Shown here piece after piece: positions 1 through 64,000 of a stretch of 64,000 nt of DNA. Origin of the DNA: Klebsiella oxytoca (GTDB lineage Bacteria > Pseudomonadota > Gammaproteobacteria > Enterobacterales > Enterobacteriaceae); assembly GCF_009707385.1 (NCBI RefSeq), contig NZ_CP046115.1, positions 3,286,001 through 3,350,000 on the forward strand. The letters run 5' to 3'. Each line of letters starts with the position of its first letter. Within the stretch, counting starts at the first letter, position 1. The notes beneath the pieces are model-generated. The model made no database searches and was not told the DNA's origin. It worked only from the letters and a program-made list of their open reading frames with translations. Both the position numbers and the translations under genes were made by a program.

Positions 1-645
1 CTGCTGACGCGCAGCCTGGATATTCCGGTGGCCACCCTGATAACCCAGGTGGAAGTGGACGCGAATGATGAAGCCTTCCTTAATCCGACCAAGCCCATCG
101 GCTCCTTCTTCAGCAAAGAAGAGGCAGAGAAGCTGACCCAAAACGGCTACACCATGAAAGAAGATGCCGGACGTGGCTACCGTCGCGTGGTCGCGTCGCC
201 TAAGCCAATAGACATTATCGAAAAACAAACGGTAAAAGCGCTGATGGATGACTGCCACGTGGTGATCACCGTCGGCGGCGGCGGAATTCCGGTGATTCGC
301 GAGGGTAACCATCTGCGCGGTGCCAGCGCGGTTATCGATAAGGATTGGGCCAGCGCCAAACTGGCGGAGATGATCGACGCCGACCTGCTGATCATTCTTA
401 CCGCCGTGGAAAAGGTGGCTATCAATTTCGGCAAACCTGATGAACAGTGGCTCGATGCCCTCTCGCTGCGCGACGCCGAACGCTTTATCGAAGAGGGACA
501 CTTTGCGAAGGGATCCATGCTGCCAAAAGTAGAAGCCGCCGCCTCCTTCGCCCGTTCTCGTCCGGGGCGCAAAGCGCTGATCACGATGTTGAGCAAAGCC
601 AAAGAAGGGATTGAAGGGAAAACGGGCACCATCATTAGCCAGTAG
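1..645 (+). CDS. yqeA: Carbamate kinase, YqeA/ArcC type (5' end outside window)
   Basis: The frame is open from base 1, so the gene starts upstream; 214 residues remain of a family of about 310. Carbamate kinase moves phosphate from carbamoyl phosphate to ADP, giving ATP, CO2 and ammonia. The fragment has the amino-acid-kinase features GGGGIP and, later, the AIIDADLLIILTAVEKV-like segment (AEMIDADLLIILTAV) followed by FAKGSMLPKVEAA, typical of the C-terminal half. Its place beside ygfK and ssnA matches E. coli, where yqeA ends the carbamoyl-forming branch of the anaerobic purine cluster and would provide its substrate-level ATP. YqeA is preferred over ArcC on context alone. Confidence 0.88.
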   Translation: MLTRSLDIPVATLITQVEVDANDEAFLNPTKPIGSFFSKEEAEKLTQNGYTMKEDAGRGYRRVVASPKPIDIIEKQTVKALMDDCHVVITVGGGGIPVIREGNHLRGASAVIDKDWASAKLAEMIDADLLIILTAVEKVAINFGKPDEQWLDALSLRDAERFIEEGHFAKGSMLPKVEAAASFARSRPGRKALITMLSKAKEGIEGKTGTIISQ

Positions 646-660
646 GTCGTCAGTAACGCG

Positions 661-681
661 TTGCCGGGCGCATCCCGGCAA
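661..681. repeat. Perfect hairpin between convergent genes
   Basis: Arms TTGCCGGG and CCCGGCAA surround a 5-base loop between the ends of the carbamate kinase gene and the convergent XdhC-like gene. There is no T-run on either side, so it resembles a REP-like or mRNA-stabilising hairpin more than an intrinsic terminator. Confidence 0.6.
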
Positions 682-702
682 CCCTGTCACCGTTCAACTG
701 CC

Positions 703-1536
703 TCAGGTTGCAACCGCTTCATCAAGGTAATCCTGCCGACGCACAGCCTGCACCTGATTCATCAGCCCACCCGGCGCACCGTTTTTCACCTGCAGGATCT
801 CCGCCAGCACGCTGATGGCAATTTCATTTGGCGTCTCCGCGCCGATATCGTAACCAACTGGCGCCCGCAGGCGACTGATTGCCGGCTCCGGCACGCCGCT
901 CTCCCGCATCTGGCGTAAAAAGGCCTGCACTTTCCGCCGGCTGGCCAGCAGCCCCAGCCAGGCCACCGGCTGGGTTATCAGCCTGTCCAGCGCCTCCCGA
1001 TCCTGGTTATTGGTGGCGATCAGGACAAAATCCTGCGGCCGGACAGCCATCGCGTCGACCACTTCCGTGAAGCTGGCGGCGTGCACCAACCGTGCCGAAG
1101 CGGGGAAAGAGTCGGGACAGAGGCTTGCGGTATAGATATCGCCCACGCAGATATCAAAATCCACCAGCGCCGCCGCGTGGGCCACCGCGCGATTAACGTG
1201 CCCGGCGCCGACAAGCAGCAGACGCGGGCGCAGACCATGAACGCTGATGTAAACCGACATCGCGCCGCCGCAGTCGGATCCTACGGCGTCGCTGCCGGTA
1301 CGCGCCATGCGGCCATGAAACATTCGCGACTCCCGTTCGCGCAGCGCCTCCAGCGCCGCATCGATAACTTTACGCTCAACCATCCCGCCGCCAATGGTAC
1401 CCACAATCGAACCATCTTCGCGAATAAGCATCTGAGCAGAGTGTCGGGGGGTGGAGCCCCGACTTTCGACAATCTGCGCCAGGGCGAAGGGGCAATTTTG
1501 TTCTTCAAGTCGTGCTGCTTCTGCGAAAATATTCAT
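703..1536 (-). CDS. XdhC/CoxI-family molybdenum hydroxylase maturation factor
   Basis: 277 residues from the ATG at 1536, chosen because GAGG lies 5 bases upstream; the longer open frame reaching 1620 enters an ERIC repeat. The N-terminal part (about 1-75) is the XdhC/CoxI domain, with ESRGSTPRHSAQMLI and GTIGGGMVE. The C-terminal part (from about 125) is the XdhC Rossmann domain, starting LLLVGAGHVNRAVAH. Proteins of this family bind molybdenum cofactor and help insert its sulfido ligand into xanthine or aldehyde dehydrogenases. E. coli has a longer XdhC-domain protein, YqeB (about 540 residues), at this place; this one has the length of classical XdhC. The likely client is the molybdenum hydroxylase encoded at 14382-18065. 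Confidence 0.85.
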   Translation of the reverse strand: MNIFAEAARLEEQNCPFALAQIVESRGSTPRHSAQMLIREDGSIVGTIGGGMVERKVIDAALEALRERESRMFHGRMARTGSDAVGSDCGGAMSVYISVHGLRPRLLLVGAGHVNRAVAHAAALVDFDICVGDIYTASLCPDSFPASARLVHAASFTEVVDAMAVRPQDFVLIATNNQDREALDRLITQPVAWLGLLASRRKVQAFLRQMRESGVPEPAISRLRAPVGYDIGAETPNEIAISVLAEILQVKNGAPGGLMNQVQAVRRQDYLDEAVAT

Positions 1537-1565
1537 ACTAACCTCAAAGGCGATGTTTACGGCTC

Positions 1566-1837
1566 TATATCCTTCATACTTCAAGTTGCATGTGCGTTGG
1601 CTACGGATTACTCGGCCCATCCATGGGCCTCGCCCTCACGGGCCGTCGCAAGCGACGTTCAAATCTGCTCCCGGCAGATTTGTCGCTCACCCCAGTCACT
1701 TACTAGAGTAAGCTCCTGGGGATTCACTGCGTTGCCGCGTGATTCGCCCCTACGGGACTCACCCTTTCAGGGCCAGCACAAGCGCTGTTCAAAACGGTTA
1801 ACCGTTTTGTCCTGCAACTCGAATTATTTTGGGTATA
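1566..1837. repeat. ERIC element enlarged by two internal insertions
   Basis: The ends (CATACTTCAAGTTGCATGTG at 1574-1593 and CTGCAACTCGAATTATTT from 1812) and the core (CGCTCACCCCAGTCACTTAC then GTAAGCTCCTGGGGATTCAC, 1684-1728) are those of ERIC, normally about 126 bp. Here the element is about 272 bp, because roughly 77 bp (1603-1679) and 70 bp (1739-1808) sit in its two halves. Both inserts end in a hairpin (AAATCTGC/GCAGATTT and AAAACGGTTAACCGTTTT) introduced by a related AAGCG-NN-GTTCAAA string. It fills the upstream region of the XdhC-like gene. Confidence 0.9.
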
Positions 1838-2083
1838 TTTGTTTATCTGCGATATTTGCCGGGTTCTCAGTTTGAGAGTTTACCCGGCGTTGAAATAGCG
1901 TCGCAGCGACCCGTATCGACTATGCAATATTTATACTTAGCCGCCATTTTTCATCGCAAATTGTGAGACAGGTCATTTCGTTAGCCGTAATGACGCTGCA
2001 ACCGGGATCCTACGCCGAATATTTCCTCTGTCGCCGCGGTAAAAGAAAACCGCCCGCTGAAATCACCGCCGAACGGCCGGCAT

Positions 2084-2100
2084 AAATTATCATTCTGATA
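2084..2100 (-). promoter_or_regulatory. Putative activator site A upstream of ygfK
   Basis: On the minus strand it reads TATCAGAATGATAATTT. The core TATCA-N3-TGATA is palindromic. Close relatives lie upstream of the xdh operon (18240-18256) and of ygfU (9487-9503). A second half-site, GAATGATAA at 2130-2138, forms a perfect 9-bp inverted repeat with 2087-2095. It lies about 150 bp upstream of the sigma-54 type promoter, a usual distance for an enhancer-binding protein. The rest of 1838-2248 shows no gene. Confidence 0.5.
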
Positions 2101-2192
2101 TTCAGGATCTGATTTTGAGAAATCTCGCCGAATGATAAAGCGTATTGATTTGAGTTCTCATTTCCCCGCAGTGGAATTATTCACGCATTCGC

Positions 2193-2205
2193 GTCGAGTT
2201 TCGAC
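2193..2205. promoter_or_regulatory. Palindrome GTCGA-N3-TCGAC before ygfK
   Basis: A perfect 5-bp dyad about 45 bp upstream of the -24 element. It could be an operator for an unidentified regulator; I did not see it upstream of the other operons in this cluster. Confidence 0.25.
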
Positions 2206-2248
2206 CTGGTTCACAAATTAATTATTTCGCCGCTGCGGTTTGAATAAC

Positions 2249-2264
2249 TGGTGTGATTGTTGCT
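2249..2264 (+). promoter_or_regulatory. Sigma-54 type -24/-12 promoter of ygfK
   Basis: TGGTGTGATTGTTGCT has the invariant GG and GC separated by exactly 10 bases, and the TTGCT of the -12 element; the CAC part of the -24 element is weak. Transcription would start near 2275, giving a leader of about 60 bases to the ATG at 2337. Confidence 0.6.
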
Positions 2265-2336
2265 CCTCTCCTGTTATCCGTCGGAATGATTACTACCGGC
2301 AATGTCGATCTTACAATGATATCTAAGGAGAGGGTT

Positions 2337-5300
2337 ATGGGAGATATAATGCGTCCCGTGCCGTTTGAAGAACTTTTGACGCGCATTTTTGATGAGTATC
2401 AGAGTCAACGGACGATTTTTGGCATTCCCGAACAACAGTTTTACTCGCCGCAGGCGCAGCGTTCCATCGGCGTGTTTGGCGAAAGCTGCGCAACGCCTCT
2501 CGGCCCGGCTGCCGGGCCGCACACCCAGCTGGCACAGAATATCATTACCGCCTGGCTCACCGGCGGACGGTTTATTGAGCTGAAAACCGTACAGATCCTT
2601 GACCGCCTGGAGCTGGAAAAACCCTGTATCGATGCCGAAGATGAGTGCTTCAACACCGAATGGTCTACCGAATTTACCCTGAAAAAAGCCTGGGATGAGT
2701 ATCTCAAAGCCTGGTTTGCGCTGCATCTGCTGGAGCAGGTGTTCCCGCTGGCGACAAATAAAGAGAGTAAGTCGTTTATTTTCAATATGAGCGTTGGTTA
2801 CAACCTGGACGGCATTAAGCAGCCGCCCATGCAGGAATTTATCGACAACATGATGAACGCCTCCGCCTATCCTAAATTCGCCCAGTACCGCGATACGCTG
2901 AACCGCTGGCTGCAAAATCCATCGTTTATCGACCGCCTGCCTGAAAGCGCGCGTAAAGCCGGGCTGGATAACCTCGCGCAGCGCGTGCCCGCCAGGCTGG
3001 TTGAGGGCGTGACCCTCTCGACGATGCACGGCTGCCCGCCGGATGAGATCGAAGCTATCTGCCGCTACATGCTGACTGAGAAAAACCTCAATACCTTTGT
3101 GAAGCTCAACCCTACCCTGCTCGGCTATCCGCGCGTTCGTGAAATCCTCGACACCTGCGGCTTCGGCTATATCGGCCTCAGCGAAGAGTCGTTTGACCAC
3201 GACCTGAAGATCGACCGGGCGCTGGAGATGTTAACGCGCCTGATGGCGCTGGCGAAAGAGCGCGGCCTCGGCTTTGGCGTCAAGCTGACCAACACCCTCG
3301 GCACCGTCAATAACAAAGGCGCGCTGCCGGGGGATGAAATGTATATGTCCGGCCGTGCGCTGTTTCCGCTATCGATCAACGTGGCCGCGCTGCTCTCGCG
3401 CGCGTTCGACGGCAAGCTGCCTATTTCCTACTCCGGCGGCGCCAGCCAGATTAACATCCGCGATATTTTCGAAACCGGCATTCGTCCCATCACCATGGCA
3501 ACCGATCTGCTGAAGCCGGGGGGATATTTACGTCTGAGCGAGTGCATGCGCGAACTGGAGAAAGCCGACGGCTGGAACATGACGCAAATCGACGTTGAAC
3601 GTCTCAACGCGCTGGCGGAAAAAGCGGTGAGCATGGATTACACCCAGAAGCAGTGGAAACCGGAAGATCGCATCGATACCGGTGAACCGCTGCCGCTGCT
3701 GGACTGCTACGTCGCCCCCTGCGTCACGGCCTGCGCCATCAAGCAGGATATTCCGGAATATATCCGTCTGCTGGGCGAGCATCGCTACGCCGACGCGCTG
3801 GAGCTTATCTATCAGCGTAACGCTTTACCGGCCATCACCGGCCATATATGCGATCACCAGTGCCAGTACAACTGTACGCGCCTGGATTACGACAGCGCGC
3901 TTAACATTCGCGACCTGAAGAAAGTGGCGCTGGAGAAAGGCTGGGATGAGTACCGAAGCCGCTGGCATAAGCCCGCAGGCTCTGGCTCCATGCACCCGGT
4001 AGCGGTGATAGGCGCAGGCCCTGCCGGTCTTGCCGCCGGCTACTTCCTCGCCCGCGCCGGACATCCGGTGACGGTTTTTGAACGCGAGGCCAATGCCGGA
4101 GGCGTGGTGCAGAATATCATTCCGCAGTTCCGCATTCCCGGCGAGCTTATCCAGCACGATATCGATTTTGTTGTCGCCCACGGCGTAAAAATTGAATACG
4201 GCTGCGATCCGCATCTGAGCGTAGACAAACTGCAGGCGGAAGGCTTCCGTTACGTATTGGTCGGTACCGGCACCGATAAAAACAGCGGCGTGAAGCTGCG
4301 CGGCGATAACCAGAACGTGCATAAGTCGCTGCAGTTTCTGCGCGAATTCAACCGCGACGTCCGTCTGAATATGGGCAAACGCGTGGCCGTCATCGGCGCC
4401 GGTAACACCGCTATGGACTGCGCTCGCGCGGCGCTGCGCGTACCTGGCGTGCAGAGCGTGACCATCGTCTATCGTCGTTCCCAGCAGGAGATGCCCGCCT
4501 GGCGTGAAGAGTACGATGAAGCCCTGCTCGACGGCGTAGACTTCGAATGGCTATGCAATCCTGAACAGTTTAATGCCGATGGCACTCTCACCGTGCGGGT
4601 CATGAAGCTGGGCGAGCCGGATGAGAAAGGCCGCCGCCGTCCGGTAGAAACCGATGAAATTCGCACGCTGAAAGTCGATTCTCTGATTACCGCCATCGGT
4701 GAGCAGCAGGACGGCGAGGCGCTGTCAGCCATGGGGATTCCGCTCGATCCGCAGGGCTGGCCGGTGGTTAACGCCGATGGCGAGACCAGCAGGCCGAACG
4801 TATTCCTGATTGGCGACGTGCAGCGCGGTCCCTCTTCTATTGTGTCGGCAATCGGCAACGCGCGACGGGCAACGGACGTGATTCTGACCAGGGAAAATAT
4901 CGCCAGCAGCCACGGAAATAAATTCTGGAACAACGTCGATCCGACCAAAGTTTATCAGCGTAAAGGCGCCATCGCCGTCACACTGGTGGATAAAGACCAG
5001 CGCGACGCCTTTGTTGAGCAGGAAGCCAGCCGCTGCCTCGAATGTAACTACATTTGCAGCAAGTGCGTCGACGTCTGTCCGAACCGCGCCAATATTTCCG
5101 TCGCCGTGCCGGGCTTCCAGAACCGTTTCCAGACGCTGCATCTGGATGCCTATTGCAACGAATGCGGCAACTGCGCCCAGTTCTGTCCATGGCAGGGAAA
5201 ACCGTACAAAGACAAAATCACCGTGTTCAGCCTTGAGCAGGATTTTGTCAACAGCACTAATCCAGGCTTCTTTGTCGAAGGTGCCAGCGTCAAGGTGCGT

Positions 5301-5441
5301 CAGGACGATAAAACATGGCAGCTGGAAATTAACGACCGCGGCCAGTTTAAAAACGTTCCAGCCGAGCTGGACGCCATGTGCCGCATCATAAGCCATATTC
5401 ATCAGCACCAGAGCTATCTATTGGGAGGCGTTGAAGTATGA
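2337..5441 (+). CDS. ygfK: YgfK, multidomain iron-sulfur flavoprotein of urate catabolism
   Basis: 1034 residues, starting at the ATG after AAGGAGAGGGTT; this start (MGDIMRP) matches E. coli YgfK. The N-terminal ~440 residues are a dihydroorotate-dehydrogenase-like barrel. Then comes a GltD-like region: cysteine clusters (LDCYVAPCVTACAIKQDIP near 455, HICDHQCQYNC near 505), an FAD fold (VIGAGPAGLAAGYFLARAG near 556) and an NAD(P) fold (VAVIGAGNTAMDCARAAL near 682). The C-terminus carries ferredoxin motifs (CLECNYICSKCVDVCP near 900, YCNECGNCAQFCP near 940). It is annotated as a putative selenate reductase subunit, but E. coli genetics ties it to anaerobic urate degradation, probably as a reductase. 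It overlaps ssnA by four bases (ATGA). Confidence 0.95.
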   Translation: MGDIMRPVPFEELLTRIFDEYQSQRTIFGIPEQQFYSPQAQRSIGVFGESCATPLGPAAGPHTQLAQNIITAWLTGGRFIELKTVQILDRLELEKPCIDAEDECFNTEWSTEFTLKKAWDEYLKAWFALHLLEQVFPLATNKESKSFIFNMSVGYNLDGIKQPPMQEFIDNMMNASAYPKFAQYRDTLNRWLQNPSFIDRLPESARKAGLDNLAQRVPARLVEGVTLSTMHGCPPDEIEAICRYMLTEKNLNTFVKLNPTLLGYPRVREILDTCGFGYIGLSEESFDHDLKIDRALEMLTRLMALAKERGLGFGVKLTNTLGTVNNKGALPGDEMYMSGRALFPLSINVAALLSRAFDGKLPISYSGGASQINIRDIFETGIRPITMATDLLKPGGYLRLSECMRELEKADGWNMTQIDVERLNALAEKAVSMDYTQKQWKPEDRIDTGEPLPLLDCYVAPCVTACAIKQDIPEYIRLLGEHRYADALELIYQRNALPAITGHICDHQCQYNCTRLDYDSALNIRDLKKVALEKGWDEYRSRWHKPAGSGSMHPVAVIGAGPAGLAAGYFLARAGHPVTVFEREANAGGVVQNIIPQFRIPGELIQHDIDFVVAHGVKIEYGCDPHLSVDKLQAEGFRYVLVGTGTDKNSGVKLRGDNQNVHKSLQFLREFNRDVRLNMGKRVAVIGAGNTAMDCARAALRVPGVQSVTIVYRRSQQEMPAWREEYDEALLDGVDFEWLCNPEQFNADGTLTVRVMKLGEPDEKGRRRPVETDEIRTLKVDSLITAIGEQQDGEALSAMGIPLDPQGWPVVNADGETSRPNVFLIGDVQRGPSSIVSAIGNARRATDVILTRENIASSHGNKFWNNVDPTKVYQRKGAIAVTLVDKDQRDAFVEQEASRCLECNYICSKCVDVCPNRANISVAVPGFQNRFQTLHLDAYCNECGNCAQFCPWQGKPYKDKITVFSLEQDFVNSTNPGFFVEGASVKVRQDDKTWQLEINDRGQFKNVPAELDAMCRIISHIHQHQSYLLGGVEV

Positions 5442-6775
5442 GTATCCTGATTCTGAAGAATGCCACCGCCGCGCAGATCTATCCGGCGAAAGTGTGGGAG
5501 AACGTCGATATTGCCATTGAGAACGATACTATTCTCGATGTTGGCCCCGGCCTGTGCCAGCGCTATCCGCAGGCGCAGGTAAAAGAGATGGGCGGACAGC
5601 TGGTGATGCCCGGTATGGTCTGCTCCCACAATCACTTTTATTCCGGCCTGTCCCGCGGTATTCAGGCCAATATCGCACCCAGCCCGGACTTTATCTCAAC
5701 GCTGAAAAACCTGTGGTGGCGTCTTGACCGGGCGCTGGACGAAGAGTCGCTCTACTACAGCGGGCTGATCTGCGCCATGGAAGCGGTGCGCAGCGGCTGC
5801 ACGGCGGTTATCGATCATCATGCCTCGCCGCACTATATCGCCGGCTCCCTGAGCCAGCTGCGCAACGCCTTTCTCAAAATAGGGCTGCGTGGGATGACCT
5901 GCTTTGAAACCACCGACCGCAACTTCGGCAGCCGCGAACTGCGCGACAGCGTGGAGGAGAATATTCGCTTTGCCAGAGAGATCGACGCCGCGCGCGAGAA
6001 GGGAGACCAGCCTTATCTGGTCGAAGCCCACATCGGCGCCCATGCGCCTTTCACCGTGCCGGATGAAGGCCTGACGATGCTAAGCGAGGCCCTGAAAGCA
6101 ACCGGACGCGGCCTGCATATTCACGCGGCGGAAGACCGCTACGATGTTTCACACAGCCATCACCTTTACGGCAAGGACCTGCTGGTGCGGCTGGCGGAGT
6201 TCGACCTTATCAACAGTAAGACGCTGATTGCTCACGGTCTGTATATCTCCGATGCCGACGTGGAGCTGCTCAATACGCAGGACGGTTTCCTGGTGCATAA
6301 CGCCCGCTCCAACATGAACAACCACGTCGGCTACAATCATCGTCTGCCGCAGTTGCGTAACCTGGCGCTGGGCACCGACGGCATTGGTTCCGACATGTTT
6401 GAGGAGATGAAGTTTGCCTTCTTTAAACACCGGGACGCCGGCGGTCCGCTGTGGCCGGACAGCTTTGCGAAGGCGCTGAGCAATGGTAATGAGCTGCTGA
6501 ACCGCAACTTCAACGCCCGCTTTGGTCGCCTTGAAGCGGGATATAAAGCGGATCTCACAATCTGCGATTATATGGCGCCAACCCCGCTTATCGCGGAAAA
6601 TATCGCCGGACATATCGCCTTTGGTCTGGGTGCCAATAGCGTGCGCAGCGTGATGGTAAACGGCGTGATGATTTATGAAGATCGCCAGTTCAGCTTCGAC
6701 TGCGAGCCGATATTCAAAGCGGCGCAGAAAGTGGCGCAAAAAATGTGGGCGCGAATGGATGCGCTCCCCGCATAA
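5438..6775 (+). CDS. ssnA: SsnA, putative aminohydrolase of purine catabolism
   Basis: 445 residues (E. coli about 442). It belongs to the metal-dependent amidohydrolase superfamily, close to the guanine-deaminase/TrzN branch. Metal-site motifs are visible: SHNHFY near residue 65, HIHAAED near 227, LIAHGLYIS near 262 and LGTDGIGSDM near 310. The start codon lies inside the stop of ygfK (ATGA, GGAGG 8 bases upstream), so the two are translationally coupled. The exact substrate is not settled; the family and context suggest hydrolysis of a reduced purine or its ring-opened product. Confidence 0.95.
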   Translation: MSILILKNATAAQIYPAKVWENVDIAIENDTILDVGPGLCQRYPQAQVKEMGGQLVMPGMVCSHNHFYSGLSRGIQANIAPSPDFISTLKNLWWRLDRALDEESLYYSGLICAMEAVRSGCTAVIDHHASPHYIAGSLSQLRNAFLKIGLRGMTCFETTDRNFGSRELRDSVEENIRFAREIDAAREKGDQPYLVEAHIGAHAPFTVPDEGLTMLSEALKATGRGLHIHAAEDRYDVSHSHHLYGKDLLVRLAEFDLINSKTLIAHGLYISDADVELLNTQDGFLVHNARSNMNNHVGYNHRLPQLRNLALGTDGIGSDMFEEMKFAFFKHRDAGGPLWPDSFAKALSNGNELLNRNFNARFGRLEAGYKADLTICDYMAPTPLIAENIAGHIAFGLGANSVRSVMVNGVMIYEDRQFSFDCEPIFKAAQKVAQKMWARMDALPA

Positions 6776-6798
6776 TGGACCTGAACAATAAAACAATG

Positions 6799-6824
6799 AC
6801 CCGGCCTGATAAGCCGGGTTTTTT
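6799..6824 (+). terminator. Intrinsic terminator after ssnA
   Basis: Stem ACCCGGC/GCCGGGT with a 7-base loop, followed by six T. It closes the ygfK-ssnA transcript. Confidence 0.85.
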
Positions 6825-6855
6825 ACTGGCGAGAAACGGGGAATCTGATAAACCG

Positions 6856-6881
6856 GCCCGGCGGGATGAACGCCGCCGGGC
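6856..6881. repeat. GC-rich hairpin at the end of ygfS
   Basis: Perfect 9-bp stem GCCCGGCGG/CCGCCGGGC with an 8-base loop, between two convergent genes, just beyond the ygfS stop. There is no T-run, so it is a REP-like stabiliser rather than a clear terminator. Confidence 0.5.
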
Positions 6882-6888
6882 GCAAAGT

Positions 6889-7365
6889 TTATAGCGACAG
6901 CAGCGCGGCGGTAGCGATATTGCGCTGTTTTTGCAGTTCTTTTAGCTGCTCTTCGGTCATTTTACTCAACGCCGCCGTCGGGCAGACGTCAACGCAGGCG
7001 GGCCCGCGCTCCCTGCTGCTGCAGAGGTCGCATATGACAATAACCGGCGTCAGACCGGCCTTCACCTCAATAGTTACCGCCCCAAACGGACAGGCGATGA
7101 CGCAGCTCTGGCAACCAATGCAGCGCCCGCCGTCGGCCTCCACCCTCTCCGCCCCCATACTGAGCGCTCCGGTCGGGCAGGCGCTCACGCAGGGCGCATT
7201 CTCGCACTGATGGCACATCACCGGCACGCTAAGGTCGTCGAGGCGCATCACCTTCAGGCGGGGATTAAACTCCGCGCCCGGCGTCACATGCTCCAGCGCA
7301 CAGGCCACCTCACAGGTCCGGCAGCCGAAGCAGGACTGCGGACTGGCAACGATAAAACTGGTCAT
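6889..7365 (-). CDS. ygfS: YgfS, four-cluster ferredoxin-like electron carrier
   Basis: 158 residues (E. coli 162). It is a HydN/DmsB-like polyferredoxin. Cysteine groups are visible at C12-C15-C18-C22 and then MCHQCENAPCVSACPTGAL, CIGCQSCVIACPFGA and CDLCSSRERGPACVDVCPTAAL. It should pass electrons between formate dehydrogenase and the urate-reducing enzymes in the cytoplasm. Its start overlaps the stop of ygfT by four bases, so it is the second gene of a ygfT-ygfS operon. Confidence 0.93.
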   Translation of the reverse strand: MTSFIVASPQSCFGCRTCEVACALEHVTPGAEFNPRLKVMRLDDLSVPVMCHQCENAPCVSACPTGALSMGAERVEADGGRCIGCQSCVIACPFGAVTIEVKAGLTPVIVICDLCSSRERGPACVDVCPTAALSKMTEEQLKELQKQRNIATAALLSL

Positions 7366-9302
7366 ATCTCCTCCCTGGCCCGGAATTGAGCCAACATCTC
7401 GCTGGCCGCCTGCCGCCCGGCTACCATGGCGGTAACCACCAGGTCCGCTCCGGTAACGGCATCGCCGCCGGCATAGACTTTGTCGTGAGTGGTCTGGGTC
7501 GTTCCGCGCCCTTTGCCGCCGGTGATAATCTGCCCCCAGCGATCCAGCTTAATGCCGTGGCCCCGCAGCCAGGGCATGTCGTGAGCCTGAAAGCCGAACG
7601 CCATAATGAGGATGTCGGCCTTCAGTTCAAACCCGGAGTCCGGGATCGGCTGCGGCCGACGGCGGCCATCCGGGCCCGGTTCGCCCATTTTCGTGCGGAT
7701 CATCTCCACCGCGCTGACCTGCCCCTTGCGGTTGAGCTGAATGCGCTGCGGCTGAACGTTAAACTCAAATTTCACCCCCTCTTCCCGCGCATTGACCACC
7801 TCTTTTTTCGAGCCGGGCATACTCAGCTCATCGCGACGATAGGCACAGGTCACGCTCTGCGCTCCGCGACGAACGGCGGTGCGCAGGCAGTCCATCGCCG
7901 TATCTCCCCCGCCAAGCACCACAACGTGTGTGCCCTTAATGTCGATTAAGGGATATTCGGCGCTCTCTTCCAGCCCCATCACCTCCCGGGTGCTGGCAAT
8001 CAGGAACGGCAGAGCCTGAACCACTCCGGGCGCCGTCTCCCCCTCCAGACCGGCGGCCATCAGACCATAGGTACCCACGCCGAGGAAGACGGCGTCGTAG
8101 TTTGTCAGCAGCTCATCAAACGCCACATCGCGCCCCACCTCCTGGTTGAGATGAAAGTTGACGCCCATGGCGCTGAAAATATCGCGCCGCCGTTCAAGCA
8201 CGTTTTTATCCAGCTTGAACGGTGGAATACCAAAGGTCAGCAGGCCGCCGATCTCCGGGTGGCGATCGAAGACGTCCACGTGTACGCCCGCGCGAACGAG
8301 AATATCGGCGCAGCCCAGACCGGCTGGCCCGGCGCCAATTATCGCCACCCGCTCCCGGCGCGGCGGGACTTCAACGATCGTCGGCCGCCAGCCCATCGCC
8401 AGCGCGGTATCGGTGATGTAGCGTTCAAGGTTGCCAATAGCGACCGATCCGCCCTCGTTCTTAAGAGTGCAGGCTCCCTCGCACAGCCGATCCTGCGGGC
8501 AAACCCGACCGCAAATCTCGGGCAGGGAGCTGCTCTGATGGCACAATTCAGCCGCCTCGATAATCTTGCCTTCATTCACCAGGCGGATGAAATCGGGAAT
8601 ATGGTTATGCAGCGGGCACGTCCAGTTGCACCACGCTTTCTGCGCGCAATAGAGACAGCGCTGGCTCTCATACTCCGCATCACGCTCGCTCAGCGGCTGA
8701 TAGATTTCAGCGAAATGCTGCAAACGAGCATCGGCGGCAGCCTTTTTCGCCCCAACTCGCGGTGGTTTATCGAGAATTGCATTGCGCCTTGCGCCGCGGA
8801 CGCCGTCTAGCGGCTTTTCCAGCGCGGAGCGAATCTGTCGCTCCGCGCGCAGCTGGTTAATACTCGCCTCATCCATCAGGCGCAGAGCCTGGGTTGGACA
8901 GCTGGCTACGCATGCCTGCTGACCGGAAGGGTGCTGGCTGCAAAGATCGCATTTCTGCGCCAGCTGCGGCATGCCGTCATCGTTCGCCACCATCTCAATC
9001 GCGCCAAACGGACAGGCGATAATGCAATTTTTACAGCCGATACACAGAGCCTCTTTAAACTGAACGCTGTCATTCGCAAAACTCAGCGCCTGAGTCGGGC
9101 ACGATCCGACGCAGGGAGCGTCATTGCAGTGGCGGCAGGTTGTCGCGCTGCTGGCCTTGCGGTTGAAGAATACGCGAATGCGTGGAAGAAAGTCGCTGCG
9201 CTGCTGGGGCCAGCTGTCCTGGCGATGAGAGGTGACGCAGGCCACTTCACAGGCGTGGCAGCCAATACAGTTCGCAGAATCGGCAACAATAAATTTATTC
9301 AT
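7362..9302 (-). CDS. ygfT: YgfT, ferredoxin/NADPH oxidoreductase needed for urate catabolism
   Basis: 646 residues from the ATG at 9302 (MNKFIVADSANC). The longer open frame adds 13 residues not shared with the family. The N-terminal ~180 residues are HydN-like with four cysteine groups (first C12, C15, C18, C22). The rest is GltD-like: CLYCAQKAWCNWTCP, an FAD fold (AIIGAGPAGLGCADIL near 320) and an NADP fold (VVLGGGDTAMDCLRTAVRRG near 460). This is the AegA/YgfT family; in E. coli both members are reported as required for formate-dependent urate breakdown. It lies divergent to ygfU, from which it is separated by 576 bases holding several regulatory signals. Confidence 0.95.
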   Translation of the reverse strand: MNKFIVADSANCIGCHACEVACVTSHRQDSWPQQRSDFLPRIRVFFNRKASSATTCRHCNDAPCVGSCPTQALSFANDSVQFKEALCIGCKNCIIACPFGAIEMVANDDGMPQLAQKCDLCSQHPSGQQACVASCPTQALRLMDEASINQLRAERQIRSALEKPLDGVRGARRNAILDKPPRVGAKKAAADARLQHFAEIYQPLSERDAEYESQRCLYCAQKAWCNWTCPLHNHIPDFIRLVNEGKIIEAAELCHQSSSLPEICGRVCPQDRLCEGACTLKNEGGSVAIGNLERYITDTALAMGWRPTIVEVPPRRERVAIIGAGPAGLGCADILVRAGVHVDVFDRHPEIGGLLTFGIPPFKLDKNVLERRRDIFSAMGVNFHLNQEVGRDVAFDELLTNYDAVFLGVGTYGLMAAGLEGETAPGVVQALPFLIASTREVMGLEESAEYPLIDIKGTHVVVLGGGDTAMDCLRTAVRRGAQSVTCAYRRDELSMPGSKKEVVNAREEGVKFEFNVQPQRIQLNRKGQVSAVEMIRTKMGEPGPDGRRRPQPIPDSGFELKADILIMAFGFQAHDMPWLRGHGIKLDRWGQIITGGKGRGTTQTTHDKVYAGGDAVTGADLVVTAMVAGRQAASEMLAQFRAREEI

Positions 9303-9442
9303 TTGCTTCCCTTTATTATTCCAGGACTCACCGGGTAGCAATGCAATAATCAGGCGCTTTTTTTAAAGGCATTAATATGGCGGTCATTTTTGCGAGCCGC
9401 CTCAAAAAAACAGAGCCACTTCGGCTTAATTGCGCAATAAAT

Positions 9443-9472
9443 GTCAAATATCACTTCGCAGTGATTATTGAC
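9443..9472. promoter_or_regulatory. 30-bp inverted repeat between ygfT and ygfU
   Basis: Arms GTCAAATATCACT and AGTGATTATTGAC flank a TCGC centre; the 13-bp arms match except for two adjacent positions. It lies about 140 bp upstream of ygfT and 15 bp from activator site C. The same GTGATTAT string occurs 25 bases before site B in the xdh upstream region (18215). Likely an operator or enhancer serving one or both divergent genes. Confidence 0.5.
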
Positions 9473-9486
9473 GTTGTTTGCGGCTT

Positions 9487-9503
9487 AATCATGTTGATAA
9501 TTA
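9487..9503 (+). promoter_or_regulatory. Putative activator site C between ygfT and ygfU
   Basis: AATCATGTTGATAATTA resembles site A (TATCAGAATGATAATTT) and site B (TATCACTATGATAATTC) with the shared pattern WATCA-NN-WTGATAATT. It lies about 180 bp upstream of the ygfU sigma-54 type promoter and could also act on ygfT. Confidence 0.45.
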
Positions 9504-9672
9504 AACCTGTTGGTCGTTATACCAAAATGAGACGTTCCCTATCTCAATGTGATATCGCGGATTTATTCCCGTCGTGTTTTATTTCGCTCCCTTTTCGGCG
9601 TATTGATATTCCGCCCTTTTTCTCGTGAGTTATTTCACACAATTATCCATCAATTCCGCGGATTCTTATTTT

Positions 9673-9688
9673 TGGCACATCTTACGCA
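9673..9688 (+). promoter_or_regulatory. Sigma-54 type -24/-12 promoter of ygfU-fdhF
   Basis: TGGCACATCTTACGCA: a consensus TGGCAC, then GC at the required 10-base spacing from GG. A start near 9700 would give a leader of about 180 bases that includes a shortened ERIC element. In E. coli fdhF is also sigma-54 dependent, which fits an operon with ygfU here. Confidence 0.7.
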
Positions 9689-9779
9689 TATCACTCATTG
9701 TGCGCGCAACACGCTGATGAACGCATCAGCTCAGGGAGGCAGCGGCCTTCGAATCGTAACTTCGGCTCTGTTCACGCTT

Positions 9780-9845
9780 GTACCCAAAATAATTCAAGTT
9801 GCAGGAAAGCCAACGCACAAGCAACTTGAAGTATGAAGGGTATAT
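9780..9845. repeat. Internally deleted ERIC element in the ygfU leader
   Basis: Both ERIC ends are present (TACCCAAAATAATTCAAGTT and GCAACTTGAAGTATGAAGGG), but the central ~60 bp including the CTGGGG core is gone. The remaining arms can fold into one hairpin in the presumed mRNA leader, about 35 bases before the ygfU start. Confidence 0.85.
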
Positions 9846-9878
9846 ACGGAGTGAAGTCGTACAGGAGATAACAACTTC

Positions 9879-11354
9879 ATGAAAGATATCGCCAATTCCG
9901 CCTCAAAAAATGGGAACTCGACCGCACCGGTTGATGAGATTTTACCCATTACGCAAATGATTCTTTATGGCCTGCAGCACGTGCTGGTGATGTACGCGGG
10001 CGCCGTCGCGGTTCCGCTGGTGGTGGGCAATGCGGTAGGGCTACCGCCGGAACACATTATTTTACTGATTAGCGCCGACCTGTTTATCTGCGGCGCGGCC
10101 ACCATCGTGCAGTCGCTGGGGGTCGGTAAATGGCTCGGCTGCCGGTTGCCGCTTATCCAGGGCTGTACCTTTGCGGCGCTGATTCCGATGGTTCTGATCG
10201 GTAAGGAGTACGGAATCGGCGGCATTTCCGGGGCGGTGATCGTTTCCGGTATTTTCATACTCTGCTGCGCCCCGTGGATTAGTAAACTCATTCGATTCTT
10301 TCCCAAAGTCGTCATGGGCAGCATCGTCACCCTTATCGGTATGTCGATTATGCCGGTGGCCGGGGGATGGATTGGCGGCGGCAGCAGCGAAATGAACGGC
10401 TTTGGCGCTCCCTTTTCGCTGCTGATGGCGGCAATTACGCTGGTGATTATTCTCAATATTTACACCTTTGCCTCCGGCGTGGTGAAAAACACCTCGGTGC
10501 TAATTGGTCTTATCGTCGGGACGGTTCTCTGGGGTTGCTTTAAGCCTCTCGACTTTAGTCTGGTCCACGCCACCCCCTGGCTCCATCTACCGACCCTGAT
10601 GCCCTTTGCCAAACCTGAATTTCATATTATCCCCGTCGCCCTGCTGTCGATGGTTATGGTGGTGGTGATGGTGGAAACCATGTCCTCGATGATGGCAACC
10701 GGGGATATCGTCGGAAAGAAAGTTGACGCGAAGATGCTGCGCAACGGCCTCAACACCTGCGGGATCGCGACGACTATCTGCGGCTTCTTCAATCTCTTTC
10801 CCTACGCCGCGTTCGCGCAGAACGTCGGCCTGATCGGTTTGACCGGGGTACGCAGCCGCTTTGTCGTCTCGGTCTCCGGTATCATTCTCATTCTGATGGG
10901 CGTGTTCTCAAGAATGGCGGCGCTGGTGGTTCTGATCCCTAAACCGATCCTCGGCGGCGCGGGCATTGTCATGTTCGGTATGGTGGCGGTATCCGGTATA
11001 CGTACGCTGGGGCAGGTCAACTACCGCAACAATAATAACGGTATGGTGGTGGCGTTGACCCTCAGTCTCGGCATGATGCCGGTGCTGGTACCCAACCTGT
11101 TCACCCAGTTTCCGCCGATGGTTCAGCTCTTCCTGCACAGCGGGATCACCATTGGAACCCTGACGGCTATCGTCGCCAACCTCACCCTCAACGGCAGCGT
11201 GCCTTTCCGCGTTAACCACGAAACCCCGGTTCCCGATCCGGCACCGCCCAGCTCGGCGGCGCGCAATATGGCCGTCAGAACCGTCAGAATGTGGCTACTG
11301 CTGCGCAAAGTTCAGAAAGAGAGAGGGCCTGAAGAAGCCCGGGAGGGACAGTAA
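9879..11354 (+). CDS. ygfU: YgfU-type urate:proton symporter (NCS2/NAT family)
   Basis: 491 residues (E. coli 482) with about 12-14 hydrophobic segments. The nucleobase-ascorbate transporter signature is present as QNVGLIGLTGV, and the first-helix motif as QHVLVMYAGAVAVPLVVG. YgfU of E. coli imports urate. An AGGAG ribosome site lies before the ATG. Its stop overlaps the start of a 38-codon reading frame (TAATG), after which fdhF follows, so transporter and formate dehydrogenase appear co-transcribed. Confidence 0.93.
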   Translation: MKDIANSASKNGNSTAPVDEILPITQMILYGLQHVLVMYAGAVAVPLVVGNAVGLPPEHIILLISADLFICGAATIVQSLGVGKWLGCRLPLIQGCTFAALIPMVLIGKEYGIGGISGAVIVSGIFILCCAPWISKLIRFFPKVVMGSIVTLIGMSIMPVAGGWIGGGSSEMNGFGAPFSLLMAAITLVIILNIYTFASGVVKNTSVLIGLIVGTVLWGCFKPLDFSLVHATPWLHLPTLMPFAKPEFHIIPVALLSMVMVVVMVETMSSMMATGDIVGKKVDAKMLRNGLNTCGIATTICGFFNLFPYAAFAQNVGLIGLTGVRSRFVVSVSGIILILMGVFSRMAALVVLIPKPILGGAGIVMFGMVAVSGIRTLGQVNYRNNNNGMVVALTLSLGMMPVLVPNLFTQFPPMVQLFLHSGITIGTLTAIVANLTLNGSVPFRVNHETPVPDPAPPSSAARNMAVRTVRMWLLLRKVQKERGPEEAREGQ

Positions 11355-11470
11355 TGCTCAGCAGATTCCTGTTTGCTTTGATAACCCTGCTGCTGCTGGC
11401 GGTACCCGTCGTGCAGCAAGGGATAGCGCAGGGCCTGAACGGCCGCTTTGGTTTTGCCCTGCTGTTTTAA
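11354..11470 (+). CDS. Candidate 38-residue membrane protein coupled to ygfU
   Basis: The ATG overlaps the ygfU stop (TAATG) and has GGGAGGG nearby upstream. The peptide begins MLSRFLFALITLLLLAVPVV, one hydrophobic segment with a basic N-terminal end, and stops 25 bases before fdhF. No family recognised. The tight coupling suggests either a small partner of the urate permease or a translational bridge to fdhF. It is too short for composition alone to prove coding. Confidence 0.5.
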   Translation: MLSRFLFALITLLLLAVPVVQQGIAQGLNGRFGFALLF

Positions 11471-11495
11471 GTTTGCTTTCATCAGGATCATTACT

Positions 11496-13643
11496 ATGAA
11501 GAGAGTCACGACCGTCTGCCCCTACTGCGCTTCCGGCTGCAAGATGCAGCTCACGGTAGAGGAAGGCAAAATTACCCGCGCCGATGCCGCGATGGGTAAA
11601 AACAATCAGGGCACGCTGTGCCTGAAAGGCTACTACGGCTGGGACTTTATTAATGATACCCAGATCCTTACGCCGCGCCTGAAAACGCCGATGATCCGCC
11701 GCCAGCGCGGCGGCAAGCTCGAGTCGGTTTCCTGGGAGGAAGCGCTCGATTATGTCGCCGCCCGCCTCAGCGAGATAAAAGCCCAGTACGGGCCAGACGC
11801 TATCCAGACCACCGGGTCTTCGCGCGCCACCGGCAACGAAACAAACTACATCATGCAGAAATTTGCGCGCGCGGTTATTGGTACCAATAACGTCGACTGC
11901 TGCGCTCGCGTCTGACACGGCCCTTCGGTTGCAGGTCTGCACCAGTCGGTCGGCAACGGCGCGATGAGTAATGCTATCACCGAGATCGATAATACCGATC
12001 TGGTGTTTATTTTTGGCTATAACCCGGCGGATTCGCACCCCATCGTGGCGAATCATATTCTCAATGCCAAACGCAACGGCGCAAAAATTATCGTCTGCGA
12101 TCCGCGCAAAATCGAAACTGCGCGTATAGCCGATATGCATCTTGCCCTTAAAAACGGTTCCAATATTGCGCTGCTGAACGCCATCGGACACGTGATTATC
12201 GCGGAGGATCTCTACGATAAATCCTTCGTTGCCGGTCGTTCGGAGGGCTTCGACACCTACCGGGGTATTGTCGAGCGCTATACACCGGAGTCGGTAGAAG
12301 CGATAACCGGTATCAGCGCCAGGCAGATTCGCGAGTGCGCGCGGATGTACGCGACCGCCGGCAACGCCACTATTCTCTGGGGGATGGGAGTGACCCAGTT
12401 CTGGCAGGGGGTGGAAACGGTGCGCTCGCTCACCAGCCTGGCGATCCTGACCGGCAACCTGGGCAAACCGCACGTCGGCGTCAATCCGGTACGCGGCCAG
12501 AACAACGTTCAGGGCGCCTGCGATATGGGAGCATTACCGGACACCTATCCGGGCTATCAGTATGTGAAATTCCCGGAAAACCGGGAAAAGTTCGCCAAAG
12601 CCTGGGGCGTAGAGAGCCTGCCGGAGAATCCCGGCTACCGTATCAGCGAGCTGCCGCACCGCGTGGCGCATGGCGAAGTACGGGCGGCGTACATCATGGG
12701 GGAAGATCCGCTCCAGACCGATGCCGAGCTTTCTGCCGTACGTAAGGCGTTCGAAGAGATGGAGCTGGTTATCGTCCAGGATATCTTTATGACCAAAACC
12801 GCAGCAGCGGCCGACGTCATTTTGCCGTCCACCTCGTGGGGCGAGCACGAAGGCGTTTATACCGCCGCAGACCGCGGGTTCCAGCGCTTTTTCAAAGCGG
12901 TAGAGCCGAAGTGGGATCTGAAGACCGACTGGCAGATAATCTGCGAGATCGCCACCCGCATGGGTTATCCGATGAAGTACGACAATACGCAGCAAATCTG
13001 GGATGAACTACGCCATCTGTGCCCCAACTTTTTCGGCGCCACCTACGGGAAAATGGGTGAGCTTGGCTACGTGCAGTGGCCGTGCCGCGACGAATCAGAG
13101 GCAGATCGGGGCACCTCGTATCTGTTTGCCGAGCGTTTTTCCACCCCCAACGGGCTGGCGCAGTTCTTCACCTGCGAATGGCAGGAGCCTGTCGACAAAC
13201 TCAGCGATGAGTATCCGCTGGTGCTCTCCACCGTGCGCGAAGTGGGCCACTACTCCTGCCGCTCGATGACCGGCAACTGCGCGGCGTTGGCCAGGCTGGC
13301 GGATGAACCGGGCTATATCCAAATCAATACCGCCGATGCAAAACGTCTCGGCATTGGCGATGAGGAGCTGGTCTGGGTCAACTCGCGCAAAGGCAAGGTG
13401 ATTACCCGGGCGAAGGTCAGCGATCGACCGAATCGCGGCGCGGTCTATATGACCTATCAGTGGTGGATCGGCGCCTGCAATGAGCTGGTCACTGAGAACC
13501 TGAGCCCGATAACCAAGACGCCTGAGTATAAATACTGCGCGGTTAACGTTGAGCGCATTACCGATCAGCGCGCCGCTGAGCAGTACGTCCTTGATGAATA
13601 CAACCAGTTAAAAACCCGCCTGCGCGAAAGCGCCGCAGGATAA
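11496..13643 (+). CDS. fdhF: Formate dehydrogenase H, selenocysteine enzyme
   Basis: 715 residues counting selenocysteine, exactly the E. coli length. It oxidises formate to CO2 with bis-molybdopterin guanine dinucleotide and one [4Fe-4S] cluster. Cluster ligands C8, C11, C15 and C42 and the electron-relay K44 are present. The in-frame UGA at 11913-11915 is codon 140, followed by His141 (UHGPS), as in E. coli. The 40 bases after the UGA (GGTTGCAGGTCTGCACC loop region) match the bacterial SECIS. The start ATG at 11496 has AGGA 8 bases upstream. It sits in the ygfU transcription unit, ready to supply reductant through YgfS/YgfT, instead of at its own locus. Confidence 0.97.
11913..11955 (+). 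promoter_or_regulatory. SECIS element and UGA selenocysteine codon of fdhF
   Basis: The TGA is followed by CACGGCCCTTCGGTTGCAGG and then TCTGCACCAGTCGG, which closes the bacterial SECIS hairpin with its GGTCTGC apical loop for SelB. It differs from the E. coli element at very few bases. Confidence 0.9.
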
Positions 13644-13646
13644 AGG

Positions 13647-13688
13647 ATATCGCCCCGGCGGGGTCCACCTGCCGGGGCGATATTTTCT
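13647..13688. terminator. Strong bidirectional terminator between fdhF and mocA
   Basis: Perfect 13-bp stem ATATCGCCCCGGC/GCCGGGGCGATAT, loop of 11 bases, followed by TTTTCT on the plus strand. It separates the convergent fdhF and mocA operons. Confidence 0.85.
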
Positions 13689-13710
13689 CTACTGACTCCC
13701 GCCAATCACG

Positions 13711-14316
13711 TTATCCGACAGCCGCCAGATCCTTATGGCAGCGGCGTGCCACCTCAAGATACTGCTGCGGAGTATCAACGTCCCAGTGAATTCCCTGATT
13801 CGCCACCGGGATAACGCGCACCGTCATCTGACCGATGACGTCGCGCAGCGTTGCCCCTTCCGGCGCGTGACGAATAAGAGACGCCGCGCGCTGGGGCAGA
13901 AGAACCGGATGGCCTTTACCGCGCTCGTAGGCCGGAATAATACAGCTCTCCGTGTCGGCGCTGGCCCACAGCTTTCGGTACACGCCCGGCGTGACTTCCG
14001 GCATATCGCCCAGCGCCAGAAAAAAGCGCGAGGCGCGGAGGTGATTTACCCCGCACTGAATAGAAGAGAACATACCATCGTGATATTGCGGGTTAAAGAC
14101 GACCTCAACGCCCGGATGATCCCGATAGCAGGCGGCCAGTTCATCGCCGCGAAATCCGGTCACCAGCACCACCCGATCGCAGAACGCCAGAGCGCTGGCG
14201 AGGGCGCTATCCAGAATAGTGCCCTCGCCCCACGGCATCATCATTTTCCATTTTCCCATGCGGCTGGAGAGTCCGGCCGCCAGCATAATGCACTCTTTAG
14301 CCATTTTTTTGCTCAT
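13711..14316 (-). CDS. mocA: MocA, molybdenum cofactor cytidylyltransferase
   Basis: 201 residues (E. coli MocA, formerly YgfJ, 192). It transfers CMP from CTP to molybdopterin, making the cytosine dinucleotide cofactor of xanthine-dehydrogenase-type enzymes. The nucleotidyltransferase motif is at 12-21 (LAAGLSSRMG), with LALGDMPEVTP near 100. Two ATGs compete; the inner one (14316) is six bases from GGAGG, while the outer directly abuts it. It is last in the xdh operon and would supply cofactor to the hydroxylase encoded just upstream of it. FdhF uses a guanine dinucleotide cofactor instead. Confidence 0.93.
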   Translation of the reverse strand: MSKKMAKECIMLAAGLSSRMGKWKMMMPWGEGTILDSALASALAFCDRVVLVTGFRGDELAACYRDHPGVEVVFNPQYHDGMFSSIQCGVNHLRASRFFLALGDMPEVTPGVYRKLWASADTESCIIPAYERGKGHPVLLPQRAASLIRHAPEGATLRDVIGQMTVRVIPVANQGIHWDVDTPQQYLEVARRCHKDLAAVG

Positions 14317-14381
14317 CGTCATCCTCCCTCCCGGCCCGATAAAGCGCCACCGCCGGTAGCCGACGGCGGCGCTTACGGCAC

Positions 14382-14840
14382 TCAGGATTTCAGCACTGCT
14401 TTTATCGAGGTAATAATCGGCTGATATCCCGTACAGCGGCAGATATTGCCTTCCAGCGCCTCTTTCAGCTCATCATCGCTGGGGGACGGGTTGGCATCCA
14501 GCAGCGCCTTCGCGCTCATCAGGACCCCGGGAGTACAGAAGCCGCACTGAACGCCGCCGTGACGAATAAAGGCGTTCTGCAATTTTTTGCCGACCGGATC
14601 GTGATGCAGCGCTTCGACGGTGGTGACCTCGGCCCCGTTGCACTGAGCCGCCAGCAGCAGACAGGAGCAGACGGACTTTCCGTCCATGATAACGGTACAG
14701 GCGCCGCACTCGCCTACTGAACAGCCCTCTTTGGTTCCCGTAAGCTTCAGCTCCTCACGCAGAAAATCGATCAGGCGTACATTATCTTTCACATCGCGGG
14801 CAATGCGGATGCCATTCACTTTTAGCTCAATATGGTTCAT
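14382..14840 (-). CDS. Xanthine-dehydrogenase-type 2Fe-2S subunit
   Basis: 152 residues from the second ATG, which lies 8 bases after AGGAG; the first ATG (14846) is only two bases from it. Two [2Fe-2S] motifs are complete: a plant-type ferredoxin set C40, C45, C48, C60 and a four-helix set C99, C102, C134, C136 (QCGFCTPG and NICRCTGYQP). It moves electrons from the molybdenum centre to FAD in the partner encoded just upstream (14853). In the E. coli XdhD/YgfM system the organisation differs, so I leave the symbol blank. Confidence 0.93.
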   Translation of the reverse strand: MNHIELKVNGIRIARDVKDNVRLIDFLREELKLTGTKEGCSVGECGACTVIMDGKSVCSCLLLAAQCNGAEVTTVEALHHDPVGKKLQNAFIRHGGVQCGFCTPGVLMSAKALLDANPSPSDDELKEALEGNICRCTGYQPIITSIKAVLKS

Positions 14841-14852
14841 GTTCATGGCTCC

Positions 14853-17800
14853 TTATTTCTTCTGCTCTGTCATGACTTCCTGCAGCATCTGCCGGAACAT
14901 ATCGATAAATACCGGGACCTTATAAGGCGCTGACCAGCGTCCTCCGATGGCTTTCTCCACCTTGTCGTGAAGCCCCCCGGCGGCCTGTTCAATGGTAGCG
15001 GCGTCTAATGTCTTACCGATGAGCGCCTGTTCAACCTCATGCAGCCGCTGCGGTTTGGCCATCAGCGCGCCATCCACCAGCCGACACAGGCGAATCACGC
15101 CCTTATCGACCATGAACTGGCCGGTCAGACTTTGACGGGTGATATTCAACGCATTGCGACGGCCAAGCTGCAGATAGCGATTAATCAGCGGCTGCTGGGT
15201 CGGCGGCGGCAGGATAAAGCGAATAACCAGCTCATCAGGCTCAAGAACCGTACGATAGCCGCCAACGACAAATTCGCTGACCGGCATCCGCCGCGTCCCG
15301 CGCGCGCTGCGCAGCTCCACTTCCGCATCGTAGATAATCAGCGGCGGCATGGAGTCCGCGCACGGGGCGGCGTTAACGATGTTGCCGCCGATTGTTGCCC
15401 GGTTACGCAGCTGCAGCGAGCCGACGGTTTTACAGGCGGTAACCAGTAGCGGGTAGCGCTGCTGAATTAACGGATGCCTGACCAGGTCGGTAAAGCAGAC
15501 GCCGGAGCCGATAGAAATTCCGCCCTCGACGTCAAAGATCTCTTTCAGCTCTGACAGTCCGGCGATGTTAACAAGCGGCACCTCTCCGGACAGCATCCGC
15601 GCCTGCACCAGCACATCGGTGCCGCCGGCAATGGGCATCGCGCCTTTCTCAGCCATCAGCGTTAAGGCCTGTTTCAGGGTTTGCGGGACGCTGAGCGACA
15701 GGGTATTGAGACGATGAACCTGTTTCTTATCGCCCGACTCCAGCATCTGCTCGCTCTGGCGCTCCGGCTTCTTGAGGTTATAACCCAGACGAACCTGTTC
15801 CAGCGTCAGTGGCAGAGTGCGGTTTGGCCGTCCAATGGCGAAACTCACCGCATTGTTGAGGGCCGCAGCGCCCAGCTCCAGCACCGGTTCACCGATGACT
15901 TTCGCCCCCATCGGCCCTGCTTTGTCGTAGTTTTCGACCGCGATAATATCGATGTTCGGCATATCTTTGATGGTCGGCAGCAGGTAGGTATCAAAGTTTT
16001 CCGATTTCACTACGCCGTGCTCGGTGTTGAAATCCTCCAGCATGCCGTAGCCGATCATTCCCTGCAGCACGCCGCCGTAGACCTGGCCGTTAAAACCGAC
16101 CGGGTTGATGACTTTACCCACATCGTGGGTGGCGACGACATTATTAACGGTGATTTTGCCGGTGCGCATATCCACCGCGACGTCGGCCAGCTGGCAGCCG
16201 TATACCCAGGTGAAATAGGGGCTACCGCAGCCCTTCTCCTCATCCCAGTGAATATTCGGCGCGACGTGCCAGCCGTAGGCGGAGAGATTGGCCCCGGTGG
16301 CCCGGGTCATATCGCACACCTGCTGGAAACTGAGGCTCAGCGCCGGATCGTCGCGGTTGAATACCTTGCCATTCTGCCAGGCTATATCGTCGATGCTCTG
16401 CGCTTTTAAGGTTTCCTTAATGGCGTCCGCCATGCGTTGCTTAATTTTATTCGCCGCGCTAAGAATCGCCTGTCCGCCCATCAACGTCCCGCGAGAAGCG
16501 ACCGTTGAGCCGCCGTCAGCGATCATGGCGGTGGCTGGTTCGCTGAACATCACCCGATCGAGCCCGATACCAAAGGCTTCCGCAGCCAGCAGCGACATAG
16601 TTGTCTGCAGCCCCTGCCCGTTCTCGGAAACCGAGGTGGAGATGTTGACGCTGGCGTCGGCATTCACCTGAATAAGCGCGGAGGAAGCATCCAGCCCCTC
16701 GGCGCCCAGAGAGCAGCCGCGGTGGCTCAGCGCGAAGCCAATACCGTAGCGGATCGGCCCGCCCTCAGCGTTAAGCTGCTGATAGTGCTGCCGTTTGGCC
16801 TCGTATTCGGCCTTGAGCAGCGTCTTCTCCAGCACTTCCTGCGCGGAGACGGTATGCTCGCTAAATACCTGACCGGCCATGCTGGTGTCACCCTGCTTAA
16901 GAATATTGCGCAGGCGGAATTCGACGGGCGAGAGACCCAGCTCGCCCGCCACGTCATCCATCAGCGATTCGTTGGCGAAAATGACCTGCGGCGCCCCGTA
17001 GCCGCGATAGGCCGAGGTGTAGTTATTGTTGGTATAAACGCCTACCAGATCGACGCGCACGTTAGGAATGTTGTAGGGACCGGCCGCCTGTACGGAACTA
17101 CGCCAGGTGACAAATACCGTCTGGCCGCAGTAGCTACCGCCATCGGCGATGATATCGATTTTAATCGCCTGAATACGCGCGTCATCGTCCACGCCAATGC
17201 GATATTTCATCTTATAGGGGTGGCGCTTGTAGCTCTCGCGCATGGACTGTTCGCGGTTATAGGAGATCTTAACCGGCCGCCCGGTAAGGTGTACCAGCAG
17301 CGCCGCGCGGCAGGAGACGTTGTCGATAATATCATCTTTACCGCCGAAGGAGCCGCCGAGGACGGAACGCTTAATGTTGACCTTCGCCTGGGGCAGATCA
17401 AGGTATTTGGCAATTACCGCCCGGGTGCGGTGAGCGTTCTGGATCGACCCTTCGATGGTCATAATCTGCTCATTATTATCCAGGTAGGCGGTAATGGATT
17501 CCGGCTCAATATAGCCGTGCTCCTGGAATCCCACCTCGTACTCACGTTCGAAAATACGCGTGGACGCGGCAAAACCGGCGTCGATATCGCCCTTCGCCGT
17601 GTGGTGGCGGTTAATAATGTTGCTGTCGAGTTCGCTGTGGATCAGGCGCGCCCCCGGCTTCATCGCCTCTTCCGGAGAGGTAATCGGCTCCCATGGGGTG
17701 TAGGTTATTTTAATTTTATCGACCGCAATACAGGCAGCCTCATAGGTTTCCGCCGCCACAACGGCAACCACGTCGCCGCGGTAGGCTATTTCATTGTCAA

Positions 17801-18065
17801 TAATGGGGGGATGATCGGGAACAATCGCTCCCAGTTTACGTTGACCGGGTATATCGTTCCAGGTAGCGATGCGCACAACCCCAGGAACCTTTTCCGCCTC
17901 GGAAAGATCGAGCGAATCGATTCGCCCGGCAGGAATATCCACGTAGCGGCATACGCCATACAGCATATCATTCATGACAATGTCATCGCCGTAGACCGCT
18001 TTACCCGTCACCTTGGCGAGCCCATCGACGCGGGGCACTTCACTGCCAACCAGCAATGTATCCAT
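14853..18065 (-). CDS. Molybdenum hydroxylase: molybdopterin subunit fused to FAD subunit
   Basis: 1070 residues from the ATG at 18065 (GGAGG nine bases upstream). Residues 1 to about 755 are the molybdopterin-binding part of a xanthine dehydrogenase: GGSFGGKDD near 237, a WR-SSVQAAGPYNIP segment near 320 whose Arg aligns with the substrate-binding Arg880 of bovine enzyme, AYRGYGAPQ near 351, and the catalytic-Glu motif GEPVLELG near 723. The residue corresponding to bovine Glu802 is Asp. A charged linker (about 760-780) leads to an FAD domain of the CoxM/XdhB/YgfM type (PIAGGTDVLVQARM near 805, TIGGNIVNAAPCADSMPPL near 890). Substrate is probably a purine such as urate, xanthine or hypoxanthine. 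Confidence 0.93.
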   Translation of the reverse strand: MDTLLVGSEVPRVDGLAKVTGKAVYGDDIVMNDMLYGVCRYVDIPAGRIDSLDLSEAEKVPGVVRIATWNDIPGQRKLGAIVPDHPPIIDNEIAYRGDVVAVVAAETYEAACIAVDKIKITYTPWEPITSPEEAMKPGARLIHSELDSNIINRHHTAKGDIDAGFAASTRIFEREYEVGFQEHGYIEPESITAYLDNNEQIMTIEGSIQNAHRTRAVIAKYLDLPQAKVNIKRSVLGGSFGGKDDIIDNVSCRAALLVHLTGRPVKISYNREQSMRESYKRHPYKMKYRIGVDDDARIQAIKIDIIADGGSYCGQTVFVTWRSSVQAAGPYNIPNVRVDLVGVYTNNNYTSAYRGYGAPQVIFANESLMDDVAGELGLSPVEFRLRNILKQGDTSMAGQVFSEHTVSAQEVLEKTLLKAEYEAKRQHYQQLNAEGGPIRYGIGFALSHRGCSLGAEGLDASSALIQVNADASVNISTSVSENGQGLQTTMSLLAAEAFGIGLDRVMFSEPATAMIADGGSTVASRGTLMGGQAILSAANKIKQRMADAIKETLKAQSIDDIAWQNGKVFNRDDPALSLSFQQVCDMTRATGANLSAYGWHVAPNIHWDEEKGCGSPYFTWVYGCQLADVAVDMRTGKITVNNVVATHDVGKVINPVGFNGQVYGGVLQGMIGYGMLEDFNTEHGVVKSENFDTYLLPTIKDMPNIDIIAVENYDKAGPMGAKVIGEPVLELGAAALNNAVSFAIGRPNRTLPLTLEQVRLGYNLKKPERQSEQMLESGDKKQVHRLNTLSLSVPQTLKQALTLMAEKGAMPIAGGTDVLVQARMLSGEVPLVNIAGLSELKEIFDVEGGISIGSGVCFTDLVRHPLIQQRYPLLVTACKTVGSLQLRNRATIGGNIVNAAPCADSMPPLIIYDAEVELRSARGTRRMPVSEFVVGGYRTVLEPDELVIRFILPPPTQQPLINRYLQLGRRNALNITRQSLTGQFMVDKGVIRLCRLVDGALMAKPQRLHEVEQALIGKTLDAATIEQAAGGLHDKVEKAIGGRWSAPYKVPVFIDMFRQMLQEVMTEQKK

Positions 18066-18105
18066 ATTATTCAGCCTCCACTCACAAAGAAAGATAACTG
18101 AATAA

Positions 18106-18121
18106 AGCAATGGCTATGCCA
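18106..18121 (-). promoter_or_regulatory. Sigma-54 type -24/-12 promoter of the xdh-mocA operon
   Basis: Read on the minus strand, TGGCATAGCCATTGCT fits the consensus TGGCAY-N5-TTGCW at every fixed position. Transcription would start near 18096, about 30 bases before the ATG at 18065. Confidence 0.8.
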
Positions 18122-18239
18122 CCTATAAAGAAAGGGTTATTTGAGACTGAGTTATGTGAGGTATATCTAAAAACAATGGCGGATTAAAGCATAAAAAAAC
18201 CTGAAGATATCGCCGTGATTATCAAAAAGAGAGTAGGCG

Positions 18240-18256
18240 TATCACTATGATAATTC
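18240..18256 (+). promoter_or_regulatory. Putative activator site B upstream of the xdh operon
   Basis: TATCACTATGATAATTC, with a TATCA-N3-TGATA dyad, shared with sites A and C. A related TGATTATCA lies at 18216-18224. The distance to the -24 element is about 120-130 bp, as for sigma-54 enhancer sites. Confidence 0.5.
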
Positions 18257-18776
18257 GCTGTTCTCATTTCTGTTTCTCAGAAAGCCACCGGTCGTGACTG
18301 CGACTCTGCGCTGCATTAACCATTGACGGTATACATCATTTTCCCCAGGACGCTACCGTCGGGTAACGTCCTGAGCGCATACGGCAGCAAAATTTTACTC
18401 TCGCTACGCCTACTGTTCTTTAGCTTAAAATTTCGAATAAAAAATAAAACAAACTCAATAATGAAATTTAAATTTCATATTAAAAGATATTGGATAATGT
18501 GATACATATCATAAATTTAACATTCCGTCCGCAGATCATCGTCCTGATTACTCAGCGCAAACCAAAAAAATCACTTTATATATCAGCTTATTATTAAAAT
18601 CACCATTGTTGACACATTGGCGTTACACATTGCGCACAACCATCAATCGAAATAAAACTTCCAAAATGTGATCTGTTTGTATTTTTATTTCATTTATAGC
18701 GGTAATAATTGTCAATCACAACACGCGCTCTGACCCGCTTGTTGGTCCGCAGAAAACCTAATGCCCGGAGGATGCA

Positions 18777-18911
18777 ATGAAGGAAGTGAGATCGGGACTC
18801 ATCCGAACGATTTATGTCGGCAGTTACCAGGCTATCCGTCCGTACAACAACGCCGCCGGGGACATTCTGAACCTCAACCATCCAGGAGGACAAAACCCTG
18901 TCAAATATTAA
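18777..18911 (+). CDS. Candidate 44-residue protein, unknown
   Basis: ATG five bases after a GGAGG, then MKEVRSGLIRTIYVGSYQ and on to TAA. There is no family I recognise, no signal peptide and no membrane segment. It lies between divergent promoters and the downstream sugar-porter gene. The ribosome site is the main support; it may be a leader peptide, a remnant or chance. Confidence 0.25.
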   Translation: MKEVRSGLIRTIYVGSYQAIRPYNNAAGDILNLNHPGGQNPVKY

Positions 18912-19032
18912 TGATTCATCCTTAATCCAGAAAAAACCTCTTTGACCGGATTTATTTAGCGCATGGCAACAAGCGCTGAATAAAAGCACTAAGAACGAAA
19001 ATTCATTTCATGTCAGTCATGCTGCAAAAAGC

Positions 19033-19158
19033 TATACCCCAAATAATTCGAATCGTCTGAAGGTGGCAAGTGAACGAGTTCCCATGGGCTTACAGAAGTA
19101 AGCGACAGGGGTGAGAGAAAGCAGCTAACACACATGCAACGTGAAGTATGACGGGTAA
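19033..19158. repeat. ERIC element, full length but diverged
   Basis: Starts TATACCCCAAATAATTCGAA and ends GTGAAGTATGACGGGTA, about 126 bp. The core is degenerate (TTACAGAAGTAAGCGACAGG). It lies some 75 bp upstream of the sugar-porter start. Confidence 0.85.
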
Positions 19159-19230
19159 AAAAGACAGACCGTGACTGGGGTGGAATGACGCATTTTTATC
19201 TCGTGCCGTTAATCAAAAAAAGGTATAAAA

Positions 19231-20670
19231 ATGTCTCTTATCATGAATCTGAACCTACAGCAGAGAAAGCGACTACACCAGATAACCTTAGTTGCGACAT
19301 TTGGTGGCCTGCTCTTCGGTTATGACACCGGCGTTATTAATGGCGCATTTTCCTCCCTGAAACAATATATGGCTTTGACCCCGACCACTGAAGGTCTGGT
19401 CATGAGCGTGTTGCTGATCGGCGCCGCCCTGGGCAGCGTTTTCGGGGGAAAATTCGCGGATTTCTTTGGCAGAAGAAAATACCTGCTGTTTTTATCGTTT
19501 ATCTTTTTCATCGGCGCATTAATGTCCGCTCTTGCGCCGGATATCACCATACTCCTTATTTCACGTTTCATTCTTGGCTACGCCGTTGGCGGCGCCTCGG
19601 TTACTGCGCCAACGTTTATCTCGGAAGTAGCGCCAACCGAAATGCGCGGTAAACTCACCGGCCTGAATGAAGTGGCTATTGTTATTGGCCAGTTAGCCGC
19701 ATTTGCCATCAACGCCATCATCGGCATTCTCTGGGGACATCTCCCCGACGTCTGGCGCTATATGCTGATGGTGCAGACGATTCCTGCCATCTGCCTGTTT
19801 GTCGGCATGTTGCGATCGCCGGAAAGCCCTCGCTGGCTGATCAGTAAAAATCGCCATGAAGAAGCGCTGGAAATATTAAAACAAATCCGTCCACTTGAAC
19901 GTGCCACAAAAGAATTCAACGATATCAGTACCTTAATTAAGGCTGAAGCGGACAAAAAGCTGCATTCCCGGAACGCCTTTATCACCATCCTCCAGACGCC
20001 ATGGATTTTCAAACTGCTGCTGGTCGGCGTGATTTGGGCAGCACTGCAGCAGACCACCGGGGTCAACGTGATTATGTACTATGGTACCGAGATCCTGAGT
20101 ACCGCCGGGTTCTCCGAAAGAACCTCGTTGATTTGTAACGTACTGAACGGCGTGTTCTCCGTCGGCGGGATGCTATTCGGCGTGCTGTTCCTCGTCGATC
20201 GTTTCAAACGCAAAACCATTATCATTTATGGCTTCGCGCTGATGGCCACCCTGCACCTTATTATCGCTGGCGTAGACTACACGCTAGTCGGCGATATCAA
20301 AGCAACGGCAATCTGGCTGCTCGGCGCAATGTTCGTTGGCGTCATGCAGGGAACCATGGGCTTTATCACCTGGGTGGTGCTGGCTGAGCTCTTCCCTCTG
20401 AAATACCGCGGGTTATCGATGGGAATTTCGGTATTTTTCATGTGGGTGATGAATGCCATTGTCAGCTATCTGTTCCCATTACTGCAGGCCAAGCTGGGGT
20501 TAGGTCCGGTCTTTCTTATTTTTGCCGCGATTAACTACCTGGCGATTATCTTTGTCGTAACGGCCCTGCCAGAAACCTCAAATAAATCGCTGGAGCAGCT
20601 GGAAGAAGAACTGTCAGCAAATAATTCTGCAGCACGATTCCATACAGCCACAAAGGAAAGCGGGTTATGA
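19231..20670 (+). CDS. Sugar porter (MFS, IolT/XylE-like)
   Basis: 479 residues with 12 predicted membrane helices. Sugar-porter motifs are present: FGGLLFGYDTGVINGA in helix 1, GGKFADFFGRRK after helix 2, PESPRWLISKNR before the central loop, QQTTGVNVIMYYGTEI in helix 7 and a PETSNKSLEQLEEE tail. It resembles bacterial myo-inositol/pentose:proton symporters most, but the substrate cannot be read from the sequence. Its last codons overlap the start of an EIIA-domain gene (ATGA), a pairing that suggests PTS control of uptake. Confidence 0.9.
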   Translation: MSLIMNLNLQQRKRLHQITLVATFGGLLFGYDTGVINGAFSSLKQYMALTPTTEGLVMSVLLIGAALGSVFGGKFADFFGRRKYLLFLSFIFFIGALMSALAPDITILLISRFILGYAVGGASVTAPTFISEVAPTEMRGKLTGLNEVAIVIGQLAAFAINAIIGILWGHLPDVWRYMLMVQTIPAICLFVGMLRSPESPRWLISKNRHEEALEILKQIRPLERATKEFNDISTLIKAEADKKLHSRNAFITILQTPWIFKLLLVGVIWAALQQTTGVNVIMYYGTEILSTAGFSERTSLICNVLNGVFSVGGMLFGVLFLVDRFKRKTIIIYGFALMATLHLIIAGVDYTLVGDIKATAIWLLGAMFVGVMQGTMGFITWVVLAELFPLKYRGLSMGISVFFMWVMNAIVSYLFPLLQAKLGLGPVFLIFAAINYLAIIFVVTALPETSNKSLEQLEEELSANNSAARFHTATKESGL

Positions 20671-21101
20671 TCGATACTATTACGCAGGATAATCTCCATC
20701 TGTCATGCCGGGCGAAGAATAAAGCGGACGTTCTGGCAATGATCGGCGCTGACTTTAAATCCAGGGGTTATGTTAGCGAAGATTGCGTTGCGTTTCTTGC
20801 TGAGAGAGAGCGTCAGGTCTCAACCTTTTTAGGTAACGGCATTACCCTGCCGCATCTGCCTAAATCAGCCACCAACATCATCGTTAAAACCGGGGTAGAG
20901 ATTTATCAGTTCCCTGATGGCGTGATCTGGGATCGAAATAACGTCATGTTTATTGCCATCGGCGTTATTGCCAAAGAGAGTGAACATATTGATGTCCTGA
21001 GAGAGGTTGCGTCCATTTTTAGCGACGAAGTCATCGCCAGAGCCCTCTCTTTAATTGCCAATAAACAGGATTTCTTAAGGATCCTCCAGCAGAATCAATA
21101 A
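20667..21101 (+). CDS. Lone mannitol/fructose-type PTS EIIA domain protein
   Basis: 144 residues forming a single PTS EIIA type-2 domain. The phosphorylatable histidine is H63 in GNGITLPHLPK. No EIIB, EIIC or HPr gene is nearby. It overlaps the sugar porter by four bases, so it is made in step with it. I infer a regulatory role (a phosphorylation-dependent brake or activator of the MFS porter), as the porter itself needs no PTS. Confidence 0.85.
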   Translation: MIDTITQDNLHLSCRAKNKADVLAMIGADFKSRGYVSEDCVAFLAERERQVSTFLGNGITLPHLPKSATNIIVKTGVEIYQFPDGVIWDRNNVMFIAIGVIAKESEHIDVLREVASIFSDEVIARALSLIANKQDFLRILQQNQ

Positions 21102-21129
21102 CAGCAGCTGATACCCGGTCGCAATATGA

Positions 21130-21153
21130 AAAGCCTGCATCCCTGCAGGCTTT
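21130..21153. terminator. Bidirectional terminator between the EIIA gene and hiuH
   Basis: Perfect 10-bp stem AAAGCCTGCA/TGCAGGCTTT with a 4-base loop, followed on the minus strand by a short T-run. Confidence 0.65.
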
Positions 21154-21193
21154 CCTGGTTTTCTCGCTACTGTGTAGCGTTTATAAATAGCAA

Positions 21194-21604
21194 TCAACTG
21201 CCTTTATAAGTGGAATAACCGTACTGGCTCAGCAGAAGCGGAATATGTAATTTTTCATTAGTACGCGTCACGGTGAACAGCACCGGGATCTCGGGGAAAA
21301 ACGAAGCCAGTTTTTGCTTGTTGAAATCATCGCCGGTTTTGAAGGTCACTTTATAAATCCCCGGCTGCATATCGCCTTCTGCCGGGTACAGTGATTTAAT
21401 GCGGCCATCGTCGTCCGTTACGCCGCTCGCAAGCGCTGTCCATTTATTCGCCTGCTGTTTTTCAAGGGTGACCGTGACTCCCGATGAAGGTAGCCCCGTT
21501 TGCTGATTGAGAATATGTACGCTGAGCGTCCCGACAGGGGCGCTAAACGCGGCCGGAACGAAAGATATGGCAGATAACAGAATCAGACTGGATAATTTTT
21601 TCAC
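21194..21604 (-). CDS. hiuH: Periplasmic 5-hydroxyisourate hydrolase (transthyretin-like)
   Basis: 136 residues, with a signal peptide ending at about AFSA (residue 22). The enzyme hydrolyses 5-hydroxyisourate, the product of urate oxidation, to OHCU. The family's catalytic residues are visible at H30, R68 and H120, and the C-terminal tetrapeptide is YKGS against the usual YRGS. This is the oxidative urate route, distinct from the anaerobic cluster 3 kb away. It stands alone here, with no OHCU decarboxylase or urate oxidase beside it. Confidence 0.92.
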
Positions 21605-21842
21605 GATGTTTTCCTGTTGCGGATAATAACGATAAAAACGTTAGCACCTGGGCCGCTAAAATATATTCAATTTTTTGTGATAATCGCTTAAAAGACCGTT
21701 CGCCTAAAATGCATTGGATGAAACACTATTCGCATCCGACGTTATAGATTTATCTGAATATAGAATGAATAAGTGGGGGGCGAATAAGCGGTCGTTAACT
21801 TGCGCTATACTCATTTTTCACCGCGTACACAAAGGACTTCAC

Positions 21843-22370
21843 ATGAAGATATGGCCTGTTCTGACCGGCGTGGCAATCGCGCTAACGCTTGTCGCCTGTC
21901 AATCCCCTACTCCGCCAAAGGGCGTTCAGCCAATTAATAACTTTGATGCGAAGCGTTATCTGGGTAAATGGTATGAAGTTGCCCGGCTCGAAAATCGTTT
22001 TGAACGTGGGCTGGAACAGGTCACCGCAACCTATGGCCAACGTAGCGATGGCGGCATCAGCGTTCTGAACCGCGGCTACGATCCGCGCAGGCAAAAATGG
22101 AACGAGAGCGAAGGCAAAGCGTATTTCACCGGTGCTCCCACTACCGCCGCGCTAAAAGTGTCCTTTTTTGGCCCGTTTTACGGCGGCTACAACGTGATCG
22201 CGCTGGACAGCCACTATCAGTATGCGCTGGTCAGCGGCCCCGAACGCGGCTATCTGTGGATTCTGTCGCGTACGCCGACTATTCCTGAATCAGTGAAGCG
22301 GGAGTATCTCGGTATCGCGCGGGAACTCGGTTTCCCGGTGGATAAATTAGTTTGGGTGAATCAGCGGTAA
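21843..22370 (+). CDS. blc: Outer-membrane lipocalin Blc
   Basis: 175 residues (E. coli 177) from the ATG at 21843, with AGGA upstream; the open frame extends 5' but without family similarity. Lipobox LVAC puts the lipidated Cys at 19. The lipocalin motif GKWYEVAR starts at 41, and YALVSGPERGYLWILSRTP carries the second conserved region. Blc binds lysophospholipids and fatty acids at the outer membrane. Confidence 0.95.
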   Translation: MKIWPVLTGVAIALTLVACQSPTPPKGVQPINNFDAKRYLGKWYEVARLENRFERGLEQVTATYGQRSDGGISVLNRGYDPRRQKWNESEGKAYFTGAPTTAALKVSFFGPFYGGYNVIALDSHYQYALVSGPERGYLWILSRTPTIPESVKREYLGIARELGFPVDKLVWVNQR

Positions 22371-22417
22371 AATTGATGCGAGGGTAAAAGACGATTCCTT
22401 CGCCAGCTTCCTGACGA

Positions 22418-22453
22418 ACATTATCTTCAGTGAACAACACCTGAAGATAATGT
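22418..22453. terminator. Long hairpin after blc
   Basis: Perfect 13-bp stem ACATTATCTTCAG/CTGAAGATAATGT, loop 10, between convergent genes. It lacks a proper T-run, so it may act as a 3' stabiliser. Confidence 0.5.
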
Positions 22454-22480
22454 CGTAATAAGCCATCGATAACGCGATGA

Positions 22481-22963
22481 CTACCGGGACTTATCCGCCG
22501 CGTCTGCCGCTTTTTCAGCAGGGGCTATACTCTCTTTAATCTCTTTTGTTTTATTCGCGGCATCGTTGGCAAGGTTATTTGCGTCAACGATAGCGTCGTC
22601 TTTAATTTTGCCTGCGGCCTGCACGATTTGGTCGCTTTTCTGCCGGGCATCCTGCTTAACGGCGTCAGCCTGAGATTGTGCCTGCTGAGCGATAGCTTCC
22701 GCTTTCTTATCAGCTTCCGCCTTAATGCTCGAGGCCTGGCTGCTGAGACTATTCGCCTCATCCGCGGCCTGTTTTTTTATCGCATCGATATGCTTGTCTG
22801 CTTCATCCTTAATCGCCTGGGCTTTATCGGAAGCAGCCTCTTTAATTTGTTGCGCATTGTCTTTCGCTTTATCGAGATTGGCGTCAACTTTTGATGAATC
22901 ATCACAGCCGGCGAGAATTAAACAAACGGCAGAAGCGATCAGCGTTTTACTCCACAGTTTCAT
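22481..22963 (-). CDS. Coiled-coil lipoprotein of unknown function
   Basis: 160 residues from the ATG at 22963 (AAGGA six bases upstream). Signal peptide with lipobox LAGC, Cys20. After it, nearly the whole protein is Ala/Lys/Asp/Glu/Gln-rich helix with repeating AxxIKxEAD-type heptads (about 30-150). It resembles LEA-like or apolipoprotein-like envelope proteins. D21-D22 after the lipid Cys would favour inner-membrane retention by the E. coli Lol rule. Function unknown. Confidence 0.75.
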   Translation of the reverse strand: MKLWSKTLIASAVCLILAGCDDSSKVDANLDKAKDNAQQIKEAASDKAQAIKDEADKHIDAIKKQAADEANSLSSQASSIKAEADKKAEAIAQQAQSQADAVKQDARQKSDQIVQAAGKIKDDAIVDANNLANDAANKTKEIKESIAPAEKAADAADKSR

Positions 22964-23183
22964 AGTCATTCCTTTATTCAGCAATATCACCGTATTGAGG
23001 AGGGCATTACATCCTCGCAGCAGGGTTACCAGATAATTCTCATAACAATAATGTCATGAGTATATTTAGCCGCAATACTTAACCCTGCATCCCTTTATTT
23101 ATAATCGCTAACCAGGCAGAGTCAAGTTTCAGCGCCGCTAACGCTGCAACGCCAAAGATTATCCGCCGCCTCGTTCACTGACG

Positions 23184-23208
23184 AAAAACCCGGGCGGCTG
23201 CCCGGGTT
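23184..23208 (-). terminator. Intrinsic terminator of pckA
   Basis: Stem AACCCGGGC/GCCCGGGTT with a 4-base loop and, on the minus strand, a T-run after it. Confidence 0.85.
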
Positions 23209-23229
23209 CCACTGTGACGGTAAAACAGC

Positions 23230-24870
23230 TTATGCCGTAACGACTGCTTTTTTCAGCACGGGGCCAGCTAACGCCAGTCTGGCCCCGGCCTCGGTATCGC
23301 TATACTGCTTAAAGTTGGCTATAAACAATTCCGCCAGGCTTTGTGCTTTCTCCTGCCATTGGTCGGCTGATGGCCAGCCGCTACGCGGATCGAGCAGCGC
23401 GCTGTCCACGCCGGGCACGCTCTGCGGAATAGAGAGACCGAACACCGGCACCGTTTCTTCACGCAGCTCACCGGTGGTGCCGTTTAAGATAGCGCTGATA
23501 ATGTTGCGCGTATCGCGCAGCGACAGGCGTTTACCTTCCCCGTTCCAGCCGGTGTTAACCAGCCAGGCTTCGGCTCCAGACTCCGCCATTTTGGCCGCCA
23601 GAACGCTGGCGTACTGGGTCGGGTGCAGCAGCAGGAACGCCGCACCGTAGCAGGCGGAGAACGTCGGCGTTGGTTGAGTAATGCCGCGCTCGGTTCCGGC
23701 GAGTTTCGAGGTAAAACCCGACAGGAAGTGATACTGCATCTGCTCGGTAGTCAGACGGGATACCGGCGGCAGCACGCCAAATGCATCGGCGGCGAGGAAA
23801 ATCACCTTTGACGGATGGCCCGCACGCGACACCGGTTTAACGATGTTTTCAATATGCGATAACGGATAAGAGACGCGGGTGTTTTCGGTCTTACTGCCAT
23901 CGGCGTAATCCACGCTGCCATCGGCCCTGACCACCACGTTTTCCAGCAGCGCGTTACGACGAATTGCGCGATAGATTTCCGGCTCGGCCTGCGGATCAAG
24001 ATTAATGGTCTTGGCGTAGCAGCCGCCTTCGAAGTTAAACACGCCATCATCATCCCAGCCGTGTTCGTCATCGCCAATCAGCTGACGCAGCGGGTCGGTG
24101 GAAAGCGTGGTCTTCCCGGTTCCGGAAAGGCCAAAGAACAGCGCCACGTCGCCCGCTTCCCCACGGTTCGCCGAGCAGTGCATCGAAGCTATCCCCTGCT
24201 GCGGGAGCAGATAGTTCATCACGGAGAAAAGGCCTTTCTTCATCTCGCCGCCGTACCATGTGCCGCCGATCAGCTGAATTTTTTCACTCAGGTTAAAGGC
24301 AACAAAGTTCTCAGAGTTAAGTCCCTGCTCCTGCCATTTATCGTTAGTACAGCCCGCGCCGTTGAGCACGATGAAGTCCGGCGTAAATTCCGCCAGTTCC
24401 TCAGCGCTCGGCGCAATAAACATGTTTTTGACAAAGTGCGCCTGCCAGGCCACTTCAGTGACGAAGCGAACGCCCAGGCGCGTCGCCGGGCTGGCGCCGC
24501 ACCAGGCATCAACCACATACAATTTCTTGCCGCTAAGCTGTCCGGCCACCAGTGCCTTCAGATCGGCCCATATTTCCGTGGTCAACGGCTTATTATCGTT
24601 GCGGCCCAGGCCGGAATCGGCCCACCAAACGGTGTCACGCGTCAGATCGTCTCTGACGATGTATTTGTCGCGCGGCGAGCGTCCGGTAAAGATCCCGGTA
24701 TCCACGGCAACGGCCCCGGACTCGGTCATGACGCCGCGAGCCGCGCCGGTTAACTCCGCGCTGGTTTCATGCGCAATCAGCAAGTCGTAATCGGGGTTAT
24801 AAAACAGCTCGCTGCTATTCTGAATACCGAGCTCAAGAAGAGCGTCTTTGACTGATTCAATACGTGACAT
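23230..24870 (-). CDS. pckA: ATP-dependent phosphoenolpyruvate carboxykinase
   Basis: 546 residues (E. coli 540). It converts oxaloacetate and ATP to PEP, CO2 and ADP, or the reverse when CO2 is high. The P-loop GLSGTGKTT is at 247-255, followed by the metal-binding [28 protein letters not shown] (64-72) binds substrate. It differs visibly from the E. coli housekeeping enzyme along its length and lies away from the usual envZ/ompR locus, so it may be a second copy. It is divergent to a LysR-type regulator. Confidence 0.92.
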
Positions 24871-25122
24871 GGAACTCCTGACAAACTATTGGCTGGATAA
24901 GATGCACTTACGGTTATAGCAACCTGTTAGTTAATCTGATGGATTTATATTAATAAAAAAGCCACCACGAATTTAAATAAACAGGATGAGTCGACCAGAG
25001 TCGGCGATTTAAATCGTACTCGTGTAGGGTGTCGCCTGTACTTTAGAAATATCGTTTGCACGAATAAGTCATAAGCTAAACTCTGATAAAAATGTTAACA
25101 CCTGTAGATAATTATGTTAATT

Positions 25123-25157
25123 GCATAGTTTCTATGCGTTATGCTAAAATTGCATAG
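25123..25157. promoter_or_regulatory. LysR-type operator between pckA and the LysR gene
   Basis: GCATAG-TTT-CTATGC (25123-25137) is a perfect dyad; a further GCATAG lies at 25152-25157. They sit just before the LysR start in the 316-bp divergent region, the classical position for an autoregulating LysR protein. The remainder of 24871-25122 is AT-rich and holds no gene. Confidence 0.6.
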
Positions 25158-25186
25158 CTATTATTGCGTAGTTGAGGTACGGGTCG

Positions 25187-26080
25187 GTGCTGGCGAATCT
25201 TGAAGTAAAATGGCTTTACGATGTGATCGCTCTTGAGGAGTCCAGAAGCTTTACGCTCGCGGCCAAAAGCCGCAATATTTCGCAGTCCTCCTTCAGCCGC
25301 CGCATTCAGGCGCTCGAGGCGTCTCTGGGTTTCAGCATCTTCGACCGTTCGGCCAACCCGCTCCAGCTGACCAACCGCGGGAAGATCTTTATCGGCTATG
25401 CGCGAAATATGCTTGACGATATGGACTTCCAGATCAGCCGTATTAAAGGCCTGAACCACACCACGCAGAAAATAAGAATCGACGCGGCGCCGTCGCTTTC
25501 GGTTTTATTACTTCCCGAAATTATCGCTGGTTATACCGACAGGAAGAATAAAACTTTTCATGTTGAATCGATTAACGTCAACGACGCCGTATTCAATCTG
25601 AAAGAGGGCAAAAGTGACTTTATCCTGTCGTTTTATAATGAAGAGCTGATGAACTATCCGTTTATCAATCACAAAATATTCGACTCGGCGCTGCATCTTG
25701 TTTCTCCGTGCGATAAACACGGCAGACCGCTTTTTAATTTACATCGCGGCGTGCTGCCGCTGATGAAATATGCTAACGACAGCTATATGGGGCGGCAGGT
25801 GAATCAGGTTATCGACCGCAAACCGGAGATTACCTTTTCGCTGACCTTTGTCTCCTCCATGAGCGAGCTGCTAAAACGCATGATCCTCAACGGCGATGGG
25901 GTTGGCTGGCTGCCGCAGTACTCTATCAAGCGCGAACTAGAGGAAGGACGCCTGACGATTATGGATGAGAGCCTGTCGCTGCCGATAGGCGCCTATATCT
26001 ACCGCTCCGGCGCGCGGCTCAATCAATCCGCCGAACGTTTCTGGCAGCATATAAAGTCCACCAGCGCCGTCAGCGCATAA
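25187..26080 (+). CDS. LysR-family transcriptional regulator
   Basis: 297 residues from a GTG at 25187, which has GAGG nine bases upstream; the TTG at 25172 has no ribosome site. An N-terminal winged helix (LYDVIALEESRSFTLAAKSRNISQSSFSRRIQALE) is followed by the effector-binding domain. The divergent layout and the GCATAG operators suggest it controls pckA and itself. Effector unknown. Gene name not recognised. Confidence 0.88.
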   Translation: MLANLEVKWLYDVIALEESRSFTLAAKSRNISQSSFSRRIQALEASLGFSIFDRSANPLQLTNRGKIFIGYARNMLDDMDFQISRIKGLNHTTQKIRIDAAPSLSVLLLPEIIAGYTDRKNKTFHVESINVNDAVFNLKEGKSDFILSFYNEELMNYPFINHKIFDSALHLVSPCDKHGRPLFNLHRGVLPLMKYANDSYMGRQVNQVIDRKPEITFSLTFVSSMSELLKRMILNGDGVGWLPQYSIKRELEEGRLTIMDESLSLPIGAYIYRSGARLNQSAERFWQHIKSTSAVSA

Positions 26081-26139
26081 TTCGCGTAGCGGCGGAAAAT
26101 TCGCTATCATCCCCAGCCACTCTCTGTCCAGGCAGCCTG

Positions 26140-26826
26140 ATGTCTACGATTATCGATACCTTTATCGCCCCGCCTTGCCGCGCTGAAATCAACATTCTTT
26201 ACCAGGATGAACATCTGCTGCTGATCGATAAACCCTCAGGTCTGCTCAGCCTGTCGGGAAAAAATCCGCTTAATCTCGATTCTGTGCACCATCGGCTGGC
26301 GCAGCAGTTTCCCGGCTGTACCCTGGTCCATCGTCTTGATTTCGGCACCTCCGGACTGATGGTTATTGCCCGCAATAAGACAATCAACGCCGCTCTCTGC
26401 CAGCAGTTTAGCCAGCGCGCCGTCAGCAAGATTTATAGCGCGCTGCTGTGCGGCCATCTGACGGACGAGGCGGGTACGATTGACGCTCCGATAGCCAAAG
26501 ATCCGGCGCTGTTCCCGCTGATGACGATTTGCCCACATCGCGGCAAGCCCGCCCGCTCCGGCTATCAGGTGGTTGAACGTTTCCACTATCAGGACGACCT
26601 GCCGGTGACGCGGGTACGGCTGACCCCGCAAACCGGGCGCACTCATCAGCTGCGTATCCACTGTCAGCTGTTAGGACACCCTATTCTGGGCTGCGATCTG
26701 TACGGCGGCATGGCGCTTCCGGGAACAGAACAGGCGCCTCGCCTGATGCTGCACGCCAGCGAACTGCATTTCGTGCATCCGGTGAGCGGAGAGAGGATCG
26801 ACGCCATCAGCCCGAGCGCGTTTTAA
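26140..26826 (+). CDS. RluA-family pseudouridine synthase
   Basis: 228 residues. The active-site motif HRLDFGTSG places the catalytic Asp at 67. LLIDKPSGLLSLSGK (27-41) and the TGRTHQLRIHCQLLGHPILG segment are also family hallmarks. It resembles RluA (23S rRNA U746 / tRNA U32) in length but differs enough that the target RNA is uncertain; it may be a paralogue. It follows the LysR gene by 60 bases. Confidence 0.88.
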   Translation: MSTIIDTFIAPPCRAEINILYQDEHLLLIDKPSGLLSLSGKNPLNLDSVHHRLAQQFPGCTLVHRLDFGTSGLMVIARNKTINAALCQQFSQRAVSKIYSALLCGHLTDEAGTIDAPIAKDPALFPLMTICPHRGKPARSGYQVVERFHYQDDLPVTRVRLTPQTGRTHQLRIHCQLLGHPILGCDLYGGMALPGTEQAPRLMLHASELHFVHPVSGERIDAISPSAF

Positions 26827-26904
26827 CTCGCTTCGCTCGCCAGCCCGCTAGGCCTACGCTCCCCTACGCCAATTGACGTCAACGGCTGAATTCAACTCGC
26901 TGAC

Positions 26905-27510
26905 CGCGCTGCGGTTTGTTTCCCGATGGCGCTGAGCTGACCGGGCTACAGGGGCACCGCCGCCTGCAGATCGGTAGCCCGGACAGGCGCAACGCGCCGC
27001 CTCCGGGAAAGGTGCGCTGCCTGATGCCTTGCTGCGGTTTTCTTCCCGGCTTGCGCTGCGCTTAGCCGGGCTACGGATTCACAACCGCCTGCGATCGGGT
27101 AGCCCGGGCAAGGCGCTTGCGCCGCGGCCCGGCGAAGGTGCGCTGCCTGATGCCGCTGCGGTTTTCTTCCCGGCTTGCGCTGCGCTTAGCCAGGCTACGG
27201 ATTCACAACCGCCTGCGATCGGGTAGCCCGGGCAAGGCGCTTGCGCCGCCTCCGGGGAAGGTGCGCTGCCTGATGCCTTGCTGCGGTTTTCTTCCCGGCT
27301 TGCGCTGCGCTTAGCCGGACTACGGGTTCACAACCGCCTGCGATTGGGTAGCCCGGGCAAGGCGCTTGCGCCGCGGCCCGGGGAAGGTGCGCTGCCGGAT
27401 GCCTTGCTGCGGTTTTCTTCCCGGCTTGCGCTGCGCTTAGCCGGACTACGGGTTCACAACCGCCTGCGATCGGGTAGCCCGGGCAAGGCGCTTGCGCCGC
27501 GGCCCGGGGA
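26905..27510. repeat. Tandem BIME/REP array, about 126-bp unit
   Basis: Four consecutive copies begin at 27009, 27135, 27258 and 27384 (AAGGTGCGCTGCC), with periods of 126, 123 and 126 bases; the second copy lacks three bases. A degenerate partial copy precedes them (26905-27008). Each unit holds two inverted REP-type palindromes: TTCCCGGCTTGCGCTGCGC...TTAGCCGG and GTAGCCCGGGCAAGGCGC. Open frames through it are artefacts. It fills the space between two convergent genes. Confidence 0.9.
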
Positions 27511-27519
27511 AATTGCCGA

Positions 27520-28323
27520 CTATAGCCGCACAACGCCTCTGGCCGCGGCCTCTTCACGCCACGCCATCAGCGGCTGATAGTCGGCGCGCCGCATATCGCT
27601 GTAGCCGCAGATAAACAACGCTTCGCAAAGCGGCCGATAGCGTTCATCGCTCACCAGCTGCTGCAGCGCCTCTCTGAGCAATCCCAGCGTTGACGCGCTG
27701 GAGTTTGCCGAAGTAATAAACGGCAGTCCCGGCGCCAGCGGACCGTGCGCAATGACCACCAGCCCCGCCAGGGCTTCCGGCTGATAGCGCTGCAGCAGCG
27801 CCCAGGTGACACAATCAATAGCGGCAATATCCGCCCTCTCCAGCTGAAGCTCGCGCAGCGATTGGCGATGGCTGCCGCTGAACACGACCGTCGAAAAGAA
27901 ACGCCCATCACGCGATAGCGGCGCAACCATTTTTAACAGTACGTTATAGCCGGACTGTGAATCCGCCGCATTGCAGGCCACCCGGCGCCCGCGAAAATCC
28001 GCCAACGTCAACATTAGATCATCCTCACGCGCCACCAGCAGGCTGCGGTAGTTTCTTCCCTCGCATCCCGGGGCCGAATAGTGAAAACAGCCTACGGTTT
28101 GTGCATCCGGCAGCTGCGTCACCAGCGGATAGCCGCAGGTCTGGCTCAGCAGCAGCTCCGGATTACGCCAGTGCGCCAGCAGCTCTTCGGGAATCGCATA
28201 TGAACGGATCTCCTCAAGCGCTACGCCCCGTGCCGCCAGCAGCTCGCGGACGGCCAGCCACAGCGCCCGGGTCTCCTCTTCATTCACCGCATACATCGGA
28301 AACGCCAGCCGTTCACTCATCAT
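27520..28323 (-). CDS. PhnD/SsuA-like periplasmic-binding-fold protein without signal peptide
   Basis: 267 residues. The ATG at 28323 lies inside the end of the desaturase gene (ATGATGAGTGA overlap). The fold resembles the PhnD/phosphonate-binding family: SQTCGYPLVTQL, then NAADSQSGYNVLL, then AAIDCVTW. The family normally binds anions outside the cell for an ABC importer, but there is no signal sequence and no permease gene here. Ligand and role unknown. Confidence 0.75.
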   Translation of the reverse strand: MMSERLAFPMYAVNEEETRALWLAVRELLAARGVALEEIRSYAIPEELLAHWRNPELLLSQTCGYPLVTQLPDAQTVGCFHYSAPGCEGRNYRSLLVAREDDLMLTLADFRGRRVACNAADSQSGYNVLLKMVAPLSRDGRFFSTVVFSGSHRQSLRELQLERADIAAIDCVTWALLQRYQPEALAGLVVIAHGPLAPGLPFITSANSSASTLGLLREALQQLVSDERYRPLCEALFICGYSDMRRADYQPLMAWREEAAARGVVRL

Positions 28324-29296
28324 GTTGAGCCGCCTTATCCTGCTGATTAAAACCGGGATGGGCATTCACCGCCACCGATGTCGCCCAAAAACGCCGCAGC
28401 CACTCTGCGTAGCCGCGCACCACAAACCCGGCGTTGCGCTGCTGGTATTCCTGCTGATTATGCAGATAGATGCTTCTCAGCCCGTACCACGGCACGCCGG
28501 GTAAATCGTGATGCACTGAATGGTAGTTGAGATTGAGAAACAGCACCCGCCAGACCAGCCCCGCTTCATTAATCACCGAACGGGCCTGCGGGTCGTCCGC
28601 GGCGCGGTGCTCAAGGAAAGAGCGAACTTTGGTTAGCGCAAGAGCCGGATAGCTGATAGCCAGCACGTAGTAGAGCGGCGAAAAACCGAGGTGATTCATC
28701 CACGCGAACAGCGCTGCCAACAGCAGTCCATGAACCAGCCACATCGCGATCGTTTTAACCTGCCGTTGCCCAACCGCCGCCAGCGCGCTGTCGAGCGTTT
28801 GGGCAATATCCAGCAGCGGCGCCACCAGCAGCCTGCCGGGAAACGTATTGCGCAGATGGATAAGATCGCGCAGCCAGGGAGCGAAGCGCTGCCAGCTCTG
28901 CGGCGTAAAATAGTAGGATTCCGGGTCATCAACGGGATGCGTCAGCAGATGATTAGTATGGTGCGCGAGATGCGAATCGCGATACAGCCCGTAGGGATAC
29001 CAGACCGCCAGCGGCAACGTCCCCAATAGTTGATTAAACCACGGTCGCGACGTGGGATGACCGTGAATAAGCTCATGTTGTAGTGACATATACCAGGCGG
29101 TGAACCAGATAAGCAGCAGCGTGGCGGGAAAAAGTCCCAGTTCCCGCCACCAGGCCAGCGAAGCAAACCAGCCGCCATAGACGATAAAAATCAGTAGCCA
29201 GGTCGGCAGTTCGCTTCGCCATAGCCAGCTACGGGAAAATTGATGGATCCGCTCGCGTTGCTGCGGATGCAAATAGACCGACCTGTTGTTCGCCAT
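28313..29296 (-). CDS. Membrane fatty acid desaturase/hydroxylase family
   Basis: 327 residues with four or more membrane helices. The three histidine boxes of the di-iron family are HELIHGH (74-80), HLAHH (109-113) and HSVHH (259-263), with an extra EHR (229-231) as in alkane hydroxylase-like and DesT-regulated types. Substrate unknown; lipid acyl chain or another hydrophobic compound. It overlaps the following PhnD-like gene, so the two form an operon. Confidence 0.87.
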   Translation of the reverse strand: MANNRSVYLHPQQRERIHQFSRSWLWRSELPTWLLIFIVYGGWFASLAWWRELGLFPATLLLIWFTAWYMSLQHELIHGHPTSRPWFNQLLGTLPLAVWYPYGLYRDSHLAHHTNHLLTHPVDDPESYYFTPQSWQRFAPWLRDLIHLRNTFPGRLLVAPLLDIAQTLDSALAAVGQRQVKTIAMWLVHGLLLAALFAWMNHLGFSPLYYVLAISYPALALTKVRSFLEHRAADDPQARSVINEAGLVWRVLFLNLNYHSVHHDLPGVPWYGLRSIYLHNQQEYQQRNAGFVVRGYAEWLRRFWATSVAVNAHPGFNQQDKAAQHDE

Positions 29297-29401
29297 TCCT
29301 GCTGCTGCCTTTTCGCGTTATCTTTTGTTCCCCCCGAAGATGTGAGATAACGCGTTAAATAACAAAGAAGTTAAATCACTAAGCTTTGCCAGAAATCGGC
29401 C

Positions 29402-30541
29402 TTATGCGCCGTTGAGCGCGGTGAGATATCGCCGCCCGGCGATGATGCTCGCGCTGGCGGAGACTATCAGCGAGACGCCCAGCGATTGTCCCCATCCTGC
29501 CGCCAGCAAGCCGGCGCCAATCAGCGCATAATAAAACAGTCCAAAAAGAGCGCCGGCGGTGCCGCGACAGTCGCCGTAGGCGTTCAGCGCTGACCCCAGC
29601 ACCAGCGGGATCGCCATCGCATAGGCTGTAGTTACCAGCGCTATCGGCATAACAAACCATAATGATTCCCGCAGCGCATACACCGCTGCGCCGCCGGCTA
29701 AATGAAGAAAGCACGCGATGAGCAGTATCCGGCTCTGCGGGACATCCTGCCGCAGCAGTCGGCGGTTAAGCAGCGCGCCGAGCAGCGAACCGGCGGCAAG
29801 TACCATGCCGCTGTAGCCAAAACTGCGGGTATCAACATCCAGGCTGGCGAACATAAACGGAGCCAGGCTGTAGTAGCTGAACAGGCTGACGTTGAATGCC
29901 GCAACCAGTATTGCCGCAAGGGCGATGTGTTTATCCCGCGCCATTCGCCGCAGTACGGGAAGCAACGATCCTGTCGTGTGATTTTGCCCGCGCGTTTCCG
30001 GCATCAGCCACAGGCAGCACAGCAGGAGCGCTGCGGCCAAAAGCGCCAGCGCGCTGAATACGCCGCGCATACCCCAGACCGCGGTCAACCCGCCGCCGAG
30101 ATACACCCCGACGGCCGGACTTATTGCCAGTGCCAGGCCGATAAACGTAAAGATCCCCGCCAGCTGCCGCCCGCTATAGCAGTCCCGCAGCACCGTCTGC
30201 GTCACCACTGAACCGGTTGCCGCGCCAGCCGCGGTGATTATTCTCGCCACCAGCAGCAGCGTAAAATCTGCAGCCCATAGCGCCATCAGGCATCCCATCG
30301 CGTACACGCCTAACCCAGCCAGCAGCGCCGGGCGTCGGCCATAGCGATCGCTAAAACCGCCCCACAGCAGAACGCCAACGGCAAAGCCGATAAAGTATAC
30401 GGAATGCGTTTGCGCCGCTTGCGGTGCGTTAACGCCAAAATTGACGCTGATATCGGTCAGCGCCGGGCTATAAATCGTTTCCGCTATTTGCGGAAACATC
30501 AGTAGTGCGGTGACCAGCACCAGCGCGGAACGCCCCAACAT
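29402..30541 (-). CDS. MFS exporter, Bcr/CflA-like
   Basis: 379 residues, about 12 helices. The motif-A loop GGFSDRYGRRP follows helix 2, and SPAVGVYLGG is the antiporter-type motif C region. Likely a proton-driven drug or metabolite exporter. It is divergent to an AraC-type regulator, a usual arrangement for inducible efflux. The specificity cannot be read. Confidence 0.85.
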   Translation of the reverse strand: MLGRSALVLVTALLMFPQIAETIYSPALTDISVNFGVNAPQAAQTHSVYFIGFAVGVLLWGGFSDRYGRRPALLAGLGVYAMGCLMALWAADFTLLLVARIITAAGAATGSVVTQTVLRDCYSGRQLAGIFTFIGLALAISPAVGVYLGGGLTAVWGMRGVFSALALLAAALLLCCLWLMPETRGQNHTTGSLLPVLRRMARDKHIALAAILVAAFNVSLFSYYSLAPFMFASLDVDTRSFGYSGMVLAAGSLLGALLNRRLLRQDVPQSRILLIACFLHLAGGAAVYALRESLWFVMPIALVTTAYAMAIPLVLGSALNAYGDCRGTAGALFGLFYYALIGAGLLAAGWGQSLGVSLIVSASASIIAGRRYLTALNGA

Positions 30542-30593
30542 ATGCCCCTCCAGGTAAACGAGAGGCGCTATTGTAGAAAAGACGCTTATCGAA

Positions 30594-30609
30594 CATTATA
30601 AACATAATG
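30594..30609. promoter_or_regulatory. Dyad between MFS exporter and AraC gene
   Basis: CATTAT-AAAC-ATAATG, a perfect 6-bp inverted repeat in the 94-base divergent region. A further ACATTATG overlaps the regulator start (30632-30639). Candidate operator for the AraC-type protein. Confidence 0.4.
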
Positions 30610-30635
30610 ACTTTAAATATCGGAAATCGGACATT

Positions 30636-31403
30636 ATGGCCTGGCTTGACCCACATGCGGCATTCAATCCGGATGCGTTAACGAATAGCCTGATTGGCGT
30701 GCAGTCGGCGTTAGGAGATCATGACTCCGGTAGTCACCGGCATGAGATGGCGCAGATTCTGTTTACCCGTCAGGGATGCGTGCGTTTGACGCTCAACGAT
30801 GGTGCCCTGCTGTGCCTGCTTCCGCCGGGACGCGCAGCCTGGCTCCCGGCCGGGATCAGCCATCGCGCGGAGATGAAAAACATTGTCGACTATCGTTCTG
30901 TCTGGTTTCAGCCGCAGCGTTATCCGCTGCTGCCAACGCAGTCGGCGATACTCAATGTGGTGCCGCTGCTTCGTGAGCTCCTGGAACGCCTCAGCGCCAG
31001 TCCCTGGAAGACCAACTGGGAAGCCGAGCCTGCACGACATCTCGCGGCACTGTGCGTGGCAGAAATTAGCGACGCCGTCAAAGAACCGATGATGCTCGCG
31101 TTGCCGCAGGATAAACGTCTGGCGATGCTTTCCGGCGATGCGCTGCCGCCGCCGCTGGGGGATCTCGCTGCCCGCTGCGGCGCCAGCGAAAAAACCATAA
31201 GCCGCCTGTTCCGCCGTGATACCGGAATGACCTACCAGCAGTGGCGTCAGCAGTGGCGATTAATGAAGGCGGTAGAAATGCTGGCGACGGGAGAACGTAT
31301 CAGCGATACGGCGCAGGCGCTGGATTTCGCCAGCGATAGCGCCTTTATCTACTTTTTTCGCACCATGACCGGCATGACGCCGGGGCGCTATTTTTCCACC
31401 TGA
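30636..31403 (+). CDS. AraC-family transcriptional regulator
   Basis: 255 residues: an N-terminal cupin-like effector domain (HEMAQILFTRQGCVRLTL; PPGRAAWLPAGISHRAEM) and a C-terminal double helix-turn-helix (about 160-255; LAARCGASEKTISRLFRRDTG and ISDTAQALDFASDSAFIYFF). This cupin/HTH layout is that of the NimR/YeaM group. Probably regulates the divergent exporter. Confidence 0.88.
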   Translation: MAWLDPHAAFNPDALTNSLIGVQSALGDHDSGSHRHEMAQILFTRQGCVRLTLNDGALLCLLPPGRAAWLPAGISHRAEMKNIVDYRSVWFQPQRYPLLPTQSAILNVVPLLRELLERLSASPWKTNWEAEPARHLAALCVAEISDAVKEPMMLALPQDKRLAMLSGDALPPPLGDLAARCGASEKTISRLFRRDTGMTYQQWRQQWRLMKAVEMLATGERISDTAQALDFASDSAFIYFFRTMTGMTPGRYFST

Positions 31404-31516
31404 CTCTGGCCGCCGTTATCAACGGGATGCGACTCCCCCCATTTTCCCGGCCTGCCGCCAGCAGTGTCCCGCTTTAACGGCAAACAGGGTACTGTCCGGA
31501 GCAGATCCCGCTTCGA

Positions 31517-32908
31517 TCAGAAGAAATATTTAAAACGTAGACGGCCACCGTAGCGGGAGTCTTCCTCACCGTCACCGTTAGCGGGATTGGATTCAATCCA
31601 GGAGGCGTAGGCCCCGAGATAAATGTTGAAATTCTTCATATTCATGACGTTCGGGAACAGATACGAAGCATGAATGGTGTGGATATCATATTTACCCGGA
31701 TCGGCTATCCAGCAGTTATCATTGCAGTTGGCGACAAAGCTGGCGGTGTTAAAACTGTCGATCTTGTTATGCGCGTATATGTAGCCAAGCTCAAAACCGT
31801 GCCACAGAGAGTTAATACCGGCGGTGAAGTCGGTTTCATCTTCGGCATCCATATAAGCGACGTTAAGATTGGTCACAACGCCATCCAGCGGATCGGTTTT
31901 CTGCCCATTCCACGTCATCGTATAGCCATAGCCGGTACGGCTGGACTGATCTACCCAGCGTCCTTGCGCATCGTGGTAACCATAGGCGTTATTGACAACG
32001 TTACTTTCCATCGCTAAGGCCGTAGAGAAACGCCCGCTGTTCCACGCGATAACCGGACGCAGATAGGCCACATTTTTCTCATTTTCGAGGTCAGTCCCGT
32101 GGTACTGCTTATCCTGGAACAGCGTACTGCCGTCTTCCAGCAGGGTATTGAGTTCGAAATACCAGCTATCGAGCGTTTTACTCACCAGGAAATTGCCGCC
32201 GCTGCTGCTGCGACCGCGTCCTTCCTTCATCATGTAGATATAACCGTAGCCGTCGCTGTAAAGATCGTTGGCGGTGTTCCCGGAGTATTCCACGAACGTA
32301 TCCTGATTCAGCGGGAACATATCGTAAGCTTCGAAACGACCGACTTTCACCTTCCAGCTATTTTCCTGACCGAAGAAGAACACCGCGTCATCAAGATTCA
32401 TTTTGCCGTTGAGATCGGCCAGCGGCTGGACGGAAAAACCGGCAAAATTGCCGTTATCCATTTTGCGCGTGCCGTCAAAACCTAATAGCAGGCGCCCGTT
32501 AATATCCCAGCGTTCATTATTGCCCGGGGCCCAGTCTTTATTTGCCGTGGTTCTCACCGAAGTCAGGCTGCCGCTGCTGCTGGCGCCGTCCATGTTAAAT
32601 TCAACATCACCATAAAACTTAATATCCCCATAGCCGGAGAGCGTCAGTTTCGTCGGCTCAGCGCCAGGCGCGACGGGTTCTGCCGCCTCAACTTTCACGG
32701 TTGGCGTGCTTTTCGCCACGGTGACCTGCTGCCGGGTTAAGGTCTGAATCTTCGCTTCCGCATCGGCTGCACGCTGCTCGGCGTTGATTAAACGCTGTTC
32801 GAGCTGGGCTAAACGCGTTTCAAGATCCGCAGGAGGATTATTATTGGCTGCCAAAATACCGGAGGAAAATACGCCACTAATAGCTACAGCTATATATTTC
32901 ATTTTCAT
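31517..32908 (-). CDS. RafY-like carbohydrate porin
   Basis: 463 residues, about the length of RafY (464). Signal peptide ends at ILA (20). A short coiled coil (about 28-60, LETRLAQLEQRLINAEQRAADAEAK region) precedes an Ala/Pro/Val-rich linker and a beta-barrel beginning LTLSGYGDIKFYGDVEF and ending in Phe-Phe, as outer-membrane proteins do. It follows a GPH sugar symporter, suggesting uptake of an oligosaccharide across both membranes. Confidence 0.87.
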   Translation of the reverse strand: MKMKYIAVAISGVFSSGILAANNNPPADLETRLAQLEQRLINAEQRAADAEAKIQTLTRQQVTVAKSTPTVKVEAAEPVAPGAEPTKLTLSGYGDIKFYGDVEFNMDGASSSGSLTSVRTTANKDWAPGNNERWDINGRLLLGFDGTRKMDNGNFAGFSVQPLADLNGKMNLDDAVFFFGQENSWKVKVGRFEAYDMFPLNQDTFVEYSGNTANDLYSDGYGYIYMMKEGRGRSSSGGNFLVSKTLDSWYFELNTLLEDGSTLFQDKQYHGTDLENEKNVAYLRPVIAWNSGRFSTALAMESNVVNNAYGYHDAQGRWVDQSSRTGYGYTMTWNGQKTDPLDGVVTNLNVAYMDAEDETDFTAGINSLWHGFELGYIYAHNKIDSFNTASFVANCNDNCWIADPGKYDIHTIHASYLFPNVMNMKNFNIYLGAYASWIESNPANGDGEEDSRYGGRLRFKYFF

Positions 32909-32958
32909 TGTTAATATCCCTAATTACATTATTTTGTTTCGTCCTGGGTATAACCAGA

Positions 32959-32982
32959 CAGTTCGGGAGCGCCCCCGAACTG
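32959..32982. repeat. Hairpin between symporter and porin genes
   Basis: Perfect 9-bp stem CAGTTCGGG/CCCGAACTG, loop 6. The T-run (CCCTTTTTTC) follows on the plus strand, opposite to the genes. In the presumed symporter-porin mRNA it may be a processing or stabilising stem. Confidence 0.55.
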
Positions 32983-33007
32983 CCCTTTTTTCTCGGGAAT
33001 ATAATGA

Positions 33008-34366
33008 TCAGGACTCGGCAAAGGTTCCGTTTTTTAAATCATCAACAATACCGTTCATTTTATTTTCAGTGAGGCCATAAAATTTAATAGCGATAGCGGT
33101 AAAAACATAAAAAATGGCGGGTACTAACGTGAACAACAGCACGACGCCCTGTACGGCAGAAGCCGGCTGCACCGTGGTATTAGCGGCGTAATGATAATAT
33201 GCCAGCACCCAACCAATAATCGCGCCGCCGACCGCCACGCCCAGTTTTATCACAAATATATTTGCCGCAACGTTCATACCGGTAATACGACGCTGGGTTT
33301 TCCATTCGCCATAGTTATTGACGTCGGTAATCATCGACCACTGCAGCGCGCCGTTGCCGCCCTGGATAATGGATATCAGAATATGCACGCCAAGCAACAG
33401 AATCCAGTATTGCACCGGTAGCATAAAGCATACGACGCCCAGCGCAGCGGTAAGCAGGTTAATCCAGAAAGAGAATCTGACCTTACAGAAACGCGTGCCA
33501 AACGGTTTAGCCAGTACCGAGCCAAGCATAGAAGCGAACATTCCGCCAAGCATGAACAGGGAAATAACGTCCGCGCCTTTATTCAGGACGCTATTAACGT
33601 AATACACTACCGCCCCGCCGCGAATAACCACGGCCACCAGCATCATGAAGTTATAAACGGAAAGGATGCGCCACTGATCGTTGCGGAAAAGAATTTTCAC
33701 ATCGCGCGCAATATTCAGATTCTCTTCTTTAATAGGCTGTACGCGTTCTTTGGTAGTTGCAAAGCAGACAATGAACATCAGGCAGCCGATGACGCCGAAT
33801 AGCGCCATCGAAACCTGAATACCGGTAGCGCGGTCGCCAGGGTAGAGAAAGTCAGCCAGCGGTAAAATAAACGCGGTACCAAGCGCGCCGCCGATGGGGG
33901 TAATGGCAAAACGCCACGATTGCAGAGAGAGGCTTTCGCGTGGGTCGGATGTTAACGCCGCGCCCAGCGAGCAATAAGGAATATTAATTGCGGTATACAT
34001 TAAAGTCATGAATATATAAGCCGCAACGGCATAGACAATTTTTCCCGAATCGGAGAAAGACGGAATGGAATAGACCAGCACGCAGCTCACCGCAAAGGGA
34101 ACGCAGATTGCCAGCAGCCATGGACGAAAGCGCCCCCAGCGGGTAGAGGTTGCGTCAGCAATCGCCCCCATTATCGGATCGGTAATCGCATCCAGCAGAC
34201 GAACCAGCAAAAACATCGTCCCCATTACGGCGGGCGGCAGGCCATAAATATCGGTATAAAAGTAAGCCAGAATAGCCACGGACGAATCAAATACGATATG
34301 ACTTGCCGCGTCCCCCAGGCTATAGCCTACTTTTTCTCTGACTGAAATTTTGTCGCCAGCAGACAT
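33008..34366 (-). CDS. GPH-family sugar:cation symporter (MelB/YicJ-like)
   Basis: 452 residues from the ATG at 34366 (AAGGAG six bases upstream); the longer frame to 34444 lacks family similarity. About 12 helices, with the N-terminal GPH features YSLGDAASHIVFD and LLVRLLDAITDPIMGAIAD, and STRWGRFRPWLL in the loop. Related to glucuronide, melibiose and isoprimeverose transporters. With the porin it would import a di- or oligosaccharide, but no glycosidase lies in the operon; trehalase is divergent. Confidence 0.88.
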   Translation of the reverse strand: MSAGDKISVREKVGYSLGDAASHIVFDSSVAILAYFYTDIYGLPPAVMGTMFLLVRLLDAITDPIMGAIADATSTRWGRFRPWLLAICVPFAVSCVLVYSIPSFSDSGKIVYAVAAYIFMTLMYTAINIPYCSLGAALTSDPRESLSLQSWRFAITPIGGALGTAFILPLADFLYPGDRATGIQVSMALFGVIGCLMFIVCFATTKERVQPIKEENLNIARDVKILFRNDQWRILSVYNFMMLVAVVIRGGAVVYYVNSVLNKGADVISLFMLGGMFASMLGSVLAKPFGTRFCKVRFSFWINLLTAALGVVCFMLPVQYWILLLGVHILISIIQGGNGALQWSMITDVNNYGEWKTQRRITGMNVAANIFVIKLGVAVGGAIIGWVLAYYHYAANTTVQPASAVQGVVLLFTLVPAIFYVFTAIAIKFYGLTENKMNGIVDDLKNGTFAES

Positions 34367-34882
34367 ACAGCACTCCTTTACGTAAAAATGAAACCGGTTT
34401 CTGGAATGTCTGCATTTTTCCCTTATCCGCCACGCTGGCGCCATTATGTTTTTTTATTAATTATTTATGTTTTTTTATTTATGTGATCGCATCAGTCTTC
34501 AGCGCTATTAATTCGTATTTTTTTGCCCGGTAGATCACAGGTTTTTATCCTGTACGGCCTTTTTGTACCCGCCGCAATAAAAATATTACCTATAAAGAAA
34601 CATCAGGTAGCGTTGCGTTTTATCTGACTGGTACGCCGATGTACTTTTTTATTCGCCTGGAAAGATTCATACCAGATATATCATTTACCTTCTTTCATAT
34701 GAGTAAGATTATAATATTTACTCACCAGAATATGCTTCCCGGGGGCCTGGTCTGCAGCCGGTAACGACTCTGTTTTGCTGCAAAATGTTAGCTTCGACAC
34801 GCGTAGCGGCAAATATTCGTCTAAGGTTTTCTGATGGCCGAATGCAGTGGCACATAGTCTGCAATGATAAGGAGAACAACCT
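34367..34882. other. Divergent control region, sugar symporter / treA
   Basis: The 516 bases hold the palindrome GAAACCGGTTTC (34390-34401), AT-rich promoter-like sequence (34450-34530), and no open frame with family similarity. Confidence 0.6.
34390..34401. promoter_or_regulatory. LacI/GalR-type operator upstream of sugar symporter
   Basis: GAAACCGGTTTC, a perfect 12-bp palindrome with the central CG step typical of LacI/GalR-family operators, 24 bp before the symporter ATG. No LacI-family gene is in the window. Confidence 0.6.
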
Positions 34883-36631
34883 ATGACGAGTTCCGTTTCC
34901 CGTCGCCCCGCTACCTTGCCTTATGCTCTACGTCTGGCGCTGGGAGGCGCGTTTGTCGCCCTGACGACGTTGACGGCACAGGCTGAAGAGACCCGCCCTA
35001 TCCCGCAATCACCCGATGTTTTGCTCGGACCGCTATTCAACGATGTGCAAAGCGCGAAGCTTTTCTCTGACCAGAAAACGTTCGCTGACGCCATTCCGGA
35101 TAGCGATCCGCTGATGATCCTTGCCGATTATCGTATGCAGAAAAATCAGACCAGCTTCGATTTGCGTCATTTCGTCGAGCTCAACTTTACCCTGCCGCAC
35201 GATAGCGACCACTATGTTCCCCCAAAAGGCCAAACGCTCCGTCAGCATATCGATGGTTTATGGCCGGTGCTCACGCGCAGCACCGTTGAGGTGGAGAAAT
35301 GGGATTCGCTGCTGCCGCTGCCAAAGCCTTACGTGGTGCCCGGCGGACGTTTTCGTGAAGTCTATTACTGGGACAGCTACTTCACCATGCTCGGTCTGGC
35401 GGAGAGCGGACACTGGGATAAAATCGAAGATATGGTCACCAACTTCGCCGCAGAAATAGACGCCTGGGGCCATATCCCTAACGGTAACCGCACCTACTAT
35501 CTCAGTCGCTCGCAGCCGCCGTTCTTCTCCTTTATGGTTGAACTACTTGCCACGCACGATGGCGATGAAGCGCTCAAAAAATGGCTGCCGCAGATGGAGA
35601 AAGAGTACCAGTACTGGATGGATGGCGCAGAGGCGCTTGAGGCCGGCGGCGCGAATAAACGCGTCGTCCGCCTGGCCGATGGCGCGCTGCTGAACCGCTA
35701 CTGGGACGATAACGATACTCCGCGTCCGGAATCCTGGCTTGACGACGTCACTACCGCCAAAAGCAACCCTAACCGTCCGGCCACTGAAATCTATCGCGAT
35801 CTGCGCTCCGCCGCGGCATCCGGCTGGGATTTCAGCTCCCGCTGGATGGACAACCCGCAGCAGCTTGCAACTATTCGTACCACTTCGATTGTCCCGGTCG
35901 ATCTCAATTCGCTCATGTTTCATATGGAAAAAACCATCTCCCGGGCCAGTAAAGCTGCCGGAGATAGCGCAAAATCCGCCCGGTATGACGCTTTAGCCAA
36001 CGCCCGGCAAAAAGCGCTGGAGAAATACCTGTGGAATGACAAAGAGGGCTGGTACACAGATTACGATCTTAAAAGTCATAAGGTGCGCAATCAGCTGACC
36101 GCCGCGGCGCTGTTCCCCCTGTACGTCAACGCCGCCTCCAGCGAACGCGCCGCAAAGGTCGCCGCCGCAACCGAAGCGCGCCTGCTCAAACCCGGGGGGC
36201 TGACCACGACTACCGTGAATAGCGGCCAACAGTGGGACGCGCCGAACGGCTGGGCGCCGCTGCAGTGGGTCGCCGCAGAAGGCCTGCAAAACTACGGCCA
36301 GGAGAAAATAGCGATGGAGGTGAGCTGGCGTTTCCTGAGCAACGTTCAGCACACATACAATAGTGAACAGAAACTGGTTGAAAAATATGATGTCAGCTCG
36401 ACGGGAACCGGCGGCGGCGGCGGTGAATACCCTTTGCAGGACGGCTTTGGCTGGACGAACGGGGTGACGCTAAAAATGCTGGACCTGATCTGTGCGAAAG
36501 AGAAACCATGTGATTCGGTTCCTGACTCACGCCCGACGGTGAATGATGGCGTCAGTAAGGCGAAAAACAGCCCGCCGCAATCCGCGGCCAACGATCCCGT
36601 TGCGCCAGAGGATAAAAAAGCCGCACAGTAG
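34883..36631 (+). CDS. treA: Periplasmic trehalase
   Basis: 582 residues, GH37. Signal peptide cleaved after AQA (34). Signature 1 is [15 protein letters not shown], signature 2 is [10 protein letters not shown] (usually QWDYPNGWAP), and the [18 protein letters not shown] segment holds further conserved glycines. It splits trehalose to glucose in the periplasm. The C-terminal ~40 residues are a low-complexity Ser/Pro/Lys/Ala tail. In E. coli treA also lies near emtA, so the position is conserved. Confidence 0.96.
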
Positions 36632-36636
36632 CTCTT

Positions 36637-36660
36637 TGCGCGGCGCAAAACCGCCGCGCA
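36637..36660 (+). terminator. Probable treA terminator
   Basis: Stem TGCGCGGCG/CGCCGCGCA, then TCTATTTTT. Confidence 0.65.
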
Positions 36661-36783
36661 TCTATTTTTGCATATAATTCTATTTTTACGATTTTCTTGA
36701 GACCGCCAATTAAACAAACTATTCTGGCTACCGGGAAGGATCTCCCGTAAAAGTTCGTTAATTAATGGCACAAGGAATAAACA

Positions 36784-37635
36784 GTGAAAGCAATCGGCGA
36801 AGTTATCTCTGATTTACATCCATTATCATTTATGGGTTATCATATTTTATCCACCACTGTTATATATATTGGCGTAATTATCATTATTTCGCAGACTCGC
36901 CCCTCTGAGAAACAGACGCCGATACCGTCCCCCTATTCCATTCCACCCTCTTTTTTAGCCTGGCTGCATAATAAAGCTACCGGTATTATTCAGCTGGCTA
37001 CGTTCAGGCTATTACGCAAAAACTACGTCACCATTATTTACTCCGCGGGAGGCGTCGAATTGTGCGCAAATCAGCAGCACGCCGGGTGCAAAATGACCTG
37101 CGTAGAAAGAATACTCTTTGACCATTTTTCAACGCCAAAACCCAGCAGCCAGGATTTACCTATTACGCTTTACGTCGCCGACAAGAATCACTGGTCCGCG
37201 GATAACCGCTGTACGGGCCTGATGCTTAGCCCTACACAACAAACGTGGAACATGCTGCTGATTGCCGTTCCTTCGTTTTTGTTAATCGCGACTTTAGCCT
37301 GGAAAACCTTATTCGATAACAACGCTCTGCTTAATGCCAGCGTATTCAGCTGGTTAGTAATGTTTGTTGTTTCCGGCCTGTGGTGGCTGCTTCTGTTATT
37401 GCTCACTCTGAATCTCACGCGCCTGGACCGGGAAGGTATCTCCATTAATATTCTCCGTAAGTATGTGGATAAATTAAAAGATGCCCTGGACGCCGATGCC
37501 GGGACGATGACGGATGAAATCGCGGATTATTGCGTTGCGATTGGTCACGCCGGGCGACTTCCAGAACGATATCGCGAATACCAGCAAATCATCAAATCGG
37601 TGAATTATCCTTTTTCTGTGCAACGGCTGGATTAA
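36784..37635 (+). CDS. Membrane protein of unknown function, TIGR04222-like (first of pair)
   Basis: 283 residues from a GTG with AAGGA eight bases upstream. One N-terminal helix (about 18-36), then the soluble motif LAWLHNKATGIIQLATFRLL (58-77), a cysteine region (CANQQHAGCKMTCVERILF) and two more helices (about 157-175, 185-212). It is paralogous to the next gene throughout. The motif recalls TIGR04222-domain membrane proteins, whose function is not known. Its AT-richer sequence differs from the neighbouring core genes. Confidence 0.7.
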   Translation: MKAIGEVISDLHPLSFMGYHILSTTVIYIGVIIIISQTRPSEKQTPIPSPYSIPPSFLAWLHNKATGIIQLATFRLLRKNYVTIIYSAGGVELCANQQHAGCKMTCVERILFDHFSTPKPSSQDLPITLYVADKNHWSADNRCTGLMLSPTQQTWNMLLIAVPSFLLIATLAWKTLFDNNALLNASVFSWLVMFVVSGLWWLLLLLLTLNLTRLDREGISINILRKYVDKLKDALDADAGTMTDEIADYCVAIGHAGRLPERYREYQQIIKSVNYPFSVQRLD

Positions 37636-37648
37636 CGAGAGAGACACC

Positions 37649-38473
37649 ATGTGGGATTTTATTATGCATATGCACCCTCTGCTGTTTCTCGGCTGTTTTG
37701 CCGTCATTGTTCCGGTCATTTATATTGCTATCGGTACTCTTATCGTTCTGACGCGGCCTGCGGCCAGAGATGAAAAAAACGCTGCCTATGTCGATCCCTG
37801 GCTACTGGCGTGGCTCACCGGAGAAGGTACCCGAGTGATCCAGCTGGCAATGTTTAGCCTGTTGCAAAAAAACTATCTCTCGATCCCGGAGGCCGGAATG
37901 GGTTTAGCTAACGGCCGCTATTCTTGCTGTGAAATGAACGTAATAGAAAGAATATTATTTGCCCATTTTGATGTACGAAAACCCTGTCATGAAGATTTGC
38001 CCAGTCACCTCAGTATCGCCGGAAGGAACATCTGGCAGACGCAAATACAAAACTCAGGTTTAGCCTTAAGTCCACTCCGCTATGCGTGTAATTTACTGAT
38101 AATCGGCATTCCTTCGCTTGCCCTGGGAGCAATATTAGTCTGTAAGCTATTTATCTGTTTCGATCTTATCACTTACGACGTTTTAAGCGTTCTGTTGACG
38201 GCCGCAGGCAGTGTACTGTGGCTCGGATTATGGCTGGACGCGATAGCAAAAACTACCCGTCTGGATTTCAACGGCATCTCCCACAATGACGTTCATGCCT
38301 GCCTTGATGCTTTACGAGCAAAACTCGCGCGCAATAGCGATGAAATGGATGACGCAACGGCGATGCTTTTTGTGGCGGTGAATGGCGTAGATGCTCTTCC
38401 GGAGCACTACCGCGAATATAAAACGCTAATTGGGCCAGTTAGCTCTATCACTTCGCTTCGCACTGAGGATTAG
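37649..38473 (+). CDS. Membrane protein of unknown function, TIGR04222-like (second of pair)
   Basis: 274 residues, starting 13 bases after the preceding gene. Same plan: a helix at about 12-35, LAWLTGEGTRVIQLAMFSLL at 53-72 followed by QKNYLSI, VIERILFAHFDVRKP near 107, DLPSHLSIAG, then two helices (about 150-168, 175-200) and a C-terminal HYREYKTLI also seen in the first copy as RYREYQQII. The pair is a tandem duplication that has diverged widely. Role unknown. Confidence 0.7.
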   Translation: MWDFIMHMHPLLFLGCFAVIVPVIYIAIGTLIVLTRPAARDEKNAAYVDPWLLAWLTGEGTRVIQLAMFSLLQKNYLSIPEAGMGLANGRYSCCEMNVIERILFAHFDVRKPCHEDLPSHLSIAGRNIWQTQIQNSGLALSPLRYACNLLIIGIPSLALGAILVCKLFICFDLITYDVLSVLLTAAGSVLWLGLWLDAIAKTTRLDFNGISHNDVHACLDALRAKLARNSDEMDDATAMLFVAVNGVDALPEHYREYKTLIGPVSSITSLRTED

Positions 38474-38488
38474 GCGTCTCTGAAGAGA

Positions 38489-38520
38489 TTACCCCGCAGA
38501 GCGCCTGGCCTGCGGGGTAA
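38489..38520. terminator. Bidirectional hairpin before emtA end
   Basis: Perfect 11-bp stem TTACCCCGCAG/CTGCGGGGTAA between the membrane-protein pair and the convergent emtA. Confidence 0.6.
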
Positions 38521-38528
38521 AAGATGGT

Positions 38529-39140
38529 CTACATAGCATCCAGCGCTTTCTGCAGCTTCCAGATATAGCGCGGCGCCTGTGGAGCCGGGTGTTTCTTCAC
38601 GACGTGCTCAAAGAAATCATCGGCGTCCATATCGTTAATCTCTTCAATTGCATCCTGACGATTGGCTGAGAACGTTCGCAGCAGCGCGCCTGCGCCGTTG
38701 GCATAGGAAACCACTACCGCATAGCGCATCACCTGCGGGTCTTTAATCCCCGCCAGCGGACCGTTTTCAAGAATGCTAAGGTAAGCGGCCCCCATGGAAA
38801 TATTGCGCTCGGGATTTTTCAGCTCGCTGACCGAAGGAGCGCCGCTCCAGCCCATCCGCCGATAGACATCGCGGCCGGATGTCGATGGTTTCAGCTGCAT
38901 CAGGCCAACCGCGCCGGATTTGCTGACCACCGACGGATTACCGCCGGACTCAATAGCGATGATGGCAGTAATCAGCTGCGGATCAACGCCCCACGCTGCA
39001 CCGGCTTTTTCGCTGATTGGCATCCATTGCATCGCCCGCTTAACCGGAACTTCCGGGTTCCACGGCGGGTTACGATAGTCGTGTTTTGAACTACAACCGG
39101 CCAACAATACAAATAAAAAAACAAACCATCTCAATTTCAC
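38529..39140 (-). CDS. emtA: EmtA (MltE), membrane-bound endo-acting lytic transglycosylase
   Basis: 203 residues from a GTG at 39140, the E. coli length; GGAT lies before it. Lipobox LAGC, Cys16. The catalytic Glu is E64 in AIESGGNP, followed by the lysozyme-like [11 protein letters not shown] and NISMGAAYL. It cuts murein strands internally from the outer membrane. Divergent to ldcA, also a murein recycling gene. Confidence 0.95.
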
Positions 39141-39235
39141 ACATCTATCCTTTTTGGCTGAAGTTTGCCGCACGGAGATGACAATAAACGCTCCAGGCGG
39201 CATGATAACCCTTTCATTCTTAGCAAGGAATTGTC

Positions 39236-40150
39236 ATGTCCCAGTTTTATCTCATCGCCCCTTCCGGTTATTGCATCAACCAGCAGGCGGCGAATCGCGG
39301 CGTTCAACGTCTGCAGGAGGCCGGGCATCAGGTCGCGCACCAGGAAGTCATTCCCCGTCGGGCGCTGCGGTTTGCCGGAACTGAGAATGAACGCCTAGCC
39401 GATATCAATCAGCTCGCCTCTCTGGAGGGCAATAACCGTATCGTGCTGGCGGTACGCGGCGGCTACGGCGCGACGCGCCTGCTACCGCAGATCGACTGGC
39501 CGGCGCTAATCGCCCGCCAGCAGCAGGATCCGCTGCTTATTTGCGGCCACAGCGATTTCACCGCCATCCAGATGGGCCTGCTGGCAAAGGGTAGCATAAT
39601 CACCTTCAGCGGACCGATGCTGGCCGGAAACTTCGGCGCCGAAACGATGGGCGAATTTACCGAACACCATTTCTGGCAGGCGCTACGCAACCCGGCGTTT
39701 ACGCTTGAATGGCACGGCGATGGGCCTGAATGTCGCGCCGATGGCACGCTGTGGGGCGGCAATCTGGCGATGCTGACCTCGCTCATCGGCACTCCGTGGA
39801 TGCCGCAGATTAGCGACGGAATTCTGGTAGTAGAGGATATCAACGAGCATCCGTTCCGCGTCGAAAGAATGCTCTTACAGCTGCTGAATAGCGGTATTCT
39901 GGCGCGGCAGCGGGCGATTCTTCTCGGCAGTTTTACCGGCGCAAACACCAACGACTACGACGCCGGATACGATCTGCCGATGGTATACGACTACCTTCGC
40001 CTGCAGCTTAACATCCCGGTCATCAGCGGCCTGGATTTTGGTCACGAGCAGCGCACGGTCACCCTGCCGCTTGGCGCCAGAGCGCTGCTTGTCAACAACT
40101 CTTCCATCACGACGTTAAGCATCAGCGGCCACCCGGTGCTGACAGAATAA
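39236..40150 (+). CDS. ldcA: LD-carboxypeptidase A
   Basis: 304 residues. A cytoplasmic serine peptidase that removes the terminal D-alanine from murein tetrapeptides during recycling. The nucleophile is S106 (CGHSDFTA), as in E. coli. The later Glu ([16 protein letters not shown]) and His ([14 protein letters not shown]) supply the rest of the triad. Confidence 0.96.
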
Positions 40151-40242
40151 AAATTCCTCTAACGCGTATCCTGAACGGCGTCAGATTGTTAAAATGGTGT
40201 AGTTTTTCATTTATCTTCACGCCGGTAAGGAGTACGTCAACA

Positions 40243-41976
40243 TTGGACGCCGCTGCGGTCATCAGTCTGTTTATCCTGGGTTCTGTTTTAGTAACCTGTA
40301 GCATCTTATTAAGTTCCTTTTCCTCACGCCTCGGTATCCCGATTCTGGTTATCTTCTTAGCCATCGGGATGCTGGCGGGCATTGACGGCATCGGCGGCAT
40401 TCCGTTTGACAACTACCCTTTCGCCTATATGGTGAGCAACCTGGCGCTGGCGGTCATCCTCCTTGACGGCGGAATGCGCACCCAGGCCAGCTCCTTTCGC
40501 GTAGCGCTGTGGCCCGCGCTGTCGCTCGCTACGGTCGGAGTCTTGATCACCTCGGCGCTGACCGGAATGATGGCGGCCTGGCTGTTTCATCTCGACCTGA
40601 TTGAAGGGATGCTGATCGGCGCTATCGTCGGTTCGACCGATGCGGCGGCGGTGTTTTCCCTGCTTGGCGGCAAAGGGCTGAACGAACGCGTCGGCTCGAC
40701 GCTGGAAATTGAATCCGGCAGTAATGACCCGATGGCGGTGTTCCTGACCATTACCCTCATCGAGATGATTCAGCAGCATGAAACCGGACTAAGCTGGATG
40801 TTCGCGGTGCATATCGTGCAGCAGTTCGGTCTGGGGATCGCTATTGGCCTCGGCGGCGGCTATCTTCTGCTGCAGATGATTAACCGCATTGTGCTGCCTG
40901 CCGGGCTTTATCCTCTGCTGGCGCTGAGCGGCGGGATTATGATTTTTGCCGCCACCACTTCTCTGGACGGCAGCGGCATCCTCGCGGTCTATCTGTGCGG
41001 TTTCCTGCTCGGTAATAAGCCAATTCGCAACCGCCACGGCATTCTGCAAAACTTCGATGGCCTGGCGTGGCTGGCGCAGATCGCCATGTTCCTGGTGCTC
41101 GGTCTGCTGGTGACGCCATCCGACCTGTGGCCTATCGCCATCCCGGCGCTACTTCTGTCGATGTGGATGATCTTTATCGCCCGACCGCTGTCGGTGTTTG
41201 CCGGCCTGTTGCCATTTCGCGGCTTTAACCTGCGCGAGCGGGTATTTATCAGCTGGGTTGGCCTGCGCGGGGCAGTACCGATTATTCTCGCCGTCTTTCC
41301 GATGATGGCGGGGCTGGAAAATGCGCGCTTGTTCTTTAATGTGGCCTTCTTCGTGGTTCTGGTGTCGCTACTCTTACAGGGGACATCGCTCTCATGGGCG
41401 GCGAAGAAAGCTAAAGTTGTGGTACCGCCGATCGCGTCGCCGATTTCTCGCGTAGGGATGGATATCCACCCGGAAAATCAGTGGGAGCAGTTCGTTTATC
41501 AGCTCAGCGCTGAGAAATGGTGCGTCGGCGCAGCGCTGCGCGACCTGCATATGCCGCCGGAAACGCGTATTGCCGCGCTGTTCCGCGACAACGTGCTGCT
41601 GCACCCAACCGGCAGCACCCGACTGCTGGAAGGCGATATTCTCTGCGTTATCGGTCACGAACGCGATTTGCCCGCGCTGGGTAAACTGTTCAGCCAGTCG
41701 CCGCCGGTTGCGCTCGACCAGCGCTTCTTCGGCGATTTTATCCTTGATGCTAACGCGAAGTTTGCCGACGTCGCGCAGATTTACGGTATCGATGGAGGTG
41801 AAGAGTTTCGCGATCGCCAGCAATCGCTCGGCGACGTCGTTCAGCAGCTGTTAGGCGCCGTTCCGGTTGTTGGCGACCAGGTGGAATTTGCCGGTATGGT
41901 GTGGACGGTAGCGGAAAAAGAAGAAGACCATGTACTGAGGGTTGGCGTGCGCATGGCGGAAGATGAGGCGGAGTAA
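40243..41976 (+). CDS. cvrA: CvrA (NhaP2), K+/H+ antiporter
   Basis: 577 residues from a TTG at 40243 (AAGGAG ten bases upstream), matching the E. coli start MDA. About 12 helices of CPA1 type ([34 protein letters not shown] is split by the ion-site Asp pair), then a C-terminal TrkA-C-like cytoplasmic domain (about 400-490) and a final domain. It exports K+ at low osmolarity. No ATG fits the family start. Confidence 0.95.
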
Positions 41977-41991
41977 CCGCCTCATTAAAAG

Positions 41992-43062
41992 TTACACTGT
42001 CACGACCGGTACGCGCGGCGCGAGAGCGCACATTAACTCATAGCCGACGGTGCCGCAGGATGCTGCGACATCGTCAATTTTAATTTCTTTGCCCCACAGC
42101 TCGACCGGCGCGCCAATCCCCGCCTGCGGACAGGGGGTTAAATCCACCGCCAGCATATCCATTGAGATACGTCCAACCGTCGCGGTGCGCACCCCGTCAA
42201 CCAGCACCGGCGTACCGCTCGGCGCTAACCGGGGATAGCCATCGGCATAGCCGCAGGCAACGATGCCGATGCGTCGCTCCTCCGCCGCGCGCCAGGTAGC
42301 CCCGTATCCTACGGCTTCACCGGCTTTCAGATTCTGCACGGCAATAATTTCGCTGCTTAGCGTCATGACCGGCTTTAGTCCGCTGTTGGCCACATCCTGC
42401 CACAGGCCGGAAGGCGAAGCGCCATAGAGCACGATCCCCGGTCTCACCCAGTTAAAATGCGACTCCGGATGCCATAAGGTTGCCGCCGAGTTCGCCAGCG
42501 AGCGCGGACAGTCCAGACCTTCTGCCGCCTGCTCAATGCGCCGCATCGGCTCGACTATTCCCTCAGGATTTTCCGCTTCGGCAAAATGCGACATCAACGT
42601 CATTTCACTGACGTTGTTTAGCGCCCGCAGCTGCTGCCAGACGATTTGCAGACGATCCGGCATAAACCCGAGCCGGTTCATCCCGCTATTCACCTTGACG
42701 TAAATGTCGAGCGGCGCGTGCAGCTTCGCCTGCTGAAGGGCCTTTATTTGCCAGTTGCTGTGCACGCTGGTGGTCAAGCGGTATTTATCAAACAGCGCCA
42801 GCTCGTCAGCATGAAAAAAGCCTTCCAGCATCAGTATCGGCCCCTTCCAGCCCAGTTCCCGCAGCAGGATCGCCTCTTCAAGGTTCAGCATGGCGAAGCC
42901 GTCCGCGGCGCTCAGCGCATTCCAGACTCTCGCCAGGCCGTGGCCATAAGCATTGGCCTTGACCACCGCCCACAGCCGCGCTCCGGGAGCCGCACGGCGT
43001 ACAATTTGTTGGTTTTGTCGCAAGGCCGACATATCAATGCTGGCCTTTACAGGACGGGACAT
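41992..43062 (-). CDS. dadX: Catabolic alanine racemase DadX
   Basis: 356 residues. The PLP lysine is K35 (VVKANAYGHG). It turns L-alanine to D-alanine for oxidation by DadA. It follows dadA by 12 bases in a dadAX operon. Confidence 0.97.
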   Translation of the reverse strand: MSRPVKASIDMSALRQNQQIVRRAAPGARLWAVVKANAYGHGLARVWNALSAADGFAMLNLEEAILLRELGWKGPILMLEGFFHADELALFDKYRLTTSVHSNWQIKALQQAKLHAPLDIYVKVNSGMNRLGFMPDRLQIVWQQLRALNNVSEMTLMSHFAEAENPEGIVEPMRRIEQAAEGLDCPRSLANSAATLWHPESHFNWVRPGIVLYGASPSGLWQDVANSGLKPVMTLSSEIIAVQNLKAGEAVGYGATWRAAEERRIGIVACGYADGYPRLAPSGTPVLVDGVRTATVGRISMDMLAVDLTPCPQAGIGAPVELWGKEIKIDDVAASCGTVGYELMCALAPRVPVVTV

Positions 43063-43074
43063 GAAAGCTCCTTG

Positions 43075-44373
43075 TTAGTTGTGAACGCCATGCAGATGCT
43101 GAGCGCGGGCCGGAGTGAACCCGCGGCTATAGCGGGCGACGGCAAGATCGTCATACGGAATTGCCGGCGTGCGCCCGGAAATGAGGTCGCTAATCAGTTG
43201 TCCTGAACCGCAGGCCATCGTCCATCCCAGCGTGCCGTGTCCGGTATTCAACCACAGGTTTTTATACCCCGTACGCCCCACCACCGGCGTCCCATCCGGC
43301 GTCATCGGACGCAGCCCGGTCCAGAAGGTAGCCTGTTCAACGTGACCGCCGCGCGGGAACAGGTCGCGCACCACCATTTCCAGCGTTTCACGCCGCGGCT
43401 GCAGCAGCTCTTTATTAAAACCGACGATTTCCGCCATACCGCCCACGCGAATACGGTTATCAAACCGGGTGATGGCGATTTTGTAAGTTTCATCAAGAAT
43501 AGTCGAAACCGGCGCGCCGTCTTCTTCGGCGATCGGAATCGTCAGCGAATAGCCTTTTAATGGATAAACCGGAATATCCACCAGCCCTTTCAGCATGGCC
43601 GTCGAATATGAACCGAATGCCATAACGTAAGCGTCAGCTTTAATAATTTCTGCGCCGCACTTCACGCCGGAGATCAGCTCCCCTTCATAGAGCAATTCAT
43701 CTACGGGAGTATTGAAACGGAAGGTCACGCCCGCCTGTTCCGCCATCGCGGCCAGACGGGTGGTGAAAAGCTGGCAGTCGCCGGTTTCATCATTGGGTAA
43801 ACGTAAACCACCGGTCAGCTTATGACTCACTTCGGCCAGAGCCGGTTCAACTTCCAGCAAACGATTCGCCTCCAGCAGCTGGTAAGGCACACCCGCCTCG
43901 CGCAGCACGGCAATATCGCGGGTGGCGTTTTCGAACTGTTTATCCGTCCGGAAAAGCTGAAGGGTACCGCCCTGCCGGCCTTCATACTGGATACCGGTAC
44001 TCTCTCGCAGCGCCTTCAGGCAGTCGCGGCTATATTCGGCCAGCCGCACCATTCGTCCTTTATTTTCCATATAGTGGCGTGTATCGCAGTTGCGCAGCAT
44101 CTGCCACATCCATTTTAGCTGGAAGCGAGTGCCATCAAGACCGATAGCCAGCGGCGCGTGTTTCTGGAACATCCACTTAATCGCTTTCAGCGGTACGCCC
44201 GGCGCCGCCCACGGCGCGGCATAGCCGGGGGAGATCTGCCCGGCGTTAGCGGCGCTGGTCTCTTCTGCTGGCCCCGGCTGACGGTCGATAACCGTCACCT
44301 CGTGTCCTGCCTGGCTTAAATACCAGGCGCTTGCAACCCCTACCACCCCACTTCCCAGTATGACGACGCGCAT
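43075..44373 (-). CDS. dadA: D-amino acid dehydrogenase DadA
   Basis: 432 residues from the ATG at 44373, the E. coli length. FAD-binding Rossmann motif [17 protein letters not shown] at 3-19; the C-terminal [31 protein letters not shown] segment closes the FAD site. It oxidises D-alanine to pyruvate at the inner membrane and passes electrons to the respiratory chain. Confidence 0.97.
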
Positions 44374-44694
44374 AGCGGCTCCGTAATAGTTAAAGAACAA
44401 TCATCTGATTACAAATTGATAACCCAGATGAAAATATTATTCAACATACGCTTTATTTATGGTGACTTATCTCACAGGATTCTGCGCCACATCAGGTGTT
44501 ATCGATTTAAAATCTCCTGCTACACTTCATTTTTCTACAGAATAAAATTCTGTTTATCTCTCAATATATCGCCTTTCAGCTTGTGAAATCGCGAAGAAAA
44601 GAAAATGTTGATGGACGCAGTTTGCGACGCCGTGTTCTATGCTTGTTTAGAGGTTTTCCGTACAGAGAAAACCATCAACAACGAGGGCGCGCTA
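44374..44694. other. Divergent control region dadA / ycgB
   Basis: 320 bases with no gene. It holds one clear CRP-type site (44461-44476). An open frame continuing ycgB upstream to 44605 has no family similarity. Confidence 0.7.
44461..44476. promoter_or_regulatory. CRP-type binding site before dadAX
   Basis: GGTGA-CTTATC-TCACA matches the GTGA-N6-TCAC dyad. In E. coli dadAX is under CRP and Lrp control, which agrees. Confidence 0.7.
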
Positions 44695-46227
44695 ATGGCT
44701 ACGATTGATTCCATGAACAAGGACACAACCCGTTTAAGCGATGGACCCGACTGGACTTTTGAGCTGCTGGAGACCTATCTGGCAGAAGTCGACCGGGTGG
44801 CGAAACTGTACCGTCTTGACACCTACCCGCACCAAATCGAAGTCATTACTTCCGAACAGATGATGGATGCCTATTCCAGCGTCGGGATGCCAATTAACTA
44901 TCCGCACTGGTCGTTTGGTAAAAAATTCATTGAGACCGAACAGGCCTATAAGCATGGTCAACAGGGGCTGGCCTATGAAATCGTGATTAACTCGAACCCC
45001 TGTATCGCTTATTTAATGGAAGAGAACACGATTACCATGCAGGCGCTGGTGATGGCGCATGCCTGCTATGGGCACAACTCGTTTTTCAAAAATAACTATC
45101 TCTTCCGCAGCTGGACCGATGCCAGCTCAATCATTGACTATCTGATTTTCGCGCGTAAATACATCACCGAATGTGAAGAGCGCTACGGCGTTGATGAAGT
45201 TGAGAAGCTGCTCGACTCCTGTCACGCCTTAATGAACTACGGCGTCGATCGCTATAAACGTCCGCAGAAAATCTCGCTGCAGGAGGAGAAAGCGCGGCAA
45301 AAAAGTCGTGAAGAGTATCTGCAAAGTCAGGTGAATATGCTGTGGCGTACGCTGCCGAAGCGCGAAGAGGAAAAAACCATTGAAGCGGCCCGCCGCTATC
45401 CCTCGGAGCCACAGGAGAACCTGCTCTACTTTATGGAAAAAAACGCGCCGCTGCTGGAGCCATGGCAGCGTGAGATCCTGCGCATCGTACGCAAGGTCAG
45501 CCAGTATTTTTATCCGCAGAAGCAGACTCAGGTAATGAATGAAGGCTGGGCTACCTTCTGGCACTACACCATCCTTAACCATCTTTATGATGAAGGAAAA
45601 GTAACGGAACGCTTTATGCTGGAGTTTCTGCATAGCCATACTAATGTGGTGTTCCAGCCGCCCTATAACAGCCAGTGGTACAGCGGCATCAATCCCTATG
45701 CGCTGGGGTTCGCCATGTTCCAGGATATCAAACGCATCTGTCAATCGCCGACGGAAGAGGACAGATACTGGTTCCCGGATATCGCCGGTTCAGACTGGCT
45801 CGAAACGCTGCACTTCGCGATGCGCGATTTCAAGGATGAAAGCTTTATCAGCCAATTCCTGTCGCCAAAAATCATGCGCGATTTTCGCTTCTTCACCGTG
45901 CTGGATGACGATCACAATAACTATCTGGAAATATCCGCTATTCATAATGAAGAAGGATATCGTGAGATTCGCTCAAAGCTTTCGGCCCAGTACAATCTGA
46001 GCAATCTCGAACCCAATATCCAGGTCTGGAATGTCGATCTGCGCGGCGACCGTTCACTCACCCTGCGCTATGTACCGCATAACCGGGTACCGCTGGATAA
46101 AGGCCGCCGTGAGGTGCTTAAGCACGTCCATCGCCTGTGGGGGTTTGACGTTCTTCTGGAGCAGCAAAACGCCGACGGTAGCGTAGAGTTGCTGGAGCGC
46201 ACTCCGCCGCGGCCAAATCCGCTCTAG
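44695..46227 (+). CDS. ycgB: YcgB, SpoVR-family protein
   Basis: 510 residues from the ATG at 44695, as in E. coli. The SpoVR family is widely conserved and tied to stationary phase and sporulation cortex; the biochemical role is not known. Motifs include YPHWSFGKKF, a His-rich AHACYGHNSFFKNNYLF and MNEGWATFWHYTILNHLYDEG. Confidence 0.95.
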   Translation: MATIDSMNKDTTRLSDGPDWTFELLETYLAEVDRVAKLYRLDTYPHQIEVITSEQMMDAYSSVGMPINYPHWSFGKKFIETEQAYKHGQQGLAYEIVINSNPCIAYLMEENTITMQALVMAHACYGHNSFFKNNYLFRSWTDASSIIDYLIFARKYITECEERYGVDEVEKLLDSCHALMNYGVDRYKRPQKISLQEEKARQKSREEYLQSQVNMLWRTLPKREEEKTIEAARRYPSEPQENLLYFMEKNAPLLEPWQREILRIVRKVSQYFYPQKQTQVMNEGWATFWHYTILNHLYDEGKVTERFMLEFLHSHTNVVFQPPYNSQWYSGINPYALGFAMFQDIKRICQSPTEEDRYWFPDIAGSDWLETLHFAMRDFKDESFISQFLSPKIMRDFRFFTVLDDDHNNYLEISAIHNEEGYREIRSKLSAQYNLSNLEPNIQVWNVDLRGDRSLTLRYVPHNRVPLDKGRREVLKHVHRLWGFDVLLEQQNADGSVELLERTPPRPNPL

Positions 46228-46239
46228 CGGATAAAAAGC

Positions 46240-46272
46240 AAAACGCCCGGTCATAGCACCGGGCGTTTTTTA
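46240..46272. terminator. Bidirectional terminator ycgB / fadR
   Basis: Stem AAAACGCCCGGT/ACCGGGCGTTTT with a 6-base loop and T-runs on both strands. Confidence 0.9.
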
Positions 46273-46285
46273 TTCACTTCTGGGT

Positions 46286-47005
46286 TTAGCGCATATTAAT
46301 CGCTAAATCACCCGGCAGATTCTTCTGCATACGGTGCCAAATCTCACCGCTGTCATGGCCGTAGCGGCGCACGATATCATAGACCTGCTCATGCAGACCC
46401 TCTTCACATACTTTAGCCAGCTGATGATAGAAGCCAAGCGCCAGACTACGCGCTTCCGGATTGGCAAAATAGTGACGGCCGATGCGGGTATATAACCCTT
46501 TCATGCCGTTGAGGATGAGACCGTAAACAGGATTACCTGAAGCAAAAGCTAAACCACGGAAAATGTTATAATCCAGTTCGGCAAAAGCATCGGCGTGATC
46601 TTCAATTTCACGCGCGCTCGCCAGAACCTCCTGCGCCTTATCGGGATGCTGACGAAAAGCGGTGCGGATAAAAATAGTTGAGATATTAGTACGCACGGAC
46701 AGCAGGTTATCAATCAGCTGCGGTACGCTGTCATGGTCGAGACGCGCCAGAGTTTCAAGAATATTCAGACCTGAAGTTTCCCAGAAATTATTCACCTTCG
46801 TGGGTTTACCATGCTGAATCGTTAACCAGCCATCGCGAGCCAGGCGCTGCAACACTTCACGTAAGGTTGTACGGGTTACACCAATCAGTTCAGAAAGTTC
46901 ACGTTCAGCGGGAAGAATTGAACCAGGAGGAAAACGGTTATTCCAGATACTTTCAATGATGTACTCTTCAGCGAAACCCGCAGGGCTTTGCGCCTTAATG
47001 ACCAT
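46286..47005 (-). CDS. fadR: FadR, fatty acid regulon transcription factor
   Basis: 239 residues from the ATG at 47005, the E. coli length. GntR-type winged helix (about 1-75, [29 protein letters not shown] broken by the recognition helix) and a C-terminal acyl-CoA domain. It represses beta-oxidation genes such as fadD (54329-56014) and activates fabA/fabB. Divergent to nhaB, as in E. coli. Confidence 0.97.
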
Positions 47006-47250
47006 AATAAGATTTCCATTACACAGCGTTGCTATTGTACTCATCATACCAGAGCGGTCATAAGGCAGATAGCGCCATGAAGTAATTAAAAAGGGATCGC
47101 CGTTTCATTTTCTGCTTTTCACTTCACACTTTCTTTTGCCGAAGAACGTGATGCGAAGAAAGTTGCGTCCCTTTTTGCGCAACTGGTAATCTTGCATGCA
47201 GGTACGTATAAAATCCCGTTTCAAAACTTGACGGAGAAAGGATGTCTGTC

Positions 47251-48804
47251 GTGGAAATGTCTTATGGTCGTGCGCTATGGCGCAATTTTCTTGGCCAGTC
47301 TCCGGACTGGTACAAGCTCACACTCATCGTTTTCTTAATCGTTAATCCGTTAGTATTTTATCTGCATCCGTTTATTGCCGGCTGGCTGTTGGTTGCCGAG
47401 TTTATCTTCACTCTGGCGATGGCGCTCAAATGCTACCCGCTCCTGCCGGGCGGCCTGCTGGCGATTGAAGCCGTCTTTATCGGTATGACCACGCCCGGGC
47501 ATATCCGGGAAGAAGTGGCCAGTAATCTCGAAGTCCTCCTGCTGCTGATGTTCATGGTGGCCGGGATCTACTTCATGAAGCAGCTGCTGTTGTTCATATT
47601 TACCCGTTTGCTGTTGGGCATTCGCAGCAAGATGCTCCTGTCGCTGGCGTTTTGCGTCGCCTCCGCCTTCCTCTCGGCCTTTCTCGACGCCCTGACCGTC
47701 GTCGCAGTGGTAATTAGCGTCGCCGTTGGCTTTTATGGCATTTATCACAAGGTTGCGTCAGCGCGGCCGGACGATGACGATATGCTCGACGATAGCCATA
47801 TCGATCAGCACTATCGCGATGTGCTGGAGCAGTTTCGCGGGTTCTTACGTAGCCTGATGATGCATGCCGGCGTTGGCACCGCCCTCGGAGGCGTCATGAC
47901 CATGGTCGGTGAACCGCAGAATCTGATCATTGCCAAAGCGGTTGGCTGGCATTTTGGCGAGTTCTTCCTGCGGATGCTCCCTGTCACCTTACCGGTGCTC
48001 TCCTGCGGCCTGATAACCTGCCTGCTGCTGGAGAAATTCCGCCTGTTCGGCTACGGCGAACCGCTGCCGCCTACCGTGCGCAAAGTGCTGGAGGATTTTG
48101 ACCAGCGCAGCCGCCAGAGCCGTAGCCGTCAGGATCGCCTGCGTCTTATTGCCCAGGGGATTATCGGCGTATGGTTAATTATTGCGCTGGCGCTACACCT
48201 TGCTGAAGTCGGCCTGATTGGCCTGTCTGTAATCATTCTGGCGACCACCTTCTCCGGCATCACCGATGAGCACGCCATTGGCAAGGCGTTTACCGAAGCT
48301 CTGCCGTTTACCGCGCTGCTGACGGTCTTCTTTGCCATCGTGGCGGTGATTATCGATCAGCACCTGTTCGCCCCGGTCATTGATTTTGTTCTACAGGCAT
48401 CGCCGCACGCTCAGCTCTCGCTGTTTTATCTGTTTAACGGCCTGCTGTCGTCGATATCAGATAACGTTTTCGTCGGCACCGTCTACATCAACGAAGTGAA
48501 AGCCGCGCTCGAACAGGGCACCATCAGTTTGCCGCAGTTTGAGCTGCTGGCGGTAGCGATTAATACCGGCACTAACCTGCCATCCGTCGCCACGCCGAAC
48601 GGTCAGGCAGCCTTCCTGTTTCTGCTGACTTCCGCGTTGGCCCCGCTGATTCGCCTTTCCTATGGGCGAATGGTGTGGATGGCGTTGCCCTATACTATCG
48701 TCCTGACTCTGGTGGGTCTGGCATGCGTTGAGTTTACCTTGATGCCGGCGACTCAGTGGATGCTGGATCATGGCTGGCTGGTTACGCCGCAGCTGCTCAA
48801 ATAA
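47251..48804 (+). CDS. nhaB: NhaB Na+/H+ antiporter
   Basis: 517 residues from the GTG at 47251 (AAAGGA eight bases upstream), which matches the VE/ME start of E. coli; an in-frame ATG at 47242 is also possible. About 12 helices. Conserved [20 protein letters not shown] and [16 protein letters not shown] hold residues needed for transport. It exports Na+ at the inner membrane. Confidence 0.95.
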
Positions 48805-48933
48805 AATCCCCCTTGCCCGGAGCGAAAATCCGGGCATCCCTGTTCCTTTACGCAATATTTTCAGACTAGCTGCTGGCGTCGCTTCGGTTTTCGTTTACAC
48901 TGCCATGATTTAGCATGTTCCAGGGAAATGATT

Positions 48934-49464
48934 ATGTTGCGATATTTAAACCAGTGCTCACGGGGACGCGGTGCCTGGCTCCTGATGGCGCTAACCGCCT
49001 TCATTCTTGAATTAGTGGCTTTGTGGTTCCAGCACGTGATGTTGCTGCAACCGTGCGTAATGTGTATTTACGAGCGCTGTGCGCTGTTTGGCATTATGGG
49101 GGCGGGTATTGTTGGCGCCATTGCGCCTAAATCGCCGCTGCGCTACGTAGCCATTATGATTTGGCTCTACAGCGCCTTACGCGGTCTGCAGCTGGCATGG
49201 GAGCACACCATGATCCAGCTGCATCCATCCCCTTTCCAGACCTGCGATTTTGCCGCTCGTTTCCCGACGTGGCTGCCGCTGGATAAATGGCTGCCTCAGG
49301 TTTTCGTTGCTAGCGGGGACTGCTCGGTACGCCAGTGGGAATTCCTGACGCTGGAGATGCCGCAGTGGCTGGTCGGGATCTTTGCAGCCTATCTGGTGGT
49401 CGGTGTGCTGGTTCTTATCGCGCAGCCGTTTAAACCTAAAAAACGCGATCTCTTCGGCCGCTAA
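48934..49464 (+). CDS. dsbB: DsbB, DsbA-quinone disulfide oxidoreductase
   Basis: 176 residues from the ATG at 48934 (AGGGA seven bases upstream). The catalytic cysteines are at the E. coli positions: C41, C44, C104 and C130. Four membrane helices. It reoxidises DsbA and reduces ubiquinone or menaquinone. Confidence 0.97.
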
Positions 49465-49483
49465 GACCAATTGCTGGTAAAAG

Positions 49484-49507
49484 CGCTCCTCCGGGAGCGT
49501 TTTTTTT
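49484..49507 (+). terminator. dsbB terminator
   Basis: Stem CGCTCC/GGAGCG with a 4-base loop, followed by eight T. Confidence 0.9.
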
Positions 49508-49534
49508 GCCCGTAAGCTAGCGTTGATGACATGA

Positions 49535-49661
49535 AGTTATCGAGCAAAACGGCGATGCGCAGTTCAATATCAACTTTTGGGTCGCAGATGAGGCCGGCCT
49601 GTTCCATGCGAAGAAAAGTGATTACGCGCCTTACTGCGCCCAGTCTGGCTTATTTAAAATA
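49535..49661 (+). pseudogene. Possible short coding remnant
   Basis: In one frame the bases after the dsbB terminator read VIEQNGDAQFNINFWVADEA and then GLFHAKKSDY before a stop, with no start codon and an in-frame stop just upstream. The composition is protein-like, and the 3' part overlaps the end of ycgN on the other strand. I recognise no family; chance is a real alternative. Confidence 0.2.
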
Positions 49662-50092
49662 TGATCCTGCCAGTCAACGACGGTGGACTCTTTCACCGCA
49701 ATATGACGAATGGAAATACGCTCACCATGCATTGCCACCTTCGAGCCGGTTAACAGCGGATGCCAGTGCGGCAAAGGCTTACCTTCCGCCAGCAGACGAT
49801 AGGCGCAGGTCGGCGGCAGCCATTCAAACGTCGGCAAATTGTCGCGCGTTAACTTAATGCAGTCCGGCTCATATTCGAAGCGGCGCTCATAGTTACGGCA
49901 CTGGCAGGTCTTAATATTGAGCTGACGGCAGGCGACGTTGGTGAAATAGATTTCATCGGTATCTTCATCCATCAGCTTATGCAGGCAGCACTGTCCGCAG
50001 CCATCGCAAAGTGATTCCCACTCCGCATCGCTCATTTCGTCCAGCGTTTTTTGTTGCCAGAAAGGTTGTTCGCTCATTGGGATGTCCGTCAT
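49631..50092 (-). CDS. ycgN: YcgN, UPF0260 cysteine-cluster protein
   Basis: 153 residues, the E. coli length. The CxxxCxxCC-type set [13 protein letters not shown] (near 29) with later TCQCRNY and a C-terminal Cys is the CxxCxxCC metal-cluster family. Function unknown. A second ATG at 50077 (MSEQPFW) is a possible start. Confidence 0.93.
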
Positions 50093-50171
50093 TGCAATTC
50101 AGGGTGCACCTTATAACCAGTCTGGCACGCCGATGCAAGTTTTGCCGCCCGGCGAAGGCGGCAAGCGGGCG

Positions 50172-50831
50172 TTACAGCACGCGGGTGGTTAGCGAGAATC
50201 CGTTGAAACCGACTTCCAGTTCGTCGCCGCTGCTTAACGGCCCCACGCCTTCCGGGGTACCGGTCAGCACCACATCACCGGCCTTCAGGGTGAAGAAGCG
50301 CGACATATAGGCGATAAGCGGGACGATTTTATGAATCATGTCGGCCGTCGAGCCCTGCTGACGGACATCGCCGTTCACCTTCAGGCTCAGCGTCGTATTC
50401 TGCGCGTCGCCCTGAAACTCGGCGGCGGGAATAAATCCAGAAATCGGACAGGAATTGTCAAAGCCTTTCGCCTTTTCCCAGGGCTGACCGGCCTTTTTCA
50501 TTTTACCCTGCAGATCGCGCAGAGTCAGATCCAGCGCCACGCCATAGCCGGCGATGGCTTTGAGCACATGTTCTTCAGTTGCCTGACGCAGCGTACCGCC
50601 AATCAGCACCGCCAGCTCCACTTCATGATGCACCGACCCCAGCCCTTCAGGAAGCACCAACGGCTGGCGGATATCGCATAGCGCCGTCTCTGGTTTAATA
50701 AACAGCACCGGCTCTTCCGGCGTCGCGCTGCCCATCTCCAGAATGTGCTTTGCATAGTTACTGCCCACACAAACTACCTTGCTTACCGGATAATCCAGTA
50801 GCGCCCCCTGCCAGTTATGATGTTGGTACAT
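50172..50831 (-). CDS. ycgM: YcgM, fumarylacetoacetate hydrolase family
   Basis: 219 residues, the E. coli length. The FAH fold's metal-binding glutamates lie in SVHHEVELAVLIGG, and GDVVLTGTPEGVGPL is the C-terminal hallmark. Likely a hydrolase or decarboxylase of small beta-keto acids (acylpyruvase or oxaloacetate tautomerase type). Confidence 0.93.
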   Translation of the reverse strand: MYQHHNWQGALLDYPVSKVVCVGSNYAKHILEMGSATPEEPVLFIKPETALCDIRQPLVLPEGLGSVHHEVELAVLIGGTLRQATEEHVLKAIAGYGVALDLTLRDLQGKMKKAGQPWEKAKGFDNSCPISGFIPAAEFQGDAQNTTLSLKVNGDVRQQGSTADMIHKIVPLIAYMSRFFTLKAGDVVLTGTPEGVGPLSSGDELEVGFNGFSLTTRVL

Positions 50832-50848
50832 TATTTTCCCTCTGTGGG

Positions 50849-51130
50849 TTAATCAGATTTATTCCCCTGTTCCGCCAGGTGTTTCTTGAGTAAGTTTTCA
50901 GACGGTGGAGGAAGTTGAAGGTAATAGCCCTGATCGGTCAGCGCCTGTTTCACTTTATCCAAATCGGCATGAATGAGTTTTTTTCGTCCATCGAGCGGCA
51001 AAATCATTGCCAATTTAGGCGTACCGAAGCTATACATTAATTCGTCGGGAACGCGGGAGAAATCGTCCTTTTTTTCGACATATAAATAGGTTTGCTCACG
51101 TTTAGTACTTCGATAGATCACACAAAACAT
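50849..51130 (-). CDS. ycgL: YcgL domain protein
   Basis: 93 residues from the ATG at 51130 ([20 protein letters not shown]). A longer start at 51169 gives 106 residues, closer to the 108 annotated in E. coli; no ribosome site is clear for either. The family is small, soluble and of unknown function. Divergent to minC. Confidence 0.9.
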
Positions 51131-51256
51131 AGTTTTACTCGGAATTAGACCTGTGGTCACTTGCCTCAATATATGAGTGACTATAACATGCCTTTTAGTC
51201 TTCGGAATATCGCCGCACTTCAGCGGGTGATAAACAGCAAATTGAGTAAGGCCAGG

Positions 51257-51955
51257 ATGTCAAATACGCCAATCGAACTTAAGGGCAGTAGCTTCACCTT
51301 ATCTGTGGTTCATTTGCACGATGCAAATCCCGAGGTTATTCGTCAGGCGTTAGAAGACAAAATCGCCCAGGCTCCCGCCTTTTTACGTCATGCTCCCGTG
51401 GTAGTAAATATCAGCAGCATTGAAGATAACGTCGACTGGCGCCCTCTTCATGAAGCGATTGCCGCCACCGGCCTGCGTATTATGGCCGTAAGCGGATGTA
51501 AACTTCCTCGGCTGAAAACCGAAATTGACCGCGCCGGGATCCCTTTATTAACCGAAGGGAAAGAAAAAGTGGCTCGTCAGGCCGCGCCTGAACCCGTCAC
51601 CCCACCGCCAGCTGTTAATCAGATCACAAAAACGCGTTTGATTGATCAGCCTGTACGTTCCGGTCAGCGTATTTATGCGCCACACTGTGATCTAATTGTT
51701 ACAAACCATGTGAGTGCCGGGGCTGAACTTATCGCCGATGGTAATATCCATGTATATGGCATGCTGCGGGGTCGTGCGCTGGCGGGCGCTGGCGGTGACA
51801 GAGACGCCCAAATATTTTGTACTAACCTCTCGGCGGAACTGCTTTCCATCGCGGGGGAATACTGGCTGAGTGATAACATTCCGGCCGAATTTTATGGCAA
51901 AGCGGCCCGTCTGCGTTTAGACGACAGCGCTTTGACGATTCAATCGTTGAATTAA
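51257..51955 (+). CDS. minC: MinC, septum-site inhibitor
   Basis: 232 residues from the ATG at 51257 (AGG next to it), as in E. coli; the upstream 32 in-frame codons lack family similarity. The N-terminal domain (about 1-100) blocks FtsZ; after a Pro-rich linker the C-terminal beta-helix ([20 protein letters not shown]) dimerises and binds MinD. Confidence 0.96.
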
Positions 51956-51978
51956 TCCCTTTTTAACAAGGAATTTCT

Positions 51979-52791
51979 ATGGCACGCATTATTGTTGTGA
52001 CTTCGGGTAAAGGAGGCGTTGGCAAGACCACCTCCAGCGCGGCCATCGCTACTGGTTTGGCCCAGAAGGGAAAGAAAACGGTCGTTATCGACTTCGACAT
52101 CGGCCTGCGTAACCTTGACCTGATCATGGGCTGTGAACGCCGGGTCGTATATGATTTCGTCAACGTCATCCAGGGCGATGCTACGTTGAACCAGGCGCTT
52201 ATCAAAGACAAGCGCACCGAGAACCTCTACATCCTTCCGGCCTCCCAGACGCGTGACAAAGACGCCCTGACCCGCGAAGGCGTAGACAAAGTTCTTGAAG
52301 AACTGAAGAAGATGGATTTTGATTTTATCGTCTGTGATTCCCCTGCAGGCATCGAAACCGGTGCGCTGATGGCGCTGTATTTCGCTGATGAAGCCATCAT
52401 CACCACTAACCCGGAAGTCTCCTCCGTTCGCGACTCCGACCGTATCCTCGGCATTCTTGCCTCCAAATCCCGCCGTGCGGAAAAAGGCGAAGATCCGATC
52501 AAAGAGCATCTGCTGCTGACGCGCTATAACCCAGGCCGCGTAAACAAAGGCGACATGCTGAGCATGGAAGACGTGCTGGAAATTCTGCGCATCAATCTGG
52601 TGGGCGTGATTCCGGAAGATCAGTCCGTGCTGCGCGCGTCTAACCAGGGCGAACCGGTTATTCTGGATGACGCCTCTGATGCGGGTAAAGCCTATGCCGA
52701 TACTGTTGAACGTCTGCTCGGAGAAGAACGTCCTTTCCGCTTCGTAGAAGAAGAGAAGAAAGGTTTCCTCAAACGCCTGTTCGGAGGATAA
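51979..52791 (+). CDS. minD: MinD, membrane-bound cell division ATPase
   Basis: 270 residues. Deviant Walker A KGGVGKTT at 11-18 and the C-terminal amphipathic membrane helix (GFLKRLFGG). It recruits MinC to the membrane and is cleared by MinE. Confidence 0.98.
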   Translation: MARIIVVTSGKGGVGKTTSSAAIATGLAQKGKKTVVIDFDIGLRNLDLIMGCERRVVYDFVNVIQGDATLNQALIKDKRTENLYILPASQTRDKDALTREGVDKVLEELKKMDFDFIVCDSPAGIETGALMALYFADEAIITTNPEVSSVRDSDRILGILASKSRRAEKGEDPIKEHLLLTRYNPGRVNKGDMLSMEDVLEILRINLVGVIPEDQSVLRASNQGEPVILDDASDAGKAYADTVERLLGEERPFRFVEEEKKGFLKRLFGG

Positions 52792-52794
52792 ATT

Positions 52795-53064
52795 ATGGCA
52801 TTACTCGACTTTTTTCTCTCGCGGAAAAAGAACACGGCCAACATTGCGAAAGAGCGCCTGCAAATCATCGTTGCGGAGCGCCGTCGCGGCGACGCAGAAC
52901 CGCACTATCTACCGCAGCTGCGTAAAGACATTCTCGAAGTGATTTGCAAGTACGTGCAAATCGACCCGGAAATGGTCAGCGTACAGCTTGAGCAGAGAGA
53001 CGGTGATATTTCGATTCTGGAGCTGAACGTGACCCTGCCGGAAACTGAAGAGTCGAAATCCTGA
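52795..53064 (+). CDS. minE: MinE, topological specificity factor
   Basis: 89 residues (E. coli 88). The N-terminal part stimulates MinD ATPase ([20 protein letters not shown]), the C-terminal part dimerises. It begins three bases after minD. Confidence 0.98.
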
Positions 53065-53080
53065 GCCTGAAGGTATAAAA

Positions 53081-53114
53081 AAACCGGCGACGCTATGCGA
53101 AGCCGGTTTTTTTT
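53081..53114. terminator. Bidirectional terminator minE / rnd
   Basis: Stem AAACCGGC/GCCGGTTT flanked by A-run and eight T. Confidence 0.9.
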
Positions 53115-53131
53115 ACTTTGCAAACCAAACG

Positions 53132-54259
53132 TTAGCGCGGGTATTCGCTTAAGAGCGCATTCAGGCGATCGGCCATCAATTCACCGCGCCAGCCGGAAAC
53201 CAGCTCGGGCTGCCCGTTGCCGTTTTTAAGTCCCCAGTGCCAGTTCAGCAGCTGGTTAATCTGTCTTCTGGATGCCAGCAGCTCCGCGCTGACGCCTTTC
53301 TCGGCGCTCACCGCCTGCACAAGCGCTTTAATCTCCTTAAACAGCTTGCGGTAGCCCGGCATGTCGATCAGGTTCTGCAGCGGCCCTGGAAGCGCTTCTT
53401 CCGGTAGCGCTTGCGCTTTCTCAACAAGACTTAATAGCGTCTTGCCGTGGAAGCGAATTTCGCTGCCTGAGAGACCCAGGCTATCAAGTTCACCCAGACT
53501 ACCAGGCATATAGCGCGCCACGTTCCATAAGTGTTCTTCGCGGATGACAAAATTGACCGCCAGGTCGCGCTCGCGCGCTTTACGCAGACGCCAGTCCGCC
53601 AGCAGCTGCAGACAGCCCAGCTGACGCGTACGCAGCTGCCAGGCATTGCCGATATCTCGCCACGCCTGCGCCGGATCCTGAACTTCCTGACGACGCTGCT
53701 GCATCAGCTGACATTCATCCAGCGCAGCGGAGAGCCAGCCGGCGCTCTCGGTTTCAGCCATCAGTTTTCCGGCAATCGGCAGCAGATACCACACATCGGC
53801 AGCGGCATAAATACACTGGCGTTCGGTCAACGGGCGCGCCAGCCAGTCGGTACGCGACTCGCTCTTGTCCAGCGCCACGCCGGTATACTCTTCAACCATC
53901 GACGCAAATCCCCATGACATCGGGCGACCGCAAAAAGCGGCCAGAATTTGCGTATCGATCAGCGGCTGCGGCATCAAATGAAAGGCATTAAGGAATACTT
54001 CCAGATCTTCACTGCCGGCGTGCAGAAATTTGGTCACATCTTTATTCAACAGCAGCTCGCGCATCGGCTCCCAGTCGGTGATGACCAGTGGGTCAATCAA
54101 AGAGACCTGGTTGCCGTCAAACAGCTGAAGCAGGCCAAGCTGCGGATAGTAGGTGCGGGTACGGACAAACTCTGTATCCAGCGCGATGGCGGAAACCGCG
54201 CCTGCCGCTTCACAGATAGCGCGAAGGCCATCGTCGGTGGTGATCATCTGATAGTTCAA
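53132..54259 (-). CDS. rnd: RNase D
   Basis: 375 residues from a TTG at 54259; E. coli rnd is also known to start with UUG. DEDD exonuclease acidic residues D28 and E30 (LDTEF), then HAGSEDLEVF and YAAADVWYL; two HRDC domains follow (about 210-290 and 295-375). It trims the 3' ends of tRNA precursors and small RNAs. Confidence 0.97.
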   Translation of the reverse strand: MNYQMITTDDGLRAICEAAGAVSAIALDTEFVRTRTYYPQLGLLQLFDGNQVSLIDPLVITDWEPMRELLLNKDVTKFLHAGSEDLEVFLNAFHLMPQPLIDTQILAAFCGRPMSWGFASMVEEYTGVALDKSESRTDWLARPLTERQCIYAAADVWYLLPIAGKLMAETESAGWLSAALDECQLMQQRRQEVQDPAQAWRDIGNAWQLRTRQLGCLQLLADWRLRKARERDLAVNFVIREEHLWNVARYMPGSLGELDSLGLSGSEIRFHGKTLLSLVEKAQALPEEALPGPLQNLIDMPGYRKLFKEIKALVQAVSAEKGVSAELLASRRQINQLLNWHWGLKNGNGQPELVSGWRGELMADRLNALLSEYPR

Positions 54260-54285
54260 ATCATACTCTCTTAACTTGCGCCCAT

Positions 54286-54309
54286 AAAAAACGCCGGCTT
54301 AACCGGCGT
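54286..54309 (-). terminator. fadD terminator
   Basis: On the minus strand ACGCCGG/CCGGCGT with a 5-base loop, then TTTTTTAT. Confidence 0.85.
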
Positions 54310-54328
54310 CTGGCGATTAACTCTTAAC

Positions 54329-56014
54329 TCAGGCTTTATTGTCTACTTTAGCGCGGGCTTCGTCACGCAGTTCTCGACGTAAAATTTTCCCGACGTTGGA
54401 TTTCGGCAGTTCGTCACGAAACTCAACCAGCTTAGGTACCTTGTAGCCGGTGAGCTGGCGACGGCAGAAGGTGATCAGCATCTCATCAGTTAACGCTGGA
54501 TCTTTTTTGACCACGAAAATTTTCACCGCTTCCCCGCTGCTTCCGGACGGCACGCCTACTGCCGCAACCTCCTGAACGCCGGAGTGCTGCATCACCACGT
54601 CTTCAATTTCATTTGGATAGACGTTGAAGCCCGAGACAAGAATCATATCTTTTTTGCGATCGACAATACGCAGGAAGCCTTCTTCATCCATCACCGCGAT
54701 ATCGCCGGTGTGCAGCCAGCCGTTTTTGATAATTTCGGCGGTCGCATCAGGACGCTGCCAGTATCCCAGCATCACCTGCGGCCCTTTAATGCACAGTTCG
54801 CCCGGTTCTCCCGGCGCGACTTCATTATCATCGTCATCCACCAGCTTCGCTTCGGTGGACGGTACCGGCAGGCCAATACTGCCGCTGTGATAGTCAATAT
54901 CGTGCGGGTTGACGCTCACCAGCGGAGCGCACTCCGTCAGGCCATAGCCCTCAAGGAGATACTGTCCGGTCAGCTTAACCCAGCGCTCCGCAACCACCTG
55001 CTGCACCGGCATTCCGCCGCCTGCGGAGAGGTGCAGGGAGGAGAAATCAAGCTGCTGAAACTCTTTGTTGTTGAGCAGCGCGTTAAACAAGGTATTCACC
55101 CCGGTCATCGCGGTGAAAGGATATTTCGCCAGCTCTTTCACCAGGCCCGGAATGTCGCGCGGATTGGTAATCAGCAGGTTCTGCCCGCCCAGCTCAATAA
55201 ACAGCAGACAGTTCATGGTCAGCGCAAAGATGTGGTACAGCGGTAACGCGGTAACGACCAGCTCTTTCCCGCGGTGGAGCAGCGGCCCGTAGGTGCCGTT
55301 AACCTGCTCAAGGTTCGCCAGCATATTACGGTGCGTGAGCATCGCCCCTTTCGCTACCCCAGTTGTCCCGCCGGTATATTGCAAAAAGGCCAGATCCTGA
55401 GGAACAATTTCCGGCTTGATATACTGCATGCGATAGCCGTGATGCAGCGCGCTGCGAAACGAGATAGCGTCAGGCAGGTGGTATTTTGGCACCAGTCGTT
55501 TGATGTACTTGACCACAAAGTTAACCAGCGTGCCTTTCGCCGTAGAAAGCTGATCGCCCATACGGGTTAAAATCACGTGCTTAACCTGGGTTTTATCAAC
55601 CACTTTTTCCAGGGTATGCGCGAAGTTGGAGACAATCACAATGGCGGTAGCGCCGCTGTCGTTCAACTGATGCTCCAGTTCTCGTGGGGTATACAGCGGA
55701 TTGACGTTCACCACGATCATACCCGCGCGCAGGATACCAAACAGCGCCACCGGATATTGCAGCAGGTTAGGCATCATCAGGGCGACGCGGTCGCCTTTTT
55801 GCAGGCCTAAGCCTTCCTGAAGATAAGCGGCGAACGCCCGGCTGCGCTCCTCCAGCTTACGATAGGTCATCACCTCACCCATGTTGATAAATGCCGGTTG
55901 ATCGGCATAGCGGGTAGTGGCGTGTTCAAACAGTTCAACCAGGGATTGATAGCGGTCAGGGTTTATCTCCGCAGGCACATCCGCGGGATAACGATTTAGC
56001 CAAACCTTTTTCAC
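54329..56014 (-). CDS. fadD: FadD, long-chain acyl-CoA synthetase
   Basis: 561 residues from a GTG at 56014 (GAGG seven bases upstream), the E. coli length; E. coli also lacks an ATG start here. The ATP/AMP motif is [14 protein letters not shown], and the fatty acid motif is [17 protein letters not shown]. It activates fatty acids during uptake and is repressed by FadR. Confidence 0.97.
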
Positions 56015-56222
56015 TGCATCACCTCTGAAATAGTTATTCGTCGTCATCACAGCCCCTGATCAACAAACATTTTATTAACATTATATTAACTCAGCGTACC
56101 AGTTTATTAATTAGGCGTTGTACAGGTTGCGAAGCACGTCACTATTTATTTTTCTTATTTCACTGAAAACGAAGAAACAGCGGACAGGCCGCTGTTTCTT
56201 TTTGCTTATAAAACCCGCAAAA

Positions 56223-56804
56223 TCATTCAGTTACAACGTTTCTGACTTCTGCCGGGCCCGGGTTATACCAGCCCCAGCCGCCGTGGCCATAGACCCACGG
56301 ACGCGGCCCGAACATCCACGGGTCGATCGGCTGCGGCGGCATGACCACCTGCTGCACGACGTTCCAGCGCTTATAGCCGGTAACATTCATCAGCATGAAT
56401 TGATACGCCGTGTTACCAACTTTACCGTCAACGACGCCGACAATCGGGCCAACCACCGTAACCAGCTGTCCGCGAAAATCCACCGGGTCGATAAATCCGT
56501 TAACATCGGCAAAAATACGCCCGCGCGACGGCTCGCCAAGCCCCGGACGCGCTGCCTCATCGAGCTGTACGGTGGCAATTTCCAGCCGGGTTTTACCCTG
56601 CTGATTCAGCACGTTGACCACCTTGCCGCCAAAACGCGCTTCCTGACCGACATACAGCTGCGGCGCGTTCATCACGCGGACTAAATCCTGCTGCGGCGTC
56701 GGGGTGGTGCCTTTAATGGCATCCGGAACCGAAACGCACCCGCTCAGCGCAGCGACGCATGCAGCCGCGACCACCCAACGCACTACCGTTTTTTGACCCG
56801 TCAT
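56223..56804 (-). CDS. yeaY: YeaY, Slp-family outer membrane lipoprotein
   Basis: 193 residues. Lipobox LSGC, Cys23. The Slp domain follows ([16 protein letters not shown]). The C-terminus is rich in Pro, Trp, Tyr and Gly. Related to the starvation lipoprotein Slp; role unclear. Its gene sits between fadD and tsaB as in E. coli. Confidence 0.94.
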
Positions 56805-56847
56805 GACGCGACTCCTTCCTTTTTCTCAGACTTATAGTTACTGAGAT

Positions 56848-57543
56848 TCACTCGAGGCCAGGAAGTTTCTTCCATGCCACTTCGTTACGTAAATAAACTG
56901 GTTCCGCGTGTTCGACGGCGACGGTTTTCCCTGCCGTAAACAGATGGCACGCCAGCGGCAGCATATCCTGCGCTTCAGGAAGTTCGATTTCTCCCGCGGT
57001 GAGCGTTAAACCACAGCCGCTCGCCATATCCGGCCACGCCTGCCAGCCGGTGCCAACGGTGGCCCACTCGCCTTCGAGCTGCTGCAGACGCTCGCGAACC
57101 GCTTCCGGCTTGAGAACCGCTTCGCTCTCTTCGCCGTGCCAGACGCCCTGCTCATCGCGCTGGTACTCCGCCCAGTAAACTTCACCCATTCTGGCGTCAA
57201 TGGCCGCCAGAATGCGGGTCGCTCCGGTTTTCCGCCAGGCGCCCTGCGCCATGGTTGCCAGCGTGGAGACGCCGATCATCGGCAGCTCGGCCCCCAGCGC
57301 CAGCCCCTGCGCAATCCCGATACCAATGCGCACGCCGGTAAAGCTGCCCGGCCCGCGGCCAAAGGCCAGCGCATCCAGCTCGGTTAATCGCGTGCCGCTT
57401 TCATTGAGGACCTCCTGCACCAGGGGCAGGATACGTTGAGTATGTTCACGGGGGCAGATTTCAAAATGAGCACTAAGGGTGCCATCATTCCACAGCGCCG
57501 CGGAGCAGGCCTCCGTGGCGGTATCGATAGCCAAAATTTGCAT
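56848..57543 (-). CDS. tsaB: TsaB, tRNA t6A biosynthesis protein
   Basis: 231 residues from the ATG at 57543, the E. coli length. ASKHA fold: [15 protein letters not shown] at the start, and [14 protein letters not shown] near 67. It bridges TsaD and TsaE in making threonylcarbamoyladenosine at tRNA position 37; it is essential. Confidence 0.97.
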
Positions 57544-57610
57544 GGGTTGTCGCGCTCTCGCTCTAGCAGATTGACAAAATGGCGCGCAGCTTAGCACATT
57601 TTGCGCCGGA

Positions 57611-59521
57611 TTACCTCGCCGGCGGCACCGCAAGAAAACGCACCGCACGGCGGATATCGCGCGTTCGCGGCGCGGGAGGAAGGCTGGCGAGAAATACCGC
57701 CCCATAGGGACGCATCACCAGACGGTTGTCGCAGATAACCAGTACTCCGCGATCGTCGATATCGCGAATCAGCCGCCCCACGCCCTGTTTAAGAGTAATC
57801 ACCGCATCCGGTAGCTGCACCTCATCAAAAGGGTCGCCGCCGCGCAGACGGCAGTCTTCCATGCGCGCCTTGAGTAACGGATCGTCCGGCGAGGTGAACG
57901 GCAATTTGTCGATAATCACCAGCGAAAGCGCATCACCGCGCACGTCTACCCCTTCCCAGAAGCTGTTGGTCGCCACCAGCAGCGCATTCCCGGCGCTGAC
58001 GAACTGCTGTAAAAGCTGGCCTTTACTGGTCTCCCCCTGCAGCAGTACCGGCAGGGTCATGGTGGCGCGGAACTGCTCCGCCAGATCGCGCATCATGGCG
58101 TGGGAGGTGCAAAGCATAAAGCAGCGCCCGTCGTTAGCCTCAATCAACGGCTTGAGCATTGCCGCCAAATGCCGCGCCGCGCCGGGCTGGTTGGGTAAAG
58201 GTAAATTGCGCGGCACGCACAGCAGCGCCTGGTGGGCGTAATCAAAGGGGCTGGGCAGCAGCAGCGTTTGCGCGTCGCTAATCCCCAAACGATCGGTGAA
58301 ATGGTGCAAGTCGTCATTGACCGATAGCGTCGCCGAGGTAAAGATCCAGCTCCCGGATTTTTGCGCCATCACCTCTTTAAACTTATCCGCCACCGTCAGC
58401 GGGGTTAGCGCCAGGGTAAAGTTGCGGGAGGTACACTCATACCAGTAGCTAAAGCCCGGCTGGTTGGTCTCTTTCAGGCGCTTCAGACGTCCGCGGTAAA
58501 TGGTGGCCCGCTCAAAGGCGGCATCCAGCAGCGCTGAGCGTCCCAGCGACAGCTTTGCCACGTCGTAACAGAGCTCAAGAGCATCATCAAGCAGCAGGAG
58601 CGCGCGCTGGATGTTGTTATCCGCAAGAAGCTCGCGCAGATTGCCGCGATAGCCCGGCTCTCCCAGCTGCAGGCGAAAATCCTGCGCGCTCTGGGCCAGT
58701 CGATCGGCGCACTTCTGCAGCTGCTGAGTGTCTTTAAGCTCGGTGCGATAAGCAATAGTGATATCTTTTGCCAGGTCCAGCAGCTGACGGCTGGAGAGCG
58801 ATTGCCCGAAATACTGGCTGGCGATGTCCGGCAGCTGATGCGCTTCATCGAAAATCATCACTTCCGCTTCCGGAATCAGCTCGGCAAAGCCGCTCTCTTT
58901 GACCACCATATCGGCGAGAAACAGATGATGGTTGACCACCACCACGTCGGCATCCATCGCCTTTTTCCGCGCCTTAACCACAAAACAGTCTTTATATAAC
59001 GGGCAGTCGCTGCCGAGGCAGTTATCGTTGGTGCTGGTGACCAGCGGCCAGGCCTGGGAATCTTCGGCTACGCTGGCGCAGGTGCTGATATCGCCATCGA
59101 CGGTTTGGTTAGACCATGAGCGCAGCAGAATAACATCGCTGAGGGTTTGCACCGGCAGATCGCCCCCGGCAAGCGCCTGCTGCTCCAGACGCTCAAGACA
59201 CAGGTAGTTCGAACGCCCTTTCAACAGGGCCAGCTTGCCGCTGAACTTCAACGCTTTGGCGACGGTAGGCAAATCCCGACTGTAGAGCTGATCCTGTAAC
59301 GCTTTCGAGCCGGTGGAGATAATGACTTTTTTATTTGCGCGCAGCGCCGGCGCAAGGTAAGCGTAGGTTTTCCCGGTTCCGGTGCCCGCCTCAACCACCA
59401 GCGGACGGGTTTCTTTAATCGCGCTGGTGACGGCGAAAGCCATCTGGCGCTGCGGCTCGCGTGGTTTAAATCCCGCAATCGCGCTGGCCAGCTGGCCGTC
59501 TGCTGCAAAATCGTCGATCAC
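57611..59521 (-). CDS. yoaA: YoaA, XPD/DinG-family DNA helicase
   Basis: 636 residues, the E. coli length. Walker [10 protein letters not shown] at 44-52, four cysteines for a [4Fe-4S] cluster ([10 protein letters not shown]...[15 protein letters not shown]), DEAH box FDEAHQLP and the C-terminal QGVGRLIRD motif VI. In E. coli it pairs with the polymerase chi subunit HolC in replication repair. Confidence 0.96.
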
Positions 59522-59652
59522 ATTACCCCCTGGTTATTTGGACAGTGATTATGTCAGGGTGGAGTCGTTTTCGCCAGTGCAGGTAGTGACGCAGGTGAAA
59601 CATTATGGCAGTCTTGCCGCAGCTTGATGAACCGAACATAGAGGAAATTAAA

Positions 59653-59997
59653 ATGACAATTACGCGTATTGATGCTGAAGCCCGCTGGTCTGATGTCGTT
59701 ATTCACAACCAGACGCTGTACTACACCGGCGTGCCGTCCAACCTTGACGCCGATGCCTGCGCGCAAACAGCCGATACTCTGGCGCAGATTGACGCGGTGC
59801 TGGAGAAACAGGGCAGCAACAAGTCGCGTATTCTTGACGCTACCATTTTCCTCGCCGACGGCGCAGATTTTGCGGCGATGAACCAGGCCTGGGATGCATG
59901 GGTCGTCGCCGGTCATGCGCCGGTACGCTGTACGGTACAGGCGAAACTGATGAACCCGAAGTTCAAAGTCGAGATTAAAATCATCGCCGCAGTGTAA
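59653..59997 (+). CDS. yoaB: YoaB, RidA-family enamine/imine deaminase
   Basis: 114 residues from the ATG at 59653, the E. coli length; the 16 in-frame codons upstream have no counterpart. The RidA-family Arg lies in GHAPVRCTVQAKL. Probably clears reactive enamine intermediates. Divergent to yoaA. Confidence 0.95.
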   Translation: MTITRIDAEARWSDVVIHNQTLYYTGVPSNLDADACAQTADTLAQIDAVLEKQGSNKSRILDATIFLADGADFAAMNQAWDAWVVAGHAPVRCTVQAKLMNPKFKVEIKIIAAV

Positions 59998-60013
59998 GAC
60001 AGCCGTAGCCCCG

Positions 60014-60090
60014 TAGCCCGGGCAAGCGTAGCGCCGCCCGGGAAGAAGCCGCGCCAGAGCCGCTATCCGGCGCATTCCCCGGATAGCGGC
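60014..60090. repeat. REP/BIME-type palindromes after yoaB
   Basis: A REP-like GTAGCCCGGGCAAGCGTAGC...GCCGCCCGGG (60014-60042) resembling the tandem array at 27 kb, then a perfect 12-bp stem GCCGCTATCCGG/CCGGATAGCGGC (60059-60090). Confidence 0.8.
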
Positions 60091-60147
60091 GTAAACGCCT
60101 TATTCGGGTTACATATCAGCCGCCGGAGGGCAAGAAGCATTGTGCTA

Positions 60148-61287
60148 TCAGCCCGGACACCACATCAGCTGTTCCTTAAGCTGCAGCGTTTCCTGCGGCA
60201 CACACTTCAGCGCCTCACGATAGCTGGCGGATTGTTTTGCGTAGCCCCGCACCGATTGCAGCAGCACCCGCAGCGCGCTGTCCCACACAATCCCCTGCAG
60301 GTCGCTGTACGGCCAGAGATCCGGTTCGCGGATAAACGGCACCAGGTAATCTATCCCCTGCTTCACCCCTCGCCCGTCGCGGATGGTGTTCCAGCGATCG
60401 AACTCGACGTGCTCGGCGTAGCGGTTAAGCAGCAGATGTGCTTCCAGGTTAAACAGCGAGTAGTGGAACGGAATTGTGCGTTCAAGCTCCATCGTCTGCT
60501 TACCATCCTGGTCAATCTGCGCCGCCATCCGCTGGGTGATCCCCTGCTCAATGATCCGCGCCGCCAGCCCTTTATCGCCGTAGAATAAGGCGTTAACCGT
60601 CCGCTGGGCGTCATACCAGGTGCCGTGGTTGTTGTGCCAGACGTACTCGGAGTGGCCGATTTCGCTGTAGTACATCCAGTGATTAAAATCCCGGAACCAC
60701 TGGTGCAGGCCGATAATATCGTCGGTATCCAGCACGTTCGCCGAACTAATCAAGCCGATAGTATCGACTACCATCCACATTAAGCGGGTGTCAATCAGCC
60801 CGGTCCCACGGCCGGAAACAATTCCCGGAATCGCCTGACCATAGTTCAGATGCGGATTCATTCGCGTTTCAGCATCGAGGAACCAGCAGCGGATCTGAAC
60901 GGCCGCCGCCTGTGCGTACTGGCGCTGACCGGTGAAATACCACGCCAGCCCCAGCGTCAGGCACCGTTCACACATGCGGATAATGCGCGAGGTGTCGGTA
61001 TCGTTATTTTCACACTGCGGGTTGATATGCCCGTCGCGGCGAATATACGGCAGTCCATTGGGGCGCCGTGGGTTCGGCCACCAGTAGGTGCCCAGACTGT
61101 AGTAATCGTGGGCGTCGCCGCTGGCCGGGCGCAGTTTTTTATGCACCACGCTTTCCGGCGCTTCGCGACGCAGAGTGTCGGCCTCCGAAACCAGTTTGCT
61201 CAACGCCAGCTGCAGCGGCGAGAACGGCTGTTTTAAGCCCGCACGCGCGTTTTCCAGACAGGTTTCGTCAAGAGTGTACAGCTTCAT
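60148..61287 (-). CDS. Cytoplasmic alginate-lyase-family polysaccharide lyase
   Basis: 379 residues from the ATG at 61287 (GAGG five bases upstream); a GTG at 61293 is also usable. The fold is the alpha/alpha toroid of the alginate_lyase family (PL5/PL38-like): WWPNPRRPNGLPYIRRDG near 70 and HNNHGTWYDAQ near 217, where Asn/His/Tyr are catalytic in relatives. No signal peptide, so it should act on oligosaccharides already inside. It ends the ABC-transporter operon. Substrate could be an oligoglucuronide or oligoalginate; not settled. Confidence 0.8.
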   Translation of the reverse strand: MKLYTLDETCLENARAGLKQPFSPLQLALSKLVSEADTLRREAPESVVHKKLRPASGDAHDYYSLGTYWWPNPRRPNGLPYIRRDGHINPQCENNDTDTSRIIRMCERCLTLGLAWYFTGQRQYAQAAAVQIRCWFLDAETRMNPHLNYGQAIPGIVSGRGTGLIDTRLMWMVVDTIGLISSANVLDTDDIIGLHQWFRDFNHWMYYSEIGHSEYVWHNNHGTWYDAQRTVNALFYGDKGLAARIIEQGITQRMAAQIDQDGKQTMELERTIPFHYSLFNLEAHLLLNRYAEHVEFDRWNTIRDGRGVKQGIDYLVPFIREPDLWPYSDLQGIVWDSALRVLLQSVRGYAKQSASYREALKCVPQETLQLKEQLMWCPG

Positions 61288-61294
61288 CGCCACC

Positions 61295-62389
61295 TCAGCT
61301 CTCCTCCCGGCACGCTATACGCTGGCCGCTCTGCGCATCAAACAGATGCACGCCGGAAAGCTTCGGCTGCAGCCAGATGCTGTCGCCTTCTTTCACTTCC
61401 AGCCGCTGTTTAAATACCGAAGTAAACGCACCGCCTACGGTATCGCAGAACAGCTGCATATCCGAACCGGTGTTCTCCACCGCCGTGACCTTTGCTGCCA
61501 GCGCGTCATCGCGCGCCTCGTGTACCACGTTGACCTGTTCAGGACGAATGGCATATACCACCCGCTGACCGTCGGTGACCTGTAATCCCGCGGGTAAAGC
61601 CAGCAGGGAGCCATCTTTCAGCCGCAGGCTGGTCGCACTGCCGCTCAGCACAACTTCGCCAGGCAGCTGGTTAATCTCCGGTGAGCCGATAAACCCGGCA
61701 ACGAACAGATTCGCCGGCTGGTCGTACAGCTCCAGCGGCGTCCCCGCCTGTTCAATTCGCCCGTCGCGCAGAACGACGATCATCTGCCCCATGGTCATAG
61801 CTTCAATCTGATCGTGGGTGACGTACACCGAGGTGGTTTTCAGCCGACGATGCAGTTCGCGGATCTCGCCGCGGACTTGGGTACGCAGCTTGGCGTCAAG
61901 GTTTGACAGCGGTTCATCAAATAAAAACACCTGCGGTTTGCGCACGATGGCGCGCCCCATCGCCACGCGCTGGCGCTGACCGCCGGAGAGATCTTTTGGT
62001 AAGCGTTCCAGCAGCGGCTCCAGGCCCAGCAGCGCAGCGGCTTCATTCACCTTTTGATTGATCTCTGCTTTCGGCAGCTTAGCCATCTTCAGGGCAAAGC
62101 CCATATTTTCTCGCACCGTCATCTGCGGATAGAGCGCATAGCTCTGGAACACCATCGCGATATCGCGCAGCTTCGGCTCCACCTCGGTGACGTTACGTTC
62201 ATTGATATGCACCTCTCCGCCGGAGATCTCCTCCAGGCCGGCAATCATGCGCAATAACGTAGACTTGCCGCAGCCGCTGGGTCCGACAAGGACGCAGAAC
62301 TCGCCGTCCGGGATAGTCAGCGACACATCTTTAATCACGTGCGCATCACCATATGATTTACGTACGCTATTCAGTACAACAGATCCCAT
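61295..62389 (-). CDS. ABC sugar importer ATPase (MalK/UgpC type)
   Basis: 364 residues from the ATG at 62389 (AAGGAG upstream). Walker A GPSGCGKST, signature LSGGQRQRVAMGRA, Walker B VFLFDEPLSNLDAKLR, and a C-terminal TOBE domain. It powers the two permeases encoded before it; the next gene begins directly after its stop. Confidence 0.93.
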   Translation of the reverse strand: MGSVVLNSVRKSYGDAHVIKDVSLTIPDGEFCVLVGPSGCGKSTLLRMIAGLEEISGGEVHINERNVTEVEPKLRDIAMVFQSYALYPQMTVRENMGFALKMAKLPKAEINQKVNEAAALLGLEPLLERLPKDLSGGQRQRVAMGRAIVRKPQVFLFDEPLSNLDAKLRTQVRGEIRELHRRLKTTSVYVTHDQIEAMTMGQMIVVLRDGRIEQAGTPLELYDQPANLFVAGFIGSPEINQLPGEVVLSGSATSLRLKDGSLLALPAGLQVTDGQRVVYAIRPEQVNVVHEARDDALAAKVTAVENTGSDMQLFCDTVGGAFTSVFKQRLEVKEGDSIWLQPKLSGVHLFDAQSGQRIACREES

Positions 62390-62399
62390 TGGTAACTCC

Positions 62400-63239
62400 T
62401 TATCCTTTGACCGCGCCGGACATAATCCCGCGATTGAAATGTTTTTGCAGACCCAGATAGACGATGATGCTGGGCAGCATCGCCAGCAGCGTAATGGCGA
62501 TAAAAATGTTCGGCGTGATGCTCTCATCGGTACGCAGCGTGCCGAGGATCACCGGAATCGTATTCAGGCTGTCCTGATTCACCACAATCAGCGGCAGCAG
62601 GTACTGATCCCAAATCATAATGAAGCCGAACGTCACTACCGTACCGAGCGCCGGTTTCACCAGCGGCAGGATCACGTGGAAGAAGATCTGCCATTCGTTG
62701 GCGCCGTCAATTCGCGCCGCCTCTTCCAGCTCTTTCGGAATCGCCGACATAAATTCGGTCAGCACAAAGATGGAGAACGCCCAGCCGACGACCGGCAAAA
62801 TCATTCCGAGATAGCTGTTGTAGAGCGAGGCATCGATAAACGGCAGCCGCCAGTTAATAATCATGTATAACGGAATCGCGATAACCTCTTCGGGCAGCAT
62901 CATGGTCGACAAAATCACCAGGCTCACCAGCGCCACGCCGCGGAACTTCTTACGTGCCAGGGCATACGCCGCCAGCGCGCTGACCGACACCTGCAAAACG
63001 GTGCCAAAGAACACCACCAGGATCGAGTTCAGCAGATACTGCCAGACGCCGATATCCATCCACGCGAAAATGAAGTTCTCAAACGAGAATTGATTCGGCC
63101 AGGCCAGCAGTTCGCCCGGCTTCACCGGCGCGCCGCTGAATGCGGTGGCGACGATGCCCCAGAACGGCCCGACAAAGACGATCAGCAGCAGCGCGTAGAT
63201 GCACCAGCGTCCTGCTGTATCCCAACGTTTACTTAACAT
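62400..63239 (-). CDS. ABC sugar importer permease (MalG type)
   Basis: 279 residues, six helices. The EAA loop is EEAARIDGANEWQIFFHVIL. Operon member between the second permease and the ATPase. Confidence 0.92.
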   Translation of the reverse strand: MLSKRWDTAGRWCIYALLLIVFVGPFWGIVATAFSGAPVKPGELLAWPNQFSFENFIFAWMDIGVWQYLLNSILVVFFGTVLQVSVSALAAYALARKKFRGVALVSLVILSTMMLPEEVIAIPLYMIINWRLPFIDASLYNSYLGMILPVVGWAFSIFVLTEFMSAIPKELEEAARIDGANEWQIFFHVILPLVKPALGTVVTFGFIMIWDQYLLPLIVVNQDSLNTIPVILGTLRTDESITPNIFIAITLLAMLPSIIVYLGLQKHFNRGIMSGAVKG

Positions 63240-63248
63240 CGCGGCTCC

Positions 63249-64000
63249 TTAGTAACGTGCAATACGTTTTTTCAGCGTCAGATGACAAATGGTTAAGAAA
63301 ACCGTGAAGGTGAAGAGCAGGAACGACACCGCCGAAGCGTAACCGTAGTCAAACTGCTCAAAACCCAGTTTGTAGATGTGGGTCATGACCATTTCCGTGG
63401 CGTTAGAAGGTCCTCCGCCGGTGGTGGCGTACACCTCGGCAAACACGCGGAAACCACGAATAAAGGAGAGCATCAGCACCACCGAGAGCGCCGGGATCAT
63501 GCCGGGCAGCGTGACGTAGCGCAGACGATTCCACCAGTTAGCGCCATCCACGTTCGCCGCATCGTATAAATCGCGGCTGATCCCAGCCAGGCCGGCAATA
63601 AAGATCACCATGTTGTAAGGCACCGCTTTCCAGATGTGCAGCAGCATGATGACCCCCAGCGCCTGATCGGAACTGGCCAGAAAACCCTGATCGGCTACGC
63701 CAAACCAGCTGAGGATGTGGTTAACCACGCCGTTGGGCGTCGGATTGAACAAAATACGCCACATTTCGGCGACGATCGCCGCGCTGGTGACCGCGGGTAA
63801 AAAGATGGCGGTTCGAATAAAACGCAGGTGGCGCGCCGGGCCTTCCAGCAGCATGGCCAGGAAGAACGCCAGGATAGCCGCGGCAAACATCGTTACCACC
63901 ACGTACAGCAGCGTATTCACCACCGCCGCGTGCAGCGCTACGTCGGCGAAAGCGCGGGCGAAGTTATCGAGCCCCACCCATTCGTCCGGCTGATTAAAGT
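63249..64000 (-). CDS. ABC sugar importer permease (MalF type), 5' end outside window
   Basis: At least 249 residues; the frame stays open to the window end (FNQPDEWVGLDNFARAF). EAA loop DAANVDGANWWNRLRYVTLPG. It would be preceded by a solute-binding-protein gene outside the window. Confidence 0.9.
   Translation of the reverse strand, partial: FNQPDEWVGLDNFARAFADVALHAAVVNTLLYVVVTMFAAAILAFFLAMLLEGPARHLRFIRTAIFLPAVTSAAIVAEMWRILFNPTPNGVVNHILSWFGVADQGFLASSDQALGVIMLLHIWKAVPYNMVIFIAGLAGISRDLYDAANVDGANWWNRLRYVTLPGMIPALSVVLMLSFIRGFRVFAEVYATTGGGPSNATEMVMTHIYKLGFEQFDYGYASAVSFLLFTFTVFLTICHLTLKKRIARY

Follow-up and report, generated by a model that had tools for sequence, protein, structure and literature searches.

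The window analysed here is the whole 64,000-nt stretch of the Klebsiella oxytoca chromosome (5.39 Mb, assembled as one contig). Around the formate dehydrogenase gene it carries the following features, given in window coordinates.

1..645, plus strand: 3′ portion of yqeA (carbamate kinase), whose start lies 5′ of the window; 96% identical to a Salmonella plasmid gene
703..1620, minus strand: XdhC-family maturation factor (PF13478, PF02625)
2253..5441, plus strand: ygfK, reductive dearomatising flavoprotein (TIGR03315, 1667.9 bits, above the cut-off)
5438..6775, plus strand: ssnA, amidohydrolase (TIGR03314, 681 bits, above the cut-off)
6889..7365, minus strand: ygfS-like 4Fe-4S dicluster ferredoxin (profile matches)
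7362..9341, minus strand: ygfT, a HydN-like 4Fe-4S ferredoxin domain joined to a GltD-like FAD/NAD(P) domain (NF009451, 1183.6 bits, cut-off 1154)
9673..9688, plus strand: candidate sigma54 site TGGCACATCTTACGCA, 5′ of the permease (score at least 12.5)
9879..11354, plus strand: NCS2 permease, UacT-like (42.5% identity to E. coli UacT and 26% to XanQ)
11354..11470, plus strand: hydrophobic small ORF of 38 aa, YqfG-like, overlapping the permease stop and ending 25 nt before fdhF
11496..13643, plus strand: fdhF, formate dehydrogenase H selenoprotein, putatively urate-linked (715 aa, Sec140, Asn36)
11908..11962, plus strand: SECIS element (Rfam RF01988, SECIS_2, 77.7 bits, gathering score 70)
13711..14322, minus strand: mocA-like molybdenum cofactor cytidylyltransferase (TIGR03310, 157.5 bits, below the cut-off of 186)
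14382..14846, minus strand: 2Fe-2S subunit of a molybdenum hydroxylase (PF01799, PF00111)
14853..18110, minus strand: large subunit of the molybdenum hydroxylase with a C-terminal FAD domain, an XdhA/XdhB-like fusion (PF02738, PF20256, PF00941)

The fdhF gene was intact. Its ORF translation contained a single in-frame TGA, at codon 140, and the protein matched TIGR01591 with 1032.4 bits (cut-off 666.25). The SECIS element was the sole SECIS match in the whole window in an Rfam search, and its 55 nt were 98% identical to those of the canonical copy of the same genome and 91% identical to those of E. coli. The Sec140 codon and the near-identical SECIS described in the initial annotation were thus borne out. 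In the alignment the protein kept Cys8, Cys11, Cys15 and Cys42 of the [4Fe-4S] cluster as well as Lys44, His141 and Arg333, which we take to be the key positions of FdhF, and it is predicted to catalyse formate oxidation. The Rfam search of the window also returned the small RNA sroD (54285-54370, minus strand, 93.7 bits).

YgfK and SsnA, both scoring above their family cut-offs, identify the surrounding genes as a reductive urate cluster. Immediately upstream, and spanning the left edge of the window, are a sigma54 regulator, ygeW, ygeX, ygeY, hyuA and yqeA; HyuA, YgeW, YgeX, YgeY and YqeA were 95.5-98.8% identical to annotated Salmonella plasmid genes. The real start of ygfK may sit about 25 codons further 3′. 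The gene order was ygfK, ssnA, ygfS, ygfT, permease, fdhF, mocA and hydroxylase, which agrees with the earlier placement of fdhF between the ygf genes and mocA with its hydroxylase. The locus had been called a urate operon. Gene directions alternate, however, and it is therefore better described as a cluster of several transcription units running in both directions. The statement that fdhF directly follows ygfU was correct in that fdhF lies 3′ of a permease gene, but the small ORF intervenes and the permease is 42.5% identical to UacT. This ORF resembled E. coli YqfG (41 aa) in sequence and position, yqfG being comparably placed directly after uacT, and recognisable YqfG-like ORFs were found downstream of the permease in several other loci too.

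The window gene is the second Sec-fdhF copy of the chromosome. A search for another fdhF, which the initial annotation had suggested, recovered a canonical Sec-fdhF, 88% identical to the window copy, at 393227-395371, next to yjcO and gltP, where it also lies in E. coli. The hyc genes were located at about 4204700, with HycE present, and the genome also held a third, Cys-type FdhF relative (63% identity) and an AegA homologue 57% identical to YgfT. The locus had been described as self-contained. This holds for the gene set, but the genome has the canonical fdhF and the AegA homologue as well. In E. coli K-12 uacT lies at 3,031,367 and fdhF at 4,297,219, consistent with the earlier remark that fdhF is far from the urate genes in that species.

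We surveyed 295 genomes of the family, 46 of which carried YgfK, and all counts given here refer to this sample. The check for other genomes with fdhF in the urate cluster gave 15 of the 46 YgfK-bearing genomes, in 12 of 31 genera. The linkage lay on one contig in 13 (G000, G001, G242, G074, G078, G034, G267, G249, G027, G050, G230, G148 and G016) and was read across contig ends in the remaining two (G195 and G042). By a rough estimate, which assumes two FdhF copies per genome and independent genomes although the genomes are related, a fraction of 0.017 would have FdhF within 20 kb of ygfK by chance. YgfT, or AegA in G148 and G016, was on the same contig as the cluster in 13 of the 15 genomes; in G050 YgfT was on a separate contig, and a search for YgfT in G195 did not find it. 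The cluster fdhF of G267 was frameshifted in its assembly. Three genomes (G177, G043 and G193) had the same type of cluster with no fdhF between the permease and mocA, and the copy is therefore dispensable somewhere.

Among the best 80 of 571 relatives, fdhF was found within the retrieved flanks of three loci, from K. michiganensis, Enterobacter sp. JUb54 and Mixta tenebrionis. The K. michiganensis cluster was 95% identical over YgfK. The permease is too diverged for megablast, and a search of an E. coli collection with that program was accordingly a poor guide to linkage. Two Salmonella enterica plasmids (CP054717.1 and CP053580.1) carried the ygfK-mocA region at 88.2% DNA identity, and CP054717.1, an IncF plasmid typed as conjugative, held the entire urate cluster with fdhF. 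Since the whole cluster occurs on plasmids, the trait can probably move between hosts.

Hydrogenases were screened with PF00346, which detects HycE/HyfG and NuoD. No HycE/HyfG was found with this profile in eight of the 46 YgfK-bearing genomes (G016, G034, G078, G087, G145, G148, G230 and G273). In five of them (G016, G034, G078, G148 and G230) the cluster copy was the sole FdhF (E<=1e-200). Among the others, G273 had a separate module, G145 an unlinked Cys-type FdhF and G087 no FdhF. The possibility raised in the initial annotation, that the gene serves formate hydrogenlyase (FHL) only, does not fit these five genomes. Across the 46 genomes, linkage was seen in 5/8 of those without HycE and in 10/38 of those with it, a difference that was not significant (Fisher p 0.09).

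A related alternative is that the window gene is a redundant second FdhF that works mainly in FHL and was placed here by an accident of duplication. The 88% identity of the protein body to the canonical copy, the retention of all tested catalytic residues and the presence of HycE in this genome are compatible with it, as are the cluster copies of G001 and G242, which past about 120 nt match their own canonical copies at 96-100% in most windows. We nevertheless consider it very improbable. Besides the five genomes in which the cluster copy is alone and HycE/HyfG is missing, the linkage was seen again in 12 genera, the canonical sigma54 site is absent, and the [4Fe-4S] domain has diverged, with an Asn36 that was absent from 57 FdhFs of HycE-bearing genomes.

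The phylogeny places the window FdhF in a clade made up of cluster copies only, with support of 100/100 in two trees. Its other members were the Salmonella plasmid copy, K. michiganensis (in the second tree only), G078, G074, G195 and G034. The canonical copy of this genome grouped with K. pneumoniae. Six comparisons inside the window clade gave dN/dS values of 0.041-0.057, and on these codon-level estimates the clade is under purifying selection. The cluster FdhFs of G034 and G230 had Cys140 in place of Sec. SelB above the cut-off was missing in G230 alone among the 15 genomes, G034 having SelB; with Cys140 and no SelB in G230, the enzyme appears to have been retained when Sec decoding was apparently lost.

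The promoter data set most cluster copies apart from the canonical ones. A simple consensus was used to score sigma54 sites. The threshold was set at 12.5, the value obtained for the site of E. coli fdhF, and random 150-nt windows reached it in 1.6% of cases. Of the non-cluster fdhF rows, 27 of 29 had an upstream site within 150 nt, whereas among the cluster rows 3 of 17 did; two further cluster rows had none (0/2), and over the cluster copies as a whole the site was absent in 17/20. The window fdhF lacked an E. coli-type site just 5′ of the gene, such as is expected of an FHL subunit, its best score in 150 nt being 11.5 against 12.5 for both E. coli and its own canonical copy. In a later set the site was present for 57/57 FdhFs of HycE-bearing genomes and 0/3 of HycE-less ones, one of the three being the module copy of G273. 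The cluster copies that had a site were those of G249, G027 and G050; they lie beside gltP, with a reverse-strand ORF separating permease and fdhF, and in these genomes a second fdhF lies near hycE.

All 16 permease loci scanned had an upstream sigma54 site scoring at least 12.5, against a chance expectation of 4.9% per 400 nt. The simplest interpretation has fdhF exchanging a formate-responsive promoter of its own for the permease's sigma54 promoter, on which the sigma54 regulator of the cluster would act.

The protein differences were concentrated at the N-terminus. The first 55-residue window, which holds all four cluster cysteines, was among the most conserved windows between canonical copies (mean distance 0.038), and it was the most different one between cluster and canonical copies, at 0.235 for the clade of the window copy (U1) and 0.185 for G001, G242 and JUb54. 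Beyond the N-terminus, the distance of the latter three to the canonical copies was about that among canonical copies. The window FdhF had Asn36 where FHL subunits have Thr36, a signature derived here rather than an established criterion. Asn36 was present in 18 of 20 cluster copies (15/17 in the window-distance comparison, plus G267, G042 and G273) and in 2/29 non-cluster rows of that comparison, G096 and G043. G096 has no HycE. G043 is an exception, combining Asn36 with HycE, and has a Cys-type FdhF about 3.4 kb from its HycE. Further exceptions were G002, with Thr36 and no HycE, and G148 and G016, whose cluster copies are of another (Cys-type) FdhF kind and have Thr36. FdhFs with Asn36 and no sigma54 site also occurred in G017 and G163, genomes with no YgfK match or HycE.

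The residue-36 rule was set beforehand and then applied to 60 FdhFs, with Thr in 57/57 from HycE-bearing genomes and Asn in 3/3 from HycE-less genomes; 56 of the 60 were new (G009, G144, G067 and G281 had already been used), and just three of these 56 were non-FHL. In a phylogeny built from residues 59-715, Asn36 required at least six changes, three of them forced by well-supported branches. In independent-pair tests of residue 36 against FHL all informative pairs were concordant, the three to four supported pairs being too few for significance. The Fisher table of residue 36 against HycE (74 and 1 versus 1 and 17) takes rows as independent and is descriptive. It omits K. pneumoniae, the Salmonella plasmid, K. 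michiganensis, JUb54 and Mixta, whose HycE status was untested, as well as E. coli, and also the rows that are Cys-type or fall in another clade (G148, G016, the third copy of this genome, G070 and G126), among which G148 and G016 would contradict the rule.

Independent recruitment of fdhF in G001 and G242 was considered, as their cluster copies grouped with their own canonical copies in the first tree, and was dropped on the evidence of a mosaic in sliding identity. Their first ~120 nt were 63-87% identical to their own canonical copy in 30-nt windows, with most of the remainder near 100%, a pattern therefore read as gene conversion and not as recent duplication. The mosaic identity of the two fdhF copies in G001, G242 and G042 suggests repeated conversion of the body with the 5′ end spared; in G042 contigs break within fdhF. 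A tentative model, to which we give somewhat less than even odds, is that FdhF comes in two partner types told apart by the N-terminal domain and chiefly by residue 36, Thr going with HycB and Asn with YgfT/YgfS, and that conversion overwrites the body while selection keeps the exit domain and the promoter separate. If so, one FdhF catalytic body would be kept in two electron circuits.

The hydroxylase is not orthologous to XdhD, nor probably the permease to UacT, and the assignment of urate as the probable substrate of the module therefore rests on YgfK, SsnA, YgeW/X/Y, HyuA and YqeA. The permease, although distant from E. coli UacT, was closer to it than to XanQ, and in G001 an E. coli-type UacT (81.5%) adjoins fdhF. 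The Mo-FAD hydroxylase resembled XdhA more than XdhD and was 26% identical to E. coli XdhD, with its 2Fe-2S subunit separate. In such clusters a fused Mo-FAD hydroxylase and a separate 2Fe-2S subunit take the place of XdhD and YgfM; co-occurrence of the hydroxylase with fdhF was judged from the retrieved stretches of clusters.

The module might instead reduce or oxidise a different purine such as xanthine, the fdhF copy supporting that reaction. The modest identity of the permease to UacT would allow this, and the models that best matched the hydroxylase were those of xanthine dehydrogenase, none exceeding its cut-off. In the alignment the hydroxylase also lacked the loop holding XdhD Glu606, the residue named as a candidate for urate orientation in the portion of PMC12507026 consulted. 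Even so, we think another purine unlikely. The genes for the E. coli steps from yanthine to pyruvate (ygfK, ssnA, ygeW, ygeX, ygeY, hyuA and yqeA) are all present, and no match to the XdhD family (TIGR03313) above the cut-off was found anywhere in this genome. Moreover, the XdhD used by C. difficile is itself just 25.6% identical to that of E. coli (PMC12507026).

We conclude that this is a real, recurrent and dedicated FdhF of the urate module. Sequence comparison with related genomes suggests that the gene no longer belongs to the hydrogen-making machinery and that its product now channels electrons from formate into urate breakdown. Our main reading, which we put at a probability of about 0.72, is that it is a dedicated paralogue serving the anaerobic urate reduction module instead of FHL, with formate electrons passing via YgfT/YgfS, probably to NAD(P)H. 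The role in the urate module assigned by the initial annotation is well supported by the linkage in 15/46 genomes, the five genomes without HycE/HyfG, the promoter and the [4Fe-4S] domain. The route given there, from FdhF to YgfS/YgfT and on to YgfK or the hydroxylase, is inferred, and its last step more likely runs through NAD(P)H.

On this reading, fdhF would probably be transcribed with the permease and the YqfG-like ORF from the sigma54 promoter, controlled by the sigma54 activator that the cluster itself encodes, and would be expressed when urate is present rather than on high formate alone. FdhF would oxidise formate to CO2 at Mo and Sec140 and pass two electrons to its single [4Fe-4S] cluster. 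From there the HydN/HycB-like ferredoxin domain of YgfT would receive them, together with YgfS, a free ferredoxin related to that domain. The GltD-like domain of YgfT, which bears the motif GGGDTAMDC, would then reduce NAD(P)+, and NAD(P)H would power both reductive steps, at the hydroxylase and at YgfK.

Published work on the homologous proteins bears on several of these steps. AegA, YgfS, YgfT, HydN, HycB and HyfA form one paralogous group (PMC6004506, in the sections used here), and FdhF docks on HycB in the FHL structure (PMC9474812, likewise in part). Given this paralogy and this docking, a path from FdhF to YgfT/YgfS, NAD(P)H and then the hydroxylase and YgfK is likely. Counting against the proposed contact of FdhF with YgfT/YgfS, the same sections of PMC6004506 report that AegA, a YgfT paralogue, gave no clear interaction with FdhF in two-hybrid and deletion experiments and that dye-linked FdhF activity was unaffected. 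For the last step, NADH drives E. coli XdhD and NAD(P)H drives YgfK in vitro (PMC12507026, in the portion consulted), which makes passage through NAD(P)H the more likely course.

Electrons might alternatively pass from FdhF directly via YgfS to the fused hydroxylase within a complex, without NAD(P)H. YgfS as a free ferredoxin would suit such a transfer. In G273 the permease, fdhF, ygfT, ygfS and fused hydroxylase are grouped on a different contig from the ygfK cluster, an arrangement which implies that the module travels without ygfK. The ygfK cluster of G273 carries its own XdhD and YgfM. We give direct transfer little credence, however, as YgfT has the GltD-like NAD(P) domain and the hydroxylase carries an FAD domain of its own; the corresponding FAD domain of E. 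coli XdhD-YgfM is thought to be fed by NAD(P)H, with NADH driving the enzyme in vitro, according to the portion of PMC12507026 consulted.

Our literature search, in which subscription papers were outside reach, found no description of fdhF within a urate cluster. Urate-degrading gut bacteria are relevant to gout, and a need for formate in urate breakdown has been recognised for a long time in E. coli and in termite gut bacteria. To our knowledge, the point at which formate enters urate breakdown lacked clear identification. A cluster fdhF that is kept where the hydrogenase is gone points to FdhF together with YgfT/YgfS as this entry point. A pair of paralogues that are 88% identical, with their differences concentrated in the electron-exit domain, would also make partner choice in molybdenum enzymes testable.

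Formate-dependent urate degradation in E. coli reportedly involves AegA, YgfT/UacF, YgfS and FdhF (Iwadate and Kato 2019). The present locus is like that system in its Sec-FdhF, YgfT, YgfS, UacT-type permease and YgfK cluster. Whereas E. coli K-12 has a single, distant FdhF shared with FHL, here a second, diverged fdhF lies within the cluster. Compared with the canonical FdhF of FHL-1, the window copy is alike in its cofactor residues, Sec and SECIS, but differs in its missing sigma54 site, its N-terminal [4Fe-4S] domain and its Asn36 in place of Thr36. A Se-containing formate dehydrogenase has also been linked to uric acid fermentation, in a bifurcating complex of the HydABC/Bfu type (PMC9304861). 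As far as the consulted part of that source describes it, the two systems have the Se formate dehydrogenase and uric acid in common, and no HydABC/Bfu-type genes were recognised adjoining the window fdhF. With the reductive urate pathway of E. coli (XdhD, YgfK, SsnA, HyuA, YgeW, YgeY and YgeX), as set out in the consulted portion of PMC12507026, the cluster shares all of the steps after yanthine, and where that pathway has XdhD/YgfM it encodes the fused Mo-FAD hydroxylase and the separate 2Fe-2S subunit.
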